A stretch of DNA of 64,000 nt from Neobacillus driksii. Its GTDB lineage: Bacteria; Bacillota; Bacilli; Bacillales; Cytobacillaceae. The notes beneath the pieces were generated by a model, which did not search any database, was not told the origin of the DNA, and saw nothing but the letters and a program-made list of their open reading frames with translations. The stretch is taken from the NCBI RefSeq assembly GCF_013409995.1, contig NZ_JACCBX010000005.1, positions 62,001 through 126,000 on the forward strand, given 5' to 3'. The position numbers and the translations under genes are program-made. Every line of letters begins with the position of its first letter. Position 1 is the stretch's first letter. Positions 1 through 64,000 of this stretch are shown piece by piece.

Positions 1-71
1 GTCAATCGTTACGCTATGTGCTCAGAACAGGCGAAGTCATGTATTATGATTGGCTGCACACCGAGTCCTAA
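1..71 (+). CDS. possible 3' end of a gene cut by the window edge
   Basis: Frame 3 is open from the window edge to a TAA at 69-71, giving 22 codons that end ...MYYDWLHTES. No start is visible, so it would be the tail of a gene beginning outside the window. A 7-bp GC-rich inverted repeat follows (80-86 with 103-109) and could be its terminator. The family is not recognisable from so short a piece, and it could be a chance open frame. Confidence 0.3.
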   Translation, partial: QSLRYVLRTGEVMYYDWLHTES

Positions 72-94
72 ATTTGAGAACGGACCTACCAACC

Positions 95-203
95 TTCGAC
101 ACGGTCCGTCAACCTTATTTTCAATTAATCGTTTGATTAAAACCGCCTTTAATACTTTAAATAAGCGAACCCCTGGTTGTTTTTAAGAAAGTTTTTTGTC
201 GAG
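95..203 (+). repeat. paired-palindrome element, partial copy A
   Basis: This is a shortened copy of the dispersed element. It has a left-edge TTCGAC box at 95-100, one palindrome ending GTTTGATTAA (121-140, centre 130.5), the conserved AAGCGAACCCC tract near 164-174, and a right-edge TTTTTTGTCGA box at 192-202. The first palindrome of the pair is missing or decayed. An isolated half-site (CAATCGTTTGATTAG) follows at 261-275. No gene is seen between 72 and 813; this stretch is occupied by element copies A, B and C. Confidence 0.6.
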
Positions 204-380
204 GATTGGGGCAGTTTCTTAAGACAAGGTTTCAGAGATATGACAGGAATCGATTTTAAACAATCGTTTGATTAGCTTTGGAAGGAATCCAGCAGCACCA
301 AGGAATTCGGGTTGGTTTCTTCTACTAGCAAGATGTGATTTAAAGACCAAGGAAATATAACCTATTTTCACTAAATCATC

Positions 381-554
381 TCGACAATTTTCTTCCGGTT
401 AAAGAGAAGAAAACGCAGTATTACCAGCACGTAATGCCATTCTAATCAAACGTTTAGTTAATTCAAATTCTATTAATCAAACGCTTGATTAAATTGCGGA
501 TGAACCCCTTGTACATGGTTTTTCCCTTGAATTCAGGCGAGGTAATTGTCGAAA
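381..554 (+). repeat. paired-palindrome element, copy B
   Basis: This is a full-length copy. The left box TCGACAATTTTC starts at 381. Palindrome 1 (TAATCAAACGTTTAGTTA, 443-460, centre 451.5) and palindrome 2 (TTAATCAAACGCTTGATTAA, 473-492, centre 482.5) have centres exactly 31 bp apart. The GATGAACCCCTT tract follows at 499-510, and the right box TTGTCGAAAA at 546-555 contains TGTCGAA, the Spo0A-box core. It lies about 260 bp upstream of the RsbQ-like gene. Confidence 0.8.
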
Positions 555-644
555 ATCAGGTTAGATTTTTTAGATTGCGCCTTAAAAGAAAAGTAAAAAC
601 TACCAAAATACACAACCTGCCAATCTTCTACTATTAAAAATACC

Positions 645-665
645 ACCTAAACGTTTGATTGATAA
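645..665 (+). repeat. single palindrome of the same family (copy C)
   Basis: A lone site (CCTAAACGTTTGATTGATAA) matches the right half of the paired-palindrome element and lies about 150 bp upstream of the RsbQ-like start codon. It has no partner palindrome at 31 bp and no edge boxes. It may be an operator for the operon or a relic. Confidence 0.45.
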
Positions 666-813
666 TAGGTTTACATAGAGGGGGATAATAAGGAAAAACA
701 TAGTTCAATATAACGTTTTTTAAAGTGAGGTCTTATGTACTACAAGCGAAACCCCCATTTTTTGGATGTAAGTGATATGATATAAATATAGAAAAATAGA
801 AAGGAGAATCAGG

Positions 814-1665
814 ATGAACCAGGATATTTTATTTCGGAATAATGTAAAGATTAAAGGCAAAGGTAAACAATCAATGATTTTTGCTCCTGGCTTTGGCTGT
901 GACCAAACGGTTTGGAAGTCGGTTGCTGAAGCCTTCGAAAAGGACTACCAAGTTATTTTATTTGATTACGTAGGTTTGGGTCATTCAGACATACATGCTT
1001 ATGACTCGAAACGATATAGTAGTCTTGTAGGCTACGCACAAGATGTGCTTGATATTTGTACAGCCTTAGATTTAAAGGATATTGTATTTGTTGGCCACTC
1101 TGTTGGGAGCATGATTGGGTTACTAGCATCATTGCGTCATCCTGAGTACTTCTCTCGCCTCGTTATGATCGGCCCTTCCCCATGCTACCTAAATGATCCT
1201 CCACATTATTACGGCGGCTTTGAAAAAGAGGAGCTTTTCGGCTTGATTGATATGATGGAGAAAAATTACATAGGCTGGGCAAATGTGTTTGCTCAGACGG
1301 TAACCAATAATCCGGAGCTGCCAGAAGTTAAACGTCAACTGGAAGAGCGCTTTTGCTCCACCGACCCTATTATTGCACGGGAATTTGCGGAGGCTGCATT
1401 TTTCGCCGATAACCGCAGTGATTTAAAAAAAGTAACAGTACCATCACTTATTTTACAGTGTTCCAATGATATTATTGCTCCATTAGCAGTAGGAGAGTAT
1501 ATGCATCAACATCTTCCTACTAGTATGCTAAAAATAATGGCTGCAACCGGACATTGTCCTCATATGAGTCATCCCGAGGAGACGATTCGCCTCATTACCC
1601 AATACCTGAACGAAGCATCTGTATCTGTAGTAGGCAGCCCAGCAGTTAGAGGGGTTACGCTTTAA
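814..1665 (+). CDS. rsbQ: RsbQ-like alpha/beta hydrolase
   Basis: This 283-aa alpha/beta hydrolase resembles RsbQ, the partner that B. subtilis RsbP needs to report energy stress to sigma-B. The nucleophile elbow GHSVG places Ser at residue 96, with Asp219 (SNDI) and His247 (ATGHCPH) completing a triad at the numbering known for RsbQ. An oxyanion-type loop (APGFGCD) sits at residues 24-30. It has no signal peptide, so it should be cytosolic. The last 15 or so residues are a tail not expected in RsbQ. The start has an AAAGGAG ribosome site 8 nt upstream. The stop overlaps the next start (TAATG), so it should be co-translated with the PAS-phosphatase. RsbQ-like hydrolases also pair with other PAS receptors, so the sigma-B link is inferred. 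Confidence 0.85.
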
Positions 1666-2873
1666 TGGACGAACAATTAGATCAAGCACCTTGTGGATTT
1701 CTTACACTATCAGAAGATGGTTTTATATTAGCGATTAATCAAACTTTGCTCAAGATACTTAATTACAACCAAGATTCATTAATAGGACAGCATGTCAATT
1801 CTATCCTCACTGTCCCTGCCCGTCTGTTTGTACAGTTTTATTTTTTCCCACTAGTAAAACTTGAACATCGGGTAGAGGAAATGTATATCTCACTTGTGAA
1901 CACTAAGGGAGAAGAGATTCCCGTTCTGATCAATGCTCTCCTAAAGAGGGAAAAAGAGAGAACAGTATTGGATTGTATTTTGATTCCTATGCATAAAAGA
2001 AACGAGTATGAAAATGAATTGCTTTTAGCAAAAAAAGAAACCGAAGAAGCCTTAAAAGCAAAACATAAGGCGATGGCGGAATTAGAGACGACCCTTAAAA
2101 AGCTGGAAATCCAAAAAGAAGCACTACTTGAACTGAACCAAGAAAATCAAAAATATCAAATCGAAACAAAGAAAGAGTTAGAGCTGGCGAGAATCATTCA
2201 AGAAACATCATTAACCGATCCGATTAACAATGATCAATTTCAAATGGAAGTATTCTATAATGCATCTGGTGAATTATCCGGTGATATCTACGGGATTTAT
2301 AAAATTGATCCATATCGCTATGGAATCATTCTGCTTGATGTGATGGGCCATGGTATTTCTTCAGCATTAATCACCATGACTCTTCATTCTCTGTTTCAAA
2401 GATTGATTTCAGCAGGATTTCCTGTTGATCTTGTGATGAAAGAACTGGATAGCCACCTTCACAAATTGTTTCATAACAATGAGGAGGCTAGGCATTATTC
2501 GACCGCTATCTATCTGTTAATCGATACAGATAAGCAAAAAATTGATTATGTCAATGCTGGTCATCCGCCTGCTTTATGGCAGGACCCTAATGGAACGCAA
2601 TATGAATTAAGCTCTACAGCTCCACCACTTGGAACATTTGAGGATGTTGTATTTAAAACAAATACTTTCACCTACAAAAAGGGAGGCAGACTGCTCCTTT
2701 ACACAGATGGTGTTGATCCCCTTGCTTCAAACTATTTAGCCCCATTATTAAGGAAAACGGCATTATTACCTTTATGTAGACTGAAACAGGAAATTTTAAC
2801 GTGCCTACATAATGAAAAAAATGTATATCATAAGAGCGATGACGAAACCTTTATTCTTGTTGACTTCAAATAA
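1665..2873 (+). CDS. rsbP: PAS domain - SpoIIE-type PP2C phosphatase (RsbP-like)
   Basis: The 402-aa protein has the RsbP layout: an N-terminal PAS domain (about 1-110), a charged coiled coil (about 115-180) and a SpoIIE-type PP2C phosphatase domain (about 190-400). Metal-binding and fold motifs are visible: GELSGD (202-207), DVMGHG (225-230), NAGHPP (297-302) and YTDGVD (346-351). In B. subtilis, RsbP dephosphorylates the anti-anti-sigma factor RsbV under energy stress. No RsbV, RsbW or SigB gene is nearby, so its substrate must be encoded elsewhere. The upstream hydrolase overlaps by one base. The first metal motif reads SGD rather than the commoner GGD. A clear terminator follows at 2899-2925. 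Confidence 0.82.
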   Translation: MDEQLDQAPCGFLTLSEDGFILAINQTLLKILNYNQDSLIGQHVNSILTVPARLFVQFYFFPLVKLEHRVEEMYISLVNTKGEEIPVLINALLKREKERTVLDCILIPMHKRNEYENELLLAKKETEEALKAKHKAMAELETTLKKLEIQKEALLELNQENQKYQIETKKELELARIIQETSLTDPINNDQFQMEVFYNASGELSGDIYGIYKIDPYRYGIILLDVMGHGISSALITMTLHSLFQRLISAGFPVDLVMKELDSHLHKLFHNNEEARHYSTAIYLLIDTDKQKIDYVNAGHPPALWQDPNGTQYELSSTAPPLGTFEDVVFKTNTFTYKKGGRLLLYTDGVDPLASNYLAPLLRKTALLPLCRLKQEILTCLHNEKNVYHKSDDETFILVDFK

Positions 2874-2898
2874 AAATTCCAAACCAAAAAATAGAGTA

Positions 2899-2925
2899 GG
2901 CGCATGAACAATTCATGTGCCTTTT
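2899..2925 (+). terminator. Rho-independent terminator of the rsbQ-rsbP operon
   Basis: A ten-base stem (GGCGCATGAA with TTCATGTGCC, one G-T pair) with a three-base loop is followed by TTTT, 25 bp after the stop codon. Confidence 0.75.
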
Positions 2926-2990
2926 AATCAAGCGTTTGACAACATTCAAGATCATTAATTCAAACGTTAAAATACCTAACCCTTGGTCAC
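2922..2990 (+). repeat. paired-palindrome element, degenerate copy D
   Basis: Two decayed palindromes (AATCAAGCGTTTGA, centre 2933.5; AATTCAAACGTTAA, centre 2965.5) are 32 bp apart and followed by the CTAACCCTTGG tract. They have the same orientation as all other copies. The edge boxes are not recognisable. The rest of 2991-3529 shows no gene I can support. Confidence 0.6.
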
Positions 2991-3529
2991 ATATTCCTAT
3001 AAATCCCCCCGTAAACATCATTGGACTCGGAGTAAATGTTATATTAATACTGCTCGGAATAATACCAAACTTTGTTTAAAATCATATGACTAACCAGTTG
3101 ATATTTACTACTAGGGGAAGCTGAGCATGTTGAGTTTCCCTTCATTCTGTCTGAGTTTTCCGTCTAATGACGAAAAACAGAACCGTCCATTTCTGGGCAT
3201 TAATGGTCTGCAGTAATACACAGGCAATGGTTAACTCTTTTCAACATATCTCTTAATCGACATACTACAAACCTCTTAAATACCGCAAATGCTGATAAAA
3301 TAACTGTTGCTGCGAAAGAAAATCGGGAGGGTGTCCTAGAAAAGACAATCCGCTAAACAACAAAAATTAGTACAACCGTTTTTTAGTTACCAACATTAAT
3401 GCCTGTGAACAACATCCTCATTTAAACCAAGGTTCACCCAAAAGAACTTGTAGACCTACTGAGTCAAAAAGAATATGGACCAATACTATCAGAATGGCTA
3501 GCAAAGCGCATAGGTGAATTATCACGAAA

Positions 3530-3573
3530 TTTGTCGAAATCTAGTGACTTTTCACTATTCTTATGCTTATAAT
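3530..3573 (+). promoter_or_regulatory. Spo0A-box-like site and sigma-A promoter of the riboswitch leader
   Basis: TTTGTCGAAAT at 3530-3540 contains the full Spo0A-box core TGTCGAA. Just downstream lie a -35-like TGACTT (3545-3550) and a perfect -10 TATAAT (3568-3573) with a 17-bp spacer. Transcription would start near 3580, right where the riboswitch P1 stem begins. The box position, immediately upstream of the -35, fits either activation or repression by Spo0A; binding is inferred. Confidence 0.6.
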
Positions 3574-3577
3574 ATAG

Positions 3578-3664
3578 GGTACTTAGTTAGAGGCAAACTC
3601 ACTGAAAGATGAGGACGCAAAGCTATAGGGGCTTCTGTTCTAGGACCAGCCAGCCAGTTACCAT
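3578..3664 (+). ncRNA. cyclic-di-GMP-I (GEMM-I) riboswitch
   Basis: The stretch carries the signature blocks of the class I c-di-GMP riboswitch in order: AGGCAAAC (3591-3598), a GAAA tetraloop (3604-3607), GGACGCAAAGC (3612-3622), a variable stem ending GGGCT, and the CAGCCAG block (3651-3657). GGTA at 3578-3581 can pair with TACC at 3659-3662 to close P1. The aptamer ends 6 nt before a GGGG ribosome site and 25 nt before the ATG of a 45-aa gene. An ATCAAA/TTTGAT pair (3663-3668 with the bases just before the ATG) could enclose that ribosome site, which suggests translational control. Confidence 0.85.
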
Positions 3665-3688
3665 CAAATAAAAAAAGGGGAATTTTTG

Positions 3689-3826
3689 ATGTCAAAAAGT
3701 ATGTGGACCACACCTGAAGAAGCAATGCGGAAGAAGAAAATAAAGAAAAACCTACTTTATATTGCAATTATGATTGGCACCGTCGTTCTGAGTGCAGCCG
3801 TGACGATACTCGCCAACTCAATATAG
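3689..3826 (+). CDS. 45-aa single-span membrane peptide under a c-di-GMP riboswitch
   Basis: This short gene (start ATG, ribosome site GGGG at 3677-3680) encodes a 45-residue peptide. It has a polar N-terminus (MSKSMWTTPEEAMRKKKIKK) followed by one hydrophobic helix (about residues 21-41). The basic stretch before the helix suggests the N-terminus stays in the cytosol. It is the only gene downstream of the c-di-GMP riboswitch before the shared terminator at 3850-3876, so it should be the regulated product. I do not recognise the family. Its size and shape fit a regulatory or adaptor membrane peptide, but no function can be assigned. Confidence 0.7.
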   Translation: MSKSMWTTPEEAMRKKKIKKNLLYIAIMIGTVVLSAAVTILANSI

Positions 3827-3849
3827 AATAATTTATGTTTACACAGTCT

Positions 3850-3876
3850 AAAACCCCTCTTCAAAAGAGGGGTTTT
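3850..3876. terminator. bidirectional terminator
   Basis: AAAACCCCTCTT pairs perfectly with AAGAGGGGTTTT around a three-base loop, with T-tracts in both directions. It can end the 45-aa peptide transcript on the plus strand and the giant metalloprotease gene on the minus strand. Confidence 0.9.
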
Positions 3877-3889
3877 TCTCTACTATATT

Positions 3890-6800
3890 CTACTGAACAA
3901 TCTTACTAACAGCCGCAGGATTAACGCCTCCACCGATTTGGTGTACGTATTTAGCCTGTTTACCAGCCAAAACCTGTTGTTGAGCTGGCAGAAGTCCTAC
4001 AGAGGATGATACCAACAAAACAGGCGATCCCAATTTTGCTGCCAACGGTCCTGCTGCTAGTGCGTCTACTAAACTTGCGGTTTCTGATTTTGCTAAAAGA
4101 ATGCTCTTTAATTCTGCCTCCGGATAGAACTTGTTAATAACCTTCGCATTGGTTTCATGACGATCCCAGCCGCTCAGTCGATTTCCAAGAACATTCCCAG
4201 AGGTGATTTTATCAATCTCAGTAAGGATTCCATTTCCAATTACCGATTCACCACCGATAAAATAGGCATCCGTTAATCCTTCCGTTTTCAACCAGGCCAA
4301 GGTTTCAGTCGGTACAGACGTTTTGTCTGCTAGAATGATAGGCTGCTTTTTCAAACCTGCTTGCGCGGCGATCGAAAGTGCATCCGGTTCACCAAAGCCA
4401 TAGGCCATGTAAATCGTGTTCACATCCACTAATTTATCAAGTTCCTTCGCAATTAATAGGGAAGTATCTTTACGGTTAATACCTCCAATGCGAGTGACTT
4501 TATATCCTTTCGCTGCTAATTCGCTTTCCACTTTTGGTGAAATGACGCTTGTGCCGCCGATTAAAATAATTTCTTTGGCTTTTAAGCGTGTGATTTCATT
4601 CATGGTTGGCTGTGGAATTGAATCCGCTGTTGTTAACAGGATCGGTGCATCCTTTGCAGAAGCTAACGGAGTCGCTGTTAGCCCATCAACAATGGCAAAG
4701 CCATTAACCAGCAACACTGTGTCTGCTGTATCCCAGCCTGTTTGTGCAACCTTAACTGCTGTTGTATACCTCGTATCACCAACTAATGGTACAAATTTGT
4801 TCGTAACTGTAATTTTTGCCGCCGGACTTACGTTTCCATTAGGGTCCACCGCATGAACTTCAACTACTTTTCCGGCAGTCTGTTTAGGAATGGTAATAGA
4901 GTACTTTCCGTTACCATCGCTAACTCCCCGGCCAATCTCCATACCATAAACCTTCGCAATAACAGTAGTATCAGGTTCCGCAGTTCCTTTTAAAACAGTT
5001 TCGCGATCTGTCAGCTGGATGACAGTCGGTGTTTCTGGCGATGAGATATCCATTACCGCGATGGTGACAACATCCGTTGCATTCCCTGCTTTATCGATGG
5101 CTATCAGCTCTAATAGAGTTCCAGCCTTTTGAACAGGAATCGTAACGGTAAAATGCCCGTCTTCTCTTGCTATATCAGTTCCAATTACCTTACCATTCAC
5201 CCTCACTTCTACCCTCGCACTAGGTTCTACTTGACCCGTTACAGAAGTATCTTGGTCTGATACTGGTTCTGGATTGAAGTGTTCCGGAGCTGTTACGTCT
5301 TTGACCATTACTTGGACAGATTCACTTTTATGTCCCGCTTTGTCGATTGCGTAGATTGTTAATGGTGTATCAGCCCGCTGGACAGGGATAGCCACTGAGA
5401 AATTCCCATAACCATCAACGATCCCCTCTCCTATTATGGAGTCATTAACAGTGACTTCAACGGTAGATCCCACTTCTGCTTGCCCAGTAACAAATGTATC
5501 TTTTTCCGTCACTTCATTTACAGTTGGTTTAAGAGGGGACGTTACGTCTTCGACAACCACTTTGGTTGCTCCACTTACATTACCAGCCTGATCTATAGCC
5601 GTAATCACTAATTCCGTTCCAGCCTTTTGAACAGGAATTATAACAGTAAACTTACTGTCTTCACCTGCTGTACCACTGCCAATGTTGTTTCCATTGACAT
5701 TCACCTCAACAGTTGAGTGTTTCTCTGCTAAACCGGTTACCGCAAGATCTTGATCGGATACCTGATTTACACTAGGTGCCTCTGGTGCAGTATTGTCCAT
5801 AACCATTATTTCTTTGGATGTTAACAGTTCATTTTGAGTATTATAGACTTCAAATGTTAAGGTGCTATTTTCTACTAGATTTCCAAGCTGGATCTCAAAA
5901 TATCCCTGCTCATTCGTAGTAGTCGTTCCTAAAAGTTGATTATTTTCTACTACCTTAAGTGTTGAATTAGGGTATGTTTTCCCCGTAATCGACTGTGAAT
6001 TCGTGTCGAAATCATCAATATAAAGCTCTGCTGCTTCAAAGGACTGGTAATAGTTATATCCGGATAAATCTGTGATTTTAATATTCAAGGAAGCATTGTT
6101 TCCAATATAAAAATCGTTCACTTTAAATGTCCCATCTGACCTTAATGGGATATGTTGACCATTGATTTCCAACACCACAAAAGGAAGTGTTGCCCCAGAT
6201 AGATTTACTCTGCCATCCCTGCTGACAAGCGGAGTGTCATAGAGAGTAAATGGCACTTCGGTAAGAATCCGGTTACTAGCTGAGATCGTAGAAATAGTGT
6301 TTGACCCTGTTAAAACCGCCTGCCCATTGGCAGGAGTATAATAACCAAAGTAAATGGCATTGGCCTTTAGCGTCCCGTATAATTTAAGGCCGCCATAGCT
6401 GCGTAAACCACCTAGAACATAGACATTTCCGTAAATCGTGACGTTTGGGTTGATTGTTAAGACGGCACCCGGAGCAATGTAAACATCTGAATACACCGTT
6501 TTGTTCGACCAGGTTTCATCTGAACTTACAATATAATTATCCAGTGGAGCGACTGATGAAAGGATGGTAAAATTCCCTGCACTTAAATCCACTGAATTCG
6601 CATCAATAACTATAAAATTTCCATTCTGATCAACAATCTCAACAGAATCAACGATCCATTTCCCAAGTTCCATCGAGCTATCTATAGTCATCTGAAAAGT
6701 AAGATTTTGTCCATCATAGGCAAGTGGTATCGACTGAATCACCTTACTATTAGGTGCAATATAGTTAATAAATGCACCTCGAACCGTTGAGTTTTCAGAT

Positions 6801-9244
6801 GTGTCAATAAAGAATTTCAAGTAATCTCCATACTCAACCATTTTCTTATCCACGGATAGGGATACGAAAGAAACAGGTGTACTTTCTTCAGTAACAGTAA
6901 CTGTGGCTGCCTCACTTACATTTCCATAAAGATCCGTCGCCGTTACCGCTAACTCCGTCCCGACTGTCTGCAACGGAATAGCTACAGAAAATTGACCATT
7001 TGCTTCAACTGTTCCCGTACCTATCACAAACCCATTTGCATGTACATCCATTGTAGAACCCTCTTCTGCGGTGCCTGTCACCAATGTATCCTTATTGGAA
7101 ACTTTGTTTACTATTGGAGATGCTGGAGCAGTTTTGTCCTGAACGGTGATGCTGGTTGGATTACTAAAGTTTCCAGCTGTGTCTTCGGCATAGACTTGGA
7201 TCACGGTACCGGCTGGTTGTGCCTGGATCACGAGTGTGAATTCTCCTCCACTGCTGGTGGTTCTTCCGATTTCACTTTGGCCGACCTTTGCGTAGACCGC
7301 TGCGCCGGATTCCGCATAGCCTGTTAGTTGATTGTCTGCATCACTAACGGGGTTAACTATCGGGCTTGCTGGAGGGGTAGTATCACCTTCCCCAGTTTCC
7401 CCTTTCATAGAATAAGTCGTGTAGGTGACATCTCCGCCCTTATCGGATGGGATTTGAAAGCCGTCTTTAGAATTATAGGTTGTAACCACAGCGCCCCCTC
7501 CACGAAGGTTAGCAGAGCTGCCTGTATAGATTTTTTCTTCTAATGCATCAAAAAACGGATCACCTTTAAAGCCGTATAGTCCTGTTGACTCTTTTAACAG
7601 CAAGGCAATTCTAAAATTCGTCATTAACTTTCCAAAGTTCATATCAGGACTAATATACTTTTTCGCAACATTTTCTACTGCTTGATAGTTATTGCTTGTA
7701 TCATTTAGGATTTCTTTAAAAATAGAATCCCCTTGGTTTGATTGAAGTTTAATATACTGCCCAAATAAATAGGACAAAGCATAGTTTGATAGCGTGTCAC
7801 CACTATTATCCCAGTACAAAAGAGAATGACCATTTGTAATGGCATTCGACGAATTATAATAATTCACTCGACTGCTTAGTCCTTGACCAGAATAAATTTG
7901 TTCTGCTGCCATAGATAGAGCCTCATTCAGCCAGGTTTCCATGTTACTGGTTCCTTTCTCAATGAGAACATTTCGATTAAAGTTCACCATATGCTGAAAT
8001 TCATGTGCCAGCGTTTCAAATGCACTTGTCACATCTTTAGTGGACCCCATCCCCATTGCTGGGTACGTATCAATATAAAAAATCTCGGATTTATTAGAAT
8101 TGGTAGTGTTATAGAGATCGCCCGACCAGAAATATCCGCCGACATATCCCCCACTGCCAGAAAATCCGTCTTGGATATCAAACGTTAAAATATTGATCTT
8201 CCCATCAGCATTCACATCTGATTCACGGCCAAAATTATTCGTGACCGATGAATAGATTTTCGCATCAAACTCTTTCCCCAGCTGTTCCGCTTGCAAATCA
8301 GTTATTTGGTTCTCATGAACCCATACATTCGCTTTCGTACCGCTGTAGGCTAATCTAGCATTAATTTGATAATCCGAATTAGTTTGTAAATTCGTTACCC
8401 AAAAATTGTTATAGTCGCCTTTATTGAAAGATTGAAGAATAGATTTTGTGCTTTTTTGAAAAAGCTTGCCTTTATTCGCAGCGATATCAAAAGGTTTATT
8501 AAAATCTACCTTGTAGGCATCCTGCTCTAAACTTTCATCCATGGTATAGTTCTTGGTTTCTAGATTAAACATACCTGTGGGCTGCGTTGAAAAAGCATTG
8601 GTAGATTCATTGCTAATGACTGCATACGAATCCGCTTCTGTACTTTCACCTGAAGAGTAAAATGGATTCGAAACCTTAAAAGTCGTGACATCTGAGTAGT
8701 AGGCATCATAAGCCGTTTTAGAAATACCGACTCTCATATAGATATAAGGCTCATTGGTGAAATCAGCTTTAGCAATATGTGAATTTACATACGTTGCCGT
8801 AATCCCTGCCGTATTATATTGTGTATATCCTACATTCGATAAATAGTTATTATCTTCCTTATAAAACTCAATGGTTAAACTGCTATCTTTTGAATAAGCC
8901 TGATTGGAGCCGTAGTACAATTGAATTCTCATAAAATCGGAATATAATGTAGAATCAGTAACATTTTTATAGTAGATAGATTGATAACCTAGATAACTAT
9001 CAAGTAAATTATCAACCAAACCGTTCTCTGCTATAAGTGGATAATTAGCTGGATCCCGATAATCAGCCTCTACCGATAAAGATTGTTTAGGCTCACTGCC
9101 TCCCATGACCTTTGCATTGATACTTTCTTCTGTTTTAGGAGTATTCACTCCTTGTTCCTGTGCATATACAACCCCATTGACGAGTATCAGTTGTATTACA
9201 AGTATGATTGCTACTACCTTCCTCAAGTCCCCAACCTCTTCCAT
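3890..9244 (-). CDS. giant secreted M30-like metalloprotease with Ig-like and CWB2 wall-binding modules
   Basis: This 1784-aa secreted protein starts with a signal peptide ending near VYA (residue 28). A zinc-protease domain follows, with HEFQH (414-418) and a downstream glutamate in WLNEALSMAAE (438-448), the pattern of the M30 (hyicolysin) family. Six clear Ig-like modules (about 82 residues each, typical text GTAEEGSTVEV...AIDKAGNVS) and one weaker one are split by a beta-rich segment near residues 830-1110. The C-terminus has three CWB2 repeats (about 1500-1784), which in clostridial proteins bind wall polymers. It should be anchored to the wall and degrade extracellular protein. ATG at 9244 has a weak ribosome site; TTG at 9226 is preceded by AGAGG at good spacing and gives a better signal peptide (LRKVVAII...), so it may be the true start. 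Confidence 0.85.
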   Translation of the reverse strand: MEEVGDLRKVVAIILVIQLILVNGVVYAQEQGVNTPKTEESINAKVMGGSEPKQSLSVEADYRDPANYPLIAENGLVDNLLDSYLGYQSIYYKNVTDSTLYSDFMRIQLYYGSNQAYSKDSSLTIEFYKEDNNYLSNVGYTQYNTAGITATYVNSHIAKADFTNEPYIYMRVGISKTAYDAYYSDVTTFKVSNPFYSSGESTEADSYAVISNESTNAFSTQPTGMFNLETKNYTMDESLEQDAYKVDFNKPFDIAANKGKLFQKSTKSILQSFNKGDYNNFWVTNLQTNSDYQINARLAYSGTKANVWVHENQITDLQAEQLGKEFDAKIYSSVTNNFGRESDVNADGKINILTFDIQDGFSGSGGYVGGYFWSGDLYNTTNSNKSEIFYIDTYPAMGMGSTKDVTSAFETLAHEFQHMVNFNRNVLIEKGTSNMETWLNEALSMAAEQIYSGQGLSSRVNYYNSSNAITNGHSLLYWDNSGDTLSNYALSYLFGQYIKLQSNQGDSIFKEILNDTSNNYQAVENVAKKYISPDMNFGKLMTNFRIALLLKESTGLYGFKGDPFFDALEEKIYTGSSANLRGGGAVVTTYNSKDGFQIPSDKGGDVTYTTYSMKGETGEGDTTPPASPIVNPVSDADNQLTGYAESGAAVYAKVGQSEIGRTTSSGGEFTLVIQAQPAGTVIQVYAEDTAGNFSNPTSITVQDKTAPASPIVNKVSNKDTLVTGTAEEGSTMDVHANGFVIGTGTVEANGQFSVAIPLQTVGTELAVTATDLYGNVSEAATVTVTEESTPVSFVSLSVDKKMVEYGDYLKFFIDTSENSTVRGAFINYIAPNSKVIQSIPLAYDGQNLTFQMTIDSSMELGKWIVDSVEIVDQNGNFIVIDANSVDLSAGNFTILSSVAPLDNYIVSSDETWSNKTVYSDVYIAPGAVLTINPNVTIYGNVYVLGGLRSYGGLKLYGTLKANAIYFGYYTPANGQAVLTGSNTISTISASNRILTEVPFTLYDTPLVSRDGRVNLSGATLPFVVLEINGQHIPLRSDGTFKVNDFYIGNNASLNIKITDLSGYNYYQSFEAAELYIDDFDTNSQSITGKTYPNSTLKVVENNQLLGTTTTNEQGYFEIQLGNLVENSTLTFEVYNTQNELLTSKEIMVMDNTAPEAPSVNQVSDQDLAVTGLAEKHSTVEVNVNGNNIGSGTAGEDSKFTVIIPVQKAGTELVITAIDQAGNVSGATKVVVEDVTSPLKPTVNEVTEKDTFVTGQAEVGSTVEVTVNDSIIGEGIVDGYGNFSVAIPVQRADTPLTIYAIDKAGHKSESVQVMVKDVTAPEHFNPEPVSDQDTSVTGQVEPSARVEVRVNGKVIGTDIAREDGHFTVTIPVQKAGTLLELIAIDKAGNATDVVTIAVMDISSPETPTVIQLTDRETVLKGTAEPDTTVIAKVYGMEIGRGVSDGNGKYSITIPKQTAGKVVEVHAVDPNGNVSPAAKITVTNKFVPLVGDTRYTTAVKVAQTGWDTADTVLLVNGFAIVDGLTATPLASAKDAPILLTTADSIPQPTMNEITRLKAKEIILIGGTSVISPKVESELAAKGYKVTRIGGINRKDTSLLIAKELDKLVDVNTIYMAYGFGEPDALSIAAQAGLKKQPIILADKTSVPTETLAWLKTEGLTDAYFIGGESVIGNGILTEIDKITSGNVLGNRLSGWDRHETNAKVINKFYPEAELKSILLAKSETASLVDALAAGPLAAKLGSPVLLVSSSVGLLPAQQQVLAGKQAKYVHQIGGGVNPAAVSKIVQ

Positions 9245-9265
9245 ATTTAATCTCTTCTATCTTGG

Positions 9266-9303
9266 TCTATCAAAAGGAATATGTACGGGATCCCTTTGAT
9301 AGA
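9266..9303. promoter_or_regulatory. inverted repeat in the metalloprotease leader
   Basis: TCTATCAAAAGGA (9266-9278) and TCCCTTTGATAGA (9291-9303) form a 13-bp inverted repeat with one mismatch, 22-59 bp upstream of the ATG. It could be an operator or a leader hairpin. It matches no known Bacillus site that I can name. Confidence 0.4.
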
Positions 9304-9394
9304 GCATAGTACTATTTTACTGCAACAATAAATAAGTTTATATGAAATTCCAGTTTTATGGAATGTTGTTTTTTAAGATTAACAAAAAAGTAAC

Positions 9395-9937
9395 TCAAGT
9401 TAATCGCTTTCCTCCAGTTTTTCTTTTTGTGAATTCATCCATCAGGAAAAAAATAATAGAACATATAGTTGGGATAATGAAAACAAGACCGTACACGTCG
9501 TCAAACAGACTAAAAACAGCAGTAAATAGACCAAATCCTATATGGATAACGGCAGATATAAAAGCACGTTTTTCAAGGTATCTGTTCGATATAAGTTCTG
9601 CAATGATAGAAACAGGAATTCCATAACAAAAAATTCCTATAGAACTGAAGAATACAGTAGATAGAAATCCTATAATAATAGAAACATCAAAAGAAGGTAG
9701 AGCCGCAATTACAGATGCTGCAGTAAGCCCAAATGAGAAAATAAGTGTTGTATACAAAGCTGTCTTTATTTTTCTAAGTCTATCTTCAAACATGACTTTT
9801 CTGGCAATAGGTAATAAAAATGAAATAGAAAAAATGGTAAGTACCAACTGTATATATGTAGGTATATCAGAGACATAGATAATAAAAATGACTAATACAA
9901 AACTGATAGTAGGAATGATGTTTTTGGCTTTTAGCAC
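9395..9937 (-). CDS. hypothetical multi-span membrane protein
   Basis: This 180-aa protein has about five hydrophobic segments (near residues 9-28, 31-45, 62-80, 85-112 and 130-166) and a basic C-terminus (TKRKTGGKRLT). The start is GTG with AAAGGCGG 8 nt upstream. No motif or family is recognised. It lies upstream of the metalloprotease gene on the same strand, but about 150 bp apart and separated by the inverted repeat, so it need not be in the same operon. Confidence 0.6.
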   Translation of the reverse strand: MLKAKNIIPTISFVLVIFIIYVSDIPTYIQLVLTIFSISFLLPIARKVMFEDRLRKIKTALYTTLIFSFGLTAASVIAALPSFDVSIIIGFLSTVFFSSIGIFCYGIPVSIIAELISNRYLEKRAFISAVIHIGFGLFTAVFSLFDDVYGLVFIIPTICSIIFFLMDEFTKRKTGGKRLT

Positions 9938-10081
9938 TCTAATCCGCCTTTCAAAATAATCGCTGCAACTTTAATTTAATTCCCTTGTCATAGTTCTTAA
10001 TTTGTTTGTAATCGTGGTTTAATGTTCATTCTGTATGATGAGCAGTATTCCATGTAAAAACAACTAGAGGAGTACTGACAT

Positions 10082-10186
10082 ATGAGAAAATTAAAAGCTA
10101 TTCTTTGTTTTATTCGTAGATACCATAAATTTAGCTATTATACTGATAAATGCATTCATTGTGGGCAAGAAAGAACACAATCATAA
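10082..10186 (+). CDS. 34-aa basic small protein with a CxxC pair
   Basis: The gene encodes MRKLKAILCFIRRYHKFSYY followed by TDKCIHCGQERTQS: a basic, aromatic-rich N-terminus and a single Cys-x2-Cys (CIHC) near the end. AGAGGAG lies about 11 nt before the ATG. The CxxC could hold a metal if the peptide dimerises, but this is speculative. Codon use and the ribosome site support a real gene; no homolog can be named with certainty. The reverse-strand open frame at 10156-10356 does not look real. The remainder of 9938-10358 holds only this gene and the terminator at 10291-10320. Confidence 0.5.
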   Translation: MRKLKAILCFIRRYHKFSYYTDKCIHCGQERTQS

Positions 10187-10290
10187 TTTCCGAAACGGAT
10201 CAATGTGAAAATGTGCACTAACATGAAAAAATGCCGACTATAAGGAAAACAACTTCCACAATTTTGCTTAAAGCTGGCTACATACAAGAA

Positions 10291-10320
10291 AACCTTCCGT
10301 ATAAGATAAAACGGAAGGTT
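10291..10320. terminator. bidirectional terminator
   Basis: AACCTTCCGT and ACGGAAGGTT form a perfect 10-bp stem with a 10-base loop. A TTTTC-rich tail follows on the minus strand, and CTCGAGTTTTT follows on the plus strand. It probably ends the EAL-HDOD transcript. Confidence 0.75.
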
Positions 10321-10358
10321 CTCGAGTTTTTCAGATTGTCCGTAGGCTTTACTCAAAA

Positions 10359-11588
10359 TTAAACCATCATAATACTTTTAGTCCATTTAAAAGCCTCATT
10401 GTATTGATTTAGCGCAAAGTGATCCTCAATCTTCAATCTGTCACACCAAGAATCAAAGTCTTCCCAATCTCCTTTTTCTATTGAAATACACAAATTTAAA
10501 ATTTCTTTCAGCTGATTCGTTTCCCCTTTAAGGGCTTCACAAATGTTTGCCGCCAGCGGCATTAATTTCAAAATATGATTCATGTCCATCCCTAGCAATG
10601 TATCCATAAGGGAAAACATACCTGTTAAAAAGTAGGAGGACGATTCATTTTGATGATATCTCTGTTTAGCGAGGGCTTCACACATTTTTGCTCTCGTAAG
10701 ACTTTTATGTAAAATTTCTCTCGTCCATTCACTATATTCATTGACATTTCCCCTAATCGACAGTAGGTATAACCACTTTTTTAGTTCCTTCAAGCCGATA
10801 CGAACCACAGCTTGCTTGATGGAGTTTATTTTATTGACGCCCCGAAATGCTGGTGAATTAACTAGTTTAAGTAGTTTATAAGATAACGATAAATCTTGTT
10901 CTATCAACCACGTTATTTCATTAAGATCCGGTTCATCTTTAGAAAGAAGCTGGTTGATTTGAAAATGGTTTTGAAGATACTCCGGAACTTCCTGGGTGGA
11001 AACGATTACAGGCTTAGAAAAAAAATAGCCTTGAAAATAAACATAGCCCTTATCTACAGCTGATTCAAACTCCTCTAACGTTTCAACTTTTTCTGCAAGT
11101 AATTTGATATTATATTTTAACGAAACACGCTCAATGACTCGTCGCATTTCTTCGGTTGTATTTCTGAAATCAACTTTAATAATATCGATATAGTTAATCA
11201 AGGAAAAGAAATGCTTATTGTTTTTATTGAAAATAAAATCATCTAAAGCAATTTGAAATTTCTTACTCTTAAGTTCTTTACAAATATTCACTAATTCAAT
11301 CCCGATTTCAACACTTTCTAAAATCTCAACTACAATCTCATCTGGTTTAAAAAAGGCAGGAACCCCTGACTGCAATAAGTTTTCTGTAAAGTTAATAAAA
11401 CAAGGTTTTCCATCCGACAGTTCATTCATACCGATATTTAAAAAACTGTTAATAATAACATCGGTGGTAGCCACATCACCATTAATATCTGAAAAACTAT
11501 TTTTTTGGCTATTACGGTACAGCAATTCATAGGCGATGATTTCTTTCTCTCTAGTAAATATTGGTTGTCTTGCTACGAAGACCTCCAT
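10359..11588 (-). CDS. EAL-HDOD signalling protein (YuxH-like)
   Basis: The 409-aa protein joins an N-terminal EAL-type domain (about 1-190) to a C-terminal HDOD domain (about 195-400), the layout of B. subtilis YuxH. Remnants of the EAL active site can be seen (AYELLYRN, VEILES, ALDDF, IIKVDF, LAEKVE), but EALLR is replaced by YELLYR and DDFG by DDFI. It is therefore likely a c-di-GMP sensor or a dead phosphodiesterase. ATG at 11588 has GAGGGGG 6 nt upstream; a longer frame starting at TTG 11603 would begin inside that ribosome site and is rejected. The PilZ gene lies about 120 bp upstream on the same strand. Confidence 0.85.
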   Translation of the reverse strand: MEVFVARQPIFTREKEIIAYELLYRNSQKNSFSDINGDVATTDVIINSFLNIGMNELSDGKPCFINFTENLLQSGVPAFFKPDEIVVEILESVEIGIELVNICKELKSKKFQIALDDFIFNKNNKHFFSLINYIDIIKVDFRNTTEEMRRVIERVSLKYNIKLLAEKVETLEEFESAVDKGYVYFQGYFFSKPVIVSTQEVPEYLQNHFQINQLLSKDEPDLNEITWLIEQDLSLSYKLLKLVNSPAFRGVNKINSIKQAVVRIGLKELKKWLYLLSIRGNVNEYSEWTREILHKSLTRAKMCEALAKQRYHQNESSSYFLTGMFSLMDTLLGMDMNHILKLMPLAANICEALKGETNQLKEILNLCISIEKGDWEDFDSWCDRLKIEDHFALNQYNEAFKWTKSIMMV

Positions 11589-11705
11589 ACTTATCCCCCT
11601 CAAACGCGCAATACTATGTATGTTGTATTTGCTTCATATGAATAAATAAAAGTTCCGTTCGTTTGAACTCTAGATATAATGGATATCTAGATGAGTCTTC
11701 CCCTA

Positions 11706-12023
11706 CTAAATAACTAAATCAAATTCGAACCTGATACCATACTCATAATAACTATTTTTAATTTTTGTTTTTCTGATTATTTTCCCCAAAAAGACTAGAT
11801 CATTATTGTTTAAGGTCAAATGTATCTTATAGTTTGCTAAAAAATTCACGAAAAGCTCTACCTTAGAAATAAATCTTAGCCCACCTGCACTAATATCAAC
11901 CACATGTACATAGACAACATCGTTCAAACTTAAATCATTAGAAAATGATCGAGTTATTAGTTCTAACGTCGCTAGTATGGGTTTATCTAATTTCACTCTA
12001 TTGAATTCTCGACGATTAAGCAT
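11706..12023 (-). CDS. PilZ-domain c-di-GMP receptor
   Basis: This 105-aa protein is almost entirely a PilZ domain. The c-di-GMP binding motifs are both present: RxxxR at residues 5-9 (REFNR) and DxSxxG at 43-48 (DISAGG). There is no second domain, so it should act through a protein partner. AAGGGG sits 8-9 nt before the ATG. It shares a divergent 276-bp intergenic region with the wall-bound transglycosylase gene and lies next to the EAL-HDOD gene on the same strand. With the GGDEF protein at 19643 and the riboswitch at 3578, it is part of a local c-di-GMP gene set. Confidence 0.88.
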   Translation of the reverse strand: MLNRREFNRVKLDKPILATLELITRSFSNDLSLNDVVYVHVVDISAGGLRFISKVELFVNFLANYKIHLTLNNNDLVFLGKIIRKTKIKNSYYEYGIRFEFDLVI

Positions 12024-12299
12024 ATGTATATCCCCTTAAAAATCCACAACGTTTTCCTTTGACCTATATTATAATAATTATAGGTATTTAGCACCAAATT
12101 AAAATACCTGATATTTCTATTAATTATAAATTATAGCAATATTATTTGAAAAATTTGTCAGAATTTGTTGTTACTTTAGTTAAGTTTATTTTTTTATTAC
12201 ATCTTTCGATAAAGAAGTTTCCAGTTATCCCATATTTTTAGAAATAATAGGATAAAGATGTTAGAATAGTAGATAACAAATATATTATAGGGGGCAACT

Positions 12300-14153
12300 A
12301 TGAGAAAAGTTTTTAGTATCTTAGTAGTATTTTTGCTTGTGGTTACATCTTCTCCGCAGTCATTATTTGCGGCTGAAAATTTTGAAAGGGTTACTTCTCA
12401 GTCACAGGCTTTGACATATCCGTGTGCACAACCAGGTGTGGAATACACATGTAGTGAGATCAACGAGATGTTGACGGAAAGTGCAATTGCTCATGGAATT
12501 CCTCCAGAAGTTGCTAAGGCAGTGGCCTTCAGGGAATCAAATTGGCAGCAGTGGGAAGATAAAGAGCAGACGATCCCTACATTCAATAAGAATAATGATG
12601 GCGGGATTGGCATTATGCAAGTAACCGATAAGAGTGGACGCTTTAATGAGGAAAGTTTGAAGAACGATATTCAATATAATATTGATAAAGGATTAGAAAT
12701 TCTAAATGAAAAGTGGGAGCTCGGCATACGCGGGGTCATTCCTACGATCAATGATAACTCAAGAGATGTTATCGAAAACTGGTATTTTGCAGTGTTGGCC
12801 TACAATGGCGTAGTGGAAAAAAATAGCCCTACTAAGAAACTTGATGGCAGCAGAAATGCAACTGCCTATCAGGAAGAGGTATTTAAATTTATTGAAGAGA
12901 ATAATGGTATGACCTTAAAAACTCTTCCATTTACTAGAGAAGATTTTAAATATGATCCTGCGGATGAGGATACAGCGCTTATCTTTAACAAACTGCACTA
13001 TGAAGTACCGGGCCCTTTAACCAAGTCTAGACAATTATTCTCAGAAGGCGATAAAGTGTACACAGTTGTCGGTACTAATTTGAGAACCAGCAAGGACGGA
13101 GCAGGTAATAATCCTCTAAGTAGCAGACAAGTTGCTGAGATTCTTGAAGAAACCGTTTTTTATGACACCTCTTTACAATCACCTTTCCGCCATTGGGTTC
13201 GTTATCATATCCAATTACAGGATGGAAGAACAGGCTATGTAACATCAGGTGCACTAGAGCCGATTACATCAAGGGTATCTGGTGCTACTCGCTATGAGAC
13301 TGCTATTGAAATTTCAAAAGAAGGCTGGCAGGATGGCGCTGATACAGTTGTTCTTGCACAGGCCATGAACTTTCCAGATGCACTAGCAGGTGCACCTTTA
13401 GCTTACAAATATAATGCACCGATTTTATTAACGGAAACCGCAAAACTAACAGATGCAACCAAGAAGGAAATAGAAAGACTTGGTGCAGACAGAGTGATTA
13501 TATTAGGAAGTCAAGTAGCGGTAAGTAAACAAGTTGAAGATGCGTTGGTTTCTATGAATCTCAAAGAAGTGAAGAGAATTGGTGGAGCAACTCGTTTTGA
13601 AACAGCCCAATTAATTGCAAATGAATTAGGTTCTACTAATGGAAAGGCAATTGTCGCAACGGGCTTTGAATTCCCGGATGCTCTTGCAGTTGCACCATAT
13701 GCTGCTCGAAATGCAATTCCAATACTTTTAACAAATCCAAATTATATACCGGAGTCTACGATGCAAGCACTCCAAGGAAAATCAACCATCTATGCTATCG
13801 GTGGAGAGAATGCATTGAATGCACCAGTAATTAATAAACTTCCAGGAACTGTGCAACAAATTGCAGGTGAAACTCGTTATGATACGGCTGCAGAAATTAT
13901 TAATGCTTTTGATCTAGGGGATCAGCAAGCACTAGTAGCAACAGGTACAGGCTTTGCGGATGCATTAACGGGTGCTGTACTGGCGGCAAAGAAAAACGCT
14001 TCGCTATTATTAGTAACAAAAGATGATGTTCGAACACCTATTGAAACTATCATTAAACAACGCAGTATCCATACTTTCACCCTCCTCGGAGGTTCGGATG
14101 TTGTTAATGTTGACAATGAACTAGCAGAATTAGCAACATATTCGCTTCAATAA
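12300..14153 (+). CDS. secreted lytic transglycosylase with SH3-like and three CWB2 wall-binding repeats
   Basis: This 617-aa protein has a signal peptide (1-25, ending LFAA). An SLT/lysozyme-like domain spans about 40-200, with the catalytic Glu79 in FRESNW and the family motif GIGIMQVT (102-109). A bacterial SH3-like domain (about 250-325, with NLRTSKDG) comes next, followed by three CWB2 repeats (about 328-617, each opening with R[IV]xGxxRYET-like text). It should cleave peptidoglycan glycan strands at the cell surface while held on wall polymers. The start has a GGGGG ribosome site 6 nt upstream. It is monocistronic: a terminator follows at 14162-14191. The PilZ gene is divergent from it. 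Confidence 0.87.
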   Translation: MRKVFSILVVFLLVVTSSPQSLFAAENFERVTSQSQALTYPCAQPGVEYTCSEINEMLTESAIAHGIPPEVAKAVAFRESNWQQWEDKEQTIPTFNKNNDGGIGIMQVTDKSGRFNEESLKNDIQYNIDKGLEILNEKWELGIRGVIPTINDNSRDVIENWYFAVLAYNGVVEKNSPTKKLDGSRNATAYQEEVFKFIEENNGMTLKTLPFTREDFKYDPADEDTALIFNKLHYEVPGPLTKSRQLFSEGDKVYTVVGTNLRTSKDGAGNNPLSSRQVAEILEETVFYDTSLQSPFRHWVRYHIQLQDGRTGYVTSGALEPITSRVSGATRYETAIEISKEGWQDGADTVVLAQAMNFPDALAGAPLAYKYNAPILLTETAKLTDATKKEIERLGADRVIILGSQVAVSKQVEDALVSMNLKEVKRIGGATRFETAQLIANELGSTNGKAIVATGFEFPDALAVAPYAARNAIPILLTNPNYIPESTMQALQGKSTIYAIGGENALNAPVINKLPGTVQQIAGETRYDTAAEIINAFDLGDQQALVATGTGFADALTGAVLAAKKNASLLLVTKDDVRTPIETIIKQRSIHTFTLLGGSDVVNVDNELAELATYSLQ

Positions 14154-14161
14154 CTAGTTTT

Positions 14162-14191
14162 AAAAACCAAGGAGAAATCCTTGGTTTTTTT
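14162..14191 (+). terminator. terminator of the transglycosylase gene
   Basis: AAAAACCAAGG and CCTTGGTTTTT form an 11-bp stem with a six-base loop, followed by more T residues. Confidence 0.88.
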
Positions 14192-14238
14192 CTATAACAG
14201 ATAAAATAAAAGATATGATCACTAAGTCTAATTTCCGT

Positions 14239-15231
14239 TTAATATTGTTCCAAGCACCATTCTTTCGTTTCTTGGTCAGCAAAGGATGCTTCTATACTAT
14301 TTAAATAAATTTGCCGGTAATCTTCTTCACTTAGATTAAATTCGTTGTTAACTAGATGGATTTCTTTTGTCATTGTAGTATCAGATACTGTTCTGTTATC
14401 CGTATTAATTGTCACCTTTATTCCATCTTTATGAAACGTATAAATTGGATGTTCAGAATAATGATGAACAGCTTTCGTTTGGACATTACTGGTTGGACAC
14501 ATTTCAAGCACTACCTGTCTTTCTTTCACGATCCTATAAGCCTCAGCACAGTCTTTAATAAATACTCCATGTCCTACTCTTTCAGCACCCAACAGTTTAA
14601 CAGCTTCTAGAACGTTTTTCCCAATTCCCGTTTCACCAGCATGAATAGTGACTCTATAGCCATATTCTTTGGCTAAGAGAATCGGCTCTATGAATCTTTC
14701 ACAAAAACCTTCTTCTTCTGATGCACATAAATCAATTGCCACTACACCTTTCCCTAGAAACCTTTTCCCCTTTTCCACCACCTGAAATGCCCTTTCTACA
14801 GACATTGTCCTCATGCAAGACAAAATTATATTTCCTTTTATTTCGTAACAGCTTTCAGCTTCCCTCATCCCCTCTATAACAGATTGAATAACTTCTTCAA
14901 CATCCAGCCCTTTTAATGTGTGAAGTAACGGGGCAAATCTGACTTCCATATATTTCACATTTTCCCTTGCTGCATCCTCAAATAGCTCAAAAGTAATTCT
15001 TCTTAAGTTCCCCTTGGACTGCATGACCAAATTAGGAAGAGAAAATCTTTTTAAATACTCATCAAGGGATTCACATTCTAACGGAGCAATCAGTTCCTTT
15101 TGCAGTTCATTCTTATCAAATGAGGGTAACGGAATGCCTTCCTTCTGGGCAATATCGATAATTGTTTCAACCCTAAGGCTTCCATCTAGATGACAGTGAA
15201 GTTCTATTTTTGGCAATGCTAAAAAGTTCAT
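14239..15231 (-). CDS. add: adenosine deaminase
   Basis: The 330-aa zinc deaminase shows the adenosine deaminase motifs: HCHLDG (residues 12-17, metal ligands), a VTIHAGETG segment with the catalytic Glu, a MCPTSN segment, and INTDNRTVS with the metal/catalytic Asp. The NTDNR form favours adenosine over adenine deaminase, where NSDDP is usual. It turns adenosine into inosine in purine salvage. A longer open frame begins at 15270 inside the T-tract of the riboswitch terminator, so I chose ATG 15231, which has GGGGG about 7 nt upstream. Expression is controlled by the adenine riboswitch in its leader. The nearby AzgA-type permease may supply purines. Confidence 0.9.
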   Translation of the reverse strand: MNFLALPKIELHCHLDGSLRVETIIDIAQKEGIPLPSFDKNELQKELIAPLECESLDEYLKRFSLPNLVMQSKGNLRRITFELFEDAARENVKYMEVRFAPLLHTLKGLDVEEVIQSVIEGMREAESCYEIKGNIILSCMRTMSVERAFQVVEKGKRFLGKGVVAIDLCASEEEGFCERFIEPILLAKEYGYRVTIHAGETGIGKNVLEAVKLLGAERVGHGVFIKDCAEAYRIVKERQVVLEMCPTSNVQTKAVHHYSEHPIYTFHKDGIKVTINTDNRTVSDTTMTKEIHLVNNEFNLSEEDYRQIYLNSIEASFADQETKEWCLEQY

Positions 15232-15268
15232 TTTTGACCCCCTGGAATAAATTATTGGATTAAGATAC

Positions 15269-15331
15269 AAAAAAAAATTCCTGACTACGAAGAAAATACA
15301 AATCTTGTACTTTCTTCGTAATCAGGAATTT
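15269..15331 (-). terminator. riboswitch-controlled terminator (expression platform)
   Basis: On the minus strand a very long hairpin (about 25 bp, arms 15276-15302 and 15305-15331) is followed by a run of eight T. The 5' arm reuses the last part of the aptamer, including the 3' strand of P1, so aptamer and terminator cannot form together. This layout makes ligand binding switch transcription on. Confidence 0.85.
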
Positions 15332-15378
15332 CGGTTCCTGGTAGAGACCTCCAAACCATATTATTGGAGTTATACGAA
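15315..15378 (-). ncRNA. adenine riboswitch (purine class)
   Basis: Read on the minus strand, the 64-nt aptamer has the purine riboswitch framework: P1 (TTCGTA...TACGAA), AATATGGTTTGGAGGTCTCT with the TCTACC joint, and a P3 hairpin. The base that decides specificity lies in the GATTACG block before P1 closes. It is T (U) there, as in adenine-binding members such as pbuE and Vibrio add, rather than the C of guanine riboswitches. The platform downstream is a terminator that overlaps the aptamer, so adenine should turn on adenosine deaminase. Confidence 0.88.
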
Positions 15379-15407
15379 ATTTTATTGAATTCATTAACGT
15401 TTTTTAA

Positions 15408-15436
15408 AGGATAATAAAAAACGTTTAGATTGTCAA
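15408..15436 (-). promoter_or_regulatory. sigma-A promoter of the adenine riboswitch leader
   Basis: On the minus strand a perfect -35 TTGACA (15431-15436) and a -10-like TATCCT (15408-15413) are 17 bp apart. Transcription would start near 15401, about 20 nt before the aptamer. Confidence 0.65.
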
Positions 15437-15455
15437 CATGGTACCTAATAAGTGT

Positions 15456-16325
15456 TTAATGTCTATAATATTCCTGTACCAGTTTCACAAAATTTCTGGC
15501 AGGTGTAGAAACATAATGATGTTCACGCCAAATGACTCCTAAAGAAGAGATCATGTTGGCATTGTGGATTGGTGCCCCGTAAAGTGTTTTTTCCCCATAG
15601 ACATCAAAAACAGACTTTGGCACAATCGTTACTCCCATTCCTCCCTTAACCAATTCCATTAATACATGCATATCAGAGCATTCTGCGATACTCGTTAGTG
15701 GAAGCTTTTGCCTAGTAAAAGCTTCAAGAATCGTATTATATATACCTAAGCCTTCTGTACTAGGAATAATAAGGGGCATACGTGATATCTCTTCTAAGGA
15801 TATAGTGTTTATTTCTTTTTTGCTCACAAAAATAAAAGGCTCATTAATAAGATGATGATAGGTTAATTCTTGATGTTCAAGTGGAAGTCGTACAAATGCC
15901 ATTTCAATTGCCCGCGTTTTAACCATTTCAGCTAAATAAATAGAATCATTTTGCACAATTTTTAATGACACAAGCGGATAAGTTTGGTGAAAGGATTGAA
16001 GCATTTCCGAGAAACCTGAAACAGATAAAGTATTGATTCCTATATTTAGTGCGCCCTTTTTCCCCTCTTCTGTATCCTTTAATTCATTTTTTATTTCTTC
16101 AAAACTATTCACAAATTGCCGAGCACGTTGATAAAGCAGATGTCCCTTATCGGTTAATTCCATATGCTTTCCATTTCTCTCGATTAATTTTACACCTAGT
16201 TCATCCTCCATTTGTTTCAAGAGTATGCTAAGAGGTGGCTGTGACATATGAAGCCGATTGGCAGCCGCAGTTATATTCTTTTCTTCAGCTATAGCGATAA
16301 AATACCGTAATTGTTTAATGTCCAT
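15456..16325 (-). CDS. LysR-family transcriptional regulator
   Basis: This 289-aa protein has the N-terminal winged HTH of LysR regulators (residues 1-60, with NITAAANRLHMSQPPLS) and a periplasmic-binding-like effector domain (about 90-289). It is divergent from the AzgA-type purine permease gene, with 107 bp between them. LysR proteins usually control the divergent neighbour, so the permease is the likely target and a purine or related compound the likely effector (inference). A 10-bp inverted repeat in the shared region is a candidate operator. It does not share an operon with add, which has its own promoter and riboswitch between the two genes. Confidence 0.88.
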   Translation of the reverse strand: MDIKQLRYFIAIAEEKNITAAANRLHMSQPPLSILLKQMEDELGVKLIERNGKHMELTDKGHLLYQRARQFVNSFEEIKNELKDTEEGKKGALNIGINTLSVSGFSEMLQSFHQTYPLVSLKIVQNDSIYLAEMVKTRAIEMAFVRLPLEHQELTYHHLINEPFIFVSKKEINTISLEEISRMPLIIPSTEGLGIYNTILEAFTRQKLPLTSIAECSDMHVLMELVKGGMGVTIVPKSVFDVYGEKTLYGAPIHNANMISSLGVIWREHHYVSTPARNFVKLVQEYYRH

Positions 16326-16344
16326 AGTCTTCTTCCTTCATTTA

Positions 16345-16388
16345 AAAAATATATGGTTTTGAAACAAATTATATATTTTTCATATAGA
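16345..16388 (+). promoter_or_regulatory. permease promoter with a candidate LysR operator
   Basis: AAAAATATAT (16345-16354) and ATATATTTTT (16371-16380) form a perfect 10-bp inverted repeat with a 16-bp gap. A plus-strand promoter overlaps it: TTGAAA (16359-16364) and TATAGA (16383-16388), 18 bp apart. The right arm fills the spacer, so binding there would control the permease gene. Confidence 0.5.
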
Positions 16389-16432
16389 CATGTCCATGTT
16401 ACGATAACCAACAAACGAGAAAGGAGAAATAC

Positions 16433-17719
16433 ATGGAACGTCTATTTAAGTTACAGCAACATGGTACGACGCTTGCAAAGGAACTTTCTGCCGGTTTTAT
16501 TTCGTATATAACCGTTGTCTATATTATTATTGTCAATGCCACGATTTTAGCTGCAGCTGGTATTCCTTTGGAGGCGGGTATTATTGCGACGATATTAACT
16601 AGTTTTTTTGGATGTTTAATTATTGGTTTTTGGAGCAATACCCCTATTCTTCTCATTCCTGGTATGGGGCTAAATGCGATGTTCACTTATACAATCGTTC
16701 AATCAGGGGGATTTACATGGCAAGAAGCGTTGGCGATGGTTTTCGTTACAGGGCTTATTTTTGTTGTGATTGCTTTTACACCCGTAGCGAACGTGATAAC
16801 ATCCTCGATTCCTAATTCCTTAAAAGAAGCCATAACCATTGGAATCGGAATCTTATTGATATTAATTGGGTTTGACAATGCAGGTATTATTACAGATTCC
16901 GAGCACACCCTGCTTGCAATTGGAAATTTAAGCAGTCCCGGTGCCGTCACTACAATTATTGGGTTGATAATTACGGTAATTTTATTTATTAAAAATGTAC
17001 CCGGAAACCTTCTATTAAGTATTTTAATTACATCGTTGTTATCGATTTGGATTGGAGGATCTAAAGTCGAGGGGATTTCCCTTACAATGCCATCTCTTCA
17101 AGAATATCTAGGTGTATTTGGGCAATTATCGTGGGCACAAGCAGGGAATATAGTCTTCTGGTTAACTTCAATCTCTTTAGCAATGGTGGTCGTATTTGAA
17201 AATATTGGTTTGATTCATGGACATAACAAGATGTTAAAAAGCACTGAGGATGGTAAGAAATCTCTACAGGCAACAGGTATTTCGGTTTTGGCTTCTGGAA
17301 TATTCGGTACGAGTCCCACGGTTGCATCTGTAGAATCAGCAGCTGGAATAACAGCCGGCGGAAGAACAGGGTTAACCACCATTGTGACCGGAATATTGTT
17401 TCTTGCTTCGATCTTATTTATACCAGTTATTAAGATTGTACCCGCTAGTGCGGTTTCGCCTATTCTCATATTAATAGGTGTTCTTATGTTGCAAAACATT
17501 GTTCATATCTCCATGGATGACTTAACAGAGAGCTTTCCGGCACTCCTGATTATTGTATTGATTCCATTAACCTATAGTATTGCAGATGGAATGGCAATTG
17601 GCTTTGTTCTATACCCATTGTTGAAACTTTTATTGGGGAAAGGGAAGGAAGTTCACCCTGCTCTTTATTTTATTGCCATTCTGTTTTTTAGCAATTTTGT
17701 TATTCAGTACGTATTTTAA
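16433..17719 (+). CDS. AzgA-type purine (adenine/guanine/hypoxanthine) permease
   Basis: The 428-aa, about 12-span membrane protein belongs to the AzgA/PbuG branch of nucleobase permeases. Typical text is seen: AGFISYITVVYIIIVNA near the N-terminus, NTPILLIPGMGLNAMFTY (about 68-86), and the FGTSPTVASVESAAGI segment (about 293-308), where family members carry substrate-binding residues. It should import a purine base by proton symport. The start has AAAGGAG 8 nt upstream. Its position beside adenosine deaminase and an adenine riboswitch suggests adenine or hypoxanthine as substrate; the exact base cannot be read from the sequence. Confidence 0.87.
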   Translation: MERLFKLQQHGTTLAKELSAGFISYITVVYIIIVNATILAAAGIPLEAGIIATILTSFFGCLIIGFWSNTPILLIPGMGLNAMFTYTIVQSGGFTWQEALAMVFVTGLIFVVIAFTPVANVITSSIPNSLKEAITIGIGILLILIGFDNAGIITDSEHTLLAIGNLSSPGAVTTIIGLIITVILFIKNVPGNLLLSILITSLLSIWIGGSKVEGISLTMPSLQEYLGVFGQLSWAQAGNIVFWLTSISLAMVVVFENIGLIHGHNKMLKSTEDGKKSLQATGISVLASGIFGTSPTVASVESAAGITAGGRTGLTTIVTGILFLASILFIPVIKIVPASAVSPILILIGVLMLQNIVHISMDDLTESFPALLIIVLIPLTYSIADGMAIGFVLYPLLKLLLGKGKEVHPALYFIAILFFSNFVIQYVF

Positions 17720-17797
17720 GTAAATAAGCGCAGAAACCATGGAAATCTTAAAGTGGTTGCAGGTTACATTGATCTTTGTTAAATGGAGGCTCAAATA

Positions 17798-17986
17798 ATG
17801 TACGAATATAAATTTATTCAAATTAAGCTTAGTAGATGGAACAATGTACCGAAAGAAAATTATCATGAAATCATTGCCAAGCACGCAAAAGATGGGTGGA
17901 GATTCGTTCAATTATTTGCTCCGGTTACTTCTGGAAATGGCGCATCTTCATTTTTTGAGATTATTTTTGAAAGATCTCTCAATTAA
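17798..17986 (+). CDS. DUF4177 small protein
   Basis: The 62-aa product (MYEYKFIQIKLSRW...) matches the DUF4177 pattern: MYEYKF at the start, then a YHEIIAKHAKDGWRFVQLFAP core and a FEIIFER end. The function of the family is unknown. I chose ATG 17798, which has TGGAGG 8 nt upstream; an in-frame ATG at 17783 overlaps that ribosome site. It follows the permease by 78 bp with no terminator visible between them, so read-through is possible. Confidence 0.75.
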   Translation: MYEYKFIQIKLSRWNNVPKENYHEIIAKHAKDGWRFVQLFAPVTSGNGASSFFEIIFERSLN

Positions 17987-18160
17987 ATTATTTTCCAATA
18001 AAAACAATTGGTCCAATATGATATGCGTATGTGCTTTTTGTCCTTCAATAGCCATCAAAACCAAATGACGATTCTCGAATTGTGTATTAATTTTATTTAT
18101 ATCTAAAATAATTCAATTTATAATGAAATCAATAAACTCAAGGGAGAGGACATAAAAGTT

Positions 18161-18517
18161 ATGATAGATATTCTTTGGTATTGCTACTTAGCCTTTCTGG
18201 CAATTGCTGCTATTGCAATACTGATAACTGGTTATAGAAAAACCTTTGGTATCTTAGATTTTGTAATTTCCGTCATTACTTGGATAGGTTTATTTGGTTA
18301 TGTTACGAATACAGAGATTCTTTCTCCGCTTTTATGGAAATTCGTATTTGTATTTGGCTTATTTTGGGATGTCTATTTTAGTCTCAAAAAGTTCAATGAA
18401 GAGGTTAAAGATGACGATGATACGCCTCAAGCAATTAAACTAGTTTTTATCGAAATTCCATTAATTATCTTTATCGGACCATTATATTTCGGCTTATTTA
18501 ATTATGCTTTTAGGTAA
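18161..18517 (+). CDS. hypothetical membrane protein
   Basis: The 118-aa protein has four likely membrane spans (about 4-23, 28-46, 55-74 and 95-114), with an acidic cytosolic loop (NEEVKDDDDTP) before the last. GGGAGAGG lies about 11 nt before the ATG. A strong terminator follows. No family is recognised. Confidence 0.65.
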   Translation: MIDILWYCYLAFLAIAAIAILITGYRKTFGILDFVISVITWIGLFGYVTNTEILSPLLWKFVFVFGLFWDVYFSLKKFNEEVKDDDDTPQAIKLVFIEIPLIIFIGPLYFGLFNYAFR

Positions 18518-18549
18518 TTGTTTAAGTTATGAATCAAATTATTTCAACC

Positions 18550-18588
18550 ATTACCAAAGTGCCATAAAGGATACTTTGGTAATTTTTT
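18550..18588 (+). terminator. terminator
   Basis: ATTACCAAAGT and ACTTTGGTAAT form an 11-bp perfect stem followed by TTTTTT, downstream of the 118-aa membrane protein gene. Confidence 0.88.
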
Positions 18589-18679
18589 GACTCCTCCTTT
18601 ACACTATCTGTCTAGTAAGTCCATAAGAGAGGAAGTTCAATTAAAAAAGCATTCAAAATTAGCCCATCAACACAAAAAA

Positions 18680-19021
18680 CTACCCGACATATTTAAGAAG
18701 TAACTGATATAACGCTATGGAAAGTCCTAAAATACTTGCCTTCATTTTAGAAGGATGGTTTCTTTTGCTGTAATGTAAGTAGAAAAAAACTACTATAAAT
18801 CCCAATGGAATCCACAGCTGAAAGACACCTCCTTTTGAACTATGTGAAAAAATTGGAGCAATGTAAGTGCTAATCAGAAAGTAAAAGAAAATGGTAAAAC
18901 GTCGTGTTTCTAGTTGCTTGCTCCACTTTATTAATAAGAAAATCATAATGATAGCAATAATCGTAATAGGTAAAGATGGTAGAACGATAGCAAAGTCCCC
19001 AAATTGAATTCCATTATGCAT
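18680..19021 (-). CDS. hypothetical membrane protein, translationally coupled
   Basis: About 113 aa with four hydrophobic stretches. The likely start at 19021 (MHNGIQFGDF...) overlaps the end of the upstream 66-aa frame (ATGCATAA), with a GGGGG tract only one base before the ATG, so translation may depend on re-initiation. In-frame ATGs at 19036 and 19045 lack a ribosome site. No family is recognised. Confidence 0.5.
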   Translation of the reverse strand: MHNGIQFGDFAIVLPSLPITIIAIIMIFLLIKWSKQLETRRFTIFFYFLISTYIAPIFSHSSKGGVFQLWIPLGFIVVFFYLHYSKRNHPSKMKASILGLSIALYQLLLKYVG

Positions 19022-19214
19022 TCCCCCTTTTCTCATGTTTATCACTAATATTTTTTGTTTTCAATATTTCACTTTTACTCTGCTGCATTCTCTGGTTCAA
19101 GGAAATAGCTGTATTAGAAGCACAGCAGGCAATGAAAACAGAAAGAATCACAATCGAAATAGAATATTCCCCATGTAGGAAAAAAATGTTTTGATTTTCT
19201 GTGATAGTGAACAA
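19014..19214 (-). CDS. 66-aa membrane protein resembling the start of an MHYT domain
   Basis: The product starts with TTG, has an AGAAGAGG tract about 12 nt upstream, and contains one hydrophobic helix (about 18-37, IVILSVFIACCASNTAISL). This helix and the GEYSISIVILS text before it resemble the first membrane span of MHYT sensor domains found in some Bacillus c-di-GMP proteins (for example LSVLIAIxASYTALxL). The remaining MHYT spans are absent, so it is either a truncated relic or a small peptide that only looks similar. It overlaps the next gene by a few bases. Confidence 0.4.
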   Translation of the reverse strand: MFTITENQNIFFLHGEYSISIVILSVFIACCASNTAISLNQRMQQSKSEILKTKNISDKHEKRGNA

Positions 19215-19382
19215 GTGTTTAACAACCTCTTCTAATAGAATTTAAATGGTGGGAATATGAGAACTGCAAAAACCATAGTATTCTGTATTCTATATACTAA
19301 CGTAACTAGCTATGATGGAAAGGGTTTTAGTTGATTGGATAACTCTCTAATCATACGTTGACCCTTTTTAATGAATCCAACT

Positions 19383-19543
19383 TTCGACAAAATCCACCCT
19401 ACGAATGGTGAATAAGTGCGGGTCTGACCATATTTTATACCATTCTAATCAAACGATTAATTAAAAGGAATTCAACTAACTAACCGTTTGATTAAATTGT
19501 ACGTTAGCCCTTTTAGCAAGCGAAATTTATCCTTTTTGTCTAG
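19383..19543 (+). repeat. paired-palindrome element, copy E
   Basis: The left box TTCGACAAAA (19383-19392) contains the complement of TGTCGAA. The palindrome centres are at 19454.5 (TAATCAAACGATTAATTA) and 19485.5 (ACTAACCGTTTGATTAA), 31 bp apart. GTTAGCCCTTTTAGCAAGCGAA follows, and the right box TTTTTGTCTAGAA (19533-19545) has decayed. The element ends about 100 bp upstream of the diguanylate cyclase start. No gene lies in 19215-19642. Confidence 0.8.
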
Positions 19544-19642
19544 AATAAATTATCAACAGAACCCACCCCTTACTTCCGTGACAGGTCGCTGTTTTCAATG
19601 ATAAAATACATGTGTGATTTGATTACAAGGATGGTTGTTCTG

Positions 19643-21067
19643 ATGAATTTATTGGCAAAAAACGCAACGAGTGAAAATGATTTGGAGCATCAATTTATTG
19701 AGAGTAATGAAAACCTATTATTCGAGCGAATTAAGCATGTTTCCTATATGCTTATCTTCACATATCCTCTTTTTTTCATTGTGGACTTTATCCTTTTGGA
19801 GAAACTAAACAACCCGATTTATAAATTTATCCTTTCAACCTTTCATATTATTGGTCTGATAATCTCCCTCATCTTTTTAATCCTCTACCGCCGGAGGAGG
19901 GGCAATGCCAAAGGATCGATTATTCTCACCTATTTATCTCTTTATTTGTTTATAGGCGCCGTCTCTTCAATCAACAGCCAGCTTAATAACGGTAATATCT
20001 ATGCTTATATTATTATTCTCTTAGCCGCTGCTGTCATCTTCCCGGTCCAGCCCCGGCACCAGGCTGGCCTCATCACAGGAATTCATCTATTTTTCATGAC
20101 AGGGTTGTTGCTGCTTGAAAAAAATCACTTTTCGTTCCTATTTAAGCTGGTGAATTCAACAGGTGCCGCTGTCATTTCATTTACGATTGCGTATGCCTTC
20201 TATTCCTTTCGCAGAAATAACTTTACAAACGAATGGAAACTAAAGAAGAATGAAGAGAGCTTTCGCAGATTATTTCACATGAATCCTAATCCATTGGTCC
20301 TTTTCAACCTTAAAACTGGCAACATTTCGCTTTTGAATCAGCAGGCCATCGAATACTTTCATTTGAAAAATAAAGATATGACAAAGCTTGATGGATGGTT
20401 CATGCTGTCCACGCCTGAGGAAAAGCAAACGATAGCAAAAAAACTCGAAGAACATCAGTGCTTAAAAAATTATATGGTCAAATATAAACAGAAATGGGCA
20501 ATGCTCAATTTTGAACTGGTCAATTACTTAGGGGAGGACTGTGTCCTTATTGGAAGCACAGATATTACAGATTTGAAGGAAACGGAAGAAGAGCTTTATC
20601 ATCATGCATCGCTTGACCCACTTACAGGGGTCCTCAACAGAAGGAGAGGGATGGAAATCCTTTCACAATCCCTTACGGACGGAGTATCAGAATTCATCGT
20701 CTGCTATATTGATATAAATAATTTAAAAATGGTAAATGACAGGTACGGACATTCTGCTGGCGATGACCTGATTATTGCTTGCTGCGAAACAATCAAGCGC
20801 CATATCAGAGAAAAGGACGTTCTTTTCCGCCTTGGCGGTGATGAATTTATCATTCTATTTTTCGAGCGACAAATGGACGTCGTACAGGCAATCTGGTCCA
20901 GCATTCAAAGTGAGTTTCAGGAGTTGGTTATAACTGGCCAAAAGCCCTATCCAATCTCAGCCAGCCACGGTTTGTATCAATATCGAACAGGAACCAACCT
21001 TAGCCCTGATGAAATCCTTGAACTTGCGGACCAGGAAATGTATAAAGAAAAGTTCATGCACAGATGA
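19643..21067 (+). CDS. membrane diguanylate cyclase (6-span sensor, PAS, GGDEF)
   Basis: The 474-aa protein has about six membrane spans (residues 30-195), a PAS-like segment (about 205-315) and a C-terminal GGDEF domain. The active site GGDEF is intact (about 398-402). An RxxD inhibitory site (REKD) lies five residues before it, so it should make c-di-GMP and be product-inhibited. The DPLTGVLNRR and FRLGGDEF motifs support activity. The ATG at 19643 has AAGGATGG 8 nt upstream; an earlier in-frame ATG at 19598 has no ribosome site. The signal sensed by the membrane domain is unknown. Copy E of the paired-palindrome element sits in its promoter region. Confidence 0.88.
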   Translation: MNLLAKNATSENDLEHQFIESNENLLFERIKHVSYMLIFTYPLFFIVDFILLEKLNNPIYKFILSTFHIIGLIISLIFLILYRRRRGNAKGSIILTYLSLYLFIGAVSSINSQLNNGNIYAYIIILLAAAVIFPVQPRHQAGLITGIHLFFMTGLLLLEKNHFSFLFKLVNSTGAAVISFTIAYAFYSFRRNNFTNEWKLKKNEESFRRLFHMNPNPLVLFNLKTGNISLLNQQAIEYFHLKNKDMTKLDGWFMLSTPEEKQTIAKKLEEHQCLKNYMVKYKQKWAMLNFELVNYLGEDCVLIGSTDITDLKETEEELYHHASLDPLTGVLNRRRGMEILSQSLTDGVSEFIVCYIDINNLKMVNDRYGHSAGDDLIIACCETIKRHIREKDVLFRLGGDEFIILFFERQMDVVQAIWSSIQSEFQELVITGQKPYPISASHGLYQYRTGTNLSPDEILELADQEMYKEKFMHR

Positions 21068-21217
21068 AACAAATGGCGCATTTTTTATTTGGGAAGCATC
21101 GGAAATTTGCACGGCCCGCTTGGTCCTTGTGATGCGCATCCTATGGTTGAATATGGATAATACACTCCGTCAACTTAGCCTTCACGTAGCCAAAAAGTCA
21201 GGAAATCACTCCCAAAA

Positions 21218-21264
21218 AAAGAAGCAGCCCCCATGAACAATTCATCAGGCTGCTTCTTCTTTTC
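21218..21264 (+). terminator. terminator of the diguanylate cyclase gene
   Basis: GAAGCAGCC (21221-21229) pairs with GGCTGCTTC (21248-21256), with a smaller TGAA/TTCA stem inside. It is followed by a T-rich tail. Confidence 0.75.
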
Positions 21265-21403
21265 TACTATAGAAATACATCCAGCACTCCACTTATCCTG
21301 CAAATTTATTCCAGTTAACATTCTCATTTACTGGGTACATAAAATAACGTTCTGTACACTACGAAATTACATATTCTACATAGAATATTTGAGGAGGATA
21401 ATC

Positions 21404-21949
21404 ATGTTTGTAATCGCAGATATAATAAAATTTCTAATCTCCTTTTTCGTGATCCTGCCTATCGTTACTCTTATCCATTTAAGTGGGCATGTTTTTTTTG
21501 TTACGCTTTTCAGAGGATTAGAGAAAAAAATCATAATCGGTTGCGGGCCAATGGTTTTTTCCTTTTGGAATATTGAAGTAAGGAAATACTACTTCTGGAA
21601 TGGGGCCTGTGAGTTTAAATCATTAAGGCATGATAACCGTGTCACAAACACATTAATATACCTTGGTGGGTCATTATTTAACCTGTTAAGTATTTTTCTG
21701 GTACACTCCCTCATTTCTCAGGGGGTTCTAGATGAGTCAGTTTTTTGGTCTCAGTTTACCTATTTCTCATTTTATATCCTGTTTTTTTCACTATTTCCTA
21801 TGTATTTTTCAGATGGGTCACCCAGTGACGGGAAGGCGGCAGTCCTCGCATTGAAAAACCAGGATGAAAAGAAAATAAGTGATGATATTAAATTCAGGAA
21901 AATGGAAGAGCATGATAAACCCGGGGAACAAAACTCAAGTACCCTTTAA
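21404..21949 (+). CDS. M50 (site-2 protease)-like membrane protein lacking the catalytic glutamate
   Basis: This 181-aa membrane protein has the outline of a small M50 protease. The first span carries HLSGH (residues 25-29) where active members have HExxH. The last part carries FSDGSPSDGKAAVLAL where active members have a PLDGG-type metal site. Both histidines are kept but the catalytic Glu is Leu, so proteolysis is unlikely. It may instead be a binding or chaperone version. ATG 21404 has GAGGAGG 6 nt upstream; an earlier in-frame ATG at 21233 lies in the preceding terminator and is rejected. The assignment rests on short motifs and is tentative. Confidence 0.6.
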   Translation: MFVIADIIKFLISFFVILPIVTLIHLSGHVFFVTLFRGLEKKIIIGCGPMVFSFWNIEVRKYYFWNGACEFKSLRHDNRVTNTLIYLGGSLFNLLSIFLVHSLISQGVLDESVFWSQFTYFSFYILFFSLFPMYFSDGSPSDGKAAVLALKNQDEKKISDDIKFRKMEEHDKPGEQNSSTL

Positions 21950-22112
21950 CTTACGTGCACTTCTTCACAATATTCTCCAATGCTGAAGTAATTCCACCTC
22001 AAAATCATAGCTGAAAAGTAATTAAACGGATAAATTCATAAATCCATGTTTGTCCATTTCAGATTTACCATCATTCCATAATATATATTCTATGAAGAGG
22101 TGGTGATACATT

Positions 22113-22223
22113 ATGTCAAACCAAGGCGGATATGGTGGTGGATCTAGAATGAACTTCGCACTAATCGTGGTTCTTTTTATTCTTTTAATTATTATTGGTG
22201 CAAGTTTCATGGGCGGGTACTAA
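22113..22223 (+). CDS. YjcZ family sporulation peptide
   Basis: This 36-aa peptide has a Gly-rich start ([13 protein letters not shown]), one hydrophobic helix ([18 protein letters not shown]) and the MGGY-type end that marks the YjcZ/YhaL-like sporulation peptides of Bacillaceae. AGAGGTGG lies about 10 nt before the ATG. A CATAATAT stretch upstream (near 22075-22082) resembles the -10 of mother-cell sigma factors (CATANNNT). A terminator follows at 22259. In other bacilli these peptides are made during sporulation; their job is unknown. Confidence 0.85.
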
Positions 22224-22258
22224 CCTTGTAAAAGTATCCTGTAACATTCTTTATTGAT

Positions 22259-22292
22259 AGAAGCGTCAACCGACGCTTCTGTTTTCTTTTTT
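22259..22292 (+). terminator. terminator of the YjcZ gene
   Basis: AGAAGCGTC and GACGCTTCT form a 9-bp stem with a four-base loop, followed by a T-rich tail (TGTTTTCTTTTTT). Confidence 0.88.
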
Positions 22293-22320
22293 ACACAAAA
22301 ATGAGACACATTCTGATTTT

Positions 22321-22710
22321 TTAATCCTTTTTGGATTTGAACTTTTTAAGAAAGCGATTAAAAAGAGGGCTGATTTCTTTAATTATTGGTTTATATTGAT
22401 TAGAGGTTGTAATAAACATATGCATTGTTTCCATAAGCAATTCAATATCGACATTTTTCAGCGTATTTTCAATCGGGTTTAGATTAGTGGTTGATTTCTT
22501 TGCCGATACCTTTCTCCTATTCCCCAAAAACCAATCATCGAAGTCTTTTGATTGCCTAACGAATTGGGAATTGTATTTTTGTTCTGATTTAAATTGTGAA
22601 TCATCTTCGGTATCATCAAAGTGGCTATTCCGATTACGGTTTCCAAACATTAATCTTGTGAAACGTTCATTTTCTCCATTCAGTTTATAATCTTTATCGT
22701 TCTCTGCCAA
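22321..22710 (-). CDS. hypothetical charged protein
   Basis: The 129-aa protein starts at TTG with GGAGGGAG about 6 nt upstream. The N-terminal two thirds is polar and probably disordered (many Asn, Asp, Ser, Lys). The last 45 residues form an amphipathic helical part (IELLMETMHMFITTSNQYK, then PLFNRFLKKFKSKKD). Similar shapes are seen in small spore-associated proteins of Bacillus, but no family motif is clear. It converges on the YjcZ gene. Confidence 0.6.
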   Translation of the reverse strand: MAENDKDYKLNGENERFTRLMFGNRNRNSHFDDTEDDSQFKSEQKYNSQFVRQSKDFDDWFLGNRRKVSAKKSTTNLNPIENTLKNVDIELLMETMHMFITTSNQYKPIIKEISPLFNRFLKKFKSKKD

Positions 22711-22984
22711 TAAATTCTCCCTCCTAATTTCTTTACCATAAGCTATGAATGGAGTTGTCCCATGGTGTGGACAAAATTATGAATAAAAATAAAGAATTTT
22801 TGTTAATCGTCTCGTATCCAACTTCCTTTTTCACCGCAGTATCTTTCTATTTTTCTTCGAAATATTGCGTAATTTGTTCACTAAAATTAGAAATCTTATC
22901 TTGGCAGAAACTCCCACAAAGAGGTGCACTTTATCGTTCGTCACCCTTTTTTTAAAGCCTCCCCCATTTTTACTAGATCCTCTT

Positions 22985-23143
22985 TTCGACAATTTTCCCC
23001 ATGCAAAATATGTATAAACCTTTAGTGTGATTCCAATCAAACGATTAGTTATAACAAAATTTACTAATTAAACGTTTAATTAAATCATGCTTTAACCCTT
23101 TTTTAAACGAACTTTATCCTTAAATGGAACAAAATTTTTGTCG
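22985..23143 (+). repeat. paired-palindrome element, copy F
   Basis: The left box TTCGACAATTTTC starts at 22985. The palindrome centres are at 23042.5 (CCAATCAAACGATTAGTTA) and 23073.5 (TAATTAAACGTTTAATTAA), 31 bp apart. CTTTAACCCTTTTTTAAACGAA follows, and the right box TTTTTGTCGG ends at 23144. It lies about 75 bp upstream of the promoter of the PPC-CWB2 gene. No gene is seen in 22711-22984. Confidence 0.8.
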
Positions 23144-23216
23144 GTTAATGTATTTTTAAATCACTCCTCCCAATTTTTAAAAGTTATACCATCTATTCAA
23201 TATATTGGAAGAGGAT

Positions 23217-23264
23217 TATAATTTAGTAGATTGATAGAAAATTTAGGAGGAGTGCGGGATGTGA
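23217..23264 (+). promoter_or_regulatory. promoter, ribosome site and ATG-TGA start-stop ahead of the PPC-CWB2 gene
   Basis: A perfect -10 TATAAT (23217-23222) is followed by TTAGGAGGAG (near 23244-23253). An ATG at 23259 is followed at once by TGA (23262-23264), in frame with the downstream gene. After the TGA the frame reads RWVGLLLIFTMIYWS, a normal signal-peptide core. The true start is therefore blocked by a stop at codon 2, or a non-ATG start is used. Confidence 0.6.
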
Positions 23265-23294
23265 AGATGGGTTGGACTGCTGTTAATTTTTACA

Positions 23295-24599
23295 ATGATT
23301 TATTGGAGTTGTTTGCCTTCAATACAGGCAGAAGCAGGCACATCCGTTTATGAACAGGAACCAAATGATGATATTTCTACAGCGAACGAAATTCGTTTAG
23401 ATGATTTTGTAACAGGTACGCTTACAAACATAGACGTTGATAATTATAAGATTACTATACCTGAACAAGGGTTATTTTCATTATGGGGATATAGCCACGA
23501 CAGGGTGAATGCTGTTTCTCCAGCACTAATTAGTGAAGATGGAACATCTTACTTCGATTGCGGCGAGAAGGAAGGTAGCCGAGAATTTTACTGTGGTGAT
23601 CAGGTGGTACAGCCCGGCACCTATTATATTCAAATAACCTCTGGGGATAATGATTTAGCGGTTAATGGAGAAGGATATACATTCAACATGTATTTTACTA
23701 CTCCTTCTGTTAATAGGATATCTGGCGCTGACCGATATGAAACCGCAACTAAAATTGCCAATGAGCGTTGGGCAGAAGGAACAGAAGACATTGTTCTAGC
23801 TACTGGTGAGGACTTTCCTGATGCACTAGCTGCCGGACCTCTGGCATTTTATTTAGGTGGCCCTATTCTTCTAACTAGAAAGAATCAACTACCTAACACG
23901 GTTTTATCATTCATTGAAAAAAGTGATGTACAGACCGTAACCATTGTAGGAGGAACAGCCGTTATTTCGCAACAAGTAGAAAATTACCTTCGTAATACAC
24001 TTGGACTACATGTTAATCGAATCGCAGGAAAAGACAGATTTGAGACAGCTGCTAACATCGCTAAAGCTATTCCTGGGAAAATTTCTGAAGCCGTGATTGT
24101 GAATGGTAGAAACTACCCGGATGCTCTATCTATCGCTCCTTATGCGTCCTTAGGCGGGATACCTATTCTATTGTCAGAGACAACAACATTACCAGCTGTT
24201 ACAGCTGAGACGTTACGAACCAAAGGGGTTATTACCACAACAGTAATCGGAGGAACCAATGCAGTTTCAGAATTAGTCTTTAGCGGTTTACCAAAGCCAA
24301 AGAGAATTGCTGGACAAGACAGGTATGAAACCTCTTTATTAGTTTCTTTGATGATGGGCTATGATAATGTCGTCTATCTTGCCAGCGGAGCAAATTTCCC
24401 TGACGCATTGTCCGGTTCTGTTTTAGCAGGAGTATCTGGGTCCCCTATTTTACTTACACCACCAACATACCTGACTGAAGATACTAAAGAGGTTATTAGA
24501 GAATTTAGCGCAATAAAGTTTACGATTTTAGGCGGTTCAGGAGCTGTTAGTGACCAGGTAGAGCGTGATTTATGGGATGTCATTCGAAATTTAGAGTAA
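23295..24599 (+). CDS. secreted PPC-domain protein with three CWB2 wall-binding repeats
   Basis: From the first usable ATG the product is 434 aa: the rest of a signal peptide (ending IQAEA), a PPC-like beta domain (about 20-130, starting EQEPNDDISTANEI) and three CWB2 repeats (about 135-434, with ISGADRYETA, IAGKDRFETA and IAGQDRYETS). It should be wall-attached; no catalytic domain is present. The frame extends upstream to TGA at 23262. The expected start ATG 23259, which has an ideal ribosome site, is directly followed by that TGA. The gene may carry a nonsense change, use CTG at 23277 or 23280, or be mis-sequenced there. A terminator follows at 24618. Confidence 0.8.
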   Translation: MIYWSCLPSIQAEAGTSVYEQEPNDDISTANEIRLDDFVTGTLTNIDVDNYKITIPEQGLFSLWGYSHDRVNAVSPALISEDGTSYFDCGEKEGSREFYCGDQVVQPGTYYIQITSGDNDLAVNGEGYTFNMYFTTPSVNRISGADRYETATKIANERWAEGTEDIVLATGEDFPDALAAGPLAFYLGGPILLTRKNQLPNTVLSFIEKSDVQTVTIVGGTAVISQQVENYLRNTLGLHVNRIAGKDRFETAANIAKAIPGKISEAVIVNGRNYPDALSIAPYASLGGIPILLSETTTLPAVTAETLRTKGVITTTVIGGTNAVSELVFSGLPKPKRIAGQDRYETSLLVSLMMGYDNVVYLASGANFPDALSGSVLAGVSGSPILLTPPTYLTEDTKEVIREFSAIKFTILGGSGAVSDQVERDLWDVIRNLE

Positions 24600-24617
24600 G
24601 GATACAATTAACTAAGC

Positions 24618-24648
24618 AAAGACGAGCACACATTGGTGCTCGTCTTTT
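24618..24648. terminator. terminator shared by the CWB2 gene and the sugar operon
   Basis: AAAGACGAGCAC pairs with GTGCTCGTCTTT around a short loop, with TTTT on the plus strand. It lies 18 bp after the CWB2 stop and 30 bp beyond the end of the sugar operon on the other strand. Confidence 0.8.
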
Positions 24649-24665
24649 ACCTAACGTCGATGTTC
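24618..24665 (+). repeat. 48-bp direct repeat, left copy
   Basis: This block matches 35382-35429 in the same orientation at 43 of 48 positions by eye, without gaps. It holds the terminator stem plus, read on the minus strand, the last codons and stop of the 57-aa gene found intact at the other copy (EHR then a stop). The two copies bracket the sugar operon. Confidence 0.75.
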
Positions 24666-24677
24666 CAATCTAACCTT

Positions 24678-25217
24678 TTAGTCTATTTCCGGTAATCTTT
24701 TAATTCTAGGATCTGTAAACACATCACTTTCATCGGTACTTCTGGTCGAGAATTCAGAGACAATCGCCCCTTCACTTCCTGCTTTGAACCAATGAAGTGT
24801 ATTCGGGTAAATGGTATATTGCTCACCTGGTTTTAAAATAATTTCATTGAATACGGTGTAGTATTCATCATCCCCTTTCGGTGGATGAGTAGAGCGATTG
24901 GCTGTTTCTTCTCCTTCTACGTATAGATAAACGGTTCCATACCGGCATCTGAAAGTCTCTTCTTTTCCTTCATCAAATTCCTTTTTTGGATGCTTATGCT
25001 CAGGACAAGTTTGGTATGGCAGTAAAGCGAGTTCCTTTGCACAAACCAGATCTGTATTGACGTACGTGATCAGTTGCAATCCTGTATCCTCTATCTTTTC
25101 CAGTCCAAAATCAGCAACTTCTAGTGCCTGTTTTTCATCCTCTGTCAAAACGATATTTGCCTTATTAAACAAGTCTAAAGCTTTGTCCTTTATTTCTTCA
25201 TATACCTGTCGGTTCAC
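24678..25217 (-). CDS. D-lyxose (D-mannose) isomerase
   Basis: The 179-aa cupin protein matches the D-lyxose ketol-isomerase family (YdaE-like). Metal-binding residues of the cupin are visible in PEHKHPKKEFDEGKEETF (about 70-90) and in the second motif around NTLHWFKAG. The family converts D-lyxose to D-xylulose, and often D-mannose to D-fructose. The start is GTG with GAGGAGG 7 nt upstream. It is the last gene of the sugar operon, 15 bp after the aldolase, so it should feed a ketose to the kinase and aldolase of the same operon. The true substrate is an inference. Confidence 0.83.
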   Translation of the reverse strand: MNRQVYEEIKDKALDLFNKANIVLTEDEKQALEVADFGLEKIEDTGLQLITYVNTDLVCAKELALLPYQTCPEHKHPKKEFDEGKEETFRCRYGTVYLYVEGEETANRSTHPPKGDDEYYTVFNEIILKPGEQYTIYPNTLHWFKAGSEGAIVSEFSTRSTDESDVFTDPRIKRLPEID

Positions 25218-25232
25218 TCTATTTCCTCCTCT

Positions 25233-26114
25233 TTACCTAACTGCCTTGTGTTTGTATGAGAAAATTTCCATCGCCCTTTTAACATCCCTTTTTATCGCCT
25301 CTTTTGCAACAACTGCAAAGTCATGATAAAAATGATTGGGGTGGCTATCGATATATTCTTTGACGGCTTCCGCACCCGCTTTGGCAGAATAACTATAATA
25401 GTTGATTTTTCTCACACCAGAATTAATAGCCGTTACATATTCTTCTTCACTTAATCCCGAACCACCGTGCATAACAACTGGTTTTTGGATGTTTTCGTAA
25501 ATCGATTTTAGTCGCGCAAAATCTAGGTTTGGTTCCTTGAGATAGATTCCATGAACCGTTCCGAAAGATGCTGCTAGTGCATCGATTTCTGTTCTCTCAA
25601 CAAAGTCTTTTGCTACTTCAGGATCTGTATAAAAATCTGCAGCATCTCCATCCATATGATGTTCTCCACCTGGCGTTTCTTCTCCGCCAATGCCAGATGA
25701 CGTAATCATTCCTAGTTCTGCTTCTACGGAAACCTGACGCTTTTGGGCATATGCAACGACTTCTGCGACTGTTTTAACATTATCTTCATAACTCATATGG
25801 GAGGCATCAATCATCACAGAGCTAAAACCAATATCAATCGCCCTTTTAACATTTTCAAGATCTGAACCATGATCAAGATGCACCGCTACCGGAACACTAG
25901 CATTTTTAGCTAATTCCACAAGGATCGGACCCATGATTTCGAGGGGAGTAATCTCAAAATGCACTTCTGCATGCGACAAAATAATCGGTACCTGCAATTC
26001 TTCTGCAGCTTCAACAGCAGCCCTTGCAGATTCTAAGGTTGGCGAGTTAAAAGCACCGACTGCGTAATTTCCCTCTTCCGCTTTTGATAAAATTTCTTTT
26101 AATGTAACTAGCAT
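25233..26114 (-). CDS. class II (zinc) ketose-bisphosphate aldolase family
   Basis: This 293-aa TIM-barrel protein carries the class II aldolase signatures: HLDHGSD (about 84-90), VEAELGMI (about 130-137), ASFGTVHGIY with a metal-binding His, and MHGGSGL (about 215-221). Members cleave fructose-1,6- or tagatose-1,6-bisphosphate, or ketose monophosphates, to triose phosphate. GGAG lies 9 nt before the ATG. It sits between the PfkB kinase and the isomerase with 15-bp gaps. Its substrate is therefore probably the kinase product; the sequence alone does not settle which ketose phosphate. Confidence 0.87.
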   Translation of the reverse strand: MLVTLKEILSKAEEGNYAVGAFNSPTLESARAAVEAAEELQVPIILSHAEVHFEITPLEIMGPILVELAKNASVPVAVHLDHGSDLENVKRAIDIGFSSVMIDASHMSYEDNVKTVAEVVAYAQKRQVSVEAELGMITSSGIGGEETPGGEHHMDGDAADFYTDPEVAKDFVERTEIDALAASFGTVHGIYLKEPNLDFARLKSIYENIQKPVVMHGGSGLSEEEYVTAINSGVRKINYYSYSAKAGAEAVKEYIDSHPNHFYHDFAVVAKEAIKRDVKRAMEIFSYKHKAVR

Positions 26115-26129
26115 CCTATCGATCTCCTT

Positions 26130-27158
26130 TTACAATTCAATTTTTTCTCTTTTCGGAAATTCCTTATACATGGTCACCAGTTGTTCGTAGCTTTTAATTC
26201 CAGAAGTGCTGTCCTCTTCAAATAAAGAAGATGCTGCAGCTGCCGTTCCTAATTTCATTGACTCTTGCAGATTCAAGCCCTTAAGAGCTCCGTATAATGC
26301 ACCGGTCACATAGGCATCACCTGCACCTACTGTTCCCTTAATCCAGTGACGTTCTAGCCTTAAAGAAGGAATACTATAGATAGTGGTTCCATCAAAGCCA
26401 AAGCTGCCTTCCGGAGTGTGGATCACTATCCAATCTTTGACGCCAGATTCTTTAAGTTTATAAAGAACCTTATTGATGTTTGCAGTGATTAATTCACCTG
26501 ATGCATCTCTTAAGCTGATTCCAACACTTTTGCCTGCCTCTAGCTCATTAATCACACAGTAGTTTGTATACTTTAAACAGGGAGGCACAAGTTTTTCATA
26601 TCGGTTACTATTTTCACTAACAATATCGATGGATGTTTTAATCCCATTATCCTGAGCTTGTTTCAATACCTTCGCCATCTTTGTGCCATATTCACTATCT
26701 TCTTGATCTAAAGAATCTAATAATAGAATGTAGGCGATATGGAGTATCTTAGCGTTTAATCTATTAAAATCGATGGTATTCTCATCAAAAAAACGAGAGT
26801 TGCCCCGGTAGGTAAAAAAAGTCCTGGTATGATCGTCTTGATCCTGAATCACGTCTGTAAAGGGAGTATCTCCAACTACTTTTACATGACTCATATCAAT
26901 ACTTTTATAGTTTCCTAATCTCTCTTTTAAGAAATGTCCTTTATCGTCATCACCAAGAAGAGCAACAAGTTCAATCGGCACATTAGGGTCCATTTTTGCC
27001 AGAGTAATCGCACAATTAGATACTGCTCCTCCATTTGACCTTGCAACACTTCGGATGGTTGTTAGTTCCGATTTATTAGGGTACTTTTCAATTTTCTTAA
27101 TTTCATCCACAGCAATCGTACCTGCGAATGCAATTCCTTCTTTCAATGAAGTGCCCAC
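26130..27158 (-). CDS. PfkB-family sugar kinase
   Basis: This 342-aa ribokinase/PfkB-type kinase has NGGAVSNCAITLAK near residues 42-55 (substrate side) and GTVGAGDAYVTG (about 275-286) with the catalytic Asp. It should phosphorylate the imported or isomerised sugar. The start is GTG with GGCGG about 11 nt upstream, which is a little far; an in-frame TTG five codons in is an alternative. It follows the ABC permease gene by 44 bp and precedes the aldolase by 15 bp. The family covers fructokinase, tagatose-6-P kinase and others, and no subfamily can be chosen from sequence alone. Confidence 0.85.
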   Translation of the reverse strand: MGTSLKEGIAFAGTIAVDEIKKIEKYPNKSELTTIRSVARSNGGAVSNCAITLAKMDPNVPIELVALLGDDDKGHFLKERLGNYKSIDMSHVKVVGDTPFTDVIQDQDDHTRTFFTYRGNSRFFDENTIDFNRLNAKILHIAYILLLDSLDQEDSEYGTKMAKVLKQAQDNGIKTSIDIVSENSNRYEKLVPPCLKYTNYCVINELEAGKSVGISLRDASGELITANINKVLYKLKESGVKDWIVIHTPEGSFGFDGTTIYSIPSLRLERHWIKGTVGAGDAYVTGALYGALKGLNLQESMKLGTAAAASSLFEEDSTSGIKSYEQLVTMYKEFPKREKIEL

Positions 27159-27202
27159 AACATGTTCACCGCCTATAAAACAATTTTTTCAGGACTAGAC
27201 TA

Positions 27203-28201
27203 CTATCCCTTCCTTCTTTTAATAACATCCGCATAAACGGCTACTAAAATGACGATCCCTTTTACAATAAATTGCCAAAATGAGCTTACACCCATTAAGT
27301 TCAGTCCATTACTAAGTACACCAATAATCAGAGCACCAATGACGGTACCACCAATCCTGCCGTAACCGCCTGTCATACTTGTTCCACCTAAAACTACCGC
27401 TGCAATCGCGTCAAGTTCGGCAGCATTTCCCGCAGTTGGCTGTCCAGAGAACATACGTGAAGCAAGTACGATCCCTGCGATTGCAGCCATTAACCCGCTA
27501 AATGCGTAAGCAAAGAACTTTACCTTCTTGATATTAATACCCGAGAATTTAGCTGCTTCTGCATTCCCTCCAACGGCATACATATGACGGCCAAGCTTGG
27601 TTTTATTCATAATAAAGTAGCAAAGGATTAACAGAATAATTAAGTATAGGACGGGTGTTGGTAAGAATCCCCCAATGTAACCTGATCCGATAAAGTTAAA
27701 AGAGTCAGACATAACACGTACTGGTTTTCCATCTGTCAGAACATAAGCGGCTCCACGTGCTATATTCATCGTTGCAAGGGTAATAATAAATGGAGGAATA
27801 ATGGTAGTAGCAGCTACATATCCATTTACCGCTCCAATTAATACCCCTACTAAAAGGCCTACAGCAACCGCTACTAAAACCGGAGCCCCTAAAGAGGCAA
27901 TTAGCGTAGTTGTCACAACACCGACCACGGCCATAATGGACCCTACAGAAAGGTCAATTCCGCCTAAAATAATAATCATGGTCATGGCCAGGGCCAAATA
28001 TAGATTGGTCGATGTTTGTCTTAATACATTTAGTAGATTATTAGATGTTAAAAAGTTTGGATTGATGACAGAAATGATAATACATAAAACGAAAAGTCCG
28101 ATTAAGATACCTAAATTATTTCGAACAAACTCTTTCATCCCAATACCAACATCTAAAAGCATATTTTCTTTCTTTTTTGCCTGAATAGACACTTGAGCCA
28201 T
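27203..28201 (-). CDS. RbsC-like sugar ABC transporter permease
   Basis: The 332-aa membrane protein has about ten spans and the typical RbsC text (GGIDLSVGSIMAVVGV near 86-101; AAVVLGGTSMTGGYGRIGGT near 267-286). It should form the channel of a CUT2-type importer with the ATPase and lipoprotein upstream. Its ribosome site (AGGAGG) lies inside the end of the ATPase gene, with one base between the two frames. Confidence 0.92.
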   Translation of the reverse strand: MAQVSIQAKKKENMLLDVGIGMKEFVRNNLGILIGLFVLCIIISVINPNFLTSNNLLNVLRQTSTNLYLALAMTMIIILGGIDLSVGSIMAVVGVVTTTLIASLGAPVLVAVAVGLLVGVLIGAVNGYVAATTIIPPFIITLATMNIARGAAYVLTDGKPVRVMSDSFNFIGSGYIGGFLPTPVLYLIILLILCYFIMNKTKLGRHMYAVGGNAEAAKFSGINIKKVKFFAYAFSGLMAAIAGIVLASRMFSGQPTAGNAAELDAIAAVVLGGTSMTGGYGRIGGTVIGALIIGVLSNGLNLMGVSSFWQFIVKGIVILVAVYADVIKRRKG

Positions 28202-28202
28202 G

Positions 28203-29693
28203 TCAATTACCTCCTGTAGCGTAATGCATAATCGTTTCTTGACTAAAACGCTCTTTATTTAATATCGTTTGAATTTTGCCCTTGCACATAACAGCAACCC
28301 GATCACTCATATTGATCACTTCTGGGAGTTCAGAGGAAATCATGATAATGGAAACACCTTCTTTAACCAACCTGTTCATAATTGAGTAGATTTCTGCCTT
28401 TGCACCAACATCAACACCTCTTGTTGGTTCATCAAGAATTAGAACTTTTGGCTTTGTTGCCAACCATCTAGAAATCAAAACTTTTTGCTGATTTCCGCCA
28501 CTTAAGTTTTTTACTTCTTGGTCAGGGCTTGGTGTTTTAATCGATAATTCCTTTATATAGTTATTGGTTTCATTATTTTCATAGTTAGAGTCAACCTTAA
28601 AGAACTTGATAAATTCATCCATAATTTTAATAGTGATGTTGTACCGGACGGATTGAATGAGGAACAATCCTTCTTCCTTTCGATTTTCTGTCACGTAAGC
28701 AATCCGATTTCTGATGGCATCATTAGGATTCTTTATCGTTGTTTTTTCACCATTTACAAATATTTCACCTTGTTCAAATGAGTCTAAACCAAAGATACAC
28801 TTCATAAGTTCGGATCTCCCTGCGCCTACTAACCCAGAAAAGCCCAGGATCTCACCTTTCCTTAATTCAAAACTCGCATTTTCAATAACACCTTTTTTCG
28901 TAAGATTACTAACTTTTAAGACACTTTCCCCGGATGGCGAAAAATCTCTAACATAGTAATTGGTTAAATCCCTGCCAACCATCATGGAGATTAATTTTTC
29001 ATTGGTCGTTTCTTTTGTTTTAACGGTCCCGATATACGTACCATCTCTCATAACCGTGATTCTATCTGTTATCTCAAATAATTCATTCATTCTATGTGAG
29101 ATATAAACCATCCCGACGCCTTGCTCTTTTAAATTGCGAATCGTTTTAAATAAGAAATCTACCTCTTTTTCCGTTAACGAAGAGGTGGGTTCATCCATTA
29201 CAATAATTTTCGAATGAAAGGATACAGCCTTTATGATTTCGATCATTTGTTGTTGAGCAACATTGAGGGTATGAATCATTGTTTTAGCAGATAACCCTAA
29301 GTCGAAATCGTTTAGAAATTTTTGAGCATTTTCATACATGGTTCTTTTATCAATTAACCCTGCTTTTGTTAAAGGTTCTCTACCTAAATAGATATTTTCT
29401 GCTATTGATAGATAAGGAACTAAACTGATTTCTTGGTGAATGATACTGATGCCATATTTCTGTGCATCTTTTACCCCTGAAATTTGAACCCCATTTCCCT
29501 TTATAAAGATTTTCCCTTCATCTATGCTGTAAATACCATTCAGTATTTTCATTAGAGTTGATTTCCCTGCACCATTTTCTCCTAGAAGTGCGTGAACTTC
29601 TCCAGCTTCAAGGTCAAAATCAACTCCTTTTAAAGCATAAACTCCAGGAAATTTCTTCGTTACCCCTTTCATTTCCAACAGTTTGCCGCTCAT
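28203..29693 (-). CDS. RbsA-like sugar ABC transporter ATP-binding protein (two NBDs)
   Basis: This 496-aa protein has two ABC cassettes, as in RbsA and MglA. The first has Walker A LLGENGAGKST and Walker B IIVMDEPTS. The second has a degenerate Walker A (GLVGAGRSEL), the signature LSGGNQQKV and Walker B VLILDEPTRG, which is usual for this class. ATG 29693 has GAGGTGG upstream and gives the normal family length; a frame from 29729 adds 12 unsupported residues. It energises uptake of the sugar bound by the lipoprotein upstream. Confidence 0.92.
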   Translation of the reverse strand: MSGKLLEMKGVTKKFPGVYALKGVDFDLEAGEVHALLGENGAGKSTLMKILNGIYSIDEGKIFIKGNGVQISGVKDAQKYGISIIHQEISLVPYLSIAENIYLGREPLTKAGLIDKRTMYENAQKFLNDFDLGLSAKTMIHTLNVAQQQMIEIIKAVSFHSKIIVMDEPTSSLTEKEVDFLFKTIRNLKEQGVGMVYISHRMNELFEITDRITVMRDGTYIGTVKTKETTNEKLISMMVGRDLTNYYVRDFSPSGESVLKVSNLTKKGVIENASFELRKGEILGFSGLVGAGRSELMKCIFGLDSFEQGEIFVNGEKTTIKNPNDAIRNRIAYVTENRKEEGLFLIQSVRYNITIKIMDEFIKFFKVDSNYENNETNNYIKELSIKTPSPDQEVKNLSGGNQQKVLISRWLATKPKVLILDEPTRGVDVGAKAEIYSIMNRLVKEGVSIIMISSELPEVINMSDRVAVMCKGKIQTILNKERFSQETIMHYATGGN

Positions 29694-29781
29694 GTCATCC
29701 ACCTCACTAAATGATAAAGGGTGGCCCAAAACGGATACTTGTACTTTGAGCCACCACTAATCTTAATTCTATTGATTCCTA

Positions 29782-30741
29782 TTACTGCCAGCCATCTACC
29801 CCATATTTCCCAACGTTTTCTTTGTTAATTAAGAAGGTTTCGACCGGCGTTCTCTTTTCGATTTTCTCTTTGTTTAGAATTTTATAAGCTACTTCTACAG
29901 ATTTAACTCCAATGGAAATGGGTGACTGTGCTCCTGTACCAACAAACGGTCCGCCTTCTGCAATGGCAGCTTTTGCATCTGGAGATCCATCCACACCATA
30001 AATGGCAATGTCTGTTTTATTGGCAGCCTTTACTGCAGCTAAAGCACCTAAGGCTGTAGGATCATTCCCACCCATGATAGCGATTACATCTTTGTTAGCT
30101 TGAAGAATATCCTCTGTCACGTCAAGGGCTGTTTCTAAGTCTCCTTTAGCATCTTGCTGGGCAACTACCTCAAAGCCTTTTCCTTTTATCGCCTCCTCAA
30201 AGCCTGCAATTCGGTCATTGATTGAATTCATCGTTGGGCTATCAAGGATGACAATTTTCCCACCATCTGGGAATCTTTTCACTAAGTCTTGACCAGCTAC
30301 ACGGCCAGCATTCTTGTTATCCGAGCCAACGTAAGCGGTAACATATTTAAAGTCTTTAACTTCTGTGTCATAGTTAATGATTGGGATACCTGCTTCTTCG
30401 AGCATAACCAGCGCAGGTCTAATTCCTTCCCAGTCTACTGGATTTAAGAAAATAGCATCGATGCCCTGTGCAATCATATCTTCAATTTGGTTAATTTGAA
30501 GAGATACATCCATTGCTGGATTCATGGTGATTAACTTATCGCCCTTACTCTCTACTTCCTTGCGAATTGACTCTTCAAGTACTTGGAAAAATGGATTATT
30601 CTGTGTCATAGAGGTGTATCCAAAAACAATTTGATCATCAGAATCCTTTCCATTCGAACCACCACTTGCACCTTCTTTGTTGCATGCAACTAATGCAAAC
30701 GTTAGTAATGCAACTAAAAACAAAGAAACAAATTTTTTCAT
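29782..30741 (-). CDS. RbsB-like sugar-binding lipoprotein
   Basis: The 319-aa protein has a lipoprotein signal with lipobox LVAC (Cys20) and a periplasmic-binding domain of the ribose/galactose type (QNNPFFQVLEES near the start, IYGVDGSPDAKAAI near the end). It should capture the sugar outside the cell for the RbsA/RbsC-like partners. ATG 30741 has GAGGGGG about 7 nt upstream; a longer frame from 30813 is rejected. A cre-like site lies about 120 bp upstream, so CcpA probably represses the transport and catabolic genes. Confidence 0.92.
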   Translation of the reverse strand: MKKFVSLFLVALLTFALVACNKEGASGGSNGKDSDDQIVFGYTSMTQNNPFFQVLEESIRKEVESKGDKLITMNPAMDVSLQINQIEDMIAQGIDAIFLNPVDWEGIRPALVMLEEAGIPIINYDTEVKDFKYVTAYVGSDNKNAGRVAGQDLVKRFPDGGKIVILDSPTMNSINDRIAGFEEAIKGKGFEVVAQQDAKGDLETALDVTEDILQANKDVIAIMGGNDPTALGALAAVKAANKTDIAIYGVDGSPDAKAAIAEGGPFVGTGAQSPISIGVKSVEVAYKILNKEKIEKRTPVETFLINKENVGKYGVDGWQ

Positions 30742-30860
30742 TGTACTTCCCCCTCTTTTAGTAAGTAAGGCTGGCTGCCTTTCTCTACACACATCATACC
30801 AAGGGCATACCAACTCGTCTTTTTAGAAAATTAACAATTTTTATAAAAATTTAACATTAT

Positions 30861-30874
30861 TTAAAGCGTTTTCA
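30861..30874 (-). promoter_or_regulatory. cre site (CcpA operator)
   Basis: Read on the minus strand, TGAAAACGCTTTAA fits the catabolite-response consensus TGWAARCGYTWNCW at 13 of 14 positions. It lies between the response regulator gene and the sugar-binding lipoprotein gene, within the promoter region of the latter. Confidence 0.7.
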
Positions 30875-30883
30875 TTTTAATAT

Positions 30884-30919
30884 AACAAAAGAGTGAGAAC
30901 CCAATTGGTCCCCACCCTC
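30884..30919 (-). terminator. probable terminator after the response regulator gene
   Basis: On the minus strand GAGGGTGGGGACC and GGGTTCTCACTC form an imperfect stem with G-T pairs around AATT, followed by TTTTG. It would separate the sensor genes from the transport genes. Confidence 0.55.
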
Positions 30920-30930
30920 CTGTTTGGAAT

Positions 30931-32151
30931 TTAGCTATCTGCCAGCAGTACAGCCCCTTTTCGATACTGATTGGGAGAAACACCTACTACCTTTTTAAAA
31001 GCAGTACTAAAATAATGCTGCGATTCATACCCTACTTGTTCTGCTATTTCATTCACTTGTAGATTGGTAGAATTCAGCAGCATCAGGGCCTTTTTGATTC
31101 TCATTTCAGTCACTAAACCTACAAAGGACGTCCCCAGCCCTTGCTTAATCATCCTGCTTAAATATACAGATGATATTTGTAACTGTTGGGCAACACATTC
31201 TAAAGTAAGATCAGGATTTGTATATTGCTCACGTATATAGGTTTTTGCACGCCTAACAATCGGAGAAAGGAGAAACTCTTCATGATCCTTCTGCTTATAG
31301 CTTTGGTAGCAAGAAGGAACAGAATCGAAATCTCCCGTGATCGACGTTGAAAAAAGTGTTGGAGATACATGTAAATTGGATTCTATCCTTCTTTCAATTT
31401 TTGAAAAGGTCTCTTCTTGTACATATCCCCACAATAATAGAAATAGCATCCCGGATTCATCACTAAAAACTAACTTTGGTTGCAGTTCCAAGATTTCTAC
31501 TATAATTTGCTTAACCCTAAAGATAAAAACTTCCTTTTCCGTCCCCTGTATGAGTGGCTGTTTACTAATCTCTAATTCTTGAATTCGAACAACTGCCAGT
31601 AATAGAGGTACTTCCTCTGGAAGCCCCCAAAAGCCTAACTGCTCCTTAATTTTTCCATCTGACAACTTTCCTTCAACCCAATTTAGACAAAACTGCTCTT
31701 GAATGAGCAATGTATTTTGTGAAATGTGATTGGAGGCTATTTCTAAATACTTTCTTTGCGCTGTCTGCGTTTGCAGTTTATGATGTACTTTTTTAAGAAC
31801 CTCTGTTAAACTATCAGGTTTAATTGGCTTTAGGATATAATCCTCAACCGCTAATCGTAAGGCCTCTTGAGCATAACTAAATTCATCATGACCCGTAATG
31901 ATGACTACCCTGCATGTTGGAAGCTTTTCTTTTAAATTCTTAATTAATGTTAATCCATTCATAATTGGCATATTCAAGTCAGCTAAAAGGACATCCACTT
32001 CATATTTTAGCGCCAATTCCAATGCTTCTTCACCATCTTCGGCTTCTGCTACCACTTCCATCCCAATTTCATGCCAGTCGATTGAATAGCGAATGCCTTC
32101 TCGAATATTGGGCTCATCGTCTGCGATTAATACTTTTAATAACGGTTGCAA
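30931..32151 (-). CDS. AraC-type response regulator (YesN-like)
   Basis: The 406-aa protein has an N-terminal receiver domain with acidic pocket DDE (11-13) and phosphate-accepting Asp58 (LLADLNMP), a middle linker, and a C-terminal double-HTH AraC domain (about 305-400, ending AFKKVVGVSPNQYRKG). It should be phosphorylated by the kinase encoded just upstream and activate the sugar uptake genes downstream. The chosen start is TTG 32151, with GAGGTGG 4 nt upstream; GTG at 32160 overlaps that site. The kinase gene ends 33 bp upstream. Confidence 0.88.
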   Translation of the reverse strand: MQPLLKVLIADDEPNIREGIRYSIDWHEIGMEVVAEAEDGEEALELALKYEVDVLLADLNMPIMNGLTLIKNLKEKLPTCRVVIITGHDEFSYAQEALRLAVEDYILKPIKPDSLTEVLKKVHHKLQTQTAQRKYLEIASNHISQNTLLIQEQFCLNWVEGKLSDGKIKEQLGFWGLPEEVPLLLAVVRIQELEISKQPLIQGTEKEVFIFRVKQIIVEILELQPKLVFSDESGMLFLLLWGYVQEETFSKIERRIESNLHVSPTLFSTSITGDFDSVPSCYQSYKQKDHEEFLLSPIVRRAKTYIREQYTNPDLTLECVAQQLQISSVYLSRMIKQGLGTSFVGLVTEMRIKKALMLLNSTNLQVNEIAEQVGYESQHYFSTAFKKVVGVSPNQYRKGAVLLADS

Positions 32152-32184
32152 ACATACCACCTCTTTACGTTTTAGGAGCTAAGT

Positions 32185-33978
32185 TCATCTATTTAAAGGA
32201 AGCAGAATTTTCACAGTTGTACCTTTACCAGGTAAACTATCAATGGATAGACCATACGGCTCTCCATACGTTAACTTAATTCTGGCTTGTACATTCATGA
32301 CTCCATAACCAATATGGTTCGTCATTTTCGTTTCCTCCAGACTGTCAAAGTTAGTAGACAAGTTTTCATTTAAAATAGCTAATCTTTCACCTGGAATTCC
32401 AACTCCATCATCTTTCACATAAAGGACTAAATTTCCATTACTTTCCTCGCCAGTAATCGAGATATGCCCCGGCCCCCTCCTTTCCTTAATGCCGTGATAA
32501 ATTGCATTTTCCACAATTGGCTGGAGGATCAGTTTAACCACTGACAGATTGTATAGTTTTGAATCAATCGAGATACTATAATTCAATTTATCTTTATATC
32601 TAGCTTTTTGGATTTTTAAATAACTAAAAATATGCTCGATTTCCTTTTCTAATGGGATGATGTCGTTTCCTTTGCTTAAGCCAATTCGAAATAACTGTGA
32701 TAAGGATTCAACTACTTCCGCCACATCCAGTGCGTCTTTCTTCCGGGCCATCCAATTAATCGTGTCCAATGTATTGTATAAAAAGTGTGGTTTAATCTGT
32801 GACTGCAGCGTCTGTAATTCCGCGTCCCGCTTTTGCCTCCCCTGGATTTCAATTAAAGAGATTAATTTGCTAATTTGTTCTAACATTTTATTGAAGCTTC
32901 GTCCTAGCATCCCAATTTCATCAGCCCGATCACCCTTATAGCGAATCGATAAATCCCCTGATTCTACTTGATTCATAAAAGCATTTAATTGATTGATCGG
33001 TTTTGACATCGAATAGGAAAGATAATAGGATGCTCCAATTCCGAACGCGCAAACTATAAATAAAAAAGTAATCACGTAAAAGTTAATTTGGCGGGCTTCC
33101 ATCACCGATTGGTTGGATGAAAATATCCCGATGGTGGTTAAATTTGCAAAGGGGGATTTTCTATAAATGAATTGCATGTTTTCTCCATCTATACTTTTGG
33201 AAAAAGTCCCTGAAGAACCTTTTTCAAACCAACTTGGTTGTATTTGATCCTTTAGCAAAGGTTGTGGTGGATAAATGAACTCCCCCTCGTCATCCATGAC
33301 CATCAAGTACCCTGATTTCCCCAATTCTATATCCTCAATCACTTCAGATATCACTCGTACCTTTAAATCAATTAATATAACTCCAATCACTGTTTGTGTT
33401 TCGGGGTCCATGATGGCGCGTGCCCCCGAAACAATTTCACTGTTCTGATAATTTACGTGAGTCTTAAAACTCCTATTCGCAGGGTGCCCGATGATCTTAA
33501 AAATACCATTATTCTCAACAGCTGTTCGATACCACTCTTCATCCGTTACCGTTTGGAAATCTTGCGCATACATCTCATTACTAATATAGTCACCCTTACT
33601 ATTTATCACTAAGATACCAGCAATCTCAGGGTTAATGGTTGTGAACCCTTGCAAAAATTGCCTCATCCCATAATGATTATCACCTCCAGGATCTCCACCA
33701 CCTTGAAGAAAAGTGTTAATTTCCGGATTAAATGAAATGATATAGGAAATATCCTGCATATTTTCTATGTATGATTCTAGCGATTTGTTTGCTTGACCAA
33801 GTAATTGCAGGGTATGCCCCGTTGTTTGTTTATCAATTACCTTATCTACCCCAATACTAATTAAAGAACCAAAACCAATAGAGGGCAGAATACTGATGAC
33901 CAGCAATAGTGCGATAATTTTAAAACGAATGGGTAAATCATTTATTTCTAATGAAGTTATTTTCCTCAATGCTATCAC
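32185..33978 (-). CDS. membrane sensor histidine kinase (YesM-like)
   Basis: This 597-aa kinase has two membrane spans (about 20-42 and 300-320) around a dCache-like extracellular sensor region. A HAMP domain (about 322-375), a His_kinase-type segment with the phospho-His in IKPHFLYNTLDTINW (about 394-408) and an HATPase domain (VKDDGVGIPGERL) follow. The start is GTG at 33978 with only a weak GAG upstream. It lies between a membrane-anchored sugar-binding protein and an AraC-type regulator. This three-component layout suggests the binding protein presents the sugar to the kinase. Confidence 0.88.
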   Translation of the reverse strand: MIALRKITSLEINDLPIRFKIIALLLVISILPSIGFGSLISIGVDKVIDKQTTGHTLQLLGQANKSLESYIENMQDISYIISFNPEINTFLQGGGDPGGDNHYGMRQFLQGFTTINPEIAGILVINSKGDYISNEMYAQDFQTVTDEEWYRTAVENNGIFKIIGHPANRSFKTHVNYQNSEIVSGARAIMDPETQTVIGVILIDLKVRVISEVIEDIELGKSGYLMVMDDEGEFIYPPQPLLKDQIQPSWFEKGSSGTFSKSIDGENMQFIYRKSPFANLTTIGIFSSNQSVMEARQINFYVITFLFIVCAFGIGASYYLSYSMSKPINQLNAFMNQVESGDLSIRYKGDRADEIGMLGRSFNKMLEQISKLISLIEIQGRQKRDAELQTLQSQIKPHFLYNTLDTINWMARKKDALDVAEVVESLSQLFRIGLSKGNDIIPLEKEIEHIFSYLKIQKARYKDKLNYSISIDSKLYNLSVVKLILQPIVENAIYHGIKERRGPGHISITGEESNGNLVLYVKDDGVGIPGERLAILNENLSTNFDSLEETKMTNHIGYGVMNVQARIKLTYGEPYGLSIDSLPGKGTTVKILLPLNR

Positions 33979-33995
33979 TCAATTCTACAGCTGCC

Positions 33996-35000
33996 TTAAT
34001 TCGCATAATATTTATCTACATTTCTTTTTGTTACCACGGCGATGCCCGTATCCATTTTCGGGAGAATATCGCTTGTATACGGATCCATTTGAGGTTTTAT
34101 CAGATCATGCCGAAGATGGAACAAGTAATTTAAAGACCAGTACCCCATGTCCCACGTTCCTTGAGCAATGGTAGCGGTAATCGTCCCGTCCTTCACCATA
34201 TCAAGCGTTTGCTTATCTGTATCAAAACTAACTATTTTAACTTGATTGCTTTTATTTTGCTGAAGAGCAGCCTCCCCAACCCCAACTCCCCCATTTGCTT
34301 CTGTTGCGAAAATCCCTTTTAAATCCGAATGTTCAGTTAATAAGTCCTGTGCCACTTGCCTGGCCACTAATTGATTGCCTTCACCATCTTTTATTGCCAC
34401 AAGTTCAATGTTAGGAAATTGCTTTTCAATCGTCTCTTTAAAACCATTCAACCGGTCGATTTGATTTTGCTGATTAGGGAGCGTGATAACAGCAACCTTT
34501 CCACTATGATTAATCATATCCGCAATTTCATGGGCTGCGGTAACACCCGCATTATAATTATTTGTGCCTATATACGAATAGGCATTGCTTTTGGGAGCAT
34601 CAGAATCAAATAAGACAACTGGAATTCCTGCGTCAATGGCTTTATAGATGGTTACATCTAGTGCATCCGGATGAATAGCAGAAATTGCAATCCCTGAAGG
34701 TTTCCTCGCAATAACCTGTTCAAGAACGGTGATTTGCTCATTCACATCATATTGGGCAGCACCCTGATATTCCACGGATACATTTAGTGTCTGTGCAGCA
34801 TCCTCAAAACCTTTTAATATATTTTTCCAATAATCAATCCCGGCTTGAAAGGTAACCATGACATATTTTTCATCCATTTCACCCTGTAGTCCTTTTGGCT
34901 TTCCATCCAAACTTGCGATGGATTCGCGTGATTGAAAGTTCATTAAAAACAGTAGAAAGGCGATGATTAATAGAGAATACACAAATAATAGTCTTTTCAC
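33996..35000 (-). CDS. membrane-anchored sugar-binding protein of a three-component sensor
   Basis: The 334-aa protein starts with one hydrophobic anchor (RLLFVYSLLIIAFLLFLMNF), has no lipobox Cys, and then has a ribose-type periplasmic-binding domain (GIDYWKNILKGFEDAA, IVSFDTDKQTLDMV). It belongs with the kinase and regulator downstream (17-bp gap) rather than with the importer, which has its own lipoprotein. The start is GTG 35000 with GAGGGGGG 6 nt upstream. A perfect -10 TATAAT lies at 35034-35039 on this strand. Confidence 0.83.
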   Translation of the reverse strand: MKRLLFVYSLLIIAFLLFLMNFQSRESIASLDGKPKGLQGEMDEKYVMVTFQAGIDYWKNILKGFEDAAQTLNVSVEYQGAAQYDVNEQITVLEQVIARKPSGIAISAIHPDALDVTIYKAIDAGIPVVLFDSDAPKSNAYSYIGTNNYNAGVTAAHEIADMINHSGKVAVITLPNQQNQIDRLNGFKETIEKQFPNIELVAIKDGEGNQLVARQVAQDLLTEHSDLKGIFATEANGGVGVGEAALQQNKSNQVKIVSFDTDKQTLDMVKDGTITATIAQGTWDMGYWSLNYLFHLRHDLIKPQMDPYTSDILPKMDTGIAVVTKRNVDKYYAN

Positions 35001-35033
35001 TTGAACCCCCCTCTCAAAATTTAACATACTAGT

Positions 35034-35039
35034 ATTATA
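35034..35039 (-). promoter_or_regulatory. -10 element of the sensor operon
   Basis: TATAAT is found on the minus strand 34 bp before the GTG start. The -35 17 bp further up (TACCAA) is poor, so an activator may be needed. Confidence 0.4.
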
Positions 35040-35188
35040 AAAAAGTAAGGGGACATTTGGTAGCGAATTTACCAGCTTTACTTATTTTGTCGGAATTAGT
35101 GGGAAGGTCAAATAGGTGCGGAACAGGAATTTTATAATTCAGTCTCTATTACTATTTTAGCAATTCACACTTTTTACTAGTTCTTCTT

Positions 35189-35305
35189 TTCGACAATTTC
35201 TCTTCCACAAACGAGGTGTAAACTGAGGTATGACGGCATTTAAAGCAATCCTAATCAAACGTTTGATTAACGCAGAAATATTCAACTAATCGTTTAATTA
35301 AATTT
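35189..35305 (+). repeat. paired-palindrome element, copy G
   Basis: The left box TTCGACAATTTC starts at 35189. The palindrome centres are at 35260.5 (TAATCAAACGTTTGATTAA, perfect) and 35291.5 (ACTAATCGTTTAATTAA), 31 bp apart. The right part of the element is replaced by unrelated sequence leading into the 48-bp direct repeat. Confidence 0.78.
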
Positions 35306-35377
35306 GCTCCATGGCTTGTTAATAAAGAGCTCTATATTCAAGTTGAATGAGAAATGTGTCGACCCGAATCACCAAAT

Positions 35378-35410
35378 AAAAAAAGACGAGCACTCAATGG
35401 TGCTCGCCTC
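35378..35410 (-). terminator. terminator of the 57-aa gene
   Basis: On the minus strand GGCGAGCAC and GTGCTCGTC form a 9-bp stem (one G-T pair), followed by seven T. Confidence 0.85.
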
Positions 35411-35429
35411 TTACCTAACCTCGATGTTC
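35382..35429 (+). repeat. 48-bp direct repeat, right copy
   Basis: This is the partner of 24618-24665 in the same orientation (43 of 48 identical by eye). It covers the terminator and the last codons of the intact 57-aa gene. The two copies lie 10.76 kb apart and enclose the whole sugar operon. Confidence 0.75.
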
Positions 35430-35588
35430 TACAAGGTCGATGGCCCCTAACACAATGTGTGCAAGACCGAATCCGAAAACCGTATTTGCGATCATTTTGT
35501 TGGAACCTCGTTTTTGTTTTAAGGCATACCCAGTTGCTGTTACAGCCGTACCCAATACCGTTGGAATCAAGCCCTCGCGAATATCCAC
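35415..35588 (-). CDS. 57-aa conserved-type small membrane protein
   Basis: The gene starts at GTG with GGAGGG 6 nt upstream and encodes VDIREGLIPTVLGTAVTATG, then YALKQKRGSNKMIAN, then a second hydrophobic stretch and IDLVEHRG. The two hydrophobic segments are joined by a basic loop, so it is probably a two-span membrane hairpin. Similar short proteins are common in Bacillus, some misnamed asparagine synthase. A terminator follows directly. The last codons are duplicated as a remnant at 24651-24665. The longer open frame at 35338-35604 in another phase is a shadow of this gene. Confidence 0.75.
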   Translation of the reverse strand: MDIREGLIPTVLGTAVTATGYALKQKRGSNKMIANTVFGFGLAHIVLGAIDLVEHRG

Positions 35589-35698
35589 GAATATCCCTCC
35601 ACATCGAAGTTAGTGGTGTATAGACACCAATTAATACTTTTCCCTTTTCACTCGTAATTATTATTTCTAAAAGCTAACTCATTATTGTTTTGCTGACA

Positions 35699-35874
35699 CT
35701 CGACAAATTTTTCTCCGCTCCATTATATAAAAAACTACGATCAGCAACGAATATCAAACATTAAATCGAACGTTTGATTATACAAAAATATACTAACCAA
35801 TCGTTTGTGTAAAAACGGCATGAACCAGGTTATTTAAAGCTATCCCACTTGATAGAGGAAAAATATTTGTCGTT
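35699..35874 (+). repeat. paired-palindrome element, copy H
   Basis: The left box CTCGACAAATTTTTCTCC starts at 35699. The palindrome centres are at 35771.5 (AATCGAACGTTTGATTA) and 35802.5 (CCAATCGTTTGTGT), 31 bp apart. The right end GAGGAAAAATATTTGTCG (35855-35872) mirrors the left end as an imperfect terminal inverted repeat. No plus-strand gene follows it. Confidence 0.8.
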
Positions 35875-35970
35875 TAATAGTATCAATATTTTTACCGATC
35901 CCACCCCAGATGGATGGGTTACACTTATAACTGTTGCATACTTTAGTGACTTTCTGATTTCCCGCCTTAC

Positions 35971-36012
35971 ACAATCGATTGATTAATAGTGCTTAACCCC
36001 TTTATAGACAAA
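35971..36012 (+). repeat. paired-palindrome element, fragment J
   Basis: ACAATCGATTGATTAATAG followed by GTGCTTAACCCCTTTATAGAC matches the second palindrome plus the AACCCCTT tract of other copies. It lies just past copy H, in the same orientation. Confidence 0.5.
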
Positions 36013-36046
36013 CCCTTTTGGCTATACCATTTTTTCTAAAATTGAC

Positions 36047-38449
36047 CTATCTTTTTCTTTGATTTGCTCGAATTCCAGCACGAATACCGTAATAGGCTAC
36101 CTTTCCAACGGAGTAGCCTAACCGCGGGAGAGCAAAAGTGGTTTTGGCTATATCTTTAGTTACGTTCCATGCCTCTTGTTTAAAACCATCCCTCATGTGC
36201 TGAAGAAACCTACCTTCGTCATAAGCTTTTTTATAATCTTCCATCGAATTGCGGAGTTGCTCCTTTAACGTCGCCCCTTCACCATTTTTCTTGCCTTCCT
36301 CATATCGATTATGAACATGACGAACAAATCCTAAAAATTCCCCGACAAGAAGCTCAGACGTTTTCTCCAATACTTCTCCAACTGCTTCATCTCGCCAATC
36401 CCTTAACATCTCATCGGTAACCTCTTTACCTTCAGCTAAGATTTCTTCGGTTTTCAAGTCAATTCGATCACCTACATATATATCCATTGTATTAGCGATG
36501 TCCGGATTAACGTTATACGCTTCCGTCATATCGTCCATGAACTTTTCCATTTCGGAATCCACATCACCAGGCATAGCTTCCGGAAACCACTTTTCCCAAT
36601 CCAGTTTTTCCTCTAATTTGCTAACAAATTTATCTCCAACATCTTCCCAAAGCCCTTTTGTATCTTTCTCCTGATAGATATCCTGTAATACCAATTCCGT
36701 TAACAATGCTTCGGCACTTGCGTCAATTAATGTATCTACACCGTCATTTACAACATCACTTCCGGCTTCCTTCATGGTCCTTATGGCTTTATCTCCAGGA
36801 TTAATATCTTCTCGTAGACGTCTAATCAAATCCCGTTCATTTTTATCCGTCTTGGATTCCGTATTAACATTAAGTTGATCAAATAAGGAAGTATTCTCTT
36901 CGGTTTCCTTACCGAACAACGCTTCCTTCGCCTCTTGGTATCGTTCTAAAGAAGAACCATCCTCTTCGTTCTTCCCGATCAGGTCATCCTCAAAACGGAA
37001 ATTATCTAGATTGTTTTCCTTCCCTTTCTCCATCATCTCATCGAAAAAGGAGGTACTCTCTTCTGTCTCCTTACCGGACACCGCTTCCTTCACTTCTTGG
37101 TATCGTTCTAAAGAAGAACCATCCTCTTCGTTCTTCCCGATCAGGTCATCCTCAAAACGGAAATTCTCTGGATTGTTTTCCTTCCCTTTCTCCATCATCT
37201 CATCGAAAAAGGAGGTATTCTCTTCCGTCTCCTTACCAAACACGGCTTCTTTCGCCTCTTGGTATTGTTCCAACGAGAAAGTATCTTCCTCTTGCTTTTC
37301 GGCCAGGTCTTCCTCAAAACCGAAGTCTTCCGGATTGTTTTCCTTCCCTTTCTCCATCATCTCATCGAAAAAGGAGGTATTCTCTTCCGTCTTCTTACCA
37401 AACACTGCTTCTTTCGCCTCTTGGTATTGTTCCAACGAGAAAGTATCTTCCTCTTGCTTTTTGGCCAGGTCTTCCTCAAAACGGAAGTCCTCCAGATTGT
37501 TTTCCTTCCCTTTCTCCATCATCTCATCGAAAAAGGATGTATTCTCTTCCGTTTCCTTACCAAACACCGCTTCCTTCGCCTCTTGGTATCGTTCTAAAGA
37601 AGAACCATCCTCTTCGTTCTTCCCGATCAGGTCATCCTCAAAACGGAAATTATCTAGATTGTTTTCCATCCCTTTCTCCATCATCTCATCGAAAAAGGAG
37701 GTACTCTCTTCTGTCTCCTTACCGAACACCGCTTCCTTCACTTCTTGGTATCGTTCTAAAGAAGAACCATCCTCTTCGTTCTTCCCGACCAGGTCATCCT
37801 CAAAACGGAAGTCTTCCGGATTGTTTTCCTTTCCTTTCTCCATCATCTCATCGAAAAGGGAGGTATTCTCTTCCGTCTCCTTACCAAACACTGCTTCCTT
37901 CGCCTCTTGGTATCGTTCCAAAGAAAAACCGTCTTCCTCTTGCTTCCCGACCAGGTCATCCTCAAAACGGAAATCTTCTGGATTATTTCCCCTCCCTTTC
38001 TCCATCATCTCATCGAAAAAGGAAGTATTCTCTTCCGTTTCCTTACCAAACACTGCTTCCTTCGCCTCTTGGTATCGTTCCACTGAGTCACTATCTTTCT
38101 CTTGCTTGCCAGCCAGATCATCCTCAAAACGGAAATCTTCTGGATTGTTTTTCTTCCCTTTCTCCATCATTTCATCAAAAAAGGAAGTATTCTCTTCGGT
38201 TGCTTTACCAAACACCGCTTCCTTCGCCTCTTGGTAACGCTCCAGCGATGACTTCTCTCCTTGTTCTGGCGATAACTCGTTATTTCGTTCTATCGTGGTG
38301 TCCAAAGATTCTTTCGAATGCGCTTTTCCTTTTCCCGGTTCCTCCATGTCACTAAATTCAAAGGACTCATTTTCACGTTTGTAATCCGCTGGCTTCTGAG
38401 GTGCAGAGGAAGGAATGTCATCTCCTTCATCCCAATCATTTCGTTTCAT
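36047..38449 (-). CDS. acidic protein with eight tandem 54-aa repeats, partner of the HerA-like ATPase
   Basis: This 800-aa protein has a polar start (1-66), then eight full 54-aa repeats and a partial ninth (about 67-522). A representative unit opens SLERYQEAKEAVFGKETEEN and goes on to FFDEMMEKG and FRFEDDL. A non-repeated helical C-terminal region (about 525-800) ends in a basic stretch (RAGIRANQRKR). The repeats are rich in Glu and Lys and should be mostly helical; no enzyme motif is seen. AAAGGGG lies 6 nt before the ATG. It follows the ATPase gene by 27 bp, so it is the third gene of a tight operon. The repeats may serve as a scaffold or docking array, but the function is unknown. Confidence 0.8.
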   Translation of the reverse strand: MKRNDWDEGDDIPSSAPQKPADYKRENESFEFSDMEEPGKGKAHSKESLDTTIERNNELSPEQGEKSSLERYQEAKEAVFGKATEENTSFFDEMMEKGKKNNPEDFRFEDDLAGKQEKDSDSVERYQEAKEAVFGKETEENTSFFDEMMEKGRGNNPEDFRFEDDLVGKQEEDGFSLERYQEAKEAVFGKETEENTSLFDEMMEKGKENNPEDFRFEDDLVGKNEEDGSSLERYQEVKEAVFGKETEESTSFFDEMMEKGMENNLDNFRFEDDLIGKNEEDGSSLERYQEAKEAVFGKETEENTSFFDEMMEKGKENNLEDFRFEEDLAKKQEEDTFSLEQYQEAKEAVFGKKTEENTSFFDEMMEKGKENNPEDFGFEEDLAEKQEEDTFSLEQYQEAKEAVFGKETEENTSFFDEMMEKGKENNPENFRFEDDLIGKNEEDGSSLERYQEVKEAVSGKETEESTSFFDEMMEKGKENNLDNFRFEDDLIGKNEEDGSSLERYQEAKEALFGKETEENTSLFDQLNVNTESKTDKNERDLIRRLREDINPGDKAIRTMKEAGSDVVNDGVDTLIDASAEALLTELVLQDIYQEKDTKGLWEDVGDKFVSKLEEKLDWEKWFPEAMPGDVDSEMEKFMDDMTEAYNVNPDIANTMDIYVGDRIDLKTEEILAEGKEVTDEMLRDWRDEAVGEVLEKTSELLVGEFLGFVRHVHNRYEEGKKNGEGATLKEQLRNSMEDYKKAYDEGRFLQHMRDGFKQEAWNVTKDIAKTTFALPRLGYSVGKVAYYGIRAGIRANQRKR
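36880..38251 (-). repeat. tandem 162-bp coding repeats
   Basis: Eight in-frame 162-bp units plus a partial ninth. Units 4 and 8 share the rarer variant text (EVKEAV, EESTSFF, NNLDNFRF), and units 6 and 7 share EQYQEAKEAV. This suggests that blocks of units, not just single units, have been copied. Confidence 0.9.
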
Positions 38450-38476
38450 AATTTTCCCCTTTCAAAAAGGTGCCGA

Positions 38477-41314
38477 TTATTTCGGCACCTTCATTTGTTG
38501 TATAAAATTGGACCGCCCTGTGTGTGTTTTGATTTGTTTTGTGGAACTGCGCAGACAGTGCATTAAGAAACATCCGGTAAAAATATCTTTCTCCTCTTCA
38601 GACATCATTAGATCTGGCATGATACGAGTCCATCCTTCATTAAAGCGTGCTCGACTTTTTGTCTCAAGTGTGGTGTTCATGAGTTCCTCAAACGCTTGTA
38701 GACGACTTGGATCTGCGGAATAGTACTCGGAATCTTCACGTACATACCGACGGCATGTTTTACTACATCCAACGGCTGGACATTCATAAAATGGGATCAA
38801 ACGGTCTTGGCGAGTCTCCCAGTAAGTTGAGCGTTCCTTCACTTCTGTATCAGTAAAGGATTCTTGAACATTATATAACTCCTTAAAATCCCTTGATTGA
38901 ATGAGCTGCGGTCGAGGTAATTTTTCAAAATAGGTCAAGGCTTCCCCAGGTTTAAGCGATGCAAACTCACGTTTAAGTGTGTCGTCCATGTTCATGCTTT
39001 CTCCTGCCACACGTCGATCCTCTTGATCCACCAAACGGAAAGCCACTTTAATGCCGGTGTATCGGACCACTTTGCTCGATATAGCCGTTGGTGATTGATC
39101 GACTACAATAAGTCCCTCTCCCAAATTCCTTACTTCAGCTAACATATTCGTAAACAGCTCTACAGCTGTTGAGCGAGCTTTTGCTTTATCATCAGACACT
39201 TCCTTAGTTTCCGCCAATAATGTATGGGCTTCTTCCAACAACATCACATGTTTTAAAGGGGAACCCGCTAATCGGGTCACTTTGAGATAAGCGTTTAATC
39301 GAATCAACAAAAGTGACATTATAAGTGCTCTTTCATCCGGATCCATAATTGCATCTAGTTCGATGATGGTTGGCTTGCTTAAGATATCCTCAAGCGGGAC
39401 ACTGTTGACTGTATCAAACAATCTGCCCCTTGTACCGGTGAGCATGGACTCGAGGCGGACCAAACCTGCCGTCAAAATATCACTGCTAGTATTTGCCGAG
39501 TATCCTAAATCCATATTCCGAAATACTTCCACAAAGTCACGGAATGACGGAATTGGCAGACCTTGTCCTCCTTGGTTCGATGTTCTCCATCCATATTGTC
39601 GGTACGTATCATTTAATGCTTGATCAAACAATGCGGGCAGCGGGCCTCCCATCGGAAAGCTTGCCATAAACGCTGTCTTTAGCGAAGACAAATGAACTTC
39701 AAGTGTTACACCATTTGGAACATCCAATGGATTGAGGCGGAATGGCGATACCCCTTCATTTCCAACAGTAAAGATTTGCAAATCAGGTATAACAGACAGA
39801 AGTGATCGATATTCCTTTTTACTTGGTTCGATGACCAACGTTGGTAAACCGTGGTTGTTCCATAACTGTTGGACCACATCCAACGTAAAGGTAGTTTTCC
39901 CTGATCCTGGAACTCCCAAGACGAGCATATGTTTTTTCAAATCACTTAGGGTAATTTTAATTGGAACATCAGTAAGCTGATCACGTGAAACCACGTTTCC
40001 AAGTGGAATATCTCCCTGTGTCGCTTCAGGTGGAACCTGTGCTACACGGCTTCCTTTCGATTCCCGAATTGTAATGCCCGGAAATTCCCCGTTAATCGCA
40101 ATCGGCAGGCGAAAAAAACTCACTGCTTCATCTCTGGTAACCAGATATGGTAATCTTCTTAACATATGCGGGGCATCTTCACGTTCCCAAAAGGTCGCCC
40201 CGTTCGATTCGCGCCAATGCTGGACATAACCCGGATCCCAAGCACCGGTCAGAAACTTATCTACTCCATCCCGAAAGTACTCCCCTTCGAAAATATCAAT
40301 TTCTGAAGGGATCTCATCCTGGGAAGTGGAAACTAGCAAACTACGAAGACCTGAAATCAGGGAATCCGTGTAAGGTTGTTCACCAAAAACCTGGATCTTA
40401 TATAAGAAACATGGTTTTCGTAACTCATTTAGATAATATTGATAACTCGGAAATGCCAGTTTGGCGTTCGTATCAGGTGGAACATGACCAAAATAGTGAT
40501 GTTGTTGGCCATTGGCAGCTCCATGAAGGAAATTCGCAACTTGTTCGATAGCTCTCCCTTCCTCATGTGTCCACTCTGTCGTGGCAAGAGTAAAGGAGAG
40601 GGAACAGCGCTCTCCATAATTAATTAAGGATTCCGCTATAAATTCTAATGAACTTGGTAGCTTTCTTGGAAAAGGATTCGTCCAATAAAAGAAATCCCCA
40701 TTTGGAACATATTGAGAATCCGCCAGCATCTGGCTTTTATTAACCACCGCTGTATAGGATACATTGCGATGATGTTGAATCTCACTAATCTGTGACGTGG
40801 AAATTCGCTCAAGAGCGTAATATTTGTTTGGAAAGGCAGATGAGATTAGTTGCCAAAATCGATTGGTGACAGGCACAACATCCGTTCTGCTATCAGTCAG
40901 AACGCGCCCTATTAAATATAAACTAATTTTTGCCTTAGTTGGGCTATTCGGATCCGGAATGCAATCCCACACTAATTCCAATGAATTGCTAGGGAAGGTG
41001 GACAATTGATCCAATGTTCGTGAAAAATAGTCCAACGTAAGCCTTAATGCCTGTTCTTCATTTTCATGAATTTGCATGGAATCGGGGATGCGCTTGATCT
41101 CTGCGGCCCACAAACCCACCTGCCTGAATTCAGGTTCACTGTCTACCCAAATTTGCTGATTCCCCATTAAAATACCAGATTCAGTGAGTTGAAGTGCCGA
41201 TGGTTGCTCCCACTCTGCAACAGAAGCCCGCTCTGGCTGGGCCAAAGGGGCTTCTGTTACCTGGGATTCTTCCTTTAATACTTGTGTGAAAAATTTCCCC
41301 AGTTTTTTTAACAT
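38477..41314 (-). CDS. HerA/VirB4-like P-loop ATPase
   Basis: The 945-aa protein has an unrecognised N-terminal half (1-430) and a HerA/FtsK-superfamily ATPase domain (about 435-830). Walker A is GVPGSGKTT (467-475) and Walker B with catalytic Glu is VMLLEEAH (691-698). A conserved VVDQSPTAIS segment and arginine-rich text follow. Near the end, ECPAVGC and a CRR segment give a possible zinc site. Such ATPases pump DNA or protein substrates as hexamers. There is no membrane span. GGAG sits across the end of the upstream gene, with one base between frames. No nuclease, relaxase or secretion gene is adjacent, so this is not an obvious defence or conjugation operon. Confidence 0.83.
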   Translation of the reverse strand: MLKKLGKFFTQVLKEESQVTEAPLAQPERASVAEWEQPSALQLTESGILMGNQQIWVDSEPEFRQVGLWAAEIKRIPDSMQIHENEEQALRLTLDYFSRTLDQLSTFPSNSLELVWDCIPDPNSPTKAKISLYLIGRVLTDSRTDVVPVTNRFWQLISSAFPNKYYALERISTSQISEIQHHRNVSYTAVVNKSQMLADSQYVPNGDFFYWTNPFPRKLPSSLEFIAESLINYGERCSLSFTLATTEWTHEEGRAIEQVANFLHGAANGQQHHYFGHVPPDTNAKLAFPSYQYYLNELRKPCFLYKIQVFGEQPYTDSLISGLRSLLVSTSQDEIPSEIDIFEGEYFRDGVDKFLTGAWDPGYVQHWRESNGATFWEREDAPHMLRRLPYLVTRDEAVSFFRLPIAINGEFPGITIRESKGSRVAQVPPEATQGDIPLGNVVSRDQLTDVPIKITLSDLKKHMLVLGVPGSGKTTFTLDVVQQLWNNHGLPTLVIEPSKKEYRSLLSVIPDLQIFTVGNEGVSPFRLNPLDVPNGVTLEVHLSSLKTAFMASFPMGGPLPALFDQALNDTYRQYGWRTSNQGGQGLPIPSFRDFVEVFRNMDLGYSANTSSDILTAGLVRLESMLTGTRGRLFDTVNSVPLEDILSKPTIIELDAIMDPDERALIMSLLLIRLNAYLKVTRLAGSPLKHVMLLEEAHTLLAETKEVSDDKAKARSTAVELFTNMLAEVRNLGEGLIVVDQSPTAISSKVVRYTGIKVAFRLVDQEDRRVAGESMNMDDTLKREFASLKPGEALTYFEKLPRPQLIQSRDFKELYNVQESFTDTEVKERSTYWETRQDRLIPFYECPAVGCSKTCRRYVREDSEYYSADPSRLQAFEELMNTTLETKSRARFNEGWTRIMPDLMMSEEEKDIFTGCFLMHCLRSSTKQIKTHTGRSNFIQQMKVPK

Positions 41315-41315
41315 C

Positions 41316-41804
41316 TTACACTCCTACAGGCACTTCAAGACCTGCAAAACCTTTTTTCAAGTTTAGGTTATGAAGTGAGAAGTCTACCACACTAGTAACC
41401 GAGTTCCAGAACATAGAATATTCTTGTTGATCAAATGGATTCTGACTTAAGTTATAAGCTAAACCAGCCGCTCCTGGATTTTTAGAAGCAACCGCTGTTA
41501 AACTAGCACCTAATTGTTTAAACATGCTTGGCTCCGATAACATATATGTAAAGACATGCAGGAAGTTACCATATCCCTCAGCTGAGATTAAAATCTTTAC
41601 GTCCTTTTTAGGGCCCTCAATAACTAGAAATTGTTTAGAACCTTTTAACATACCTGCTGAAACCTTTTCGAGACCTGCTTTAACAGGAAGATTCGCCGCT
41701 CTTAGTTCTTCCTCAATACGAGTCATTACTTGTGGTGCCATTGACGCCCTATCCCAGAAAATATGGGCATCCTCTTGAACAATATTCATTGCAGAAATTT
41801 TCAT
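41316..41804 (-). CDS. unknown protein, first gene of the HerA-like operon
   Basis: This 162-aa soluble protein (MKISAMNIVQEDAHIFWDRA...) has no recognised motif, signal peptide or membrane span. Its middle looks alpha/beta (GSKQFLVIEG, DVKILISAEG). Its second half is helical with small residues (GASLTAVASKNPGAAGLAY). AAGGGGAGAG lies about 9 nt before the ATG. The frame ends one base before the ATPase start, so the two are translationally coupled. It may be the partner or substrate of the ATPase; nothing more can be said from sequence. Confidence 0.7.
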   Translation of the reverse strand: MKISAMNIVQEDAHIFWDRASMAPQVMTRIEEELRAANLPVKAGLEKVSAGMLKGSKQFLVIEGPKKDVKILISAEGYGNFLHVFTYMLSEPSMFKQLGASLTAVASKNPGAAGLAYNLSQNPFDQQEYSMFWNSVTSVVDFSLHNLNLKKGFAGLEVPVGV

Positions 41805-42221
41805 TTTATGTATCTCTCCCCTTGTTTCTTTTTACCCAATTCATTTTACCTAATTTTTTCGTTTTGCGAAACAGTTTTTGACAATTTTGTGAATAAAATT
41901 TCCAAGAAAAAGGTAGAAGGTATTAATAGAGTTTTAGGTAATTAGTTCCTTTTATCATAGTTATTCTATGCTATTGCTTGGGTCAGAGGTGTATCTCTTA
42001 AATCTGACCATTAAATCACTATAAAGGATTTTACTTGTGGAGAGCTTTGACGAGTTAATTTTACTGTACCAACCAATGATTTATAAGACAATCCTTGCAC
42101 TTATAGAAATGAAGATAAGTTCTATCAGAAAGGGCTAATCGCACTATGGGGAGCAACGGAGTCATTTGACGATAAAAACGGTAGTTTCTCGAATTAAACT
42201 TATACCTGAATGAAAGGGAAG

Positions 42222-42359
42222 ATGTTGTATCAAATGAATGAAAACCAACCAATGGCAAGAAAAAAATATTTATCCCCAGGAGAATTTCTTGGCACGATTT
42301 ATGAACAAGAAGCTTCCCCTCTGTTTGAAAAGGAAACATTCCAAGCCTATCGTGGATGA
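42222..42359 (+). CDS. possible 45-aa protein or gene fragment
   Basis: An open frame from ATG 42222 (or ATG 42234) to TGA 42357 encodes a polar peptide containing ARKKYLSPGEFLGTIYEQEA. AAAGGGAAG lies directly before the first ATG, about 12 nt before the second. The amino-acid make-up looks protein-like and not random. It could be the start of a longer gene now lost, or a small gene. Apart from it, 41805-42380 shows nothing I can support. Confidence 0.35.
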   Translation: MLYQMNENQPMARKKYLSPGEFLGTIYEQEASPLFEKETFQAYRG

Positions 42360-42380
42360 TTAACCTAAGTTAAAAATAAA

Positions 42381-42410
42381 AGCCTTATCCGAATCATTGC
42401 GGATAGGGCT
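42381..42410 (-). terminator. terminator after the aldose epimerase gene
   Basis: On the minus strand AGCCCTATCCG and CGGATAAGGCT form an 11-bp stem with one G-T pair, then TTTTATTTTT. A second inverted repeat (GAGACAATC with GATTGTCTC, 42412-42463) lies between it and the stop codon. Confidence 0.75.
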
Positions 42411-42470
42411 CAGAGACAATCCTGGTCATCAATTTTTTTAGCGCAAGATTTTCGATTGTCTCCTTTAACT

Positions 42471-43349
42471 TTAATTGAACTTCATTATATATTCAGCCTG
42501 AAAGGTTTCTCCTGCTCCAAGCTTATTCACACCGAACTTCTCCTTTAAGTTTCCTGTTGAATCATAGGTATCTGCCATGCCGTACCAAGGTTCAATGCAA
42601 ACAAACGGAGCAATCGTTCCATCCGTTTCCATATACTTAGACCAAATCCCAACAAACGGAAAACCTTGGAACATAACTTCTACACCATGTCCTGACTGTT
42701 TAGATTCCAATGTGACTTTATCGATATTGCTATAAATTAGGGCATCATGGGCAAATAAGGAGCTTGAAAGTGGTATTGTTGAAAGATTAGTTACTATCCC
42801 TTTCTCATGAATGAGGGAATTCTCTAGCTCATATTCCATCACACTCTTATTTGGCGCCGGTGTAAGGTTCACCTGGTAATCTTTAATGGCCTCATTTTCT
42901 TCCAGTGGAGTCTTAAATGCAGGATGTGCACCAATTGAAAAATACATCTCTTCCTTATTTACATTCAGGATTTGCCACTGAACAATCAACGAGTTCTCTT
43001 TGAGACAATATTGGATCTTCGCTGTAAAGTCATAAGGATATACATGAACGTGGGTGCCAAGGGACTCATATACAAAAGAAACGGTGGTTGATGTCTGTTC
43101 AGCCACTTCGAATTCAACATCACGCAGAAAACCATGCTGCGACATCTTGTAGGTCTGGCCATTCAGTTGATATTGGTCTTCCTTTAATCGCCCCACAATC
43201 GGAAATAAGACAGGAGAGACTCGACCCCAATAAGCCTCATCCCCTGTCCACATATAATCCAGCCCATTTTTCTTATGCATCACTTTACGTACTTCTGCAC
43301 CGTGCCTATCAATATTAACCATCAACCAATCATTCTCAATAACAATCAT
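42471..43349 (-). CDS. aldose 1-epimerase family protein (LacX-like)
   Basis: This 292-aa beta-sandwich protein resembles galactose mutarotase-like LacX proteins. Active-site text is visible: FPIVGRL and SQHGFLRD (about 72-79), SIGAHPAF with the second His (about 136-143), and the C-terminal CIEPWYGM with the catalytic Glu. It should interconvert alpha and beta forms of a free sugar such as galactose released by LacZ. GAGGG lies 7 nt before the ATG. It is on the same strand as lacZ but about 2 kb away, with the MORN and 150-aa genes between. Confidence 0.85.
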   Translation of the reverse strand: MIVIENDWLMVNIDRHGAEVRKVMHKKNGLDYMWTGDEAYWGRVSPVLFPIVGRLKEDQYQLNGQTYKMSQHGFLRDVEFEVAEQTSTTVSFVYESLGTHVHVYPYDFTAKIQYCLKENSLIVQWQILNVNKEEMYFSIGAHPAFKTPLEENEAIKDYQVNLTPAPNKSVMEYELENSLIHEKGIVTNLSTIPLSSSLFAHDALIYSNIDKVTLESKQSGHGVEVMFQGFPFVGIWSKYMETDGTIAPFVCIEPWYGMADTYDSTGNLKEKFGVNKLGAGETFQAEYIMKFN

Positions 43350-43451
43350 TTTTTTCCCTCATTTCATTAAATTGACATTTCAGATTCATCTAATCTTTAT
43401 TATGACCGTAAAACCAGATTAGCTGACAAGTGGAACCAAGTTCATTGATCA

Positions 43452-44288
43452 TTACGGATAAATCCACTCCCCATCTTCTGTGTAATTTCCATCTACAAAA
43501 TTCCCTTTGAACATTGTTCCATCTGGCCAAGTCATTTCACCGTAACCATTCTGTAAGTTATTTCGGAACTGCCCTTTATAAATACTTCCATCCGACCATG
43601 TAAGGGTACCTTCTCCATGGAAGTAGCCATTTGCGAAATCACCATCGTATTTATTTCCATCTGCCCAGGTGAGCATTCCATATCCGTGATATAAACCATT
43701 CACAAAATTCCCTTTATACGAGCTTCCATCATCATAAACAACCTCTTCATAATAATAGGGGCTTTCTTCTGTTACAGTGTTTTCAATAACTTCACTTGTA
43801 TCTACTGATGTTTCCTCCTCCACGATTTCAGTTGCATTAACTTCTTCTATTTGCACACTTTGAGTGTTCTCATCTGGAACATCTGCTGGTACCTCAACTT
43901 GTGCTCGTGGTTCCTCTTCGTTATTAGTTTGACCTTCATTTTTTTCTTCTTCTATTGACTCCATATTCCTTACACTATTATGTACAACCTCTTGAGACTC
44001 TTGCTCTGCTGTTTTATCTATTTCATGAGACAATAAAGAACCAGTCGCAAGTAACAGAATCGTGAGACCTGTAGTGATATATTTGCTACTCTTCTTTTTT
44101 ACTATAAAAAAACAAATCAATCCAAGTACAAGACTAATCCAAGGGAATTCTATCAATAAAACTGCTAGTACTGCTGACAAGCAAAATGACATTTTTGATG
44201 AAAAATGAAAAATCAATTTTAAAAATAGGAAGATGATGATTCCTAAAACAACATATACTCCAAGCGAAAATTCTAATATAGCATCCAT
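43452..44288 (-). CDS. membrane protein with C-terminal MORN repeats
   Basis: The 278-aa protein has about four N-terminal membrane spans (residues 4-100) and an acidic, probably disordered linker (about 105-195, rich in Glu). Four MORN repeats follow (about 200-272), with text like YKGNFVNGLYHGYGMLTWADG. MORN repeats bind lipids or proteins and often serve as scaffolds. ATG 44288 has TTGGAGGG 4 nt upstream; the longer frame from 44327 adds 13 unsupported residues. The membrane topology should leave the MORN part either outside the cell or in the cytosol; this cannot be settled here. Confidence 0.75.
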   Translation of the reverse strand: MDAILEFSLGVYVVLGIIIFLFLKLIFHFSSKMSFCLSAVLAVLLIEFPWISLVLGLICFFIVKKKSSKYITTGLTILLLATGSLLSHEIDKTAEQESQEVVHNSVRNMESIEEEKNEGQTNNEEEPRAQVEVPADVPDENTQSVQIEEVNATEIVEEETSVDTSEVIENTVTEESPYYYEEVVYDDGSSYKGNFVNGLYHGYGMLTWADGNKYDGDFANGYFHGEGTLTWSDGSIYKGQFRNNLQNGYGEMTWPDGTMFKGNFVDGNYTEDGEWIYP

Positions 44289-44330
44289 GTTACCCTCCAA
44301 AAATTCAAGAAAATGGCCTTTCTCCATGAG

Positions 44331-44362
44331 AAAAAGAGCCTAGTAAAACACTTCTAAGCTCT
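44331..44362 (-). terminator. possible terminator after the 150-aa gene
   Basis: On the minus strand AGAGCTTAG and CTAGGCTCT form an imperfect stem followed by TTTTTC. It lies only about 40 bp before the MORN gene start, which leaves little room for a separate promoter. Confidence 0.45.
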
Positions 44363-44393
44363 GAAAAATTCTACTGTTAAGCTCGTCACCCGT

Positions 44394-44846
44394 TTAAATC
44401 TCAATCATTTGCTCTACAAATAACTTTTCAGGAAATGAGTTATGTCTAATCGTTTTTGGCAGGTCACCCTTACTTCCGCTAACCCAAATGGATCCTCCAG
44501 GTGGTACACTTATATTAATTTCTTGTCTTTCAGATTCTAAATCTACTAAAGTAGTAATCTCCTGATAGTTGAGTGCACAGATGGTCTCTTCCCCACAAAC
44601 TAAGCATAAGAACACTTTTGCGGATGATTCATGATCATCTGAGATTGCCTGTAACTCATTTCTATGTAAACTAAAATTCCACGGTGAACTTTCCTTGGAT
44701 AAGTACTTTACAAACAATTTAGTATCATGATTCACCAAGTAATGGCCATATAACGAATCTACTTTATTCAACGCTTTGAAGGATGGGTGCTCCGTTATTT
44801 GTGTTAGCACTGCACCATGATAAAAGTCCTGCGTTTGAATCTTCAT
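44394..44846 (-). CDS. hypothetical protein
   Basis: This 150-aa soluble protein (MKIQTQDFYHGAVLTQITEHPSFKAL...) has no known motif. The middle has a beta-rich core with a CLVCGEETIC stretch containing three Cys, and the end has SIWVSGSKGDLPKTI. AAGAGGG lies about 9 nt before the ATG. HGAVLTQI at the start resembles openings of small type II restriction-like or immunity proteins, but this is too weak for a call. Confidence 0.6.
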   Translation of the reverse strand: MKIQTQDFYHGAVLTQITEHPSFKALNKVDSLYGHYLVNHDTKLFVKYLSKESSPWNFSLHRNELQAISDDHESSAKVFLCLVCGEETICALNYQEITTLVDLESERQEINISVPPGGSIWVSGSKGDLPKTIRHNSFPEKLFVEQMIEI

Positions 44847-44935
44847 TATGTCACAACCCTCTTACTTTTTTACAATATTATACCATTGCTAATAATGAAA
44901 TTTTTACAATTTTTCTCTCTTTATTGTTTGCTACC

Positions 44936-45113
44936 TTTCGACAAATTTTCCTCTACACTATTACATCAAATCCACGATTAGCAACGATTAACATGTATTT
45001 CAATCAAACGTTTGATTAACTAATAGATTTACTAATCAATCAATTGTGTAAAACAGGTATGAAACCTGTTATTTAAGGATTTTATACTTTATAGAGGCAA
45101 AATCTTTGTCGTT
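44936..45113 (+). repeat. paired-palindrome element, copy I
   Basis: The left end TTTCGACAAATTTTCCTCTA and right end TAGAGGCAAAATCTTTGTCG (45092-45111) are an imperfect terminal inverted repeat. The palindrome centres are at 45009.5 (AATCAAACGTTTGATTAA, perfect) and 45040.5 (CTAATCAATCAATTGTGTA), 31 bp apart. No plus-strand gene follows; the rest of 44847-45375 holds nothing else I can support. Confidence 0.82.
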
Positions 45114-45375
45114 AAATTCCAACAAATACGGATACGCCTCAATTCCCCTTTCCTTTAAAAATTTTATTTTAAAATATTGGGTGATTATAGGATAATTAGG
45201 ACATTACACCTAGAGGGAAGCTGCGAAAATGAGTCCCTACGACATTAATATCAATAGGAATTCCCTTTGGGAAAAAATATTTTATCTATTTTAAAAAATT
45301 AAATCTTACCTGGAGCTTGTTGTTCAAATTTGATTAGTATTTTTTATTCTCCCTATCAATTTTCAAATAAAATAG

Positions 45376-45400
45376 GACAGGAACACTTGCCCTTCCTGTC
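45376..45400 (-). terminator. terminator of lacZ
   Basis: On the minus strand GACAGGAA and TTCCTGTC form a perfect 8-bp stem with a nine-base loop, then CTATTTTATTT. Confidence 0.75.
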
Positions 45401-45410
45401 ACTTTACTAA

Positions 45411-48632
<3,222 letters not shown>

Positions 48633-49550
48633 TCAGAACCGTCCCCATGGCAATAGTCCCGAACCAATAACTCCCGCTTTTGTTCCTAATTTAGCAGGTT
48701 CAATTAACAGGTGGGGCTGCATACTCGGATATAAATATTTACTTGTTTTTTCTCTTAACATCGGCAATATTAATTCTTTTTGCTGCATGACTCCCCCACC
48801 TAAAACAAATATAGCTGGATCTAGAATATGCATTAAATTTGCTATACCGATTGCCAAATATTCAGTTGCAGTATCTATAATGGAAAGTGCAGTCTTATCC
48901 CCAGATATAGCTAATTCAAAGACCTCTTTTGCCCCTCCCCTAATAGCAAGTATGTCCCTTGCATTGCTTCCAATTGCAGTCCCAGATGACATGACTTCTA
49001 ACGCGCCACTGTTTAAATTAGAATATTGCGGTCCTCGGGGAAGTACGATCATATTTCCAACTTCTCCAGCATTTCCATTTGCTCCTGAATATAACTTTCC
49101 ATCAATTACAATACCAGCACCTATACCCGTGCTAACAGTGATATAGACAACACTTGATTTTCCTTTCCCCACGCCAACTAGTGCTTCAGCAAGAGCTGCC
49201 ACATTAGCGTCATTCTCAAGAAATACAGGTATGGATAATCCTTTTTCTAACTCCTGCACAATAGGAAAATTATGAATACCTGGTAGGTTGGGAGGGTCTA
49301 CTATCATCCCCTCTGAAGGATTAAGAGGACCTGGTGAACCGATACCAACCCCCTCAATCTGATAATTCCCTTTCACTCGATCAATCATAGAAAACAATCT
49401 TTCTATTAAATATGTACCACCTTTATCGGATTCTGTACGTTTGCTTAGTTCATTGACGATGGTACCATTAGAGTCCACTAATGCTACCCTAACATTCGTT
49501 CCTCCTAAATCAATTCCAATCGTATATCTGCTATCTTTTATTGATTCCAT
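48633..49550 (-). CDS. ROK-family sugar kinase lacking the zinc motif
   Basis: This 305-aa ROK protein has the phosphate loop DLGGTNVRVAL (14-24) and ENDANVAALAE (about 114-124) with the catalytic Asp. There is no N-terminal HTH, so it is a kinase and not a NagC/XylR-type repressor. The usual ROK zinc site (His plus CxCGxxGCxE) is missing: the matching region reads GNMIVLPRGPQYSNLNSG with no Cys. GGGGGGAGG lies about 6 nt before the ATG. It lies between the DUF4091 and lacZ genes, so it probably phosphorylates a hexose released by the hydrolases. Confidence 0.85.
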   Translation of the reverse strand: MESIKDSRYTIGIDLGGTNVRVALVDSNGTIVNELSKRTESDKGGTYLIERLFSMIDRVKGNYQIEGVGIGSPGPLNPSEGMIVDPPNLPGIHNFPIVQELEKGLSIPVFLENDANVAALAEALVGVGKGKSSVVYITVSTGIGAGIVIDGKLYSGANGNAGEVGNMIVLPRGPQYSNLNSGALEVMSSGTAIGSNARDILAIRGGAKEVFELAISGDKTALSIIDTATEYLAIGIANLMHILDPAIFVLGGGVMQQKELILPMLREKTSKYLYPSMQPHLLIEPAKLGTKAGVIGSGLLPWGRF

Positions 49551-49572
49551 GATTATCCTCCCCCCTTAAGAA

Positions 49573-51255
49573 TCAACTAGTTTCCCTTGTAATTTTTAAA
49601 TTAAGCGATTTTGTTATTTTCCGATTAATTTGTTCTCTGATTCCCAAAAGCCACTCGCTATTCCATGGGTATTCTTTAAAAGTAATTGGGCCTTCTAATT
49701 GACCTTCTACTAATTCAATGACTTCATTCTTCCCTATTAAACTTTCCAATAATTGCAATGCCCTTAAATCCTGCAGGGCATCAAAAAAAACCTCTAATCT
49801 GATAGATTCAATAGGACCATCCTCTCCGGGATAGACTAAAAAGGCATCTCCTGAAGGAAAGCTAATATCAGCATCTGTATTCTTAAAGGGATCAATTGCT
49901 TTGTGCGAGTATTGCGAGAACCAAAAGTTATAGCCCCAATGCAAAAAGCCCTTAATATCATGTTTATAAAGTTGATATCCGATAATACGAGTTCTTACAG
50001 ATGGGAAATTTAAAAATCGATTAGAAACTTGTTTATATTGTGCATTGCAATAATAAGTCCAAAGATTTGGCACACCGTTATTCAAAAATGGTTCAATATG
50101 ATCCGTTGCTGGAATTGGTATTTTCACTAATCCGTTCTTATAAAACTCATAATCTGATAACGCATCCATAATTGAAAACTCCGATAGATAGGTAAGCATT
50201 ATTTCACTTGCATTTTTATAGGATTCCATGTGTTCAAGGTTTGGTTCATCTGAGATATGAAAGTAAACCTGGTTTTCCAAATGTTTATCTTTAATATATT
50301 GAGCTATCTGCGGTAAAAATTGAGAGAGGAAACTTTTATATTTATCACTGCTTGCATCCGTATCCCAACCGAAAACCTTTTCCTTCTGACCATCAATTGA
50401 CGCAATAATTTTTGGTGCGTAATTTGCACCCCATTGGGTAAAGAAATGGGAGAATTCAATGTATTTAATACCGCGCCTCAAACAAATATCTATCCAGCGT
50501 GTCAATTTGTCAAAATTAAAATAATATTTATCCGCTTGCTTTTCCACCTCAACTAATTGTACAGTAGGCCTCTCTCCTCCTATGTCTGTATCAAGTGGAG
50601 GGGTAAACAAAGGAGTAAGAATCATATTTATTCCGTGGTCCGATGCTGTTTTTATATAAGAATCAACCAATTCCCAATATTTCTCACTAAAAACTTCTAC
50701 CCCATAGTGGACAGCCAAACAATCAGAATGAATCCATTCCGTATGGATTAATTGTTGTTCAGGCAGCTCAACAGGAATAACTTCTAGAATAAATTTTTCT
50801 TCACCCATTTTATCTCCATGGTGATTGGTAAACTTGATAGTGATTTTATGTAGACCAGGTTCATCCTTATTATCGACTGAAACCGTTACCCAAACAGAAC
50901 GCCATTGATTAGGATAACCTATCATCCCCTCTTCACCGATTGGATATAGTGGATCAGGATATAACCCTGGTGTAGAACGGAGGATTTGGTCATCATGATC
51001 ATAAAAGCTTGGGTATTCCGATGGAACAAGTCCAACGCTTCGAACTCGAACCGGAATTTGGAAATCTGATTGTACATCCACATTAATATTTTTAATTGGT
51101 TCTCCAACAAATTTATAAGCAATTTGAAAGGAGAAAACCTCATTTCTCAAAGAAGTTGCCTGAATAAATGAAGGGTGAGTCAACTCCTCATCAGCAAAAA
51201 CTTTTACAAGCGGGCTTAAACATCTTGTTTCGAAGGAATAATTGCTCTCTATCAT
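49573..51255 (-). CDS. DUF4091 (GH-like) glycan-active protein
   Basis: The 560-aa protein has an N-terminal beta-sandwich (about 1-165) and a TIM-barrel-like DUF4091 region. The barrel includes HTEWIHSDCLAVHYG, IKYIEFSHFFTQWG, VYFHISDEPN (about 328-337, likely acidic catalytic pair) and IKGFLHWGYNFW. It is related to GH123-like hydrolases. There is no signal peptide, so it would act inside the cell on an imported oligosaccharide. It is the first gene after the terminator at 51322-51363 and lies 22 bp upstream of the ROK kinase. The specific bond cleaved is unknown. Confidence 0.8.
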   Translation of the reverse strand: MIESNYSFETRCLSPLVKVFADEELTHPSFIQATSLRNEVFSFQIAYKFVGEPIKNINVDVQSDFQIPVRVRSVGLVPSEYPSFYDHDDQILRSTPGLYPDPLYPIGEEGMIGYPNQWRSVWVTVSVDNKDEPGLHKITIKFTNHHGDKMGEEKFILEVIPVELPEQQLIHTEWIHSDCLAVHYGVEVFSEKYWELVDSYIKTASDHGINMILTPLFTPPLDTDIGGERPTVQLVEVEKQADKYYFNFDKLTRWIDICLRRGIKYIEFSHFFTQWGANYAPKIIASIDGQKEKVFGWDTDASSDKYKSFLSQFLPQIAQYIKDKHLENQVYFHISDEPNLEHMESYKNASEIMLTYLSEFSIMDALSDYEFYKNGLVKIPIPATDHIEPFLNNGVPNLWTYYCNAQYKQVSNRFLNFPSVRTRIIGYQLYKHDIKGFLHWGYNFWFSQYSHKAIDPFKNTDADISFPSGDAFLVYPGEDGPIESIRLEVFFDALQDLRALQLLESLIGKNEVIELVEGQLEGPITFKEYPWNSEWLLGIREQINRKITKSLNLKITRETS

Positions 51256-51321
51256 TCAAATCCTCCTGTCTATTAATATGAAATATTACTCTAATATTTT
51301 GAATTTCCATCCAGTTAACAA

Positions 51322-51363
51322 AAATCCCTTAAGAAACAAAATGGCATTTTCCTTAAGGGATTT
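51322..51363 (-). terminator. terminator after the PHP-type gene
   Basis: AAATCCCTTAAG and CTTAAGGGATTT form a perfect 12-bp stem, followed on the minus strand by TTTTTG. Confidence 0.88.
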
Positions 51364-51436
51364 AAATAATAGTAAAATATTTTTCATAAAGAATGACTAG
51401 ATGCGGCTGGTCTCTCGTCTCTATTTCAATCGTGTT

Positions 51437-53116
51437 TTACTGTTTTAAAGCTTTATCAGGGTTTGATTCAGTAACACTTACAAAGATCGGATTGGAATAA
51501 AACCACATGCTGGTGTAATTGCGGTCATTGATTTTGTTAAAACGCTCTTCATTTTGCTCGGGTGTAGGAGTCCCTTCATAGTCAAAGGATTGATCTTTCA
51601 GCGGCTCACCATTACTCATGTAGCCTTCCACATCAGTACCAAGGTTAGTACCTCGCAGGCGATAATATCTGTCCGTATCCGCCTTTACTTTGTAGGTGAT
51701 TGTATAATAGCCATCTTTCCCCGGCTTTCCCCAGTCTTTCTTCGTAAAGCGCTTGACTACTTTAGTCGTATCGTTCGTCGTATTGGTGGCATATTGGCTC
51801 TTGTCGATCTTGCCAGTTACCTCACCAGAAATTAAATCTATATGATCAACCTGAACCTTGTTCGTAACGGAAATGTCATGAGCGGTAATTGGTGCGTAGT
51901 TATTGTACTCTGGACTTTTAAAGCGAATGGTAATAGTTGTTTGATCGCCCTTAGACACTTGCAAATCTTCACCCATTTCCGCTTGCTTTTTATTTCCTTT
52001 CAAATTGAATTCCAGTGCATTTATGAGATCGCCATATACACTGAAGGATTTACCTGACCGCATGCCCTCTACGATATCCTTGAACTCATTGCCCTTGACC
52101 CAAGTATAGTTTCTTTGATATTCGCTAGGCCAGTAACCGCTTGAGTATTTTCGATTGCTGCTTACCTTGAAGTGGAAGTCCGAATTGGTAAAATTCCAGA
52201 AATGGCGCCCTTCTCCAAGCATTGCATCCCATGCGCCTCCTACCTGAGCCACCATCACATCCACACCACCGTATATATCAGATAACTCAGATCGATTAAA
52301 GCTGGCGGCCATGTGATTTCCTGGCATTCCTTCCATGCCAAAGACAATTTCTGGTGCAATGTCGTTCATCTTACGGAGATCTTCTATTTTAACTTCTCCG
52401 CCGCCCCCATTGTGCCTGGACGGATGATTCGGCAATACATAACTATCAGGATAGTTATCCTTTAACCATTCAATTGCTTCAAAGGTTTTACTTTTATCTG
52501 ATTTCAGCTTATCCCTATCAGGTCTGTCTCCCCATAGTTCGGCTTCGTTCGATTTAAATCTATCTGTACTTGTATCATAGCTGTATAACCATTCAAACTG
52601 ACGAATCCCATCAATTGGTACGGTATCACTTTTGGAATCAATAATAGCAACTGAAGCGTGATCCAAATCCATCATATCCCACTCAAAACCGGGATAGATC
52701 AACTTGCCAGTGAATTTTCCAGCAGCTTGTAGTGAACGGATTTTGGTCATCTGATCTTGAATGGCTTCCCAACGTGCAGTAGGTTTTTCATTACCGTCCG
52801 GATCTCTAGGAGAATTACCCAAATGATCGGCCAGCATAATATAGTCAAAAGGCTTGCCGTAAGGTACTTTTATCATCGTTTCTGCTGGCATTTGGTTAAT
52901 ATTCTCACGGAAGGCAGCATTTAATATATTTTCCAACTTCATAAAAGGCTCTGACGCATCACTCGACTGTATAGTATGGACATGATACTCGCCAGACATC
53001 CATTTACCTGCATCTTTATGAGAATCTGTTGACTTTGCTGATACTGTCATAATTCCGTGTGACAGAGTGAACGCCGCAATCGAACCGCAAATAATAGTCT
53101 TTAGTTTACCCCCCAT
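51437..53116 (-). CDS. secreted PHP/CehA-type metallohydrolase-like protein
   Basis: This 559-aa protein has a signal peptide (ending TVSAK). Its PHP-like metal-binding motifs are GEYHVHTIQSSD (about 43-54), MLADHLG, PGFEWDM, VLPNHPSRHN and FTNSDFHFK, with a beta-rich C-terminal region. These match CehA/McbA-type metallohydrolases, whose members cleave phosphoesters or carbamates. It should act outside the cell. GGAGAGG lies about 8 nt before the ATG. It follows the LamG-phosphoesterase gene by 20 bp, so the two secreted proteins likely act together on one polymer or its phosphate substituents. Confidence 0.75.
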   Translation of the reverse strand: MGGKLKTIICGSIAAFTLSHGIMTVSAKSTDSHKDAGKWMSGEYHVHTIQSSDASEPFMKLENILNAAFRENINQMPAETMIKVPYGKPFDYIMLADHLGNSPRDPDGNEKPTARWEAIQDQMTKIRSLQAAGKFTGKLIYPGFEWDMMDLDHASVAIIDSKSDTVPIDGIRQFEWLYSYDTSTDRFKSNEAELWGDRPDRDKLKSDKSKTFEAIEWLKDNYPDSYVLPNHPSRHNGGGGEVKIEDLRKMNDIAPEIVFGMEGMPGNHMAASFNRSELSDIYGGVDVMVAQVGGAWDAMLGEGRHFWNFTNSDFHFKVSSNRKYSSGYWPSEYQRNYTWVKGNEFKDIVEGMRSGKSFSVYGDLINALEFNLKGNKKQAEMGEDLQVSKGDQTTITIRFKSPEYNNYAPITAHDISVTNKVQVDHIDLISGEVTGKIDKSQYATNTTNDTTKVVKRFTKKDWGKPGKDGYYTITYKVKADTDRYYRLRGTNLGTDVEGYMSNGEPLKDQSFDYEGTPTPEQNEERFNKINDRNYTSMWFYSNPIFVSVTESNPDKALKQ

Positions 53117-53136
53117 TATTTCAATCCTCTCCTTTT

Positions 53137-54945
53137 TTATTTATTCAGATTAAATCTCTTTTTAAAATTTAAATCTAATTCAAATAAGTTGTATTCATTT
53201 GTTAAATATTTAAAATCAACATACGTTCTTTCTTTCTTTGACATTTCATCTACAAACGGTGAATAGGTACGGAAAAATAGTTTGTTTTTAGCTTCATCAA
53301 ATTCAACAAGTCTCAGCCAGCCATTTCCCCCTCGATAATCTGCTTGATAGTTGACTAGCATTTGAATAACATCGTTCCCTGCTGAGTTCTGCTTGACCTG
53401 ATGGACGATTCCAAAATAATGTCCATTCACTGTCATAAATACTTGATTGTGTTCATTCACAAGTTCATTCCAGATTATTTGTCCCCTATTCGACTCAACC
53501 GCAACGGTTTTATCATCAACCGTCTCAGGATAAATCACATCATGAGAAACGATGATTGTTGGTTTGTCTTTGTGTTGAATTAAGACATTTTTTGACCATT
53601 CTATATCTGTTTGGAGATTTTTCATATCAACAATTAAGAATAAGTATTCGTAGCTGCCTGCTTTTACTATTGTGTAAGACCCATACCCCGAAGGAGAAGA
53701 TCCTTTATAGTAGTCTTTATTCGCAAAGCGTTGTGGACCATAATAGGTTAAGAAAGGGTCTCCAGCTGCATAATCATGATTTCCAGCTGCCATAATGTAA
53801 GGGATTTCTTTTTTATCTAAGTAAGAAATGGCTTCAAGGGAATTTTTCCATTGCTCTTCTGTATTCCCATCGACGATATCTCCAACAAATGCATTCATGA
53901 CAATATTGTTCTTCTTGGTGTTTTTAGCAATCCAATTCATTTGGCTAGCAAATATCTCAGGATTCATATTTGAGTATTTTTGTGTATCTGGAACAAAAAG
54001 AAAATTATAATTATTTTTATTTGTCAAGAATGGTATTTCATCGTTTGTTCCTTCAACTGGTTGTTTATCACGAGCATCTTGAACAAGCCATTCCATTTTA
54101 GTCAAAGCCTTATTAGCAATTCGTATTTCTTGGATGTTACCTGCAAATAATGCGTCTAATTCATTTCCCCACTCGGAAGCACCAATGTTCCAGCCTTTTC
54201 CTTCTATAGAAGCTATGCCTTTGACCTCTATTGACTTCCCGTAATCACTAACGCCATTTACAGTTAAAGTCGTCGTTTGCCCATCATTCACAATCGCCAA
54301 ATGATACCATTCGTCTGTATTTAATGAACGGGACCAGTTCGTCACATTATAGTTCAAATTAGATGGATGACTTGTCCATTGAATTTCTTTATCATTGGAT
54401 ACAGATAACGTAGTCAGGATTTCTTTCTCACCTTCTATTTTATTAAGATCGGCGGCCTGCCCTTGTCTTGTTAAAATTCCCATCCAACTATGTAATCTAC
54501 TATTAAAATTACCGGGCAATTTGAAAATGGCTTCGACGGTAAACCCGTTATCAAATTTCTCGGAATTAATCGGTGCACCATTCGTTGTTTTGAAATATCT
54601 TCCCGCGGGAGCATTTTTATAATTAGCGAATTGTAAACTTTCTACATTGTCTAGATTGTAATAATCGTCTTCAGACCATTTTACCAACCCTTCCAAGCCT
54701 GGTGAAGATGGATCACCCACCGTCACTAATTCTAGGTCATTCCCATTTTTACTTGCATCTTCAATAATGATATTCCCATTTTCAAACGTTCCACTTTGCA
54801 CATGATCTTTTGAAAACTTCCAATCTGCTACAATACTATTCGTTTCTTGTTTAGCTGCATTACTCTTAGCCTCTGCTGGTTCTGTAAAGCTTGGAATCAT
54901 CATACAAAAGACCGATAAACCTAATAACGTATTTTTCATTTTCAT
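53137..54945 (-). CDS. secreted LamG-like and calcineurin-type phosphoesterase
   Basis: The 602-aa protein has a signal peptide (ending PAEAKSN) and a LamG/concanavalin-like carbohydrate-binding domain (about 40-280). A metallophosphoesterase domain (about 310-560) follows, with metal motifs PDTQ, GDIVDGN, AAGNHDY, VSHDVIYP and VNGHYFG. The first motif has DTQ where many enzymes have DxH, as in some bacterial subfamilies. It should remove phosphate from an extracellular glycan or related substrate. ATG 54945 has GAGGAGG 9 nt upstream. It is the first gene of a two-gene unit with the PHP-type protein. Confidence 0.82.
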   Translation of the reverse strand: MKMKNTLLGLSVFCMMIPSFTEPAEAKSNAAKQETNSIVADWKFSKDHVQSGTFENGNIIIEDASKNGNDLELVTVGDPSSPGLEGLVKWSEDDYYNLDNVESLQFANYKNAPAGRYFKTTNGAPINSEKFDNGFTVEAIFKLPGNFNSRLHSWMGILTRQGQAADLNKIEGEKEILTTLSVSNDKEIQWTSHPSNLNYNVTNWSRSLNTDEWYHLAIVNDGQTTTLTVNGVSDYGKSIEVKGIASIEGKGWNIGASEWGNELDALFAGNIQEIRIANKALTKMEWLVQDARDKQPVEGTNDEIPFLTNKNNYNFLFVPDTQKYSNMNPEIFASQMNWIAKNTKKNNIVMNAFVGDIVDGNTEEQWKNSLEAISYLDKKEIPYIMAAGNHDYAAGDPFLTYYGPQRFANKDYYKGSSPSGYGSYTIVKAGSYEYLFLIVDMKNLQTDIEWSKNVLIQHKDKPTIIVSHDVIYPETVDDKTVAVESNRGQIIWNELVNEHNQVFMTVNGHYFGIVHQVKQNSAGNDVIQMLVNYQADYRGGNGWLRLVEFDEAKNKLFFRTYSPFVDEMSKKERTYVDFKYLTNEYNLFELDLNFKKRFNLNK

Positions 54946-55144
54946 ACATCGTTTCCTCCTCTCATTAATAGCTATCATTATCTATGGTCAAAAACATCAT
55001 TACGTATCGCAGACCTTCGATCAAACGACTTGTAACATATGCTTAGCGCCCTTCGTACCAAACACGAGGCTATCTAGACAACTTTAGTTCAATAATTGCA
55101 GTGCTCGCAAAATGTCGTCCTATTATTCAAATTTCCCTTTCTTG

Positions 55145-55927
55145 TTACAATTCCCTTTCCAGGCTAACTAGATAATCAAAACCGATTTTTAAACTTTCAA
55201 AGATTCCAATTCTAGAATAATCCTGTTCAACACAATAATATTCAACACCATTTTCCTCGCCCCATTGAACAACCGATTTCATGTCAATTTCACCGCTGCC
55301 AACCTCGATTAAGTTGTTTTCCATATCGTTCAAATCATATCCAGATTGATAATCCTTTAAGTGGAGGATAGGGGCTCTCCCACTATACTTCTTTATAGTT
55401 TCAACTGGATTTTCACCAGCAATAGTCATCCAGTAGGTATCCGGTTCAGGGTAGATACAAATGCCATTTACTGGATCCGTGATAAAATCAATTACCTTCC
55501 GTCCATCCACTAAATGATTGTAATCGTATTCAGGGTTATGTATTCCGACCCTAAAACCCAAAGGACTCAACTTTTGAGCAACTTCCAACAAAGTTGCTTT
55601 TGTCTTACGGTAACCTTGTTCATTTTGTTCATCATCATCAATATATTTATCGAAAATGGTTTTACAGCCAAACAAATAGACCTCTTCAATAATTCCATCA
55701 ACATCATTAAAAAAACGTTCATGTTTGATATGCATACCTGCAACTTGAAAATGATATTTTTTAAGTAAAGCAGCAACTTTAAGGGGGTCATTCCCTCTCA
55801 TTCCGTCCAGCTGAACAGCTTCAAAACCAATTTCACGCAGTCTTCTCAACGTGCCCTCTGCGTCCTCTGCAAATTCTTTTCTTACGGAATACATTTGAGC
55901 TGCAATTTTACTTTTAAAATTTTTCAT
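55145..55927 (-). CDS. sugar phosphate isomerase/epimerase (TIM barrel)
   Basis: This 260-aa protein belongs to the xylose isomerase-like TIM-barrel family (AP-endonuclease 2 fold). The text is typical: AAQMYSVRKEF at the start, GFEAVQLDGM, VGIHNPEYDYN and ILHLKDYQSG, with His, Glu and Asp in metal-binding places. Members isomerise, epimerise or dehydrate sugars and sugar acids. The start overlaps the stop of the aldo-keto reductase (TAATG), so the two are co-translated and probably work in sequence. No exact reaction can be assigned. Confidence 0.83.
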   Translation of the reverse strand: MKNFKSKIAAQMYSVRKEFAEDAEGTLRRLREIGFEAVQLDGMRGNDPLKVAALLKKYHFQVAGMHIKHERFFNDVDGIIEEVYLFGCKTIFDKYIDDDEQNEQGYRKTKATLLEVAQKLSPLGFRVGIHNPEYDYNHLVDGRKVIDFITDPVNGICIYPEPDTYWMTIAGENPVETIKKYSGRAPILHLKDYQSGYDLNDMENNLIEVGSGEIDMKSVVQWGEENGVEYYCVEQDYSRIGIFESLKIGFDYLVSLEREL

Positions 55928-56889
55928 TACAGCTCTCCCCTTTTAAGGTCTAAAAAACGGATTTCATCGGAAGTTAATTCAATCGTAGAACCTGAAATGG
56001 AATTTACCAATTCTTCCTTGTTTTCAGAACCAATAAGTGCTGCTGTAGGGAATGATTGATTTAATACATAGGCTAAAGCGATTTGAATAGGACTTGCTTG
56101 TTTCTTCTCAGCCACTATTTTTGCACGGTTGAATCTCTCCCAATTTTCTTCGCTATAATAAACATCCGCAATTTCCTGATCCACTATAACTTCCGGAGAA
56201 AAGCGCCCTGAGAAAAATCCGCCTGCTTGACTAGACCAAGAAAATAACGGAAGACGTGTTTCTTCATGCCATTTCACCATTTCACTGTTTGCGGATACGC
56301 AATTTTCCCAACGTGGCTTTAAAGGTTTGGCTAAACTTAAGTTTGGACTATTGAAGCTTAGACGTGTCAATCCATTTTCTTTTGCATACGTATCAGCTTC
56401 TATAATTCTATCTAACTCCCAATTCGAAAGCCCAATTGCATATATTCTTCCAGCCTCCACCTGTTTGTGAAGGGCCTCCATAATGAGTCCAACAGGTTTG
56501 GTTGGATCATCCCTATGCAAGGCATAAAGTTCAACATGATCTGTTTTTAAATATTCTAAACTGGTCATTAAGTCTTCTTCGATTGCTTCCGGTGTTACTC
56601 TTGGTTGATTAGCATTTTCCCTTATAGGATGGCAGCCCTTAGTAAAAATATTTATCTTGTCTCTATTGCCTCTCATATCCATCCATTTTCCTAACGCCTT
56701 TTCACTATGACGGTAATGTCTTGCCGTATCAAAGGTATTTCCACCAAGAGCCATATATTCATCTAGAACGGGTGCGGCAAAATCTATATTGTCGAGTCTC
56801 AAAAAATCGCCGGATCCCATCACAATATTTGAACATGAAAGAGAAATGGGATGCTGCTTTCTGGTTCCGACAATTGTAATATTTTTCAT
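55927..56889 (-). CDS. aldo/keto reductase
   Basis: The 320-aa AKR barrel has the catalytic tetrad in context: Asp in FDTARHY, Tyr in RHYRHSEKALG, Lys in IFTKGCHP and His in LYALHRDDP. A GSENKEEL segment near the end fits NADPH binding. It should oxidise or reduce a sugar or sugar derivative in the cytosol. TTGGAGG lies about 7 nt before the ATG. It sits 20 bp after the PTS EIIC gene and overlaps the TIM-barrel gene, so it likely changes the sugar brought in by the PTS. Confidence 0.88.
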   Translation of the reverse strand: MKNITIVGTRKQHPISLSCSNIVMGSGDFLRLDNIDFAAPVLDEYMALGGNTFDTARHYRHSEKALGKWMDMRGNRDKINIFTKGCHPIRENANQPRVTPEAIEEDLMTSLEYLKTDHVELYALHRDDPTKPVGLIMEALHKQVEAGRIYAIGLSNWELDRIIEADTYAKENGLTRLSFNSPNLSLAKPLKPRWENCVSANSEMVKWHEETRLPLFSWSSQAGGFFSGRFSPEVIVDQEIADVYYSEENWERFNRAKIVAEKKQASPIQIALAYVLNQSFPTAALIGSENKEELVNSISGSTIELTSDEIRFLDLKRGEL

Positions 56890-56909
56890 TTTTCTTCCTC
56901 CAATAATGT

Positions 56910-58214
56910 TTAAAAGTCTAAGTCAAGGTCAGCATATTTGTCATCAACCTTATTGTTTTGCTGCTCTACACTTTTCTCATAAAGCTTAAAAAAAGGATAA
57001 TACATCAATATGGCAAGTAGAAATACACCGATTATCAACAATAATACTCGCCAGTCCATGGTAGATAGTAATTGAGCAATAGGAATGGGCGCATCTGCAA
57101 CATGAACGACTGGTATATTAACAAACCCCCACTTAAATACAAACCATTGAAGCGTTGCTAATATAGGGGTTCCAATTACAAATGGAATAAACAAGTAGAT
57201 ATTAAAAGTAATAGGCAATCCATATAGAATGGGTTCAGTAATTGAAAAAAGACTAGGAATGATGGAAGTTTTACCCACACTTTTGATTTCCTTCACTCTA
57301 CTGAATAAAGCTAGTATGACCAGTGCACCTGCAAAACCAGCCCCTGATAAACTAGCAAAGTAGTCCCAAAAGTTAGGGGTGAAAATATATTCAGGTTGAC
57401 CTCCGTTCATCAATGCCGAAATATTTTCCCCCAAATAATAGGTGGCAAATGGAAGTACAAAGCCAGCTAAAACAGCATAACCATTTATTCCGATGAACCA
57501 AAAAAGCATCTCGAGGAAGACGATGATAAATACCATAACCGGAGTATCAATCGATTTAATTCCCCAAAACAAATGGCCAAACATATACTCTGATATATTT
57601 GATTGTTCAGTTGTTCTTTCAATTAAAAAATTTACTGCCAGAAAAAGAAATGAGAGTAAAACAATTGGCATGATTAATTGAAAGGTATGGACACTGCCTT
57701 CAGGGATATGTTTAAATTTTGCTGTTAAGTTATATTTAGTACATTTATTTAATACTTCAACTGTCAATAAGGACACAATTAAAGCCACTAATAAACCTTC
57801 TGAATTAAAATTTTCATATTGTATTCCACTAGTAGTAATCCCGCCAATTGCAACTCCAACTGTAAAAACACTTGAAAATATCGACGGTATGATCTGGGTC
57901 TCAATTCTTTTAGCATGTCTATATGAAATAGCTATGGCAGCATAAATTGAGAGCATACCATATGTAAGTTGAACCGGAATTTTAAAAATGATTAAATCTA
58001 ACTGCCTGAAGCTTCCATAGTTTTGCTGAAGATATTGTAAAATGATATAAAAAACCAAGAAAAACGATCCAATTAATAAGACAGGAGTGATATCCTTAAA
58101 TCCATTTTTAATAGAAGCCAAATACTTTTGCTTTTCGACTTTCCCAGCCATAGGAGCAATTGCCTTTTGTATTTTAGTTATCCGTTTTTCTAAATAACTA
58201 TAGAGTAATTTCAT
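56910..58214 (-). CDS. PTS EIIC, lactose/cellobiose family
   Basis: This 434-aa membrane protein has about ten spans and the EIIC-Lac/Cel text (NFWDYFASLSGAG, SITEPILYGLPITFN, and a C-terminal ILMYYPFFKLYE). It forms the channel of a PTS that phosphorylates a disaccharide or similar sugar on entry. It completes an EIIA-EIIB-EIIC set with the two small genes upstream. AAAGGAG lies about 9 nt before the ATG. The gene tail is short and acidic (DDKYADLDLDF). Confidence 0.9.
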   Translation of the reverse strand: MKLLYSYLEKRITKIQKAIAPMAGKVEKQKYLASIKNGFKDITPVLLIGSFFLVFYIILQYLQQNYGSFRQLDLIIFKIPVQLTYGMLSIYAAIAISYRHAKRIETQIIPSIFSSVFTVGVAIGGITTSGIQYENFNSEGLLVALIVSLLTVEVLNKCTKYNLTAKFKHIPEGSVHTFQLIMPIVLLSFLFLAVNFLIERTTEQSNISEYMFGHLFWGIKSIDTPVMVFIIVFLEMLFWFIGINGYAVLAGFVLPFATYYLGENISALMNGGQPEYIFTPNFWDYFASLSGAGFAGALVILALFSRVKEIKSVGKTSIIPSLFSITEPILYGLPITFNIYLFIPFVIGTPILATLQWFVFKWGFVNIPVVHVADAPIPIAQLLSTMDWRVLLLIIGVFLLAILMYYPFFKLYEKSVEQQNNKVDDKYADLDLDF

Positions 58215-58228
58215 TGAAACTAGCTCCT

Positions 58229-58573
58229 TTAATTATTCCTTTGAGAGTCCATTAAAATAGCTTGTTTTAAAATATTTGCTCCATTCATAGTTCCGTAGTC
58301 TTTTGTATTAATAATTTCTAAAGGTTTTTGATAAGAATCTGCAATTTCCTTTAGTTCATCAAAGCGATGTCCAATTTGAGGACCGAGAAGCAATACATCA
58401 AAATTAGATATATATTCGTTTAATTCACCAGCTGGGCGAGCCTCTATTTTAATATCTTTATCCCTTAGTTTCTCACTTTTGCTAACAATATCCCTCATCG
58501 TAGAAACTAAAATCCCTGTTGAGGCACCTAAATTACAAAGCAATAGAATATGCAGCTTATTGCTAATCTTCAT
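58229..58573 (-). CDS. PTS EIIB, lactose/cellobiose family
   Basis: The 114-aa protein has the phosphocysteine loop ILLLCNLGASTG (Cys13) near its start, as in CelA-type EIIB. It passes phosphate from EIIA to the sugar. ATG 58573 has GGAGAGAG upstream and lies just past the stop of EIIA. Confidence 0.92.
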   Translation of the reverse strand: MKISNKLHILLLCNLGASTGILVSTMRDIVSKSEKLRDKDIKIEARPAGELNEYISNFDVLLLGPQIGHRFDELKEIADSYQKPLEIINTKDYGTMNGANILKQAILMDSQRNN

Positions 58574-58574
58574 T

Positions 58575-58892
58575 TTATCTCTCTCCATTCTTTAAAGTTT
58601 GAAACATTTTAATCATTTCTTTCACAATCGTTGACATAAGGATTGTGTTCATAAGTGTATCCTGTGCATGAATTAATAAGACTGAGAATTCATTTTTACC
58701 GCCATTTGCTTCCGTAACAATTAATTGAGTTTGTAATTTATGGGCTTCATTCATTAATTTCTCTGACTCTTTGATACTTTGCTCTGCCATTTCTGGATTA
58801 CCAGTTCGTACATATTCCAGTGCCTTTACAAGAATTGAAAATGCCTCTCCTGCTTTTGAAATCATCTCAAACGATACCTGTCCATTTTCCAT
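58575..58892 (-). CDS. PTS EIIA, lactose/cellobiose family
   Basis: The 105-aa helical protein has the phospho-His in LLIHAQDTLM (His75, with Asp78), as in LacF/CelC-type EIIA, and NEAHKLQTQL before it. It takes phosphate from HPr and passes it to EIIB. ATG 58892 has AAAGGG about 7 nt upstream; the in-frame start at 58901 adds three residues. It follows the PRD regulator gene by 12 bp. Confidence 0.92.
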   Translation of the reverse strand: MENGQVSFEMISKAGEAFSILVKALEYVRTGNPEMAEQSIKESEKLMNEAHKLQTQLIVTEANGGKNEFSVLLIHAQDTLMNTILMSTIVKEMIKMFQTLKNGER

Positions 58893-58904
58893 AAATATCA
58901 CCCT

Positions 58905-60941
58905 TTAACTATAAATTGTCGCAATAATCAAATCGTATATTTCTGTATTTGAATTTAAATTAATTAACTCTTCAACCTTTTCATGATCTAATGCTAACTT
59001 TGCTATATTTTCAACTAGCATATGGGTGTCTTTTGATTTAAAAGCTAAAGTAAAAATTAACTTAATCGGTTTTTCGAATCTATCATTTATATTGATTCCG
59101 TTTGGTAATATCGTAATCCACATGGAATCTTCAATAACGCCATCCTCCATCCCTGCATGGGCAATCATCACCCCTGGGGCAACTACCATATAGGGACCAA
59201 ACTTTCTCAAATTTGTAATAATTTTATTTTCGTAGCTTTTTAGAATGAGCTCATTTTTTATTAAAGAACTTGTTCCAATTTTGATTGCTAAATCCCATCT
59301 ATTGCTTGGAATTGTTTTGTCCTTAGTAATACTTGTCTCATTAAAGTGAATTCTGCGAGTTTCCTTTTTAGGTACTCTTGTTTCACCTTTTGATAGGATA
59401 TTTATTAAGTCTAATTCTAGTTTGCTTAAATTCGTAATGCTGCTGGTATTTTCTCGAATCGTTTTCATTATGAGATTAAATTTATCTAGTTCTTTTTTCT
59501 CTTTCATAACAAGCTTTAAACTTAAATGCTGTTGTAAAATTTCTAAATCCTTCTTTTGTAAATAATTATTTACTTTTAATATTTTTGAAGATTGAACATC
59601 GGGAATATCAATGGTCGTAATAATAAAATCATAATTGTTTAAGTGTTCCCTATTAAACTCCCTAACTGGTAGTGTTTTCACTTCTCCATATTCAAATATT
59701 TTCTTAATTTGCGTCATGATCATTTGTGATATTGCTAAACCTTCCACACAAACAATTAAGATTTTCGCTTTCTTTTCTTTACGATCTTCCTGTCTTCTTA
59801 TTTCAGACGCAAAGTAAATTGAAATAAATGAAATTTCTTGGTCCCCAATTTTCGTATCCAAATATTTCTCAGCATTTTCACATGCAGATTTTGTGGCCAA
59901 AAATAGCTCTTTATAGTCTGAGACAAATTCATGAAAGATTGGATTTTTCACAAATATCGATTGTGTCACTCTTTGAACCATTGAATCTATATGAGCTTTT
60001 AATTGGGTCATAAAAGAATGATTTGCTGTAAAATCAACATGGTAGGCCTTGCTTATATATTCAACAATTTCTTCGAGGAATTTTGTTGTATTGTTATGGC
60101 TGTTATCAGCGGAATGACCTTTCACATTTCCAATGATATTTAATAGTAGGGACTCATGTTCAGACTGTTTTTTTCCATCCTGGATAATAGGATCAAAATG
60201 CCACTCATTATTTTCTTTGATAATTTTCATGACAATGATTAGTAGTAAAACGTAATTGCGGTCATCTATTACCTTCCCAATAAACTTTTCGATTTCCTGG
60301 CACTCTAGTAAGGCTTGATACAAATAGTCGATTTCAACCAAATTGAATAAAACTAATTCGGCTTGCTTTGAAAAAACCTTTTCATTGTCTATAAGAAAAC
60401 TGTAAATTTCCCTAATATTAATTAATTCCATTAATGCCCTTGTAAATAAGCTATATTTTTTTATTTTTGGCCCTGAAATGAAATAACCTTTTCTAGTTTG
60501 ATGAATTAATGATAGATTTTCAGAATAGAGCATTTCTTCAATTACGCTTAAATGATTTAATACAGATGTCCTGGATATAAATAAAATATCTTCAAACTCT
60601 GAAACAGGAACGATTTCATCAGCAATTAATAATTTAAGCAGGATGAAATATTGAATCTCTTTCTTTGAGTATTTATACTCTTGAGTGGTCGTAAATTGCT
60701 TGAAAAGTCGCAGTTTATTCTTAACCTCATCCTTTTCCAACACCATAATGCCTCTTTTATGATTTTTCTTAATAATGTCCAGCTGGTTTTTGATCAAGAA
60801 ATTTTCGACATTATTCAGGTCATACCTAACTTGCCTTTCGGTGAGATTTAACTCTTCAGAGATACTCTTGTAAGTAATGAAGTTTTCTTGATTTAGTAAA
60901 AAGTCTAATATTTGCAGCTCTCTTTGCTTTAATCTCACCAT
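58905..60941 (-). CDS. PRD-containing PTS-controlled activator (LicR/ManR type)
   Basis: This 678-aa regulator has an N-terminal HTH (TYKSISEELNLTERQVRYD near 18-37), a second HTH, two PRD domains (about 180-400), an EIIB-like domain (ILIVCVEGLAISQMIM with its Cys, about 410) and an EIIA-like C-terminal domain (VMIAHAGMEDGVIEDS with its His). Such proteins are DNA-binding activators switched by phosphorylation from HPr and from the cognate EIIB. GGGGG lies about 8 nt before the ATG. Being first in the PTS operon, it should control that operon and perhaps the mannosidase gene. Confidence 0.9.
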   Translation of the reverse strand: MVRLKQRELQILDFLLNQENFITYKSISEELNLTERQVRYDLNNVENFLIKNQLDIIKKNHKRGIMVLEKDEVKNKLRLFKQFTTTQEYKYSKKEIQYFILLKLLIADEIVPVSEFEDILFISRTSVLNHLSVIEEMLYSENLSLIHQTRKGYFISGPKIKKYSLFTRALMELINIREIYSFLIDNEKVFSKQAELVLFNLVEIDYLYQALLECQEIEKFIGKVIDDRNYVLLLIIVMKIIKENNEWHFDPIIQDGKKQSEHESLLLNIIGNVKGHSADNSHNNTTKFLEEIVEYISKAYHVDFTANHSFMTQLKAHIDSMVQRVTQSIFVKNPIFHEFVSDYKELFLATKSACENAEKYLDTKIGDQEISFISIYFASEIRRQEDRKEKKAKILIVCVEGLAISQMIMTQIKKIFEYGEVKTLPVREFNREHLNNYDFIITTIDIPDVQSSKILKVNNYLQKKDLEILQQHLSLKLVMKEKKELDKFNLIMKTIRENTSSITNLSKLELDLINILSKGETRVPKKETRRIHFNETSITKDKTIPSNRWDLAIKIGTSSLIKNELILKSYENKIITNLRKFGPYMVVAPGVMIAHAGMEDGVIEDSMWITILPNGININDRFEKPIKLIFTLAFKSKDTHMLVENIAKLALDHEKVEELINLNSNTEIYDLIIATIYS

Positions 60942-60961
60942 GATTGCTACCCCCTATTTGT

Positions 60962-60990
60962 AATATAAAAAAGAATAAGTACTGAAACAA
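60962..60990 (-). promoter_or_regulatory. sigma-A promoter of the PTS operon
   Basis: On the minus strand, -35 TTGTTT (60985-60990) and -10 TATATT (60962-60967) are 17 bp apart, about 21 bp before the regulator start codon. Confidence 0.6.
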
Positions 60991-61050
60991 TCATCTATGT
61001 AACAATTTTTGACGCCTAAAAAACGAAAAGTTATTATTATAAATTACAAT

Positions 61051-61103
61051 AGAAAAAGAGGGGAGAGATGAATCAACAGTTTTAAAGGCATACTCCCCCT
61101 CTC
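61051..61103 (-). terminator. terminator of the alpha-mannosidase gene
   Basis: On the minus strand AGAGGGGGAG and CTCTCCCCTCT form a stem with a long loop, followed by TTTTTC. Confidence 0.65.
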
Positions 61104-61114
61104 CCTTCTATGAT

Positions 61115-64000
61115 CTATTCAAACAGTATCGTTTTAATTTCGAATGGTTTTACAGTTAGTTCCACCACGTCTGAGGTAAACCTTTCCATGATTGGATTTT
61201 CCATTAAATCCGTTTCAGTCCATGAATGAAATGGGAAGTTCGGTTTGAATGTTACTTTTTGTGTTCCACCCGTGTAGTCATGGAATCTGACAATGACTCC
61301 ATCACAATTTTCTCCCTTTTTAATAGCATCAATTGAAATTTTTGGTTCATTCATAAACTCAATCAGCTGCGCAGCATCAAATGGAACTCTTCCTGGCAAT
61401 GCCTCTAGCGGACAATTGAGTGCCCACGCTTCTTGAACGGTATTAGCCTGAATAAAGTCGCCGCTATGTGGGAATAAGCTATACGTAAATTCATGTAAGC
61501 CAATATCTGCTGTAGGATCTGGATCAATAGCACCCTTTAATAATGTTAATCGGATAACATGATCTTTAATATCGTGACCGTATTTAGATTCATTTAACAG
61601 GCTAACTCCAAACTGATATTCAGATACATCCACCCATTGGTGGGCAACTGTTTCAAATCGTGCCATATCCCAGCTTGTGTTCCAATGTGTAGGGCGTTTC
61701 ACATTCCCAAATTGGATATCATAAGTCGCCTCTGTCGTCCGAACGTTGACAGGAAACGCTACTTTCAATAATTGTTGGCGTTCATTCCAATTAACATTTG
61801 TTTTAAAATCAATCCGTTTTGTTTTTGAATAGACAATCATCCTTTGCGTCATCGACGATTTTCCAAATTGATAAGTAAATTCAATTTCCACAAACAATGG
61901 ATTGATTTCCTTTATACTGATATTACTTGCGGTTATTTCTTTCATTTTTTCGGAGTAATAAATATCAATATCCCATGCTTCAAAGTTCATCGGTTTATCT
62001 TCAAATAATTGGAACACATTTCCCTTACCTGCAAGCACTTGTCTACCACTTTCTTTATCCAACAGTCCAACTAATTGTCCTTCGTTATTCCATTCAATGA
62101 CATAAAATGGCGTTTCAACCTTCAGGTCCTCAACTTTAAAACCATTACCTTCAAGGACTACTTCTTCTTTCTTGTTTATTCCTCTAATAGTTTTATAACC
62201 TAGTGATGGAATATGTTGAACATATACAAGATAACCATCCGGTAATTCCACAGATTCTAGTAGTGTATTAGACTGATCAACAAAACTCATTTTCTTTTCT
62301 CTTTCGGAAATAAAAACAAAGTCACTGCGGTCCCATGCATTACTATTAAAAATAGTCCAATCAAATTGATTATTTTTTACCACTTTACCAAGGAATTCAC
62401 TTTTTATCGCAGCTAAAATTTCCTGTGCCTCACCATATTCGACTTTCGCATCCTCATATACTTCGTGAATAGAGGAACCAGGTATAATATCATGAAATTG
62501 ATTTCGAAGGATAATCTCCCAACCCTCATGCAGTTTTCCCATTGGATATTCAATCTGTTCTTTTTCTTTTAAGGCCCATAATCTTAGAAATTCTGCGTCC
62601 CTGTAACCTAATTCAAGCTTCCGATTCATATGTTTTACAAAGGCTTGGGATGTATAGGTTCCACGATGGTATTCTAAATAAAGCTCTCCATCCCAGGTAT
62701 GTACATATTCATCTGTGTTTTCTACCGTTTCATGCAGTTTCTCAAAGTATTGCTTGGCAGAACCTGTCTTAACATGAGGAAGACCCGGAATTTTATCCAA
62801 TCTTCTCCTTTGTTCAAGCATTTCTCTATTTACCCCGCCTCCGCCATCTCCATGGCCATAACTTAGAAGCAGCTCTTGATTAATGTTCTTATCGATATAG
62901 TTATCATAGGTTCCTTTAACCGTTTTTGGTTCTAAAACGCCATTATACGTATAGTGGAATGAATCCGTATTATAGTCCTCTGGTTCAGGTGTTGTAATGA
63001 AATGCGTCAATATTTCGCTTCCATCAATACCCTTCCACCAAAAAGTATCATGTGGCATTCTGTTAAATTGATTCCAGCTGATTTTTGTGGTCATAAAGGT
63101 TTTTAGATTGGATTTAACCAAAATTTGCGGCAATGCCCATGAATATCCAAAAACATCAGGTAACCATAAATAATTAGGTTCTTTACCAAATTCATTTTTC
63201 ATGAATTGAGTTCCATATAATAGCTGTCTTACAATCGATTCACCTGATGGAATGTTACAATCTGCTTCCAGCCACATACCGCCGTCAATTTCCCACAATC
63301 CATCTTCAATTCTTTCCTTGATTTGCTCGAAGATTTCTGGATAATCTTTTTTGATATAAGAATATAATTGTGGCTGTGATTGTAAAAAGTAGTAGTCTGG
63401 ATATCGCTCCATCAATCGTAAAACCGTAGAAAATGATCTAGCTGCTTTTTCCCTCGTATGTTTTAATCTCCATAACCAAGCTACATCGATATGAGTATGG
63501 CCAATAGCTGTGACTGTTACAGGTGTATGCTTGTCAAATTTTTCAACTTCACTTTGCAAAGTACGATTTGCAGCCTGACATGATTCATAAAAGAAGGTAC
63601 TGCCAGGCTCTGACCAATCAATACATTTAAAGGTTTTGGATAATACCTGTTCTAAAGCAACTTTAGCAGGGTCATTTTTATCAAGAATATTCGCCGTTTC
63701 TAAAACCATTTTTGCTGAGTAATATAAATCATCTACATCTGGCTGAAGATAGGCAATATCACTATATTTAAATTCATGCTTACTGATTCTTGGCGGTCCG
63801 CCGCCTTCTAAGCCTGACCATAATTTCAAGCTCAACTCAATCGTAGTACCATAAAATTCTTTTCTTAAAAAGACTTCTTTATGGTTGGCATCAACGCCTT
63901 GATAGGGAACTCCATTGATAAAAAGTAAGGATTCAAAGCCGGAATTTGTTCCGCCATCTGTTTTTCCAAAATCAAAAAGCAATACAATCTCTTTATCCTT
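61115..64000 (-). CDS. GH38 alpha-mannosidase, N-terminus beyond the window
   Basis: The last 960 or so residues of a GH38 enzyme. The frame is open to the window edge, and the first 50-100 residues of the family are missing, so the apparent start at 63982 is not real. Catalytic text: TAIGHTHIDVAWLWRLKHTR (metal-binding His and Asp), WLPDVFGYSWALPQI with the nucleophile Asp, WWKGIDGSEILTHF and SYGHGDGGGG. The C-terminal half is the beta-sandwich mannosidase domain. No signal peptide can be judged. It should cleave alpha-mannosides inside the cell, feeding the same region as the PTS and LacZ. Confidence 0.92.
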   Translation of the reverse strand, partial: KDKEIVLLFDFGKTDGGTNSGFESLLFINGVPYQGVDANHKEVFLRKEFYGTTIELSLKLWSGLEGGGPPRISKHEFKYSDIAYLQPDVDDLYYSAKMVLETANILDKNDPAKVALEQVLSKTFKCIDWSEPGSTFFYESCQAANRTLQSEVEKFDKHTPVTVTAIGHTHIDVAWLWRLKHTREKAARSFSTVLRLMERYPDYYFLQSQPQLYSYIKKDYPEIFEQIKERIEDGLWEIDGGMWLEADCNIPSGESIVRQLLYGTQFMKNEFGKEPNYLWLPDVFGYSWALPQILVKSNLKTFMTTKISWNQFNRMPHDTFWWKGIDGSEILTHFITTPEPEDYNTDSFHYTYNGVLEPKTVKGTYDNYIDKNINQELLLSYGHGDGGGGVNREMLEQRRRLDKIPGLPHVKTGSAKQYFEKLHETVENTDEYVHTWDGELYLEYHRGTYTSQAFVKHMNRKLELGYRDAEFLRLWALKEKEQIEYPMGKLHEGWEIILRNQFHDIIPGSSIHEVYEDAKVEYGEAQEILAAIKSEFLGKVVKNNQFDWTIFNSNAWDRSDFVFISEREKKMSFVDQSNTLLESVELPDGYLVYVQHIPSLGYKTIRGINKKEEVVLEGNGFKVEDLKVETPFYVIEWNNEGQLVGLLDKESGRQVLAGKGNVFQLFEDKPMNFEAWDIDIYYSEKMKEITASNISIKEINPLFVEIEFTYQFGKSSMTQRMIVYSKTKRIDFKTNVNWNERQQLLKVAFPVNVRTTEATYDIQFGNVKRPTHWNTSWDMARFETVAHQWVDVSEYQFGVSLLNESKYGHDIKDHVIRLTLLKGAIDPDPTADIGLHEFTYSLFPHSGDFIQANTVQEAWALNCPLEALPGRVPFDAAQLIEFMNEPKISIDAIKKGENCDGVIVRFHDYTGGTQKVTFKPNFPFHSWTETDLMENPIMERFTSDVVELTVKPFEIKTILFE

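What the first reader, a model, noticed from the sequence alone, without database searches (positions are those of the whole stretch)
36047..41804. Three-gene HerA-like ATPase operon with an unknown small protein and a giant repeat protein
A 162-aa unknown protein, a 945-aa HerA/VirB4-like ATPase (Walker A 467-475, Walker B 691-698, Cys-rich tail) and an 800-aa acidic repeat protein lie within 1-27 bp of each other. Coupled HerA-type ATPases normally power DNA processing, conjugation, secretion or phage defence, but no nuclease, relaxase or membrane channel is present. The repeat protein could be a scaffold or a substrate of the ATPase. The set looks like a self-contained, undescribed machine.
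Basis: partly seen in the sequence, partly recalled or inferred. Interest (0 to 1): 0.78.

Follow-up and report, generated by a model that had tools for sequence, protein, structure and literature searches.

The report
Toxin-pump-like ATPase operon with acidic cargo
A soil bacterium carries a three-gene set in which a motor protein related to DNA and protein pumps sits beside a long acidic repeat protein; relatives of the motor in many bacterial groups are directly followed by interchangeable toxins, which suggests an unrecognised motor-driven toxin system, although its job has not been tested.

Summary
In detail: three minus-strand genes 1 and 27 bp apart (162, 945, 800 aa). No family model passes its cut-off for the small or the repeat protein. 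The ATPase belongs to a family clearly separated from ordinary HerA; its model is closest to VirB4, DndH-C and HerA. The three-gene set recurs on a Priestia megaterium plasmid (ATPase 51-52% identical; other repeat unit, related C-terminus). In the tree, window plus Priestia join 31 ~890-aa ATPases from several phyla. Across 110 family loci the gene just downstream is unusually acidic at its N-terminus, and in 35 of 89 it matches a toxin-type model (21 of 89 counting Pfam-anchored types only) against 3 of 1307 other ORFs; SUKH immunity genes follow in 17 of 77. ATPases 93-95% identical carry unrelated toxin C-termini: the mark of polymorphic toxins. Best reading: a VirB4/HerA-type motor that unfolds, loads or exports a modular effector with an acidic leader. 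In this window the effector's C-terminus matches no known toxin and no immunity gene was found, so toxicity here is inferred; export versus intracellular defence is undecided. My literature searches found no description of this coupling. New variant of a known kind.

The parts
41316..41804 (-). small protein P1, 162 aa; predicted alpha+beta fold; possible adaptor (inferred)
   Evidence: homologs in Priestia (tblastn E 2e-19), G080 (E 4.7e-5), G549 (profile E 6.8e-44); no hit in Pfam, NCBIfam, PADLOC, PHROGs; model pLDDT 76.3, pTM 0.75
38477..41314 (-). VirB4/HerA-type P-loop ATPase, 945 aa
   Evidence: DUF87 34 bits over its cut-off of 23.2; VIA-align Z 34.1 to VirB4 4ag5_A, 33.9 to DndH-C 7es4, 28.1 to HerA 4d2i_A
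39890..39916 (-). Walker A, residues 467-475 GVPGSGKTT
   Evidence: G467, P469, G470, G472, K473, T474 invariant in 27 relatives
39224..39256 (-). Walker B region, residues 687-697 LKHVMLLEEAH
   Evidence: E694, E695, A696, H697 invariant
38753..38782 (-). conserved Cys cluster, residues 845-854 (with C915 further on); probable metal site (inferred)
   Evidence: C845, C854, C915 invariant and C850 nearly invariant in 27 relatives
36047..38449 (-). acidic repeat protein, 800 aa: putative effector or cargo
   Evidence: no family over its cut-off
36875..38248 (-). 54-aa (162-bp) tandem repeat array, 8 full copies and 1 partial: proposed acidic leader
36047..36829 (-). C-terminal non-repeat region, about residues 541-800, shared with the Priestia protein
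   Evidence: tblastn E 6e-10, 31.8% identity over query residues 114-257; alignment 30%; no known toxin domain

Best explanation
The operon is one branch of a widespread family in which a VirB4/HerA-type ring ATPase is encoded directly upstream of a modular effector with an acidic N-terminal leader. Shown: the gene coupling, acidity, modular toxin C-termini and immunity genes in relatives, and the VirB4/HerA fold of the predicted ATPase. Inferred: the ATPase binds the acidic leader (here stretched into nine 54-aa repeats), threads it through its ring, perhaps because a polyanion resembles the DNA such rings usually move, and so unfolds and delivers the effector, most likely across the membrane to another cell; the small protein acts as adaptor or chaperone. 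The C-terminal 260 residues here would be the effector part, of unknown activity.
For: (1) ATPase family separated from ordinary HerA by score: 125 bits or more against 33 or less; window plus Priestia join 31 ~890-aa ATPases with support 0.999. (2) Gene +1: 35 of 89 match a toxin-type model, 12 of the 35 not used in building the models, against 3 of 1307 other ORFs; 14 of 35 +1 proteins scanned with Pfam pass a curated cut-off for a toxin-type domain. (3) +1 N-termini acidic: full-length clade median 0.22 (n=24) against 0.00 (n=224); other members 0.08 (n=65) against 0.01 (n=517). (4) Polymorphism: five loci with ATPases 93-95% identical and toxin N-termini 75-93% identical have C-termini of different type only 15-23% identical. 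(5) SUKH at +2 in 17 of 77. (6) Model: VirB4 core Z 34.1; sequential match to whole TrwK/VirB4 over 594 residues. (7) P1, a zinc-ribbon/TPR protein and an SPFH protein, the companions of this ATPase clade, stand next to an EssC-like ATPase and YukD in G549.
Against: The window effector has no recognised toxin domain and no dedicated immunity gene: the one credible small ORF downstream, 57 aa, is shared by 25 of 61 genus genomes; Priestia likewise shows none. No membrane span, signal or channel was seen in the three proteins. 54 of 89 +1 proteins have no match to my toxin models, and three of 25 +1 genes are membrane proteins or neutral (L102-L104). By sequence the PDB hits of the ATPase profile are all HerA-type, none VirB4, and the whole-chain TrwK match has rmsd 21.8 A, so the N-terminal likeness is weak. 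WYL regulators and dynamins beside some members suit intracellular defence as well. The host lacks YukC, so no T7SSb partner.
Confidence: 0.45

Rival explanations
1. Intracellular defence or abortive-infection system: the ATPase (with P1 or dynamins as sensors) detects invading DNA or membrane stress and releases or positions the effector inside the same cell; the immunity protein keeps it silent until then.
For: HerA-type ATPases are known partners of nuclease or Sir2 effectors in defence (PDB titles; HerA/FtsK capture systems, PMC10853773 and PMC12839542, passages seen). WYL regulators (L077, L078, L045) and dynamins (23 of 77 non-full-length members) are neighbours. PADLOC HerA and mad8 models hit the ATPase core. 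Many toxins are small with no secretion domain.
Against: No PADLOC model matched the toxins or SUKH proteins tested, and the dynamins gave only LeoA hits or none. C-terminal swapping with matching immunity genes is typical of inter-cell weapons. P1/TPR/SPFH companions sit by a T7SS in one genome.
Confidence: 0.33
2. DNA-processing or conjugation-derived motor: the ATPase moves DNA as HerA or VirB4 do, and the acidic repeat protein is a DNA-mimic regulator or scaffold of the ring, not a cargo.
For: Fold closest to VirB4, DndH-C and HerA; acidic repeats could mimic DNA; several relatives lie on plasmids with relaxases; weak NCBIfam similarity to CedD, below its cut-off.
Against: The +1 position is occupied by toxin domains in many relatives; no relaxase, NurA or nuclease in the window operon.
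Confidence: 0.15
3. Decayed or domesticated locus: effector domain and immunity gene lost, leaving a non-functional remnant.
For: No immunity gene, no toxin domain; homologous synteny with a relative stops at 35072, about 1 kb beyond the operon.
Against: All three frames intact with conserved catalytic motifs; the C-terminal region is kept in Priestia, also without a recognised toxin.
Confidence: 0.07

Closest known systems
VirB4/TrwK ATPase of type IV secretion systems
   Same: Predicted core fold (Z 34.1 to 4ag5_A; whole-chain sequential match to TrwK)
   Different: No other T4SS gene in the operon; profile search of the PDB finds HerA, not VirB4; coupled to an effector gene
HerA (DUF87) and Sir2-HerA / DUF4297-HerA defence complexes
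   Same: DUF87 domain, core fold Z about 22-28
   Different: Far below NCBIfam HerA cut-offs (34-48 against 800-970 bits); no Sir2, DUF4297 or NurA; long N-terminal region; Cys tail
DndH and HerA/FtsK capture systems (PMC10853773, passages)
   Same: Core fold Z 33.9
   Different: Search of that paper for 'immunity protein', 'polymorphic', 'LHH' and 'dynamin' gave zero occurrences; no Dnd genes here
Polymorphic toxin systems (Zhang 2012, PMC3482391, passages)
   Same: In relatives: variable C-terminal toxin domains of families used there (LHH, WHH/colicin DNase, papain fold) with SUKH immunity
   Different: The passages list FtsK/HerA ATPases only as the T7SS YueA motor; here the motor is a separate VirB4/HerA family and the leader is acidic, not WXG/LXG
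Type VII secretion (EssC)
   Same: Same ATPase superfamily (EccC Z 17.5, EssC Z 17.1); P1/TPR/SPFH beside an EssC-like gene in G549
   Different: No FHA or repeated FtsK domains in the window ATPase; no YukC in the genome
NCBIfam NF033849 'serine-rich protein'
   Same: Best NCBIfam match of the ATPase (84 bits)
   Different: Cut-off 650 bits not reached; the model names no function

Membership tests
HerA helicase (NCBIfam equivalogs) | DUF87/HerA core domain | tested here: met
   PF01935 34 bits, cut-off 23.2
HerA helicase (NCBIfam equivalogs) | score over the curated equivalog cut-off | tested here: not met
   34.4-48 bits against 800-970
HerA helicase (NCBIfam equivalogs) | NurA nuclease partner next door | tested here: not met
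   six window genes scanned with Pfam, none NurA
VirB4 / type IV secretion | VirB4 ATPase core fold | tested here: met
   Z 34.1, 2.8 A, 352 residues to 4ag5_A; model pLDDT 77.4, pTM 0.55
VirB4 / type IV secretion | VirB4 N-terminal domain | tested here: inconclusive
   594 residues aligned to TrwK but rmsd 21.8 A
VirB4 / type IV secretion | other Mpf genes (VirB3, B6, B8, B10) | not tested
   none among the six scanned genes; the genome was not searched for them
Type VII secretion | EssC with FHA and FtsK_SpoIIIE domains | tested here: not met
   FtsK_SpoIIIE 17.9 bits under cut-off 24, no FHA
Type VII secretion | YukC/EssB in the genome | tested here: not met
   0 of 1; control rings in Bacillus subtilis, 1 of 14 named genomes
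Polymorphic toxin system | recognised toxin domain at the effector C-terminus in this window | tested here: not met
   no family over cut-off
Polymorphic toxin system | cognate immunity gene directly downstream in this window | tested here: not met
   only a 57-aa ORF, shared by 25 of 61 genus genomes
Polymorphic toxin system | C-terminal domain swapping with swapped immunity, in ATPase relatives | tested here: met
   five loci; Pfam
Sir2-HerA / DUF4297-HerA defence | Sir2 or DUF4297 effector gene adjacent | tested here: not met
   Pfam and PADLOC scans of the operon

The most novel reading that the evidence does not exclude
A previously undescribed toxin-delivery class: a stand-alone VirB4/HerA-type ring ATPase, without a T4SS or T7SS around it, that recognises a polyanionic (DNA-like) leader and pumps modular effectors, present across Bacillota, Bacteroidota, Planctomycetota, Verrucomicrobiota, Synergistota and others, with SPFH/TPR or dynamin companions as membrane partners; the Neobacillus and Priestia operons are its minimal form.
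Probability: 0.35. Interest if true: 0.87.

Novelty: new variant of a known kind. Interest (0 to 1): 0.66.

Why it matters
If the motor moves the effector, it would add a new energised route for bacterial toxins and show a DNA-pump-type ring reading an acidic protein leader in place of DNA. If it is intracellular, it would be a large, uncounted family of ATPase-effector-immunity defence systems on chromosomes and plasmids. Either way, the acidic-leader rule gives a simple way to find new toxin and immunity families: read the gene after the ATPase. My ten literature searches found no paper describing this coupling; the library lacks most subscription journals and bioRxiv.

Tried and rejected
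T7SS partner in the host: rejected for T7SSb, no YukC. The 57-aa ORF as immunity gene: rejected, common in the genus at other loci. P1 fold: generic helix-grip, KA1-like and phosphomannomutase-tail matches, best Z 8.9, no function drawn; PDB profile search empty at E 0.1. C-terminus of the repeat protein: PDB profile hits weak (best E 0.011), amphipathic tail weak, no reading taken. Islet by flanks: flanking genes are sporadic in the genus (11 of 61 and 27 of 61 at E <= 1e-60); only a synteny end at 35072 was learned. First genome-contig scan with the single ATPase found nothing. E. coli version: 1 of 5426 genomes, one plasmid. Phage records: 2 weak, unannotated matches. Labels 'AHH', 'PD-(D/E)XK-like' and 'metallopeptidase' are my reading of motifs; Pfam gave no hit over cut-off for them. 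Rooting of the tree with ordinary HerA failed (outgroup not monophyletic), so only the local clade is used.

Rows dropped before counts: of 37 loci, L115, L120 and L178 had no ATPase ORF in my caller; of 120 loci given to, 110 were kept, the rest having no ATPase ORF of 100 bits or more or being duplicates; 21 of the 110 had no +1 ORF within -60 to +400 bp (contig end or gap). L046 (truncated ATPase) was not given.

Full report
What is there. Three minus-strand genes, 1 and 27 bp apart: P1 (162 aa), a P-loop ATPase (945 aa) and an acidic repeat protein (800 aa). P1 and the repeat protein match no family over a cut-off in Pfam, NCBIfam, PADLOC or PHROGs; the ATPase matches DUF87. The repeat protein has 8 full and 1 partial copy of a 54-aa unit and a 260-residue C-terminal region. 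The genome is 6.5 Mb in 31 contigs. Its genus is Neobacillus by inference: the contig of same-genus genome G022 and that of Neobacillus citreus FJAT-50051 have the same length, 68132 bp.

Nearest relatives. A Priestia megaterium plasmid has the same three genes in order: P1 E 2e-19, ATPase 52% over 94% of the query, repeat protein with a different repeat unit and a related C-terminus, E 6e-10. G080 has P1, a zinc-ribbon/TPR protein, an ATPase (35% over residues 87-854) and an acidic repeat protein ending in a papain-fold deamidase domain; that assembly has 720 contigs and 8% contamination. P1 is otherwise rare: 1 of 60 relatives, 2 of 193 family genomes, 2 of 299 phylum genomes, each including the own genome, and 1 of 200 in the family of G549.

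Distribution of the ATPase. At E <= 1e-3: 9 of 61 genus genomes, 15 of 299 of the order, 42 of 398 of the phylum, each including the own genome; of the 42, only 8 pass 100 bits, the rest being ordinary HerA. An alignment search of GTDB contigs returned 80 loci, its limit, many of them metagenome bins, and 6 viral contigs. phmmer scores show a gap, 125 bits or more against 33 or less. In a FastTree tree of 115 sequences, window and Priestia pair (1.0) and join 31 ~890-aa ATPases (0.999); the chosen outgroup was not monophyletic.

The downstream gene. Of 110 non-redundant family loci, 89 have an ORF at -60 to +400 bp. 35 of 89 match one of seven toxin-type models built from these loci, 12 of the 35 outside the training loci; elsewhere in the same loci 3 of 1307 ORFs match. 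The control includes spurious ORFs, and training members match by construction. By type: LHH 11, WHH/colicin DNase 6, papain fold 2, TNT 2 (21, anchored by Pfam), and metallopeptidase-like 8, PD-(D/E)XK-like 4, AHH-like 2 (14, labels by eye). Pfam itself: 14 of 35 +1 proteins scanned pass a cut-off for a toxin-type domain; the other 21, among them the window, Priestia, L121, L097, L096, L101, L107, L118 and L170, do not. SUKH proteins stand at +2 in 17 of 77, all outside the full-length clade; in that clade short ORFs of 74-105 aa follow several toxins and may be immunity genes.

Acidity. Net acidic fraction of the first 100 residues of the +1 protein: full-length clade median 0.22 (n=24) against 0.00 for 224 same-strand ORFs, p 1e-12, 21 of 24 over the control 95th percentile; other members 0.08 (n=65) against 0.01 (n=517), p 2.5e-13, 27 of 65 over it. 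An earlier count gave 22 of 25 over the 95th and 20 of 25 over the 99th percentile of 269 ORFs; exceptions L102-L104. The window protein itself scores 0.10, only just over that 95th percentile (0.086). These tests are not corrected for relatedness.

Polymorphism. Five loci (L012, L013, L019, L020, L044) have ATPases 93-95% identical and toxin N-termini 75-93% identical; C-termini of different type are 15-23% identical and their immunity proteins 16-25%, while same-type pairs keep 76-86% and 90-97%. That is the signature of polymorphic toxins. In the full-length clade ATPases 52-83% identical carry C-termini of different type (same call).

Companions. Full-length clade: SPFH protein in 17 of 33, zinc-ribbon/TPR proteins in 20 of 33 (two models, 6 and 14), dynamin in 0; other members: dynamin in 23 of 77, SPFH and TPR in 0. 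None of these lie in the window. In G549, P1, TPR and SPFH genes stand beside an FHA-FtsK ATPase of EssC type, YukD and a protein with sub-threshold WXG100 similarity; no ATPase of the present family was found in that 20 kb.

Structures. ATPase model (26 sequences, pLDDT 77.4, pTM 0.55): VirB4 4ag5_A Z 34.1 (2.8 A, 352 residues), DndH-C Z 33.9, HerA Z 28.1; whole-chain match to TrwK/VirB4 with 594 residues but rmsd 21.8 A. A sequence profile finds only HerA-type chains in the PDB. So 'HerA/VirB4-like' is right and the N-terminal likeness to VirB4 is only suggestive. P1 model (3 sequences, pLDDT 76.3): generic matches, no function drawn.

Surroundings. The 10 kb downstream sugar-transport block (25116-35072) is 89% identical to genome G015 and the likeness ends at 35072. 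Between 35072 and 36047 the one credible ORF (57 aa) is a gene found in 25 of 61 genus genomes. No immunity gene was found.

Interpretation. Shown: family, gene coupling, acidity, modularity. Inferred: that the ATPase handles the effector protein. I favour threading or export of the effector by its acidic leader (0.45) over intracellular defence (0.33), a DNA motor with acidic regulator (0.15) and decay (0.07). For export: toxin swapping with immunity, VirB4-type fold, companions shared with a T7SS. Against: no channel, no signal, no toxin or immunity in this window, and WYL and dynamin neighbours in some relatives.

Literature. Ten searches listed no paper on this coupling. I saw passages, not whole texts, of PMC3482391, PMC12839542, PMC7159879, PMC9503650 and PMC10853773; all others as listings only. 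The FtsK-HerA paper of 2004 is not held.

Noticed in passing
L012, L013, L019, L020, L044: Near-identical ATPase operons (563-aa protein, ATPase, effector, SUKH) in different Bacillales genomes with swapped nuclease C-termini and swapped immunity genes.
   Followed up: yes
L080:2272-10671: E. coli plasmid pTW10590_133 carries dynamin x2, ATPase, LHH nuclease and SUKH gene; the ATPase DNA is found in 1 of 5426 complete E. coli genomes.
   Followed up: partly
L178:306-10072: P1, zinc-ribbon/TPR and SPFH genes beside EssC-like, YukD and WXG-like genes: a possible new T7SS accessory set.
   Followed up: partly
L011, L077, L082, L085, L087, L167: Another branch has a small Gly/Ser/Ala-rich hydrophobic protein (from about 210 to 320 aa) right after the ATPase or one gene further on; possible membrane-active effector.
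   Followed up: no
L173, L174, L175: Viral contigs with family ATPases; in L174 and L175 the next gene matches my metallopeptidase-like model.
   Followed up: no
L082:2850-14230: Photobacterium plasmid: the family ATPase lies between a DUF2357 protein and, further on, a Csm6 gene.
   Followed up: no
window 43452-44327: MORN-repeat protein with N-terminal hydrophobic stretch upstream of the operon.
   Followed up: no
window 42471-43349: Aldose-1-epimerase-like gene with a second copy 90% identical elsewhere in the same contig.
   Followed up: no
window 35415-35588: 57-aa small hydrophobic ORF, 65-98% identical in many genus genomes, with a terminator-like hairpin behind it.
   Followed up: partly
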